25,037 nucleotides of DNA from a virus: IMG/VR virus record IMGVR_UViG_3300035670_001174, positions 1 to 25,037 of that record. One strand, 5' to 3'. Of this stretch, positions 1 to 25,037 are shown in pieces. The position numbers and the translations under genes are program-made. The stretch's first letter is position 1. The number at the start of each line of letters is the position of its first letter. The notes under the pieces are model-generated. The model searched no databases and had not been told where the DNA came from. It saw only the letters and a list, made by a program, of their open reading frames with translations.

Positions 1-80
1 TCTAAATGTCCGAATGCGTCGATATTTTCCTGCATCGTTTCGCGTAGTTCTTGCTCGTAGGCTTTAATAATTGTTTCCAT
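1..80 (-). CDS. Partial CDS, N-terminus of unknown protein
   Basis: An ATG at 80 opens a minus-strand frame that stays open to the window edge (26 full codons, reading METIIKAYEQELRE...). It is rich in Glu/Gln/Lys and looks helical, but it is too short to assign. It is preceded by a good Bacteroidota-type promoter and lies beyond a strong terminator, so it begins a new transcription unit. The leader ends in ACGCT just before the ATG, the same five bases found before the starts at 24349 and 24149. Confidence 0.7.
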   Translation of the reverse strand, partial: METIIKAYEQELRETMQENIDAFGHL

Positions 81-115
81 AGCGTTTTTTTAATTGTTTA
101 GTGAATAACTATACG

Positions 116-147
116 CAAATATAAATAGTAAGTTTCAATCTACCAAA
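116..147 (-). promoter_or_regulatory. Bacteroidota-type promoter for the gene at 1-80
   Basis: On the minus strand TATATTTG (123 to 116) matches the TAnnTTTG -7 element known for Bacteroidota primary sigma factors. A TTTG (147 to 144) lies 20 bases upstream, as expected for the -33 element. The intergenic region (81-221) is otherwise AT-rich with no gene. It lies between the late-operon terminator and the partial gene that starts at 80. Confidence 0.75.
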
Positions 148-221
148 CATTTTTAACATTTTTTTTCGATTTTTAACAAAATAATTTCTAACTCGTTGAT
201 TTTCAAGCGTTTTTAAGACAT

Positions 222-244
222 AAAAAAAGGGGTATTTCTACCCC
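222..244 (-). terminator. Intrinsic terminator of the late operon
   Basis: On the minus strand GGGGTA-GAAA-TACCCC forms a perfect 6-bp stem closed by a GAAA tetraloop, followed at once by seven T. It lies 23 bases past the stop of the metallophosphoesterase gene. This is the clearest rho-independent terminator in the window and marks the end of the long structural/lysis operon. Confidence 0.9.
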
Positions 245-266
245 CCCTTAACGCTATGTTGCTAAA

Positions 267-1133
267 TTACAACGGAAATTTGAAACTATCTATGTTCTTT
301 ATCAACGAATTTTCAACCTCTTTGCATTCAATTTTTAAGATTCGCCCTCCTAACGGCTTAACGGGTGCGCCTCGTTCGACGTGCCAACCGTGCGAACCAT
401 CGCCGTATTCCTCTTTGTACGTTCCCGTTAACATCGAATGAATGTACTTTTGTTTAACAGAATAACCCAATTTAGCGTTATGGTTAAGGCATTCCCTTAC
501 GTCATTACGTGCGCTATTTTCGTGAATGTGTCCCATTGTAAACACGTCGAAATCTTCGTACATTTCTAAAGCGCGGGTAAGGTTTAACGCTCCTTTAGTA
601 ACTACGCCGCCACCGCCGCTCCCGTGGAAATACTTAATTTTAGTACTAAGCGAAACCGTTGAATGAAACATTTGTCGAATAATTATCCAACCTCCGTACC
701 CTCCCGTATAAACTGAAGTTCCGTTTTTATAGTTAAGTAGGTCAACGAATCTTTGCAGTAAGTCGGTTTCTTGGAATTTAATTACTCCCGTTTCGTGGTT
801 GCCGTAACCGATAACTTTAATGATTTCCGCGTAAGGGGAAAACCATTCAACCGCAGTTTCTACAATACTATCTAAATAACGCGCGTTATTATGTTCGGTT
901 CTAATGTCCGATTTATTGCGTCGATTATCGCCTCTACCTTGCATTAAACAAAAGAAATCCCCGTTAATTATTACGGGAATATTATTCGACTTGCAAAATT
1001 CTAAATGTCTTTTAAGTAAGTCGCGTTCGCATTTAGGATTGTCCCAATGAATATCCGATAGCATTGCAACGTGTGCCGTTTTACCGTCTATCCTTAATTC
1101 GTGGATATTTCGTCCGTGTTTTATTACCTCCAT
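267..1133 (-). CDS. Calcineurin-like metallophosphoesterase
   Basis: The 288-residue protein carries the ordered metal-binding blocks of the metallophosphoesterase superfamily: SDIHWD (26-31), NGDF (57-60), GNHE (111-114), an FHGSG block and GHIH (near 200). The order and spacing resemble SbcD/Mre11-type and phage phosphoesterases, which cleave phosphodiesters with a two-metal centre. The true substrate cannot be told. It is the last gene of the late operon, overlapping the spanin gene by 10 bases, and is followed by a terminator. A role in nucleic acid or nucleotide turnover is likely from the family; a direct role in lysis is only suggested by position. There is no signal peptide, so it should be cytoplasmic. 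Confidence 0.85.
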   Translation of the reverse strand: MEVIKHGRNIHELRIDGKTAHVAMLSDIHWDNPKCERDLLKRHLEFCKSNNIPVIINGDFFCLMQGRGDNRRNKSDIRTEHNNARYLDSIVETAVEWFSPYAEIIKVIGYGNHETGVIKFQETDLLQRFVDLLNYKNGTSVYTGGYGGWIIIRQMFHSTVSLSTKIKYFHGSGGGGVVTKGALNLTRALEMYEDFDVFTMGHIHENSARNDVRECLNHNAKLGYSVKQKYIHSMLTGTYKEEYGDGSHGWHVERGAPVKPLGGRILKIECKEVENSLIKNIDSFKFPL

Positions 1134-1585
1134 AATTTCATAAATAGTTTAATCCTACCGATAAAAGTAGGCGATAAAATGTAACGAACCAAAAACCCAA
1201 CACAAAACGCCACAATAACCCACCACCAACGGAACTTATATTTAACCACTTGTTGCGCTTTAGCGGTCTTCCATTGTGTTTTACCTTGAATTCTTAACGT
1301 CTTAATGCGTTCTTTATATTCGATTCGGGTTTGCCAACGTGTTTTAGGTACGTAAACGTTCTTGAATTGTACAATAGTATCCTTTGTGGTTATGAATTTT
1401 TCCCAAAATATAGAATCGTGTTTTATTACGGGGAACGAATCCAATGTAGTTATGCGTATTGTATCGGTGTCTTGTACCACCTTTAGCCCGTGTTTAAGCG
1501 CTTTTTTATAGTGGTATTGAGCCAATCGTTCACTTGAACAAGAAAATAGCGTTAAAACGCTTAAAATCGCTATTATTCGAATCAT
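1124..1585 (-). CDS. Probable unimolecular spanin (u-spanin)
   Basis: Read from the ATG at 1585 the 153-residue protein begins MIRIIAILSVLTLFSC, a lipoprotein signal peptide with lipobox LFSC (Cys16). Near the C-terminus WWWVIVAFCVGFLVRYIL is a transmembrane segment. A lipoprotein end plus a C-terminal membrane anchor joined by a charged periplasmic region is the plan of u-spanins such as T1 gp11, which fuse inner and outer membranes in the last step of lysis. The ATG overlaps the amidase stop as ATGA. The frame can be extended upstream to a TTG at 1618, but that would bury the signal peptide, so I reject it. The gene follows the holin and endolysin, as spanins usually do. Confidence 0.75.
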   Translation of the reverse strand: MIRIIAILSVLTLFSCSSERLAQYHYKKALKHGLKVVQDTDTIRITTLDSFPVIKHDSIFWEKFITTKDTIVQFKNVYVPKTRWQTRIEYKERIKTLRIQGKTQWKTAKAQQVVKYKFRWWWVIVAFCVGFLVRYILSPTFIGRIKLFMKLWR

Positions 1586-2238
1586 AAATTTTTGAGCATT
1601 TGAATCATTCGAGGGCAAGGATAAATATCGGATTTGTCTTTACGAACTGAATTATGCGTAAAGATTCCCGCAGTTCCTTTAAATGCTTCTTTGTCTATTT
1701 GGAAAATTTCGCTTCGGTAAGCCTTTGGAATTTTATACGTGTCGCAAAGGTAAACGAGTAATTGTCGGGTGCTTTCTATTTGGGCATCCGTGTATTTTTC
1801 CCAATGTAAAAAACCCTTGTAAGGTTGTTCTAACGTAGTAACGTTTTTGGGGTCAACTACTCCGTTAACGTAGTTGTAAAATTTCCCGTTGCGGAATTTT
1901 AACGAACCAAAGTTACAAACTTCAATGCCTACCGAACTTTTATTTAAGTTTTGGTAAGGCGCTCCGTTCTTTGCGAAATCCTCCGCATCTATTCCTAAAT
2001 GCCACGCCCAATGTTTAGACGAAAAACATTGTACTATTTCTCCGTTGTTGGCGATAATAAAAGCCGTTGCTATCCGTGTTTCGTTAGAATTCCAAAATTG
2101 ACTAACCGACCTTGCGTTTCCCCCGCCTGCGGTATGGTGCAAATAGATTTGTTTTTTGGTTGCTTCTTCTTGGAAGTATTGCGATTTATCCAACGGAACT
2201 TGGATAATTTTACTAGTGTCTAATTTCGTCGCTATCAT
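1582..2238 (-). CDS. Endolysin: N-acetylmuramoyl-L-alanine amidase (Amidase_2)
   Basis: The 218-residue protein has the Amidase_2/T7 lysozyme-type fold signature: YLHHTAG at 32-38 (zinc ligand His35 or His34), GIEVCNFG around 104-111 with Glu106, and the terminal block FTHNSVRKDKSDIYPCPR with His195, Lys203 and Cys208 as the likely remaining zinc and catalytic residues. Such enzymes cut the bond between muramic acid and the peptide stem. No signal peptide is visible, so release depends on the holin encoded just upstream (26-base overlap). The domain fills the whole protein; no separate cell-wall binding domain is seen. Confidence 0.92.
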   Translation of the reverse strand: MIATKLDTSKIIQVPLDKSQYFQEEATKKQIYLHHTAGGGNARSVSQFWNSNETRIATAFIIANNGEIVQCFSSKHWAWHLGIDAEDFAKNGAPYQNLNKSSVGIEVCNFGSLKFRNGKFYNYVNGVVDPKNVTTLEQPYKGFLHWEKYTDAQIESTRQLLVYLCDTYKIPKAYRSEIFQIDKEAFKGTAGIFTHNSVRKDKSDIYPCPRMIQMLKNL

Positions 2239-2677
2239 TTTTTAATTCTTTTGCTCGACTTAATAATCTTTTTAAACTTGCCCAAAGGTCAATACCTCTA
2301 ACCGCTTTGTAATTTTCATTGATACTTACAACTTCTATCGAAATTAAAACCAACGAAAGTACCTTGGTTAATAACAATTCAGTTGTAAAGATAGTTTTTA
2401 AAATGTCATTTAAAATAAACCAATCAATAAGAAAAAAAAGAATTATTGTTAATTGATAAAGAAACATTTTAGATATTACCGCGCTTAACCTTCTAGAGCG
2501 TATAGTAACTCCGTTTTTACGGCTTTTCCAAATACCCGTTATCGTATCTAAAAAGATAGCGAATCCTACCGCCAATACCATTCCCGTAATAGGCATAAAA
2601 AAGGCTAAAACGATTCCCAAAAGGGAAAGCCATTTAGTTTGAATCGTCGTTAGTAAAATCGTCGCGGTTGCTTTCAT
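2213..2677 (-). CDS. Holin-like membrane protein
   Basis: The 154-residue protein has at least three hydrophobic segments: about 16-45 (LLGIVLAFFMPITGMVLAVG and onward), 72-90 (LYQLTIILFFLIDWFIL) and 101-116 (LLTKVLSLVLISIEVV). A charged C-terminal tail (RAKELKNDSDEIRH) follows. The DTITGIWKSRKNG stretch after the first hydrophobic pair is typical of class-I-type phage holins found in Bacteroidota and Firmicutes phages. It overlaps the amidase gene by 26 bases. Its likely role is to permeabilise the inner membrane and release the amidase. The assignment rests on topology, motif and position. Confidence 0.75.
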   Translation of the reverse strand: MKATATILLTTIQTKWLSLLGIVLAFFMPITGMVLAVGFAIFLDTITGIWKSRKNGVTIRSRRLSAVISKMFLYQLTIILFFLIDWFILNDILKTIFTTELLLTKVLSLVLISIEVVSINENYKAVRGIDLWASLKRLLSRAKELKNDSDEIRH

Positions 2678-2822
2678 AAGATTGTAATAATTGAAAAGTA
2701 AGTAGGCAAATGTATGCGGCTGCCAAAATACGTACGTAGCTTTGTTCCCCTTCTAATAAAGCAACAAAACAACCCGCATAAGCCAAAACAAAATACATTC
2801 CCGCTACCCCTTTATAATTCAT
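2634..2822 (-). CDS. Small membrane protein, possible second holin or antiholin
   Basis: The 62-residue protein has two hydrophobic stretches (about 8-22 and 31-46) separated by a short charged turn (LEGEQSYVR), and a polar acidic tail. It starts at an ATGA overlap with the upstream gene and overlaps the holin gene by 44 bases. Its position at the head of the lysis cassette suggests a holin partner such as an antiholin, but I recognise no specific family. Confidence 0.6.
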   Translation of the reverse strand: MNYKGVAGMYFVLAYAGCFVALLEGEQSYVRILAAAYICLLTFQLLQSYESNRDDFTNDDSN

Positions 2823-3019
2823 TTGTATAGGTAATCAATAAATAATTGAATCGTGCTAAATTCTTGTTCGTCAATGGTTACGGAAGTATCTAGTAAAATA
2901 GTTCCTCTATCGGTAGGAAAATGCGCCTGCGTAGTATCTAATACTTCGGCTTCACCTTCTAGTAAATACTCGGTTTCGTGCATTACAAACCCGCTTTGAA
3001 TTTTGGTTATGTTAATCAT
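2819..3019 (-). CDS. Small protein of unknown function
   Basis: The 66-residue protein (MINITKIQSGFVMHETEYLLE...) is acidic, has no membrane segment and looks rich in beta-strand. It sits between the fibre-like protein (8-base overlap) and the small membrane protein (ATGA overlap). I do not recognise it. Its place between fibre and lysis genes would fit a small virion accessory protein. Confidence 0.65.
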   Translation of the reverse strand: MINITKIQSGFVMHETEYLLEGEAEVLDTTQAHFPTDRGTILLDTSVTIDEQEFSTIQLFIDYLYK

Positions 3020-3620
3020 ATTTTTGAACTATTACGCGTTTAAAGTTTCCGTTGTCGGGTGTTGTTGTTCCGTTGCTTATTGCAAAAATTAAATAATTGT
3101 CAATCAATGGATTGAAAGCCGTTAAAGTTATACCGCTCAAAGTATAATCATTTGACGCACTTGTACCCGCCAAAAACGAATTTAAGTTCGTGCCATCGAA
3201 GAAAATATTCCTTTCAAACCTTTGAAAATAAACGCTTGTAGACATTGAACCACCCGCGCCAAGTAAAGTTGCGCCCGTTAATCCATTAATAGTGTTAATG
3301 TAATAACGTGGTGTAGTAACGCCCGACCCCGCCGTTTTATTTATGAATGCTTTTATGTAGAGAGTATTATTCGCTACTAACGTTCCCGCAGGAATCAAAA
3401 CGGAAGCGCTTATTTGTATGCTTGTTCCTGTAACTGCCGTTCCGTTAGCCGTTCCAATCGTGCTAGGGTTTGTTTCAGTAATAGGGATAGCGCCTATTAT
3501 TTCCGCTCCCGTTACGTATTTACTCGCGTAACCATCCGCAGTAACTTCGGAAATTTCTAATAAATCGGTAGAAGCTAAGTTAGCGCCCTTTGCCGTTAAT
3601 TGGCTTATTTTTTTCTCCAT
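3012..3620 (-). CDS. Fibre-like virion protein
   Basis: The 202-residue protein opens with KKISQLTAKG...LLEISE...YVTGAEI, the short N-terminal module found on many phage head or tail fibre proteins. It continues with a Thr/Ser/Asn/Gly-rich, beta-strand-rich body (GTANGTAVTGTSIQIS and similar) and ends with a compact C-terminal part. This composition fits a trimeric fibre or decoration protein exposed on the virion, perhaps binding the host surface. It lies between the connector and the lysis genes. Which part of the virion carries it cannot be told from sequence alone. Confidence 0.65.
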   Translation of the reverse strand: MEKKISQLTAKGANLASTDLLEISEVTADGYASKYVTGAEIIGAIPITETNPSTIGTANGTAVTGTSIQISASVLIPAGTLVANNTLYIKAFINKTAGSGVTTPRYYINTINGLTGATLLGAGGSMSTSVYFQRFERNIFFDGTNLNSFLAGTSASNDYTLSGITLTAFNPLIDNYLIFAISNGTTTPDNGNFKRVIVQKYD

Positions 3621-3690
3621 TCGTTAGTTTTTTAACAAGTTTTTGTAACTTAATTATATTGCTTTTCTTTGGCTCGTATTGCTTTTTCAT
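3580..3690 (-). CDS. Putative 36-residue basic peptide
   Basis: The ATG at 3690 overlaps the stop of the connector gene as ATGA, the junction used repeatedly in this operon. The frame runs 36 codons (MKKQYEPKKSNIIKLQKLVK..., ending GKGR) and overlaps the fibre gene by 41 bases. It is very basic. It fills the only gap in this stretch of the operon, which supports it, but its length gives little proof of coding. No function can be suggested. Confidence 0.4.
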   Translation of the reverse strand: MKKQYEPKKSNIIKLQKLVKKLTNGEKNKPINGKGR

Positions 3691-4187
3691 ATAACCCATC
3701 CTGTATAATTAGAATCCGTGTTTGGATAAATATCCGAGTTCGTGTTAGTGTAGTATTCGGGGAAAGTGTTACCCGAAAAAATCATGAATTGAACAAAACG
3801 CTCGGTGTAATTTTGCGCTAAATATCTTTGCTTGTCTATAAGAAAATCAACCTCGTTTTTATCTACGTTTGAAGCGTTCTCGCTTGAATGCTTAAAGATT
3901 CCCTTGTTCGCCATTGTATAAGCCATAAACGGAAGGTACTCAACCATCGCCCAATGAATTAACATAGGCTTTAAATAGGTTTCGACAAGGTCTAAATAAG
4001 GATTCGCCAACGTTCCCGCTACTATATCCGCTTTGATTTTCTCAAGTAATTGCGTTCCCGTATACTGCTGAATATGGATGTCCTGAGCAACTTTAATCCA
4101 TTGAATAAAGGTATCGGTATCTATGTTGCCGTTTAGTGCGGTAAATCGCACCAAATCGTCTCTTGTAATTAGTAATGCTTCTGCCAT
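3687..4187 (-). CDS. Head-tail connector / head completion-like protein
   Basis: The 166-residue protein is largely helical. It contains DIHIQQYTGTQLLEKI (about 36-51), a PYLDLVETYLKPMLIHWAMVEYLPF block (about 63-87) and NKGIFKHSSEN (about 94-104). These recur in Bacteroidota phage proteins placed next to the portal and resemble the helical gp6/gp15-type adaptor layout. It directly follows the portal gene with a 2-base gap. Forming a ring beneath the portal is the likely role, inferred from position and helical design rather than from catalytic motifs. Confidence 0.6.
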   Translation of the reverse strand: MAEALLITRDDLVRFTALNGNIDTDTFIQWIKVAQDIHIQQYTGTQLLEKIKADIVAGTLANPYLDLVETYLKPMLIHWAMVEYLPFMAYTMANKGIFKHSSENASNVDKNEVDFLIDKQRYLAQNYTERFVQFMIFSGNTFPEYYTNTNSDIYPNTDSNYTGWVI

Positions 4188-4189
4188 TT

Positions 4190-5989
4190 CTATTTAGGTA
4201 AAAAACCTCGGTTCGGCATATCTATTGGACGTGTCGAAACCAATGCGTTATTTTTAATTTTGTATCCGAATTTTTCCGCTTTTTTAACTGCTATTCTTTT
4301 TGCGTTTGGGCTATTAACGTCTATTCCAAACTTACTATCGAACTGCGCGTAAACTTGTTTATTCCATCGGTGGTGGCAATTCGGGCCGCCTTTATACAAC
4401 CAAATGTCGTACATTAATTCTCCTTTTTTTCCGAAGCCTATTTGTTCGCCTTCTGCATTAACGTAGAATCCATTTACTACGCTTTTGCTCATGCGTTCAA
4501 TGTCTTCTTTTCGGTAAATCTTTTTAGCGCTTTTCATTAGTTTACAAAAAGGGCGTGTTTTACCGCTTTTACCGCCGTCTTCGCCTTCGTAAACATAACG
4601 AGTAATAAACTTTACTCCTTCTATTACTTCATCTTGTTCCGATTTAGCGTTGGGGAATGCTATTCCTGTATTTACTAATTCTACTAACTTAGAAAATAAA
4701 CTTTTTTCACCCCTTAACAAAGCGTTTTCTTTTTCGTCCGTGTCATAATCAACAGGCGCTTCGTCTATTAGTAACCAATCTTCCTGCGGTTCTTCGCCAA
4801 ATTCCTGTAACGCTAACGCTATTTGTTCTTCCGTGCTTTGTGCTTTAAGTTCGGTTGCATCCGCTCCCGTTTCCTCGGTTACTTGTTCTTCCGTAGTTGC
4901 GTTTTCAAGGTCGGTAAATTCTAAAGGTTTTAGCGTTCTAAAGAATAATTTTAAGGCTATTCCGTTAAACGCTAATATCCTATCGAAAGCCTCAATTATT
5001 TCGTCTTGGAAAGGCTTAATAACCATATTGTTAAATAAGATAAACGAGTTTTGTAATTCGTCTGCGTTGGAACTAAACCCGTTAGAAGAAGCAATACCGA
5101 AAAGTAACGGACTTGTAACGTTGTGTCCTAACATTATTTTGCGTAAACATTCCTCGCTTAGGTACGTGTAATGGTCGGGCGCGTCGTTTAATGGAATATC
5201 GTCCACCGTTGTTTTAGATTCTTGGTTTTGATTAAACGCTACGATAACTTTTTGACCTTTCGAGCCTGTAAGTTTAGATAAAACCTTTTGGCTAATTAAA
5301 TCCTGTTGTTCTTCGCTTGGAATTCCGTTGTTAAAGTTTACTACCTTCGTGCCTGAAAACCCGTTTTGAACTTCGTTAATTAGATAGTCGCTTACTTCTT
5401 CTTCAAGAACTGCGTAAGGTATTGCGCCTTGGTAATCAGGGTAGGCATAGTATTTCATTCCGACGCCGTAAGGCTTAACAAACATTATTTCTACCTTATC
5501 TTTAGAATGTCCAAACGCGGGAATTCGCGTAGGAGGGAACTTGCGTACATCTTCCCAATTATCGGAATAGTAATAACCCGTTATTTCGCCTTTTTCGTTG
5601 CATTTTTCCGCACGTAATAAGTTAACGGGAATGTGGTAAACCTTTAATACTTTATCGTGCTTTTCGTTGTAGTGAACTTGCATTGCAAACTGCCCGAATA
5701 ACTTTCTATCGAATACCATTTTACGCAAGCATTCCGCGCTAAACAAAGTCATTAACTGAGCGTATTCGTTAGGCTTACGCGAAGCATCTAACGCGCTTAA
5801 ACCTTTGCCGTAAATTAAACGGCTTACGTTGTTTATAATCGCGCTATTTGTGGTGGATTTCGTGTACCTATCAATTAGGTAATTAAAGTAATTGTTATCT
5901 TCCCCAAATTCTACCCATGCATCGCGTTTCGATTCTTGGATAGTCGGTTGTTGGTATTCTGCTAATTGTAAAACGTGAACGTTATTCAT
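4190..5989 (-). CDS. Portal protein fused to a Mu F-like head morphogenesis domain
   Basis: The 599-residue protein has two parts. Residues about 20-360 have the layout of phage portal proteins: NNYFNYLIDRY, NVSRLIYGKG (54-63), the KVLKVYHIPVNLLRAE wing region, and a long helical stem with SPLLFGIASSNGFSSNADEL at 293-312. An acidic linker follows (360-420). Residues about 460-545 (RPFCKLM, then YDIWLYKGGPNCHHRW at 527-542) resemble the C-terminal domain of Mu F/SPP1 gp7-type minor head proteins, usually a separate gene after the portal. It would form the dodecameric DNA entry vertex. It overlaps the next upstream gene by 8 bases. Confidence 0.8.
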   Translation of the reverse strand: MNNVHVLQLAEYQQPTIQESKRDAWVEFGEDNNYFNYLIDRYTKSTTNSAIINNVSRLIYGKGLSALDASRKPNEYAQLMTLFSAECLRKMVFDRKLFGQFAMQVHYNEKHDKVLKVYHIPVNLLRAEKCNEKGEITGYYYSDNWEDVRKFPPTRIPAFGHSKDKVEIMFVKPYGVGMKYYAYPDYQGAIPYAVLEEEVSDYLINEVQNGFSGTKVVNFNNGIPSEEQQDLISQKVLSKLTGSKGQKVIVAFNQNQESKTTVDDIPLNDAPDHYTYLSEECLRKIMLGHNVTSPLLFGIASSNGFSSNADELQNSFILFNNMVIKPFQDEIIEAFDRILAFNGIALKLFFRTLKPLEFTDLENATTEEQVTEETGADATELKAQSTEEQIALALQEFGEEPQEDWLLIDEAPVDYDTDEKENALLRGEKSLFSKLVELVNTGIAFPNAKSEQDEVIEGVKFITRYVYEGEDGGKSGKTRPFCKLMKSAKKIYRKEDIERMSKSVVNGFYVNAEGEQIGFGKKGELMYDIWLYKGGPNCHHRWNKQVYAQFDSKFGIDVNSPNAKRIAVKKAEKFGYKIKNNALVSTRPIDMPNRGFLPK

Positions 5990-6314
5990 ACATTATAAAG
6001 TCGTTAGTTGTTTGGTTTGAAATGTACTCCCCGTCGTTAACCGAAAACGTGTCTATCGGTTGGTTAGTACAAAACATTCGTTCTTTTAATAGTAGGTTTC
6101 CTCCCCCGTCTTTAATTACCGCCCAATAAAAATGGTTCTCCAAAGTTGGCAAAACACCACTAAAGGAATGGACGTAATCGCCTGTAGTAAATAACCCCGA
6201 AACGGGTACGGTATCATTCGTGTTTTCGTCCGTTAGTTCGAGCGTTACACCGCTTCCGAACCTAAGAATAAAGTTAAACGTTTGAGTTACGTTAGTTTGT
6301 TGAACTACTATCAT
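5982..6314 (-). CDS. Hypothetical virion-associated protein
   Basis: The 110-residue protein is beta-strand-rich with many Thr/Asn residues (VTQTFNFILRFGSGVTLEL...). It contains HFYWAVIKDGGGNLLLKERMF near its middle-to-end. It has no signal peptide or membrane segment. It lies between the tail-tube-like gene (past a terminator hairpin) and the portal. Small all-beta proteins here are often decoration or adaptor proteins, but I do not recognise a family. Confidence 0.6.
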   Translation of the reverse strand: MIVVQQTNVTQTFNFILRFGSGVTLELTDENTNDTVPVSGLFTTGDYVHSFSGVLPTLENHFYWAVIKDGGGNLLLKERMFCTNQPIDTFSVNDGEYISNQTTNDFIMYE

Positions 6315-6349
6315 ATTATAATAACTCGTTAACGTGTTTTTTGTGCAAT

Positions 6350-6373
6350 AAAAAAGGGGGCTATTAACCCCCC
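6350..6373 (-). terminator. Terminator-like hairpin after the tail-tube-like gene
   Basis: On the minus strand GGGGG-TTAATAG-CCCCC is followed by six T (AATAAAAAAGGGGG on the plus side). It lies about 22 bases past the stop at 6395. Genes of the same operon continue downstream without a visible promoter, so termination is probably partial, or the hairpin protects the 3' end of the upstream message. Confidence 0.75.
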
Positions 6374-6394
6374 TCTTTACCTTTTTAGAACATC

Positions 6395-6970
6395 TTATGA
6401 ATTAACTACCGTAGGGTTGTTAAGCAAAGTTACTAATTGCGCTTCGGTTGCAGCATCTAAGAAATTTGCAGGGGTTGCTTCTTGACCTGTGAAAGTCAAA
6501 GAATATCCGTTCATGTCACCAAGCGCAGTCCCATTTGAAATAGTACCCGCGGTTACATCCATTCCTCGCAAAAGTCCTGCAATAAAGTATTGCCCGTTGT
6601 TGTTTTCAACGATAATGTTAGGACGTCCGTAAGAAAGCAATTTAATTTGTTTGTGCGTAATCGCGTCTTGCTTTTTAAGCATAACGGTTAATACTTGCTC
6701 GAAGAAAGTAGTTCCGTTTTCGCGTGAACTTGTAATTGTTTGCTCGAAGGAGTTAGTTCCCTTAAGTTCAAACTTGTAAATATAAGCGGTTGTTGCAGGT
6801 GCAATAGGTGTTAAAGTAATACCTGTAATAACATCTTCGTAACCTACCGTAGTATCGTAAGTAATGTCGGTTTCGTCGTAAAGCCCGTAGTTAAGAATGT
6901 AAAGGTTTTTCAACCCCCCTACCGCATCTTTACAAGGCTCAATTCTACCATGTGAAATATCGCAACTCAT
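6395..6970 (-). CDS. Probable major tail tube protein
   Basis: The 191-residue protein begins MSCDISHGRIEPCKD. It contains FEQTITSSRENGTTFFEQ (about 74-91), KQIKLLSYGRPNIIVENNNG (107-126) and a terminal block with GLLRGMDVTAGT and NGYSLTFTGQEATPANFL. The repeated beta-hairpin style, a late TFTGQE-type strand and a size near 190 residues fit tail tube subunits of Bacteroidota phages. It follows the major capsid gene and is bracketed by hairpins that could make an abundant, separate message. A neck or decoration protein is the alternative. Confidence 0.55.
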   Translation of the reverse strand: MSCDISHGRIEPCKDAVGGLKNLYILNYGLYDETDITYDTTVGYEDVITGITLTPIAPATTAYIYKFELKGTNSFEQTITSSRENGTTFFEQVLTVMLKKQDAITHKQIKLLSYGRPNIIVENNNGQYFIAGLLRGMDVTAGTISNGTALGDMNGYSLTFTGQEATPANFLDAATEAQLVTLLNNPTVVNS

Positions 6971-6992
6971 TTTATTTTAGTTTTAAAAGTTT

Positions 6993-7024
6993 AAAAAAAA
7001 GGGTGGCAGTTTTATCCACCACCC
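6993..7024 (-). terminator. Terminator-like hairpin after the major capsid gene
   Basis: On the minus strand GGGTGG (7024-7019) pairs with CCACCC (7006-7001) around a 12-base loop and is followed by eight T (7000-6993). It sits 22 bases past the capsid stop. The next gene has no recognisable promoter of its own, so read-through must occur. Confidence 0.75.
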
Positions 7025-7046
7025 CGTTATATTTTAGTTATGTGGA

Positions 7047-7988
7047 TTATCCGTAAACTACGATATCTTCGATAACTCCGTATTGCGCACCCGCTGCATA
7101 TCGCATAATAACTCGTACATTGTCATCACCCAATGTGGCGGAGGTGTCTATTACTCTAACTTCTTGAGTGTCGCTCAAAAGTGAGCATCCAAAGTAAAGG
7201 TTAGAAGTAGTTGTAGCCATAGCGGTATCGTTAGCAAGTCCGTTAGCCATAAAGATTGGAATACCATTAAAGCTAAGGTTTCCGTTAGTGTACCACATAG
7301 TACCTTGTGCATTTATACCCGCGTTAGCAAGGGAACCTGAACCCGCAGTTCCAAAACCACCTAAAGCAGAAATATACGCTTTTACGAAGTTTTGAGAAAG
7401 GTAAATTTTCAAATCAGGCTTTCCGTACAAAGAAGCAGGAATAGCGTCTACAATAGCTTGTAATTCACCTACTACGTTCAAAGGAGTAATTGGAGAAGAA
7501 GGTACTAATTGACCCGCAGGCAATAAAGGGTCTACCAATGCGGTGGCGTACAACCCGTCAAATTGACCCGAAGTTGATGCAGAACCTTGCCAAATAGAAA
7601 TTTCGTTAGCGGCTGCAACTTTTTCAGCAGCGTAAGCGATTAAATAATCAGCAAAAGATTTTGGTAAAGTGTCGAAAGAAGAGTAACCCATTTCGATAGA
7701 TTGCCAAGTAGAATGGAACTCTTTTTTACAAAGTGTCATGTTTACTTGAAGGTCTTTAACTTCTAACACACGCTCGGTTAAGTTAACTGTTCCTGCGGTG
7801 TTATAGTCGCAAGTTGCATCCTGCAAAAAGTTAGTTGTCTCTAAACGTTGGATAACGCTTTTGAATTTTACGTTAGGCATAACGGTAACCCCTCCGCCTT
7901 CGATAGTTGGCGCGCTCAAAAGAGCCGCAGAAACGTACTTACCTGCCCACTGACCTGCGTACGTTGTTGTAATGTTTGGATTTGGCAT
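7047..7988 (-). CDS. Major capsid protein (HK97 fold)
   Basis: The 313-residue protein has the size and order expected of an HK97-fold shell subunit: a flexible N-terminus, FKSVIQRLETTNFLQD (about 43-58), a helix with SFADYLIAYAAEKVAAANE, a central LKIYLSQNFVKAYISALGG spine-like segment, and the late IPIFMANGL and VRVIMRYAAGAQYGVIEDIVVYG strands typical of the A domain. It follows the scaffold-like gene by 17 bases. A terminator hairpin lies directly behind it. No cleaved propeptide is obvious at the N-terminus. Confidence 0.85.
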   Translation of the reverse strand: MPNPNITTTYAGQWAGKYVSAALLSAPTIEGGGVTVMPNVKFKSVIQRLETTNFLQDATCDYNTAGTVNLTERVLEVKDLQVNMTLCKKEFHSTWQSIEMGYSSFDTLPKSFADYLIAYAAEKVAAANEISIWQGSASTSGQFDGLYATALVDPLLPAGQLVPSSPITPLNVVGELQAIVDAIPASLYGKPDLKIYLSQNFVKAYISALGGFGTAGSGSLANAGINAQGTMWYTNGNLSFNGIPIFMANGLANDTAMATTTSNLYFGCSLLSDTQEVRVIDTSATLGDDNVRVIMRYAAGAQYGVIEDIVVYG

Positions 7989-8005
7989 TTTTTCTAATTT
8001 TTAGA

Positions 8006-8605
8006 TTATTTATACATTTTGTTTAATACGGAATCCATTATTCCGCGTGGTGCTTTAGCGCCTATCTTAACGAAATCCGCTTTAGCTTCATTTTCAGGGT
8101 TAAACGCGATTGGTTCGGGTGTTTCGCTAAGTTCGGTCGCTTCGGTTGCAACTACGTTAACTTTGGAAAGTTTAGCCAATTCTGCTTTTAACAATTCGTT
8201 TTCTTCTTTAAGTTTTTCCATTTCGCTAAAGAACGTTTCTTTAACTATAGATTCAATAGTTTTCTTTGGAGCAGATACGGGTGCGCTCATTTCTTCTTCG
8301 GGCATAGGCTCGGTTACTTCCTCTTTGGTTTCTTCTTCTACCTCTTCTACTTCTTCCTCTTTTTCTTTAACCTCGGAAATAATACCTTCCTCTACTACTA
8401 CCAAAATACGTCCGTCTTCTAGTTCGTATTCGCCAACGGGAACGGCAATTTTTTGCTCGTCTTCCGTTACGACAAAAACTTCTTTACCTGCTTCGAATGA
8501 ATCCGCTTCGATTTTGGTTACTCCGTCCCCCATAAGCATTTGCTCTAACTTAATTTCTTTGCTAAGAAGGCTTTTAATGTGTTGTAAAAGTGTGCTATTT
8601 TTCAT
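8006..8605 (-). CDS. Scaffold-like acidic protein
   Basis: The 199-residue protein has a small N-terminal part (residues 1-75, beta-rich with EAGKEVFVVTEDEQKIAVPVG). A strongly acidic low-complexity run (EVKEKEEEVEEVEEETKEEV, about 77-96) and a helical segment with heptad character (SEMEKLKEENELLKAELAKL, about 127-146) follow. The C-terminus is basic (KAPRGIMDSVLNKMYK). Acidic linker, coiled coil and basic tail immediately upstream of the capsid gene are the usual design of scaffolding proteins, whose basic tail binds the capsid subunit. Confidence 0.7.
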   Translation of the reverse strand: MKNSTLLQHIKSLLSKEIKLEQMLMGDGVTKIEADSFEAGKEVFVVTEDEQKIAVPVGEYELEDGRILVVVEEGIISEVKEKEEEVEEVEEETKEEVTEPMPEEEMSAPVSAPKKTIESIVKETFFSEMEKLKEENELLKAELAKLSKVNVVATEATELSETPEPIAFNPENEAKADFVKIGAKAPRGIMDSVLNKMYK

Positions 8606-8611
8606 ATTTAT

Positions 8612-8998
8612 TTATTTAAGTTTTTCTATTTCAGAAACAAAACGAGCAAATAAAGAATTTGCATTTGATATTTGTTTTAGTTTTTCGTTAGCATATTTTA
8701 AGCCTGTTTCTAAATTAGCATTTATACCTAATTCTTTTGCTTTAACTTCAATCTGTTTTGCTTCTTGTATGGTTTCATTTATTATTTTCTCTAAATTTCT
8801 TAAAGCATTTTGAACTGAAGATACATTACCTTGAACTTTAGATATATCGGAAAACGGAAGACTAAAAGATTTTAATTTAGTATCTACTTCTTTAACAGTA
8901 GCTAATTCTACTTCGTGTTTAGCTAATTCGGTTTTATCCAATTCCAAGTTGGCTTGGATTTCGTCCGCTCGGTTTATCTTGTCTAAAATGTTTTTCAT
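8612..8998 (-). CDS. Coiled-coil protein, copy A of a related pair
   Basis: The 128-residue protein is almost entirely helical and Lys/Glu-rich, with long heptad-like stretches. It shares a plan with the 136-residue protein at 9343-9753: N-terminal ILDKINR-type start, ELAKHEVELA-type segment near 30, and a KAKELGIN motif (about residues 87-94) followed by a C-terminal helix. It lies between the scaffold-like gene and two micro-genes. A head-assembly or virion-internal role is suggested only by location. Its codons look more AT-rich than those of the portal or capsid genes. Confidence 0.65.
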   Translation of the reverse strand: MKNILDKINRADEIQANLELDKTELAKHEVELATVKEVDTKLKSFSLPFSDISKVQGNVSSVQNALRNLEKIINETIQEAKQIEVKAKELGINANLETGLKYANEKLKQISNANSLFARFVSEIEKLK

Positions 8999-9035
8999 AA
9001 CTTAATAACTTATTTGTTTTTTGGTTGTTGCATTT

Positions 9036-9212
9036 TTACGGCAAAGGATTCCAATTTGGCGCGGGTGGTTGTGGTGGTGTAACATCCCCTCCTATACCTT
9101 GGTTTTGTAGTTCGCCTGTACAACATTTACGCCTGTATTTTCCGTCTTTACATAGGCAGGCTCTTTTACCACTTGTACGGCTTGCCCTTGGTTTATTTCC
9201 GTTTTCATTCAT
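9036..9212 (-). CDS. 58-residue cysteine-motif protein
   Basis: The ATG at 9212 overlaps the stop of the 44-residue gene as ATGA, and the frame ends in TAA at 9036. The N-terminus is basic (NGNKPRASRTSGKRA). It is followed by CLCKDGKYRRKCCTGELQNQ (residues 19-38), a CxC...CC arrangement, then QGIGG and a proline-rich end. The CLC-DG-Y--CC-G----QGIG pattern is one I recall from small proteins in other Bacteroidota phage head clusters. The four cysteines could bind a metal. Another short frame starts at 9208 but has no such motif. Confidence 0.65.
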   Translation of the reverse strand: MNENGNKPRASRTSGKRACLCKDGKYRRKCCTGELQNQGIGGDVTPPQPPAPNWNPLP

Positions 9213-9343
9213 CCTTGACCTTTATTTAGTTTAACGTAATTCTTTGAACTCTTTAGTTTGCTCGTTTTACTTTTGGCGTGTACGTTAGGACGCTTTACTT
9301 TCGGCTTTTGAACGTGGTTAGAAGTTGCAACTTGTTTAGCCAT
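9209..9343 (-). CDS. 44-residue lysine-rich peptide
   Basis: The ATG at 9343 overlaps the stop of the upstream coiled-coil gene (TAATG). The frame runs 44 codons to a TGA overlapping the next start. The product (MAKQVATSNHVQKPKVKRPN..., then KSKTSKLKSSKNYVKLNKGQG) is almost purely basic and polar, like a histone tail, so nucleic acid binding is plausible. Overlap at both ends supports it as a gene. Confidence 0.6.
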   Translation of the reverse strand: MAKQVATSNHVQKPKVKRPNVHAKSKTSKLKSSKNYVKLNKGQG

Positions 9344-9753
9344 TAATATTTAGAAATTAAACTCCAATTATCTTGGTTTGATTTATCTAATTGATTAAGA
9401 AGATTACTTGCGTCTAAATATTCTTTGTAAATAGGTAAATCATTAATTGATATTCCTAATTCTTTTGCTTGAGCTGAAATCTTTTTAAAGAAATCGTTAC
9501 TTTCTTTACGTTGTTTTTCATATTTAACTTTGTTTGCTTCGTAATTATTTTGTAATGCGTTTTTCAAATTAATAGCATCGTCAAACATTTTTTTAGCCTT
9601 TAAAGAATCATTTTTCATTTTATTAGATTCTCCTTCCTCTGATTTTATTTTAGCCACAATAGTTTTTAAATCGTCAACCAAAGCTAAACTTACTTGGTGG
9701 TTTTCTAATTCAATTTTTCCTAATTTGTTTAGGATAGTGTTTAAGTTACTCAT
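9343..9753 (-). CDS. Coiled-coil protein, copy B of a related pair
   Basis: The 136-residue protein is helical, Lys/Asn-rich and parallels the protein at 8612-8998: SNLNTILNKLGKIELENHQV at the start, a long central helix, QAKELGIS (about 95-102) and a short C-terminal helix. It starts one base after the protease gene and ends at a TAATG junction. Its shared KELGI motif and architecture suggest an old duplication. Function unknown; by position it is a head-assembly accessory protein. Confidence 0.65.
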   Translation of the reverse strand: MSNLNTILNKLGKIELENHQVSLALVDDLKTIVAKIKSEEGESNKMKNDSLKAKKMFDDAINLKNALQNNYEANKVKYEKQRKESNDFFKKISAQAKELGISINDLPIYKEYLDASNLLNQLDKSNQDNWSLISKY

Positions 9754-9754
9754 T

Positions 9755-10336
9755 TTATTTTATGTTTAATAGATTTTTAAGTTCGTTTATTACTTCGATA
9801 GCTTCGGCTTCTTCTGCGCTCATTTCGAACTTATCCGCAAAGTAACCTTCGATAGAAAAGCCTTTTACTTTACCCTCTTTAACATCGTTCCAAATTTCCT
9901 CGTTATTTACTTTCATCGAAATCATCCAAGTTCCTTTAGGCAAGTCGAATCCGTATAGTTTGCTTTTGTCTTTTTCTTCGTCTTCGATTATCCAACTTTC
10001 TACAACGCTTAAACCTGTAACCTTTTTTTCGTGTTCGTAGGTTGCGTTATTTTGGTTTGAGTTGATTAAAAAAAGTTCGCTCGCTTTTCGAATCGTGTCG
10101 GAACTAAAGTAAATATAGTATTCTTCGTTCTTTGAATTTCTGCGGTAAATTTGTTTATTAGGCACTAAAGCCGCACCCATTAGAATTCTCTTTTCGGAAT
10201 CAACTTCCTTTAATTCGATTTCGTGTTTTTTTAAGGCTACAAAGTTTTCCTCGATAGCGGGCGAATGTACAACGCTTACCGCGTCTATTCCGCTCTGCGG
10301 GTCTTCATCGTCTATAATGAGTTCAATAATTCTCAT
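9755..10336 (-). CDS. XkdF-type head maturation protease (S78_2-like)
   Basis: The 193-residue protein has the hallmarks of the PBSX XkdF putative serine protease family: SVVHSPAIEENFVAL (21-35), ILMGAALVPNKQIYR (51-65), a strand-helix block EEYYIYFSSDTIRKA, the likely catalytic histidine in NNATYEHE (His102), the ESWIIED strand (113-119), and the likely nucleophile in KGFSIEGYF (Ser161). Such enzymes process scaffold and capsid proteins during head maturation. It lies between the tape measure gene and the scaffold/capsid genes, the expected side of the head module. The third active-site residue is not evident by eye. Confidence 0.82.
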   Translation of the reverse strand: MRIIELIIDDEDPQSGIDAVSVVHSPAIEENFVALKKHEIELKEVDSEKRILMGAALVPNKQIYRRNSKNEEYYIYFSSDTIRKASELFLINSNQNNATYEHEKKVTGLSVVESWIIEDEEKDKSKLYGFDLPKGTWMISMKVNNEEIWNDVKEGKVKGFSIEGYFADKFEMSAEEAEAIEVINELKNLLNIK

Positions 10337-10357
10337 AACTTAATAATTTTAATTTCC

Positions 10358-12637
10358 TTAAAGTGTTGCGTTTTGTATTCTGTTTCTATCCAAACTCTGA
10401 GCGCTTGTTACTTCGCCACTAACTACGAATGCTTGCGTGGGTTGTTGTTGAAGTTGGGCTAATTGGTTTAGTCCGTTATTTCCTACAACATTAAAGTTAG
10501 GGGCTTGCATTCCCCCGCCTGCGGAAAGAGAACCACCACTAACACCGCCACCACCGCCACCACCACCCGAAGAACCTCCACCTTCGAATTTTTGAGCGCC
10601 AATTTTAGCGACATTAACTAAACCCGCTGCAACGGCTAACCCTGCTGCTATTCCCCCTCGAACGGGTGAACTTGGGTCGGGTAATGGCAAGAATTGCGAA
10701 CCATAGGCTGCGGTTGCATTCATATAAGTGTCGATTAAGGCGCTTGCCATTTGAGCGGCTTTCTTTACCTTGAATGCTTTACGTGCGCTTTCTATTCCTT
10801 TTTTTCCGAATAAGTCGGTAAGGTCTTGAATAATGGTTAAGCCTTGTTTTGCAAAACCTACATTTCTTTCAAGTTCTGCGCGTTTACGCTCTTCGTTTTC
10901 TTTGTCGTACTTTTGATTAATAGCGGCTACCTCCCTTCCTCTCATTTCGGCTATCGTTTTTTCGGCATCCGCGTTACCTTTAGCCATACGCTCCATTTCG
11001 GCGTATTTTTCTGAAATCAAATAAAGTTCTTTGTCTTGAGCGGTTAAACTTGCTTGGTAGTTTTCTTCCTCCATTCGCTCGATTTCCATATCAAATGCTA
11101 ACTTTCTTTGCTTTTCATCGTCTTGCATTTTCTTTTGAAAATCCTCCGCACGTTTTTTTACTTCGGCTTGGTACTTTTCGTCAATCGCTAATAAATCTTT
11201 GTTTAAAAGTTCCTTAGCGTTTTTTAAAATATCTTTTTCCTGTTGGGTTAATTTATTATAAGCGTTAATTTGTAATTCTTCCGTTAATTTATTGTAAGTT
11301 TCACGGCTTATTTTTCCTTCTTTGTATTGGTTATCTAAAGCGGTTTGTTCTTCCTTTGTACGTTCTTTTAAAAAGTTGTCGCGGTAGTCGTTAAATTGGT
11401 CTTCGCGTAATGCTTTTTCTTTTTCTATTCCGTCTTGCATTAACGCCAACCTTTGATTTTCTGCTTCTTCTTCTAATTTTGCAGCGTCTTCGTTTTGTTT
11501 TTGTAAGTTGCTTACGTAATCTTCGCGTTTTTTCTTAGCTGCTTCCCTCGCTTTTTCGGCGGCGGCTTGTGCTGCTTCTGCGGATTTCTTATTATTGTTT
11601 ACTTCATTAATTAATAATTGGTTTTGTGCATCTTTGATTCCCTCGGTTAATTCAATGCGTTGTTTTTTTATATCTTCATATCTTTTAATTGATTCACTAT
11701 CAGTACCTACCAATTTTTTTAAAGTGTTTACTGTTTGCTCGGAAGCCCGTATTTCTAACTCAATTTCTTTAAGTTTTTCCTTTTGATATTTAATCGATTC
11801 TTCAATTTTGAGTTTAGTTAGTTTTTTAGTATCCTTACCTTGCGCGTCCATTAAAGCAATTTCGCGCTCGTATTGTTTTTGGCTTGAGTTAAATTGCGCC
11901 TCCCTTGCGGCAGCTAATTCTTCACGTGCTTGTTTTTCTGCTTCTAAACGAGCCATTTCATTTTCGTGCGCTTCTTCGCCTGCAAAATCAGTAAAGCCTA
12001 AAAAGTCACCAATCGCTTTTAAAGATTCGATAACGGGTTGTAGCGCATCTAACAACAAATCAAAGTTTGCGATTAGTAACCCAACCGCTACAATTATAGC
12101 ACCTATTCCCGTACTAATTAAAGCAGCACGAAAAGCCTTTAACGCTCCACTTCCTGCGCCCACTACAAAATTATAGGCAGTTTGAACTCCCGTTAAAACT
12201 TTTTGCGCCAACGAAGTTTCTTTAATTCGACTATATAGGTTTTTCATCGAACGCCCCGCATCTTCTAAACCTTCTAAACCCTGCGCCAAAGCCATTGCGC
12301 TTTGCACTTTAAGCATTGTTTTTTGAACGTTTTCCGATTCTACACCGACTAAACCTAACCCGCCTTCGATAGCGCTAAAACCACTTGCGACCGCGGACAT
12401 TGCTTTACCCATAGCGATAAAAGTACCTTCGCCCTTGTACGATTGTAGTAAATCGTTAGTATCTTCGATTTGGTCTTTCAATTCAGCGGCTCGTTTGGCT
12501 GCCTGTGCGGCTTCGGTAGACGTTTCCCCGTAAGCTGCCGCTATGTTTTGCAATTCTACAACCGCTTCTTTATACTGTTGTTTAAGCGTTTTAGTATTGT
12601 CTTTTATTTCGAGTTCAATCGTTCTTTTTTCTGCCAT
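10358..12637 (-). CDS. Tape measure protein
   Basis: The 759-residue protein is mostly helical. An N-terminal coiled coil (residues 1-60) is followed by Ala/Gly-rich helices. A hydrophobic segment near 165-195 (LISTGIGAIIVAVGLLIANF) is probably the membrane-active part. A long charged coiled coil (220-620, repeated EEAENQR/KEKALRED-type heptads) and a Gly-rich linker (about 684-709) complete it. This is typical of tape measure proteins that set tail length. At about 1.5 angstrom per residue it predicts a tail near 110 nm (inference from the general rule). It begins inside the end of the small gene at 12615-12791. Confidence 0.88.
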   Translation of the reverse strand: MAEKRTIELEIKDNTKTLKQQYKEAVVELQNIAAAYGETSTEAAQAAKRAAELKDQIEDTNDLLQSYKGEGTFIAMGKAMSAVASGFSAIEGGLGLVGVESENVQKTMLKVQSAMALAQGLEGLEDAGRSMKNLYSRIKETSLAQKVLTGVQTAYNFVVGAGSGALKAFRAALISTGIGAIIVAVGLLIANFDLLLDALQPVIESLKAIGDFLGFTDFAGEEAHENEMARLEAEKQAREELAAAREAQFNSSQKQYEREIALMDAQGKDTKKLTKLKIEESIKYQKEKLKEIELEIRASEQTVNTLKKLVGTDSESIKRYEDIKKQRIELTEGIKDAQNQLLINEVNNNKKSAEAAQAAAEKAREAAKKKREDYVSNLQKQNEDAAKLEEEAENQRLALMQDGIEKEKALREDQFNDYRDNFLKERTKEEQTALDNQYKEGKISRETYNKLTEELQINAYNKLTQQEKDILKNAKELLNKDLLAIDEKYQAEVKKRAEDFQKKMQDDEKQRKLAFDMEIERMEEENYQASLTAQDKELYLISEKYAEMERMAKGNADAEKTIAEMRGREVAAINQKYDKENEERKRAELERNVGFAKQGLTIIQDLTDLFGKKGIESARKAFKVKKAAQMASALIDTYMNATAAYGSQFLPLPDPSSPVRGGIAAGLAVAAGLVNVAKIGAQKFEGGGSSGGGGGGGGVSGGSLSAGGGMQAPNFNVVGNNGLNQLAQLQQQPTQAFVVSGEVTSAQSLDRNRIQNATL

Positions 12638-12791
12638 TTCTCTTTACTTTTATTTCGCGCATTCCTTGTTTCCAAAGCCCTTTAATGTCGTTATGTAGTT
12701 TATATTTCCCCTTTGCGATTTCGATAAATTCGTGTTTTCCTACGAACTCATCTACTTGTAATAATCCAATAATTTGTTTTATGTAACTCAT
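12615..12791 (-). CDS. 58-residue protein preceding the tape measure gene
   Basis: The ATG at 12791 overlaps the stop of the 791-residue tail protein gene (ATGA). The frame ends in TGA 23 bases inside the tape measure gene. The product (MSYIKQIIGLLQVDEF..., then HEFIEIAKGKYKLHND, ending RNGRKKND) is small, basic at its C-terminus and probably helical. It exactly fills the 150-base space between its neighbours. I do not recognise it, but the coupling at both ends makes it a good gene. Confidence 0.7.
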   Translation of the reverse strand: MSYIKQIIGLLQVDEFVGKHEFIEIAKGKYKLHNDIKGLWKQGMREIKVKRNGRKKND

Positions 12792-15163
12792 CTTATAATT
12801 ATAATTTGTCCGTTAAGTATTTCTCCGTTTGCGTATTCGTATTCAATGTCGATAAAAATAACATCGTTTCGCGATTCGGTTTCTAAGGTGTATCCGTCTT
12901 CTGTTATTCTTACTTCGCTTTCCTCGGTTATCCGTGTAGCGGTATCTAAAGTCGGTAGGGTTATTTCTACGCTTCTATCTTCCGTTATTTCGTCGGGTGT
13001 TATGACTACGTCCGAATTTGTAGAAGTAAATCTAACCGAAGCCACAGAACCCGTTTTCGAAGTTACGTTAGGTAACGTAATAGGAACTACTACTACGTCT
13101 TTGTCGGGTGGTGGTTGCAAAATATAAACGGGGTTAACGGGCATAAAATCGTTAAGTAATTCGAACTCCGTTACGCCTGTAACTAAATTCGTTTTCATTT
13201 GATTTATTAAATACCTTTTATCCCTAATTATTACCCTATCGTTTAATTGGATTCCTGTAAGAATTGAAACGGGTAAATTAGCTTTTACCGTTGGTAGCCT
13301 GTTTTTAGGGTTAAATAAGTTAGCTAAATACGGAAAATAATACGTTGCGAAAATACTTTGTTGTATAGGAGTAAGCCAATAAGAAGAAGTTTCGGGCGCA
13401 AAGTTTAACGAGTATTTAATTCCGTTATTTGTTAAATCCTGCCCGAACATTGTATAATCTAAATTCGTAAAGTGGTTAGTTCCATCCGTATAATGTACGT
13501 GCGTTGCTAGCGTAACACCTCCGTATTTGTACAATAATAAAGGCTTAGGAATATTAGGCGAAAACGAACTGTCTAACGAGTATCCAACCTGCAAGTTCGT
13601 ACCCGTAAATTTGTTAAATAGCATATTTTCAAACGGAACTTCTAAAGTAAATTCGCCCCCATCGTACGGGTATTGGTATTCCGTGTTCCCCCATTCTTTT
13701 AAGCCAACTTCAAAATATTTTTTATTCATAAAATTTTCCGAAGGCTGAAACTTAAAACCTATTTTTTTGTAAAGTTTTACGCGGTCTATTCCTATTTCGT
13801 CTTTATCCGTAAATTCGGTTATGTCTATTACCGCTCCTGCTCCGTACCAATCGGCTAAAGGAACTATATTAAATGTGTTTGGCTTAGTGCCGTAGCAAGT
13901 TAGGTTAAATTGTTTAAGAATGCCCGAAATAAAATCCTGCACCTTCATAGTAGGCGCTAAGGTTTGTAAATCGCTAAAAGTAGTTAGGTTGTTTACATTT
14001 GTATCTATGGTAACAAAATCAGTAAAAAAGTTAGCCCCTATAAAATAACTTACCGAGTAGGTAATATCCAAGGTAATAGATACCGCCGCGCTCGCTCTTA
14101 ATTTAAATTCGTAAACATCATATAAACCTTGTACATTTGGAATGTTAGTAATGCTTGCGTTTAAGGTAAATCCTTGACCTTGCGTAGTTTGATAAAGTGA
14201 ACCATTTACGTAAGTATCTAAGTAATATATTACCGAAGGGTTAGAGTTACTAGCTACCGAAAAAGTTATGCCCATAAAAGAAGCGCCGTTTTGGTAGTAA
14301 ACGTTTAATACGTTTTGCGTAAAATCAAAAACGTAAGGAGGCGAACTTGGGTTAAGGTTGTACGTACTTCCTCCCTGAGCTATTACTGAATTAAAGGTAA
14401 CGTTTTGCGCTTGCCCAATAAAGTCAAAATCGTTTTTATTTTTGTACCATAGGTAAGCCTGCTTAAATCTATTGTCCGTTAAGAAACTTCCTGTAAACGT
14501 TACTCCGTATTGCGCTGCAATTAAATCGAAAATACTTTTAACTCTAACCGCAGGGAATAATTCGCGGTAATCTATGGCTCCTGCGTTGTTGCTTATGTTA
14601 TTTGCCCCTGTATTCGAATACCAATTAGGAAAATTTCCGCTTGGGTCTACCCCTTGGTATTGCCAAACTCGATTTGAAGTTATTAAGGGATAACATACGT
14701 CCCAATCAATAGTTGGGTTTGTTATGCGGTTGTATATTTCCGTAAACGAGTAGTCGTGGTCAAGTGTGGAATGGTCTAACACACTTAACAAGTCCTCTCC
14801 TACTAAATCTTTAAGCGTAGTTACATCCCCGTAAAAAGTTATAGTGTAGGAGTTAGGTTGTCCGTTTTTTAGTTGGCTCTTTTCCATTTGGATTTTTCCC
14901 CTTCTAAAAAATGTCATATCTATTTCTATGTAACCTTCTAAACGTTCTTGGTAATTAATAGAACTATTCAACGCGTTTTCGTAGAAGTATTGCCAAATAG
15001 CGTTATTATTCGCGCTCGTAGGAATCGTAAAGGATTGCGAAAAATCGGTAAACGTTTTCGAAATGTCCTGTATATTTTGAATGGTAGAAGTTACCTCTAT
15101 ACTTTCATCGTTGAATAAATCTAATTGCCTACCTTCTACAAAAATTCTAACTTGCCTTTTCAT
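12788..15163 (-). CDS. Large tail-tip / baseplate hub-like protein
   Basis: The 791-residue protein begins KRQVRIFVEGRQLDLF (2-17), followed by FTDFSQSFTIPTSANN and FRRGKIQMEKSQLKNG, an N-terminal pattern conserved in tail proteins of Bacteroidota phages. The body is beta-rich with many Asn/Tyr/Thr. DRVIIRDKRYLINQMKTNLV with a following ELLNDFMPVNP block near 640-670 is like the end of hub-type domains. A Thr/Asp/Val-rich C-terminal extension follows (about 675-791, PLDTATRITEES-like repeats). It probably forms part of the tail tip. The distance to the tape measure gene is only one 58-codon gene. Confidence 0.65.
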   Translation of the reverse strand: MKRQVRIFVEGRQLDLFNDESIEVTSTIQNIQDISKTFTDFSQSFTIPTSANNNAIWQYFYENALNSSINYQERLEGYIEIDMTFFRRGKIQMEKSQLKNGQPNSYTITFYGDVTTLKDLVGEDLLSVLDHSTLDHDYSFTEIYNRITNPTIDWDVCYPLITSNRVWQYQGVDPSGNFPNWYSNTGANNISNNAGAIDYRELFPAVRVKSIFDLIAAQYGVTFTGSFLTDNRFKQAYLWYKNKNDFDFIGQAQNVTFNSVIAQGGSTYNLNPSSPPYVFDFTQNVLNVYYQNGASFMGITFSVASNSNPSVIYYLDTYVNGSLYQTTQGQGFTLNASITNIPNVQGLYDVYEFKLRASAAVSITLDITYSVSYFIGANFFTDFVTIDTNVNNLTTFSDLQTLAPTMKVQDFISGILKQFNLTCYGTKPNTFNIVPLADWYGAGAVIDITEFTDKDEIGIDRVKLYKKIGFKFQPSENFMNKKYFEVGLKEWGNTEYQYPYDGGEFTLEVPFENMLFNKFTGTNLQVGYSLDSSFSPNIPKPLLLYKYGGVTLATHVHYTDGTNHFTNLDYTMFGQDLTNNGIKYSLNFAPETSSYWLTPIQQSIFATYYFPYLANLFNPKNRLPTVKANLPVSILTGIQLNDRVIIRDKRYLINQMKTNLVTGVTEFELLNDFMPVNPVYILQPPPDKDVVVVPITLPNVTSKTGSVASVRFTSTNSDVVITPDEITEDRSVEITLPTLDTATRITEESEVRITEDGYTLETESRNDVIFIDIEYEYANGEILNGQIIIIR

Positions 15164-16251
15164 TAAATCACGTTGTTAATTAAATCGTAGCTTTCTTCGA
15201 ACTCTAAAGTGTAATTTATCTTTTTGTTGTTTAGGTTCTTTTCTTTGTTAAAATCTTTTGTTTTCATTTTAACGGGTTTCCCGTCTAATAAAATTCGTTC
15301 GCTTAAAAGTAACTGCTGAAGATTTGAGTTAAAGGATTCGTCTACCCATCCCGTATTTACTCTATGGGTTATAATTCCGTTCGTGTTAAATACTTGTCGT
15401 TGGTTTAGGTTTGTGTCCCATTGTGCAGAAGCCCCTATTTTTTGCATTAAATTAAACTCGCTTGTGGTTGTGTTTAAACTTTGGTAGGAGGCTTTGAAAA
15501 AGAATTCACGTTGCCAAGTTCCGTACATATTGATAAAGTCCACTACTTGTACATCGTAGTAGCATTCTTCTATTGGGTAAAACGTAGCCTCCCAAACTAA
15601 GTTGGAAAAAGTATCAAACACTTCTACTTTATTTCCCGTCAAATAATAAGGAGAATAAACGCGGTAAAGGTTGTAAATCCCGTCCGCAGTAATGTTATTC
15701 GTAAAACTTAAACCCGTTTGAAGTTGCGTATATTTTACGGACCATCCGTTTTCTAAATAACTGACAAACGTTCCCGCTCTTTGTAAAGGGTTGGATATTG
15801 GAAAATTATTCGCGCCGCTCCAAAAATAATAATTCTTCGGCTCTAAATGTACTGCGTATAAAGAAGCAGGGTTAACACCTTGTTGATAATATCCGTAACC
15901 ATCGTAAGCATAAAAATTAAGCGTGTCAATTAGTACGTAAGTTCCCGCGATTAGGTAATATCTTTTGACGTCTACTAGTATGTATTCGTCAACATTTAAC
16001 AAAGCCGTGTTAGAGCTAAAGTTGTTTTGAAAACTATCGTGCTTTATATACTCCATTAAGTACGGAGAAATGTTATATAGCGTTTGCGTATTGTTACTTG
16101 CGGGAATTAACTTTTCGAGCGTGTAACTTGGTAAAGTTGGGGGTGTTGTTCCGTCTTTATAAATGTATAGTTCTATTTTACTTCCTGTTTGCCCTACTAC
16201 GTCTATTTCTAAAATAAACGGGCTTCTAACGTATATTTCACTTATAGCCAT
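15163..16251 (-). CDS. Tail protein, probably distal tail/baseplate component
   Basis: The 362-residue protein is beta-rich and acidic to neutral. It opens with SEIYVRSPFILEIDV (4-18) and IELYIYKDG, which looks like an immunoglobulin or fibronectin-like strand pattern. It continues with many aromatic residues (NFYAYDGYGYYQQGVNP, about 111-127) and closes with a helical/strand segment (KKINYTLEFEESYDLI). It sits between the gp10-like protein and the hub-like protein and touches the latter by one base (TAATG). A distal tail role is inferred from order; no specific family signature is clear. Confidence 0.55.
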   Translation of the reverse strand: MAISEIYVRSPFILEIDVVGQTGSKIELYIYKDGTTPPTLPSYTLEKLIPASNNTQTLYNISPYLMEYIKHDSFQNNFSSNTALLNVDEYILVDVKRYYLIAGTYVLIDTLNFYAYDGYGYYQQGVNPASLYAVHLEPKNYYFWSGANNFPISNPLQRAGTFVSYLENGWSVKYTQLQTGLSFTNNITADGIYNLYRVYSPYYLTGNKVEVFDTFSNLVWEATFYPIEECYYDVQVVDFINMYGTWQREFFFKASYQSLNTTTSEFNLMQKIGASAQWDTNLNQRQVFNTNGIITHRVNTGWVDESFNSNLQQLLLSERILLDGKPVKMKTKDFNKEKNLNNKKINYTLEFEESYDLINNVI

Positions 16252-16774
16252 AATTCTTCATATTTTCTTTCATTATTGTATCTAGCATTTTTTCTGCTTC
16301 CAAACCGTAAGCATCTATCATTTCGTTTGGTAATGTTTTAAATGCCTGTTCAAATGGCTTGGTAAAAAACATACTAGGCTTTATTCCTTTTTGCCAAATA
16401 GAACGAGTAATTATAAATGCTGTGGCATCGCTACTTAAAAACCTTCCTTTCTTGTCTCTAAACTGAATGCCTCGATATTTAACCCATTTTTTTATGCCTT
16501 CGGTTAACCCTCCTTTTTTACCCGAACCCGAACCAAACCTAAAGTTACTTAGGCTTCGTCCACTACTTACACCCTTTACCCCTTGGTCTTGGTAAAACCC
16601 GTATTCCTCCATTTCAAAAAATAAACGAATAGAATTAGGCATAACCTTTACTTCAGCGTTTAACGAATCTTTTAATTTGCCTGAAGCAGATTTTTGACGT
16701 AGGTTATTTTTCGCGTTTTTTATAACAATATCGCGAAACTTTTCTAAGGCTTGTAATTGTAGTTCTTTTTCCAT
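16238..16774 (-). CDS. HK97 gp10-like tail completion protein
   Basis: Read from the ATG at 16774 this is 178 residues. A helical start (LQALEKFRDIVIKNAKNNL) leads to KLKDSLNAEVKV and the EEYGFYQDQGVKG block. A GSGSGKKGG-type loop and GLTEGIKKWVKYRGI (about 95-109) follow, then AFIITRSIWQKGIKPSMFF and KPFEQAFK. These blocks, especially the G-KG loop and the R-W-KGI--S-F end, are the signature of HK97 gp10-like proteins that join or finish the tail. The frame extends two codons to a TTG at 16780, but the ATG forms a TAATG junction with the previous gene, so I prefer it. Confidence 0.8.
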   Translation of the reverse strand: MEKELQLQALEKFRDIVIKNAKNNLRQKSASGKLKDSLNAEVKVMPNSIRLFFEMEEYGFYQDQGVKGVSSGRSLSNFRFGSGSGKKGGLTEGIKKWVKYRGIQFRDKKGRFLSSDATAFIITRSIWQKGIKPSMFFTKPFEQAFKTLPNEMIDAYGLEAEKMLDTIMKENMKNYGYK

Positions 16775-17229
16775 TAACAACGTGTCATATCGTTAGGGAA
16801 ATCTACGTCGAATGTCATTGCCCACCCTGCTAGATAGTTTTCGAATCGCTCGGTAAAAGGTTCGCAAGTAGGAGAGCCGTTAAGTTGGTAAAGGTTATCC
16901 CATATGTTTCCGTGTTTTAGCATTTCGAAGGCTCGGTTTAATATAGCTAATTGAGTATTCAAAACGTCTATTTCGTTGTCCGCAGTTTCGAACGTGTTAG
17001 GCGCTTCCTCTTTGCGTTGGCTTACGTTATCCATCGCAAGTAAAGTAACGTTAGCGGTCATTACGTTATCATTAAACGTAACCTGATTAACCATAACGTG
17101 AACTAACGGAAATATAGTTTGTTTGCCTAAATCAACGTTGAATATCGAACCTTGCGAAACGGTGTTTACTAAAGGGTCGGAGTTAAAATGCGTTTTTAGT
17201 TGGTCTAGTAGTGAGTAATAGCCGTTCAT
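16774..17229 (-). CDS. Tail terminator-like protein
   Basis: The 151-residue protein starts with YSLLDQLKTHFNSDPLVNTV, the opening helix typical of tail terminator/gpU-like and related proteins. FPLVHVMVNQVTFNDNVMT follows, then a NEIDVLNTQLAILNRAFEML helix (about 84-103) and a strand-rich C-terminus (CEPFTERFENYLAGWAMTF). It starts at an ATGA overlap with the -1 frame ORF, which places translation termination of that frame exactly at this gene's start. The role is inferred from length, order and the FxxRFENxLAGW block shared by such phage proteins. Confidence 0.6.
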   Translation of the reverse strand: MNGYYSLLDQLKTHFNSDPLVNTVSQGSIFNVDLGKQTIFPLVHVMVNQVTFNDNVMTANVTLLAMDNVSQRKEEAPNTFETADNEIDVLNTQLAILNRAFEMLKHGNIWDNLYQLNGSPTCEPFTERFENYLAGWAMTFDVDFPNDMTRC

Positions 17230-17498
17230 AATCTAGGTTTTTTTATTTCCATAATTTCTATTTCTGTTTTTTCTGCTTCGAAGGTAAGATAGGTAAGGCA
17301 TTTAAATAATCCGTATTTTGTAACTTCGTCATATTTTGTAAGGTCTCCTTTAGCAAGTCCGTATATGCTTGAATACCAACCCCATTTTTTTCCAAACTGA
17401 GTTCTTGCGCTAAAGTCGCTTGTTCTTGAGTCATCTTCTTCGTTTCCGTTTTTAAATAGTTTAGGGTAGCGGTTAATAACTCGCTTCCTAAAGTCCAA
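17226..17498 (-). CDS. -1 frame C-terminal extension of the tail chaperone (GT-like)
   Basis: This frame overlaps the last third of the 242-residue gene in the -1 frame. It has no ATG start (the first possible start is the TTG at 17498) but remains open further upstream. Its product after the junction (FGKKWGWYSSIYGLAKGD, then DEVTKYGLFKCLTYLTFEAE) looks like a true folded domain and resembles conserved segments I recall from other Bacteroidota phages. The stop overlaps the next gene's ATG. With slippery sequences in the overlap, the likely product is a 253-residue fusion made by -1 frameshifting, like lambda gpGT. Independent TTG initiation is the alternative. Confidence 0.65.
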   Translation of the reverse strand: MDFRKRVINRYPKLFKNGNEEDDSRTSDFSARTQFGKKWGWYSSIYGLAKGDLTKYDEVTKYGLFKCLTYLTFEAEKTEIEIMEIKKPRL

Positions 17499-17986
17499 AA
17501 AAAAACGCTTGCTCCTATTGCTATGTCCATAGGCGCGTACTTCATTGCTTCGCTGAATTCAGATGCTCCGTTATATTCTAAAATGTTATATTTTTCTTTT
17601 CGTGTTTCCGTAATTGGTCGGTACATTACTGCCATGGCTTTGTTATAATCGTCCCAATTAGATAGGTAATTGTCTAAATCTACGTATTCCCCGAAACTTA
17701 TATTTTCTAAGTCGGGAATAAATCCGTATTCAATATTTCCAATTTTGAATCTAGGTTGAAACTTTGGCTTAACTGAAAATATTTGATTAAAATGTAAAAC
17801 CAAATCGTTAATGCTAGTTAGCTTCATTTTAACAACCTCCTTTAATTCTATTCCGCAAAATATTTCAATCATTTTTTGCGCTATAAATTCTTCGTCGTTT
17901 GAATTCTTTTGAACCTTCAGGAATTTTTGATAATTCATTAAAGGAATTTCGCTAATTGAACTAGGAATAGTTATTTCGACTTTCAT
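17258..17986 (-). CDS. Tail assembly chaperone-like protein (G-like)
   Basis: The 242-residue protein opens KVEITIPSSISEIPLMNYQK, then has a helical body. Central parts include IEYGFIPDLENISFGEYVDL (about 88-107) and NYLSNWDDYNKAMAVMYRPI. It ends with two helices and a basic tail (LPSKQKKQK). It lies between the terminase and the tail genes and carries an overlapping -1 frame, which is the usual organisation of lambda G/GT tail chaperones that guide tape measure assembly. The frame-0 tail (NGVGIQAYTDLLKETLQNMT...) also looks like real protein, so both frames may be used. The function is inferred from this arrangement. Confidence 0.65.
   Translation of the reverse strand: MKVEITIPSSISEIPLMNYQKFLKVQKNSNDEEFIAQKMIEIFCGIELKEVVKMKLTSINDLVLHFNQIFSVKPKFQPRFKIGNIEYGFIPDLENISFGEYVDLDNYLSNWDDYNKAMAVMYRPITETRKEKYNILEYNGASEFSEAMKYAPMDIAIGASVFFWTLGSELLTATLNYLKTETKKMTQEQATLAQELSLEKNGVGIQAYTDLLKETLQNMTKLQNTDYLNALPILPSKQKKQK
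17450..17505 (-). promoter_or_regulatory. Two candidate -1 frameshift slippery sites
   Basis: In the zero frame of the 242-residue gene the minus strand carries nine T in a row (17505-17497; codons GTT TTT TTT TGG). Further on it carries T TTA AAA (17456-17450; codons TTA AAA), a canonical X XXY YYZ heptamer. Slippage by one base at either site enters the overlapping frame that ends at 17226. The second site is nearer the strongly conserved-looking part. No pseudoknot or anti-Shine-Dalgarno stimulator could be judged by eye. Confidence 0.6.
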
Positions 17987-17996
17987 ATATAATTAA

Positions 17997-18179
17997 TTAT
18001 TTATTTTGATTTTTGTAACTCATGGCAACTTCATAAGCCTTCAAAAGCATTTCGAAGTGAACGGGAAACCTTTGCATATTGTTAAACATTATTTGCACCC
18101 TTACGCCCTTACGTTCGTAAATGTATTCTTCTACGGCGCGAATCATTACTAACATATCGTCCGTCTTACCGTATTGCAT
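17997..18179 (-). CDS. Small protein of unknown function
   Basis: The 60-residue protein (MQYGKTDDMLVMIRAVEEYI..., with PVHFEMLLKAYEVAMSYKN at its end) looks entirely helical. It overlaps the terminase large subunit gene by 14 bases and is followed after 10 bases by the chaperone-like gene. I do not recognise it. Its place between packaging and tail genes gives no clear hint. Confidence 0.65.
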   Translation of the reverse strand: MQYGKTDDMLVMIRAVEEYIYERKGVRVQIMFNNMQRFPVHFEMLLKAYEVAMSYKNQNK

Positions 18180-19326
18180 AGCTTCCGTAATTTGCTCCTA
18201 TGCCCAACGTTTCCATTTCGTGGTAACGAAAAGCATCAATAGCGTGGTTATTAAAGTCGATAGGCTTATTTAATCGTTTGCCTTGTTTGTCCGTGTCCCA
18301 AACATACGAGCGCAATTCTTTGATTAAATTACCGCTGTTCGCAGTAACTAAGTATTCGTTACGTTGGATAACATCTATTCCGTAATTAATCGAATCCTTA
18401 CCTTTTGTTACCCCTTTAATCGTTATTCCGTAGCGTTTAATTTCGTCTATTGATTTGGGTTCGGAACTATCCGCGTAAACGGGTACGTGTTTTGGTAGGA
18501 GTTTCGCTATTTCGCTATTTAATAACCCTGTTTGGTATGCTACCTCGTTAACTATTCGTTGCCCGTTGTAATTGTATATTTCTATTATCGCAGTCGGGTC
18601 GTTGGTATATCCAAAGTCCAAACCTATACCGAGTAACTTTGCTTCTTTGGGTATCGTGTCTATTTGTTTCCAATTACTGAAAACTACCCCCTCCAACATT
18701 CCTAACTGCCCTTCGCCGTAAACTTTCCACCAATTAGCCCAATATGTAGACGTTTTCGCTTTCTCTTTGTTCTTTTCGATTTGTTCGATAATGCTTTGGT
18801 CAAGTGCTTCGTTGTCTTTGTAGGTCAATATTAAAAAATCCGAATCGGGTTCGTTCTTTAATTCAGTATGCACCCAAAATTCGTTAGCAGGGTTAAAATC
18901 TAAATAAACCTCCTTTCGTGTTCGAATAGCTAACTCGTTATAGGAATCAAATGTAACGTTATTACATTCGTTGATATAAAGAATGTCGCGCCTTGCTCCC
19001 CGTAGTTTACTCGAATCGTCTGCGGAAAAGAATTCAATAACGCTTCCATTGGCGAACTCGTAACGCAGTAAAGATTTGTTAAACCTATCTTCGAAGAATC
19101 GTCCCGTCCATTTCATTATTTTTAGGAAATCCTTTAGCGCGCCCCTTCGTAAATGGGGAATCGTTTCCGCTACTATACTTATTTCCAAACCTTCCTGCCT
19201 TGCGGCTTTGTCAATTAACACGGGTATTATTCCGAACGTCTTACCCGCCGAAGTTCCACCCTGAATAATCTTAATCCGTTTTTTAAGATTTAGAATCTTC
19301 CGAATCGCTGTTGTCTTCCGAAACAT
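18166..19326 (-). CDS. terL: Terminase large subunit (PBSX type)
   Basis: The 386-residue protein has both terminase domains. ATPase: Walker A GGTSAGKT (23-30), Walker B with catalytic Glu in DILYINE (114-120), and the coupling region YLDFNPANEFWV (141-152). Nuclease: LDFGYTNDPTA (236-246, Asp237), YADSSEPKSI (285-294, Asp286) and NNHAIDAFRY (359-368, Asp364), the three acidic metal ligands of the RNase H-like fold. The order and motifs match PBSX-family TerL. It powers DNA translocation into the prohead and cuts the concatemer. It overlaps the small subunit gene by 44 bases. Confidence 0.95.
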   Translation of the reverse strand: MFRKTTAIRKILNLKKRIKIIQGGTSAGKTFGIIPVLIDKAARQEGLEISIVAETIPHLRRGALKDFLKIMKWTGRFFEDRFNKSLLRYEFANGSVIEFFSADDSSKLRGARRDILYINECNNVTFDSYNELAIRTRKEVYLDFNPANEFWVHTELKNEPDSDFLILTYKDNEALDQSIIEQIEKNKEKAKTSTYWANWWKVYGEGQLGMLEGVVFSNWKQIDTIPKEAKLLGIGLDFGYTNDPTAIIEIYNYNGQRIVNEVAYQTGLLNSEIAKLLPKHVPVYADSSEPKSIDEIKRYGITIKGVTKGKDSINYGIDVIQRNEYLVTANSGNLIKELRSYVWDTDKQGKRLNKPIDFNNHAIDAFRYHEMETLGIGANYGSYAIR

Positions 19327-19729
19327 CGGGGAATAATGGTTGTTCGACGTTGGTAATTTCTTTTTTCTCTACTAAGTTGTTTAGACGTGCCGTAATGCTT
19401 GCGTTATAGATTCCTGCCATACCACCTCCGATTTGGTCGTTTCGAACCTCCCTACGTATACGCGTAACGATAGTTGAAAATCGCTTGTATCTATTATTCG
19501 AATTTGCAAAATAATTCGATAGGTCTTGAATTATTCCTAAATCCGCGCAGTAACATTCAAAGCCTTCTATGGTTAAAGGTCGTTCAAGTTCGCTATATTC
19601 GCTCCTACCTTCTTTACCTACGAAAGTATGTTTTAGAATAGGATTATTTTTTACGTGTCTTTTGTACTCCGTGAATAATTCCCAAAGGTGTTCGGGGCTA
19701 TGTATTTTATTTGGTCTTCCTTGTCCCAT
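19283..19729 (-). CDS. terS: Terminase small subunit / DNA-packaging protein
   Basis: The 148-residue protein begins GQGRPNKIHSPEHLWELFTE (2-21), the usual opening of Bacteroidota phage small terminases. It has TIEGFECYCADLGIIQDLSN (about 53-72), FSTIVTRIRREVRNDQIGGG (about 84-103) and GIYNASITARLNNLVEKKE (about 105-123), and ends in an acidic tail. The layout is a helix-turn-helix DNA recognition part followed by an oligomerisation helix. It is directly upstream of and overlaps the large subunit gene, as expected for the packaging initiation complex. Confidence 0.88.
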   Translation of the reverse strand: MGQGRPNKIHSPEHLWELFTEYKRHVKNNPILKHTFVGKEGRSEYSELERPLTIEGFECYCADLGIIQDLSNYFANSNNRYKRFSTIVTRIRREVRNDQIGGGMAGIYNASITARLNNLVEKKEITNVEQPLFPDVSEDNSDSEDSKS

Positions 19730-19889
19730 TGTTTTCGTGTTTTGATAGTTTAGATTCCTCGTAAGTAGACGAACAAACTGCTAAACGTTGGTCGGTGTCG
19801 GGAAATTCTTTATTCATCGTATCGTCCCCCATACAACGCATTACGAACTCTTTTTTTTCTTCGTTAGGATTCGGCTTCGGTAGTGGCAT
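19707..19889 (-). CDS. Small conserved phage protein with RCM...EFPD...AVC motif
   Basis: The 60-residue protein begins MPLPKPNPNEEKKEFVMRCM and continues with DDTMNKEFPDTDQRLAVCSS. The pattern FVxRCMxDxxMxxEFPDxxQRxAVC is one I recall in many phage proteins, alone or attached to head proteases and portals, but its role is not known to me. The two cysteines (near 19 and 39) may bind metal or form a disulphide. It overlaps its neighbours by 26 and 23 bases. Confidence 0.7.
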   Translation of the reverse strand: MPLPKPNPNEEKKEFVMRCMGDDTMNKEFPDTDQRLAVCSSTYEESKLSKHENNGTRKTK

Positions 19890-20259
19890 TTTCTTCTTTG
19901 TAAATTGAATATAGCTTGTTTAACTTGTTTACGATTTCCCTAACGCAACTACCGCAGGAAGTAGGTTGCATTCTTTGCTTAAATACTCGGTTGTAAATCT
20001 TTAATAACTCCCTTTGTTGGTTAGGGCTAACGCTACTTTTTAGGTTAGTAAAAAATTCGTCTAGGTATTTATATTCGTCTTCTGTTAGGCATTCGGGTTT
20101 AGTGTACCTCCATAGGTCGTTTAGTTTTTGTTTGCGCTCCTCGCAACCGCAGTCCTCGCCTAGTACCCATTTAGCCACCTTTGCTATTCCTGTAACTTCT
20201 AAAATGTTTTCTACCGTGTCTCCTAGCCCTTCGGCTTGTTTTTTTCTTGGTCGTGCCAT
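19864..20259 (-). CDS. Hypothetical protein with two cysteine pairs
   Basis: The 131-residue protein begins with a basic ARPRKKQAEG and then a helix (VENILEVTGIAKVAKWVLG, about 16-34). DCGCEERKQKLNDLW follows at about 36-50. PTSCGSCVREIVNKLNKLY comes near 101-119. The CGC and CGSC pairs could hold a zinc ion. It starts six bases after the sigma-like gene and precedes the packaging genes, so it may be a small packaging or regulatory protein. I do not recognise a family with a known role. Confidence 0.7.
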   Translation of the reverse strand: MARPRKKQAEGLGDTVENILEVTGIAKVAKWVLGEDCGCEERKQKLNDLWRYTKPECLTEDEYKYLDEFFTNLKSSVSPNQQRELLKIYNRVFKQRMQPTSCGSCVREIVNKLNKLYSIYKEENATTEAES

Positions 20260-20265
20260 AGTTGT

Positions 20266-20799
20266 TTATTTAATAAATTCAAAATCTTCGTTTTTGTAAT
20301 CTTCGTAATCCTCCTTAAACTTATTCCTTACCTTACTTTTGCAGTTCTTTAACGTGTTGAAAATCGAACTCGAACTAATCGTAGTTTCTTTGGCTATGTC
20401 TCTAATACTTAAGTCCGTGTCTTTGTAAATTGTAAATAGTTGCTTGTCGTACCAATGCCAAGAATCAACTTCTTCGTAAATTTTAGCTAACATTCTTGAG
20501 TAGGCTTCTTCCTTTGGTAAGTTGGTTGGTTCGTCTTTTAGTAGGGGTAAGTTATCTAAGTTTACCATTTCTCCCTTTTTTTCGCTCTTAATATGTAATA
20601 AGTAAAGATTGCGTAGCACAAAATACATAAAACCTTTATTAACTTGCCCATTTTGAATAACGTTTTCGGGTTTGCAATATCGGTACAAACGTAAGTAGGC
20701 TTCCTGTACAATGTCTTCCGCGTAAAAATCTTCGCCAAAAGTTTTTACAAGTTTAACCCATTCTTTATGGTCTTTTGCGACTACGCTTACCCATTCCAT
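20266..20799 (-). CDS. Sigma-70-family-like factor
   Basis: The 177-residue protein has two parts typical of ECF-size sigma factors. A region 2-like helix set (about 10-75) contains DFYAEDIVQEAYLRLYRY (24-41) and GFMYFVLRNLYLLHIKSEK (56-74). A region 4-like helix-turn-helix (about 108-160) contains YDKQLFTIYKDTDLSIRDIA and SSSSIFNTLKNCKSKVR. Region 2 would bind the polymerase clamp and the -10 region; region 4 would bind the -35 region. It is the first gene of the packaging-structural operon, so it probably directs late transcription. That role is inferred. Confidence 0.82.
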   Translation of the reverse strand: MEWVSVVAKDHKEWVKLVKTFGEDFYAEDIVQEAYLRLYRYCKPENVIQNGQVNKGFMYFVLRNLYLLHIKSEKKGEMVNLDNLPLLKDEPTNLPKEEAYSRMLAKIYEEVDSWHWYDKQLFTIYKDTDLSIRDIAKETTISSSSIFNTLKNCKSKVRNKFKEDYEDYKNEDFEFIK

Positions 20800-20816
20800 T
20801 TTGTTTAATTTGTCAT

Positions 20817-20845
20817 CAAATATAATGTTTATATTTTAATTACAC
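20817..20845 (-). promoter_or_regulatory. Candidate promoter for the sigma/late operon
   Basis: TATATTTG on the minus strand (20824 to 20817) matches the Bacteroidota -7 element. The best -33 candidate 18 bases upstream is GTG (20845-20843), a poor match to TTG. It lies in the 46-base gap between the HTH-like gene and the sigma-like gene, about 18 bases before the ATG. No other promoter is seen for the next 20 kb. Confidence 0.45.
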
Positions 20846-21055
20846 TTATTTGAATCCTTTTTGTTGTCGGTAAACGTATTCGTCTAAGGTTCGAAGCGTT
20901 TTAATGCTTACCAATGCGCCCGACAAAAAACGGTCTATTGTATATTGATGCATTTTTAACCCTTTGGATTTAATTTCCTTTACTACTTGGTTTCGTGTTT
21001 TCGTAAGAAGAATCGATTTCAACTCCTTACGTAAGCTATTATCGTCTATAAACAT
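20846..21055 (-). CDS. Small HTH-like regulatory protein
   Basis: The 69-residue basic protein (MFIDDNSLRKELKSILLTKT...) has a helix-turn-helix-like pattern: a TRNQVVKEIKSKGLKMHQYT stretch (about 20-39), then a putative recognition helix IDRFLSGALVSIKTLRTLDEY. The spacing resembles small XRE-like proteins of phages. It is the last gene before the sigma-like gene. A role in the early-to-late switch is plausible from position but not shown. Confidence 0.6.
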   Translation of the reverse strand: MFIDDNSLRKELKSILLTKTRNQVVKEIKSKGLKMHQYTIDRFLSGALVSIKTLRTLDEYVYRQQKGFK

Positions 21056-21057
21056 AA

Positions 21058-21294
21058 TTAAAAGGGTAAATCGTCGTTTTCAATTATTTGCGTGTTAACT
21101 TGTTTAGGCGCTTCGTTGGTTCGAGGCTCGCTAAATGAACACGAAAAGTATTTAGTGCCTTTCGAAGATTCTTTTAACCATAACGCTATTTCCATTTCTT
21201 TTCCGTTTACATTGACTTTGCCTCGGTAGTCGGGTTGGTTACCTTGTTTTTTGTCATTCTTAAAAATTGCTCCCGTGTTTACTTTTGTTTCCAT
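21058..21294 (-). CDS. Small early protein with SSB-like acidic C-terminal tip
   Basis: The 78-residue protein has GAIFKNDKKQGNQPDYRGKV (8-27), VNGKEMEIALWLKESSKGT (about 29-47) and a KYFSCSFSEP strand, similar to the small DUF736-like beta-barrel proteins of phages. It ends IENDDLPF, closely like the DDDIPF tip with which bacterial SSB recruits replication and repair proteins. A role in binding DNA or host SSB partners is an inference. It is two bases from the downstream HTH-like gene. Confidence 0.6.
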   Translation of the reverse strand: METKVNTGAIFKNDKKQGNQPDYRGKVNVNGKEMEIALWLKESSKGTKYFSCSFSEPRTNEAPKQVNTQIIENDDLPF

Positions 21295-21297
21295 TTT

Positions 21298-21519
21298 TTA
21301 TTTATTTAAGTTTATTTCGTTTTCGTTTAGGCTATTGTTTAGAAAATCTTGTAGCCTTTCTACTATTTGCCATTCGCCTTCGTTTAGTGCTTCGTACTTG
21401 TATAGCTTACGTAGTTCCTGCTGAAGGTTCCAAAGAACTACAAACATATCTTTGCCTTTTGTTGCGCAGTAAAATTCGTGTTCGTCTTCGGGTAGGTCAA
21501 AGGTTAGTTTTGCTTTCAT
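21298..21519 (-). CDS. Small early phage protein, unknown function
   Basis: The 73-residue acidic protein opens KAKLTFDLPEDEHEFYCAT (2-20), a common beginning for small phage early proteins, then a helical part (MFVVLWNLQQELRKLYKYE). It is three bases from the SSB-tip gene and probably co-transcribed. The biochemical role is not known to me. Confidence 0.65.
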   Translation of the reverse strand: MKAKLTFDLPEDEHEFYCATKGKDMFVVLWNLQQELRKLYKYEALNEGEWQIVERLQDFLNNSLNENEINLNK

Positions 21520-21527
21520 ATTTCTTG

Positions 21528-21758
21528 TTATTGCATATCGCGATTTGCGATATAGGTTTCTTTGTAGTATTGTTCTGCATCATTTTTAGATGTTAAAGAA
21601 ATGCTCCCTTGAATATAAGCATCCATTATCTGCTCTTTCTCCATTTCTTTGGCTTGTTCAATTAGCAAATCTAATTGTTCCCATTCTATTTTACAAAATT
21701 GTGTGTTACCATACGATTCTAATTCTTTAACTAACCACTCTACTGCTGTTTGTTTCAT
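21528..21758 (-). CDS. Small helical protein, duplicate copy 1
   Basis: The 76-residue protein begins MKQTAVEWLVKELESYG and contains LLIEQAKEMEKEQIMDAYIQ. It is clearly related to the 77-residue protein at 21932-22165, sharing MKQTAV-WLV--L and QAK-MEKEQI, with 33 of 34 identical bases in one stretch. The two copies lie on either side of the tRNA-like gene. MEKEQI-type proteins of this size are frequent in Bacteroidota phages; their function is unknown to me. Confidence 0.75.
   Translation of the reverse strand: MKQTAVEWLVKELESYGNTQFCKIEWEQLDLLIEQAKEMEKEQIMDAYIQGSISLTSKNDAEQYYKETYIANRDMQ
21625..21658 (-). repeat. Direct repeat unit 1 within duplicated gene
   Basis: These 34 bases match 22035-22068 with one mismatch. 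They encode the QAK-MEKEQI segment of the two related small genes. The starts (17 identical bases from each ATG) also match, so the repeat reflects a gene duplication about 410 bases apart. Confidence 0.85.
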
Positions 21759-21779
21759 AGTTCTTGTTGTTTAAAAAAA

Positions 21780-21882
21780 TAGTCAGGACAGGATTCGAAC
21801 CTGTATATTTCTCATTCTGAATACCGCGACGATACGCTGAGAAATCTCGGATAGTGCGTCTAACCAATTCCGCCACCTGACT
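21780..21882 (-). tRNA. Class II tRNA-like gene (Leu-like), anticodon not resolved
   Basis: On the minus strand AGTCAGG and CCTGACT make a perfect 7-bp acceptor stem with discriminator A (no encoded CCA). GCGGAATTGGTTAGACGC is a Leu-type D arm, and ACAGG-TTCGAAT-CCTGT is a perfect T arm. Between A26 and the T arm lie 50 bases, more than the 29-34 of a usual class II tRNA. No 5-bp/7-base anticodon arm can be drawn in any register. The 50 bases instead hold an 8-bp stem (ATTTCTCA/TGAGAAAT) enclosing a small TATCG-TCG-CGGTA hairpin. It may carry a short insertion, be a pseudogene, or be a tRNA-like RNA. Confidence 0.65.
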
Positions 21883-21931
21883 ATTTGTTATTTTATTATT
21901 TTACATTTCTATTTAGTTAATGGGGCAAAAT

Positions 21932-22165
21932 TTACCCCTTATTCTTTATTGATTTGTTAAAGGTTTCGTTGTAAGTTACTGCACTCATTGTACCTCCTTG
22001 AAGCAAATATGTACCGTATTCATCTGCAAATTCAATTATCTGCTCTTTCTCCATTGCTTTGGCTTGTTTGATAATTTCTGTTACTACATTACTACCTTTT
22101 GGTATTTCTAATTGACCAATTGACGTTAATTGCTCTACTAACCATTGAACTGCTGTTTGTTTCAT
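21932..22165 (-). CDS. Small helical protein, duplicate copy 2
   Basis: The 77-residue protein begins MKQTAVQWLVEQLTSIG and contains EIIKQAKAMEKEQIIEFADE. It is a paralogue of 21528-21758. Its ATG overlaps the stop of the HNH gene (ATGA). Its stop lies within a GGGGTA/TGCCCC inverted repeat next to the tRNA-like gene. Function unknown. Confidence 0.75.
   Translation of the reverse strand: MKQTAVQWLVEQLTSIGQLEIPKGSNVVTEIIKQAKAMEKEQIIEFADEYGTYLLQGGTMSAVTYNETFNKSIKNKG
22035..22068 (-). repeat. Direct repeat unit 2 within duplicated gene
   Basis: Pairs with 21625-21658, 33 of 34 bases identical; it encodes the conserved QAK-MEKEQI segment of the second copy. Confidence 0.85.
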
Positions 22166-22740
22166 AGCTCTTTTTTAAGTTTCTGATATTCTGATATTCT
22201 TGTTATCCAATTTAAAAAATCTTGTTCTGAATTATTATTTTTAGCTATATTACACATCTTACAACAAGCTACAATATTATTATTTTCATATCCTTTTGTA
22301 TTATCTACTCTATCAATACCATTATATTTAACATTATAATAAGACTTCATATAAGTATTAGATGGCTCTATTCCGCAATAATGACAATTTGATTTAATTA
22401 TATTTAATGCATAATCAAAATCAACATTAAAACTTAATTTTCTTGCTTTTGCATTTTGCCTATAACTAGAAAAAATACTTCTATAACCTCCATCTTGTTT
22501 TGCTAATTTATGTCTTGATTTTACAGAATTTTCTACTGATTTTTTAGACTTTAAACATCCACAAGATTTACTATTATTTCTTAAAATTGCTGAAGTATTT
22601 AGTTCTATTTTATTACCGCAATCACATTCACATAACCACATTCTTTTTTTTGTAGTTCCGTACATTCTACTTGGTAATATTTGAACAACTGTTAACATAT
22701 TATATTTTAATCCAGTTATATCTCTTAATTTAGCACCCAT
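22162..22740 (-). CDS. Free-standing HNH endonuclease
   Basis: The 192-residue protein has an N-terminal zinc-binding part (WLCECDCGNK at 35-44 and SCGCLK at 59-64) common in phage homing-type endonucleases. The C-terminal HNH domain has CHYCG (119-123), NGIDRVDNTKGYENNNIVAC (140-159) and CKMCNIAK (160-167). The gene is visibly more AT-rich than its neighbours, with many ATA and TTA codons, which points to recent acquisition. It starts inside the end of the upstream gene (11-base overlap) and ends at an ATGA junction, so it interrupts no gene. It probably spreads by cutting related genomes that lack it. Confidence 0.9.
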   Translation of the reverse strand: MGAKLRDITGLKYNMLTVVQILPSRMYGTTKKRMWLCECDCGNKIELNTSAILRNNSKSCGCLKSKKSVENSVKSRHKLAKQDGGYRSIFSSYRQNAKARKLSFNVDFDYALNIIKSNCHYCGIEPSNTYMKSYYNVKYNGIDRVDNTKGYENNNIVACCKMCNIAKNNNSEQDFLNWITRISEYQKLKKEL

Positions 22741-22957
22741 TTTCTTTTATTCTTTTAATTGCAGCTTCTAAATATAGAGATAAATCCATAGCTTCTTCTT
22801 GTGCTTCAGTTAACCAATCTATTATGCTATAATCCTTCCTATCCAGGTTAGTACCGTACTTTGCCTGCCCTCTTTTACTCCGCTCATAGTACTTAGCCAT
22901 CACCGCCATTAATACCGTGTCTTCGTGTTGAATGGTGTTTTCGTGTGTTATGTTCAT
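22730..22957 (-). CDS. MazG-like small early protein
   Basis: The 75-residue protein contains YYERSKRGQAKYGTNLDRKD (about 23-42) and a second helix IDWLTEAQEEAMDLSLYLEA (about 46-65). The GQ-KYG...WL-EAQEE-MD---YL pattern is common among small phage proteins, and the EEAMD pair resembles the metal-binding EExxD of all-alpha NTP pyrophosphatases (MazG/dUTPase-like). It is shorter than an active MazG, so activity is uncertain. ATGA overlap with the exonuclease gene. Confidence 0.65.
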   Translation of the reverse strand: MNITHENTIQHEDTVLMAVMAKYYERSKRGQAKYGTNLDRKDYSIIDWLTEAQEEAMDLSLYLEAAIKRIKENGC

Positions 22958-23625
22958 ATCGTTTTCATTAATAGGTTATAGTATTCTCGGCATAACTCTA
23001 CGCGCTCCTTTATTTTTTCAATTACTGATTCATCCCTTCGAATAAACCAATACTTTACCCTTTTATGTTCGGGGATATGGTCGAAAACGTGTTTACTTTC
23101 TACCTCTTTTCTTAGTTCCGTGTTTTCTTCGATTAGATTGAATTTCCAATGCGCCCTCCTTATTTCATCTTCTACCATTTGAAAAGGTGTATTAATTAGG
23201 CAATATGCTAAAATGCTTTCTTGTTTTCCCGTTAGCCACATATACCCTTGGAGTTGAAAAAAATAATCCTTATTAGGTACTTCCGTATCAAAAAACGGAA
23301 ACGTTGTAGCGTCCCAAGAGCATTTAACATCTAATAAAACTTCGTCCGTGTTTACGTCGGGCGTTCCCTTAACCCAATCGTTTTCGAAAAACTCGTAATT
23401 CTTGTAAATGAATTTATAGTTTAACACCTCGTTTACTAATGCTATTCCGATTTCCTCTACCTCGTTACCTTTATCCGTGTAACGCGAACTAAACTCTTTT
23501 TTTATTCCGTATTTTTCTTCCAATACTAAATCGTGAACGTAGGTTTTAGCCGTTTCCGATAGCACCTCCCCCGCTTTACGCGGGGTTGCCATTATTTTAC
23601 CAATTTGAGAAGCCCTGACTTTCAT
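22954..23625 (-). CDS. Lambda-exonuclease/YqaJ-like recombination nuclease
   Basis: The 223-residue protein has the YqaJ/lambda Exo core: RASQIGKIM (4-12), a helix with GNEVEEIG (53-60), and the PD-(D/E)XK active site GTPD (87-90) plus LDVKCSW (98-104), giving Asp90, Asp99 and Lys101. YFFQLQGYMWLTG follows (121-133), with Gln124 in the QxxxY-type motif. Such enzymes degrade one strand of double-stranded DNA from an end to leave single strands for annealing. It is coupled by ATGA to the ERF gene, making the two-component recombination pair typical of phages. Confidence 0.92.
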   Translation of the reverse strand: MKVRASQIGKIMATPRKAGEVLSETAKTYVHDLVLEEKYGIKKEFSSRYTDKGNEVEEIGIALVNEVLNYKFIYKNYEFFENDWVKGTPDVNTDEVLLDVKCSWDATTFPFFDTEVPNKDYFFQLQGYMWLTGKQESILAYCLINTPFQMVEDEIRRAHWKFNLIEENTELRKEVESKHVFDHIPEHKRVKYWFIRRDESVIEKIKERVELCREYYNLLMKTI

Positions 23626-24149
23626 ACGTTTTCAAGTAATTTAGCCTGCGCCGTTGTTAATGAAAATTGCGCGTATAAATCTTCCTTAGTGTATTTCCCC
23701 TGCGCAATAGCTTCTAAAGCCTTTCCTAATCGTTTATCGTCTATGCTAGGCTTTTTTAGTTCGTCTTTTACTTGTTCACCTGAAGCGTCCGTATCTTTGT
23801 CCGTTACTAAACCAAGCGCGGAACTCAAAGCATAACGCCGAAAGTAAGTAACACCGCTCCCGAATGATTGGTAATCGTTCATTCCTTTTAATGTAACTTG
23901 CGGTAGTATTATTTGGCTTTCTATATTTTCTCCGCTTTCAATGTGAAAAACAAGCGTTACTAAATAGCTTAATCCGTCTTTTGATTGCAACAACTGCGTA
24001 AAGCCTAATCCGTGTTTGGCTAATAGCGGGTTAATCTTTTCAAAGATAGCGGGTAAATCTGCGTAACTATACCCGAAGCCTTGTGTACCCTTGTGAATTA
24101 CGGGTACTTCTTGTTGGAAGTCTGCCAAAGATTTAAATAAATGTTTCAT
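23622..24149 (-). CDS. ERF-family single-strand annealing protein
   Basis: The 175-residue protein matches the ERF superfamily: a start with SLADFQQEVPVIHKGTQGFG (7-26), YADLPAIFEKINPLLAKHGL (29-48), a strand FTQLL...SYLVTLVFHIESGE, and the signature SFGSGVTYFRRYALSSALGL (about 94-113) followed by DTDAS. It anneals complementary DNA in recombination or genome circularisation. The C-terminal 50 residues are a less conserved helical region. It works with the nuclease encoded at once downstream. The leader shares ACGCT-ATG with other promoter-proximal genes. Confidence 0.92.
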   Translation of the reverse strand: MKHLFKSLADFQQEVPVIHKGTQGFGYSYADLPAIFEKINPLLAKHGLGFTQLLQSKDGLSYLVTLVFHIESGENIESQIILPQVTLKGMNDYQSFGSGVTYFRRYALSSALGLVTDKDTDASGEQVKDELKKPSIDDKRLGKALEAIAQGKYTKEDLYAQFSLTTAQAKLLENV

Positions 24150-24196
24150 AGCGTATAAAAATTAATGTGCGTTACCAAGTCGCACCCCTTGTTTTG

Positions 24197-24349
24197 TTAT
24201 TTACTTTGTAAAATTTCTATTTGTTTTTTGTAGCTTTCAATTACTTTTTTACAATTATTAACATATCCTTGTTGAAACGTATAAGCGGTTAATATTTGAT
24301 TTTCCAATCTTTTAATGTTTTCTTGTAATAATTCAATTTGTTTTTTCAT
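24197..24349 (-). CDS. 50-residue coiled-coil peptide
   Basis: The ATG at 24349 opens a 50-codon frame ending at 24197 (MKKQIELLQENIKRLENQIL..., YKKQIEILQSK). It shows regular heptads of Ile/Leu and a single Cys. It is the first gene after the promoter at 24374-24403 and 47 bases upstream of the ERF gene. Leader ACGCT before the ATG matches those of nearby first genes. It is probably real; function unknown. Confidence 0.65.
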   Translation of the reverse strand: MKKQIELLQENIKRLENQILTAYTFQQGYVNNCKKVIESYKKQIEILQSK

Positions 24350-24373
24350 AGCGTTTTCGTTTTTAATTATACA

Positions 24374-24403
24374 CAAATGTAATACTTATTTTTTAATCTG
24401 CAA
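24374..24403 (-). promoter_or_regulatory. Bacteroidota-type promoter for the recombination operon
   Basis: On the minus strand TACATTTG (24381 to 24374) fits the TAnnTTTG -7 consensus and a TTG (24403 to 24401) lies 19 bases upstream. The coding start follows about 24 bases on. It should drive the 50-residue peptide, ERF, exonuclease and following early genes. Confidence 0.75.
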
Positions 24404-24434
24404 TATTCCGATATAATTAATTTGTTAAAAAATG

Positions 24435-24788
24435 TTAAATTTTATTTATGAATTCTTGAATAGGCAACAAGATTCCTTTACTCGTATTGGAATCCCCGCC
24501 GTTTACGTCTCGTTTTGTTCCTATATATTTTCTGCAAAGTTTTTTTAATTCGTCTTTTTTTATCATTACAAAATGCGATTCACTAAGCCAATAACACCAC
24601 CATTCCGCTTCGCTTGTGGCTATTCCCGAACGTTTACCCCTACTTTCGTATTCTACGAATATATTTCCCGTTTCCAAGCATTTAAAATCGCGTTTAACTT
24701 CTATTTTTTGTTGGAGTAATTCGCTTAATTGGTTTTCGTATGTTTGACCTACCATTAAATCAAACTTAAAATCGTTATTGAAATTCAT
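24435..24788 (-). CDS. PD-(D/E)XK nuclease-like small protein
   Basis: The 117-residue protein has a GQTYENQLSELLQQKIEVKR stretch (14-33) with a possible first acidic residue (Glu18) and an EVK element (Glu30/Lys32). TGNIFVEYESRGKRSGIATS follows (about 40-59), then a SEAEWWCYWL helix. This order (acid, ExK, TGN--VE, SGI-TS--W) is familiar from small phage PD-(D/E)XK-like nucleases, perhaps resolvase or VRR-type. It is next to a NinG-like gene and overlaps it by 14 bases, so a recombination role is likely. The active site is by eye only. Confidence 0.65.
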   Translation of the reverse strand: MNFNNDFKFDLMVGQTYENQLSELLQQKIEVKRDFKCLETGNIFVEYESRGKRSGIATSEAEWWCYWLSESHFVMIKKDELKKLCRKYIGTKRDVNGGDSNTSKGILLPIQEFINKI

Positions 24789-25037
24789 TTATTTTTGATT
24801 TATAGCGTTTAATTATTTCGTTTAGTTCCTCCCGTGTCCATTTCTTTGTTTCGTAGGCGCGGGCGTGTAATTCTATTAACCTATCCGCTCCGATTCTTTT
24901 TTGTATTCCTATTTGATAGTGTAATAGGTTTCCGTGTTTGTGTTGGTTGCAGGTAACGCATTGCCCGTGTACGTTTTCTTCGTCAAAAGTTACCGCCTTA
25001 TGTCCACCCATACTGAAATAGTGTCCCGCGTCAAATT
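24775..25037 (-). CDS. ninG: NinG/Rap-like recombination protein, C-terminal part
   Basis: The frame is open across the window end. Reading in from the edge gives FDAGHYFSMGGHKAVTFDEE, so the Met at 25011 is internal and the gene starts outside. The DAGHY...F-E-NVHGQC--CN--KHGN-----GI--RIG pattern matches the C-terminal zinc-containing domain of lambda NinG (Rap), a Holliday-junction/branched-DNA nuclease that works with phage recombination systems. Cysteines at VHGQCVTCNQHKHGN are the likely metal ligands. At least 87 residues are inside the window. The following gene starts 14 bases before its end. Confidence 0.88.
   Translation of the reverse strand, partial: FDAGHYFSMGGHKAVTFDEENVHGQCVTCNQHKHGNLLHYQIGIQKRIGADRLIELHARAYETKKWTREELNEIIKRYKSKINEFQ

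Follow-up and report, generated by a model that had tools for sequence, protein, structure and literature searches.

A tail-module phage gene with a conserved T run, probable −1 recoding and two selected C-terminal reading frames

A gene on the minus strand of the window (the whole stretch of viral DNA analyzed here, 25,037 nucleotides long) most likely undergoes programmed −1 recoding at a T9 run, judging from an in-phase slippery sequence that is kept in divergent homologues. Comparison of these homologues establishes that the site, the frame relation and the domain encoded in the −1 frame are conserved, and that both frames are under selection. The explanation that we favor as a whole, and hold with moderate confidence, is −1 recoding at T9 or T10, carried out by the ribosome and yielding a pair of proteins resembling lambda G/GT, both of whose alternative tails are selected; the ribosomal route, the chaperone function and the ratio of the two products are the elements of it that we infer.

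According to this explanation, most decoding events would keep the zero frame and yield a short form, composed of a 163-residue N-terminal region and a 79-residue zero-frame tail. In a fraction of events a −1 shift, for which tandem slippage of tRNA-Phe on T TTT TTT is the likeliest mechanism, would yield a 253-residue form in which the same N-terminal region is followed by the −1 tail domain. The two forms would then most likely act like lambda gpG/gpGT, with the common part serving the tape measure and the −1 domain recruiting another tail component. The zero-frame tail being selected too, the same DNA would specify two alternative C-terminal domains. The features concerned, all on the minus strand, are as follows:

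17258–17986, minus: zero-frame product, 242 aa, ATG at 17986 and stop at 17258; phrog_32199
17498–17986, minus: shared N-terminal region, codons 1–163, delimited by alignment and an AlphaFold2 model
17497–17505, minus: T9 run, with the heptamer T TTT TTT in phase for −1 slippage at 17504–17498
17226–17498, minus: −1-frame tail, conserved domain LDFRKR...QFGKKWGWYSSIY..., presumed to be produced only after a shift
17258–17497, minus: dual-coded overlap of the zero-frame tail (79 codons) and the −1 tail, with conserved −1 silent sites
17488–17490, minus: +1-frame stop TAG, two codons past the T9
17450–17456, minus: T TTA AAA, formerly proposed as a second slippery site; not conserved
16774–17229, minus: next gene, phrog_30964, 151 aa, its ATG overlapping the −1 stop (ATGA)
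18166–19326, minus: terminase large subunit, the neighbor upstream
10358–12637, minus: putative tape measure protein (phrog_1506, E 4.8e-9), downstream in the same module

The T run and the −1 frame

The zero-frame codons across the run are GTT TTT TTT TGG in the window gene, and the run at 17505–17497 is the sole A/T run of nine in the window. Over the last third of the 242-codon gene the −1 frame is open as far as a TGA at 17226. A sequence-only reading of this DNA had considered both frames credible there, and both indeed prove to be selected across lineages. The same reading had predicted a 253-residue fusion beside the 242-residue zero-frame product, which is what a −1 slip at T9 gives (163+90); its figure of about 190 dual-coding bases, on the other hand, has to be raised to about 237 nt (79 codons) when T9 is taken as the site. 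It had also named two slippery runs, one of which survives comparison. A T9 or T10 run recurs in all of the roughly 250 loci described below, whereas T TTA AAA, in phase though it is here, is already lost in relatives at 83% identity (locus L012 reads TTTGGAG), so that only T9 is credible as a signal.

Homologous loci were sought by protein and profile searches of IMG/VR, GTDB genome contigs and phage records. The resulting set of about 250 loci corresponds to some 240 distinct contigs, a few contigs being present twice, and derives from IMG/VR, from Bacteroidetes MAGs and from the isolate Nonlabens phage P12024S. Wherever a locus extends as far as the site, T9 or T10 is found at the equivalent place, never a shorter run; there are 22 loci with T10, and all others have T9. 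The extra T of the T10 loci is due to a substitution at one end or the other, the first codon becoming TTT or the run being followed by TTG, and the frame relation in these loci remains −1. Run and −1 relation hold down to 24% identity, and the −1 frame is open through to the next gene in the homologous loci. Despite the fact that TTC accounts for 35% of Phe codons upstream of the slip site, a run of at least nine T and the −1 relation are found in all of the roughly 250 loci, which is beyond chance.

Three loci, found with the −1 tail, sit in Bacteroidetes or Flavobacterium MAGs; together with P12024S, a phage that infects a flavobacterium, they point to Bacteroidetes as the hosts. A scan of the genome contigs with the N-terminal region returned no match, and a fourth genome-contig match to the −1 tail (L164) was discarded as a chance match. 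A distant fold match, gp10 of Flavobacterium phage 6H, has a different frame arrangement and was kept out of the set of loci. In that phage (L165, 10047–10927), a 300-nt unannotated stretch follows the end of gp10 and contains an open domain in another frame, and an in-frame stop lies near the junction; this may represent either another recoding layout or a sequence error. A further observation concerns a relative in which a T10 (L091:839–848) lies inside a 375-codon ORF of another gene, possibly as a second slippage site.

Homopolymers are error-prone in sequencing, and a true run of T10 misread at assembly would turn the arrangement into a plain in-frame fusion. We attach a negligible probability to such an error: the same T9 is found in about 240 independently assembled contigs and in the isolate genome, the −1 relation persists where the run is T10, and the zero frame is itself under selection. 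The occurrence of T9 or T10 in every locus is in its own right a strong argument against an assembly error.

The −1 tail is about 90 residues long and contains 22 invariant columns among 48 sequences, including W-G-W-Y. In 117 of 136 distinct loci, the stretch of the −1 frame from the stop before it up to the slip is free of ATG, GTG and TTG, and in no locus do the first 20 tail codons include an ATG. Conservation of this tail in the lack of a usable start leaves recoding as the only plausible route to it. The earlier statement that the −1 frame ends on the ATG of the next gene is borne out by the ATGA overlap. None of the homologues has a usable −1 ATG, a −1 stop inside the domain or a lost run, the three observations that had been named as speaking against the earlier reading. 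That the −1 frame is a separate overlapping gene with a start codon of its own would agree with the annotation of P12024S, in which an ATG within this frame opens gene 39. It is nevertheless very improbable, in our view, given that most loci have no −1-frame start upstream, that 85 of the 136 have no ATG anywhere in this frame, and that FFLxFR, the conserved start of the domain, sits at the slip itself.

Selection on the two overlapping tails

Past the run, the zero-frame tail stays open for 55–92 codons in every lineage but the P12024S-like group (18–27 codons), and in most relatives the slip is separated from the zero-frame stop by about 165–276 nt. To assess this openness, synonymous codons were redrawn while the amino acid sequence of the −1 protein was kept unchanged, and the zero frame was scored from 12 codons past the slip onward. 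Given the −1 protein, a zero frame this open has P = 0.001 in the window gene. Of 23 sequences, 19 give P ≤ 0.004, and the remaining four are those with the shortest zero tails (P from 0.0075 to about 0.1); for the 225-aa cluster, significance is not reached by openness alone (P about 0.1).

Among near relatives, −1-frame wobble positions of the overlap change less than those of the gene downstream; this holds for 59 of 60 pairs. Across lineages, silent sites were compared at −1 codons where no zero-frame stop is possible. Thirteen lineages are saturated at silent sites, as seen from a fourfold match in the N-terminal region of 0.33 against 0.32 expected, and yet their fourfold −1 wobble positions match at 0.91 in the first 30 codons of the overlap and at 0.71 later (0.30–0.33 expected), dropping to 0.36 where only one member of a pair is still open. 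In a set of 20 largely independent lineages, the corresponding values are 0.63 in the overlap (0.32 expected), 0.35 in the N-terminal region and 0.23 in pairs with a single open member. The −1 silent sites of the overlap are thus conserved at about twice expectation across saturated lineages. The homologue comparison at synonymous sites that had been proposed from the sequence therefore finds conserved wobble in near pairs and in saturated lineages alike, and the suggestion that the zero-frame tail is selected over an unusually long overlap is upheld. However, beyond the zero stop the wobble match is somewhat elevated too (twofold 0.60 versus 0.51; fourfold 0.52 versus 0.33, from only 65 cells), and part of the signal may thus not be zero-frame coding.

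At the level of the proteins, identity of the zero-frame tail across lineages is 0.47, as compared with 0.30 when the −1 synonymous codons are randomized, and residue change among near relatives is 0.167 in the zero-frame tail versus 0.082 in the −1 tail. Judged from these sequence comparisons, and bearing in mind the somewhat raised post-stop control, selection on the zero-frame tail is well supported, though weaker than that on the −1 tail.

The lower conservation of the zero-frame tail could also mean that only the −1 tail is functional, the other being incidental and kept to hold the zero stop near the next ATG for translational coupling. This would agree with the position of the zero stop 8 nt before the −1 stop in many loci and with the overlap between the −1 stop and the next ATG. 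It would not account for conservation of −1 silent sites even where a zero-frame stop is impossible, or for zero-tail identity well above the randomized value, and we consider it unlikely.

The route of the frame switch

A +1 shift would terminate at once owing to the TAG two codons past T9, which is present in 159 of 159 main-set loci and absent in L248–L251; this possibility was rejected. For the −1 shift we favor ribosomal over transcriptional slippage, a choice that sequence alone cannot decide. The ribosomal route has the textbook heptamer in phase at T9, and tail chaperones provide a precedent for it (PMC5009743); in an HK97-like cluster, two tested genes shifted at 6–7% (PMC3711429).

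The less probable but still substantial alternative is that RNA polymerase adds or drops U on T9/T10 and that the mixed mRNA is conventionally translated, in which case T10 mRNA would give the −1 fusion, T9 mRNA the zero-frame form and T8 mRNA a product cut two codons past the run. Transcriptional slippage is recognized by an A/T run at the frame junction that is some nine or more long, which is indeed present, and selection against A/T runs appears at length nine in many bacterial genomes (PMC1088944). Moreover, the run is always at least nine long, yet seven T would suffice for ribosomal slippage. Against this, conserved hydrophobic residues would account for the two flanking T (V/L/I at codon 161 of the zero frame, L/F in the −1 reading), and known tail chaperones rely on the ribosome. 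Run lengths in the ORFs of related loci, measured against synonymous shuffles, speak on both sides: A runs of at least nine are depleted about sevenfold (2 observed versus 14.9 expected), which suits slippage by the polymerase, whereas T runs of seven are depleted about twofold (9 versus 18.6) and A runs of seven are not, which gives a hint of ribosomal slipperiness.

The search for stimulators likewise bears on the polymerase. Stimulators of this sort are usual at −1 sites but dispensable, and no conserved stem or Shine-Dalgarno stimulator was found: a search for stems downstream gave neither consensus pairs nor a folding energy out of the ordinary, and among relatives there was no conserved Shine-Dalgarno-like element. 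An AGGAG considered as a candidate stimulator is confined to the nearest relatives. The lack of such an element fits hosts whose ribosomes do not recognize Shine-Dalgarno sequences, as is the case for Bacteroidia (PMC9976891), and the lack of both kinds of stimulator counts in favor of transcriptional slippage. Only tentatively do we entertain a reading in which the polymerase, slipping on a run of at least nine T, and not the ribosome, sets the ratio of a pair resembling tail chaperones in hosts of this kind, with both tails functional over about 240 bases. Either way, an abundant family of Bacteroidetes phages in which the T run is invariably at least nine long and both frames are selected over about 170–280 bases provides a clean natural setting in which to tell ribosomal from transcriptional slippage in non-Shine-Dalgarno bacteria.

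Genomic position, fold and known systems

The gene is the second after the terminase, with a 60-codon ORF in between. It sits in the tail module, five genes before the tape measure and not adjoining it; the block in which it lies runs to the putative tape measure, and protease-like, capsid-like and portal genes lie beyond. The module order across window positions 3012–19729 (terminase, tail, tape measure, protease-like, capsid-like, portal) places tail before head. Within 8006–10336, ORFs at 9755–10336 and 8006–8605 match different halves of phrog_24921 (protease-like), and two ORFs without a match lie between them.

AlphaFold2 predicts a confident alpha/beta N-terminal region (residues 1–160, block pLDDT about 72–91) followed by an uncertain tail. 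The model of the −1 tail is poor, and its fold matches were dropped as evidence because its pLDDT is only 67. Family and fold searches with the gene products gave no Pfam, NCBIfam or PDB match. Matches in BFVD are uncharacterized phage proteins, P12024S gene 38 among them, with a single weak match named chaperone (E 0.56), and 18 of 48 family members weakly match phrog_166, “tail protein”. Two BFVD entries, A0A516L5A8 and A0A6J7WDG4, are each matched by the model of the N-terminal region and by that of the −1 tail, and are possibly natural in-frame fusions. Homology to lambda G or T was not found by hhalign (probability 0.1%). Position and architecture are compatible with the earlier tail chaperone assignment, while lambda homology and Pfam, PDB or fold matches do not come to its aid. 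Judged by position and architecture, the products most likely act like tail assembly chaperones of the lambda G/GT kind, as candidate members of that family.

Frameshifting in tail chaperone genes is textbook ratio control, in which the zero frame usually stops a few codons past the slip, and in lambda G/GT the slip occurs on G GGA AAG. As in lambda G/GT (the class of Xu, Hendrix and Duda 2004), the gene described here would use one start and a −1 shift to make a short form and a longer fusion, and it likewise belongs to the tail module of a tailed phage. It differs in that sequence homology is not detectable, that its family keeps T9/T10 without exception, that it lies near the terminase instead of adjoining the tape measure, and that slip and zero stop are 237 nt apart, compared with 15 nt (computed) in lambda. 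This distance averages 26 nt in the SEA-PHAGES set and 36 nt in the Xu set (PMC10885494). What appears to be new with respect to known tail-chaperone frameshifts is the long, apparently selected zero-frame tail over the same DNA as the −1 tail. 

Shigella mxiE and Thermus dnaX also employ a long homopolymer, with the second frame reached via mRNA of altered length (PMC1088944); unlike them, ours is a phage tail-module gene with a long, selected zero-frame tail, and transcriptional slippage is here only a candidate. Potyvirus PIPO and comparable trans-frame overlapping products likewise join an alternative-frame domain to a shared N-terminus, with dual coding over a long stretch (PMC4552492). 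In contrast to them, the present case concerns a DNA phage of bacteria, and its two alternatives are C-terminal tails that hardly differ in length.

We found no report on this gene family in the open-access literature. Its homologue in an isolate is the gene pair 38/39 of Nonlabens phage P12024S, which shares the T9, the −1 domain and the neighbors and has a zero-frame tail of only about 27 codons. What is annotated at 23136–23830 of that phage (L082:11926–12620) as two separate, unrelated hypothetical genes, 38 and 39, represents the two frames of a single recoded T9 gene, and the annotated gene 39 has 55 codons from an internal ATG. The record illustrates how gene callers truncate or split genes of this type.
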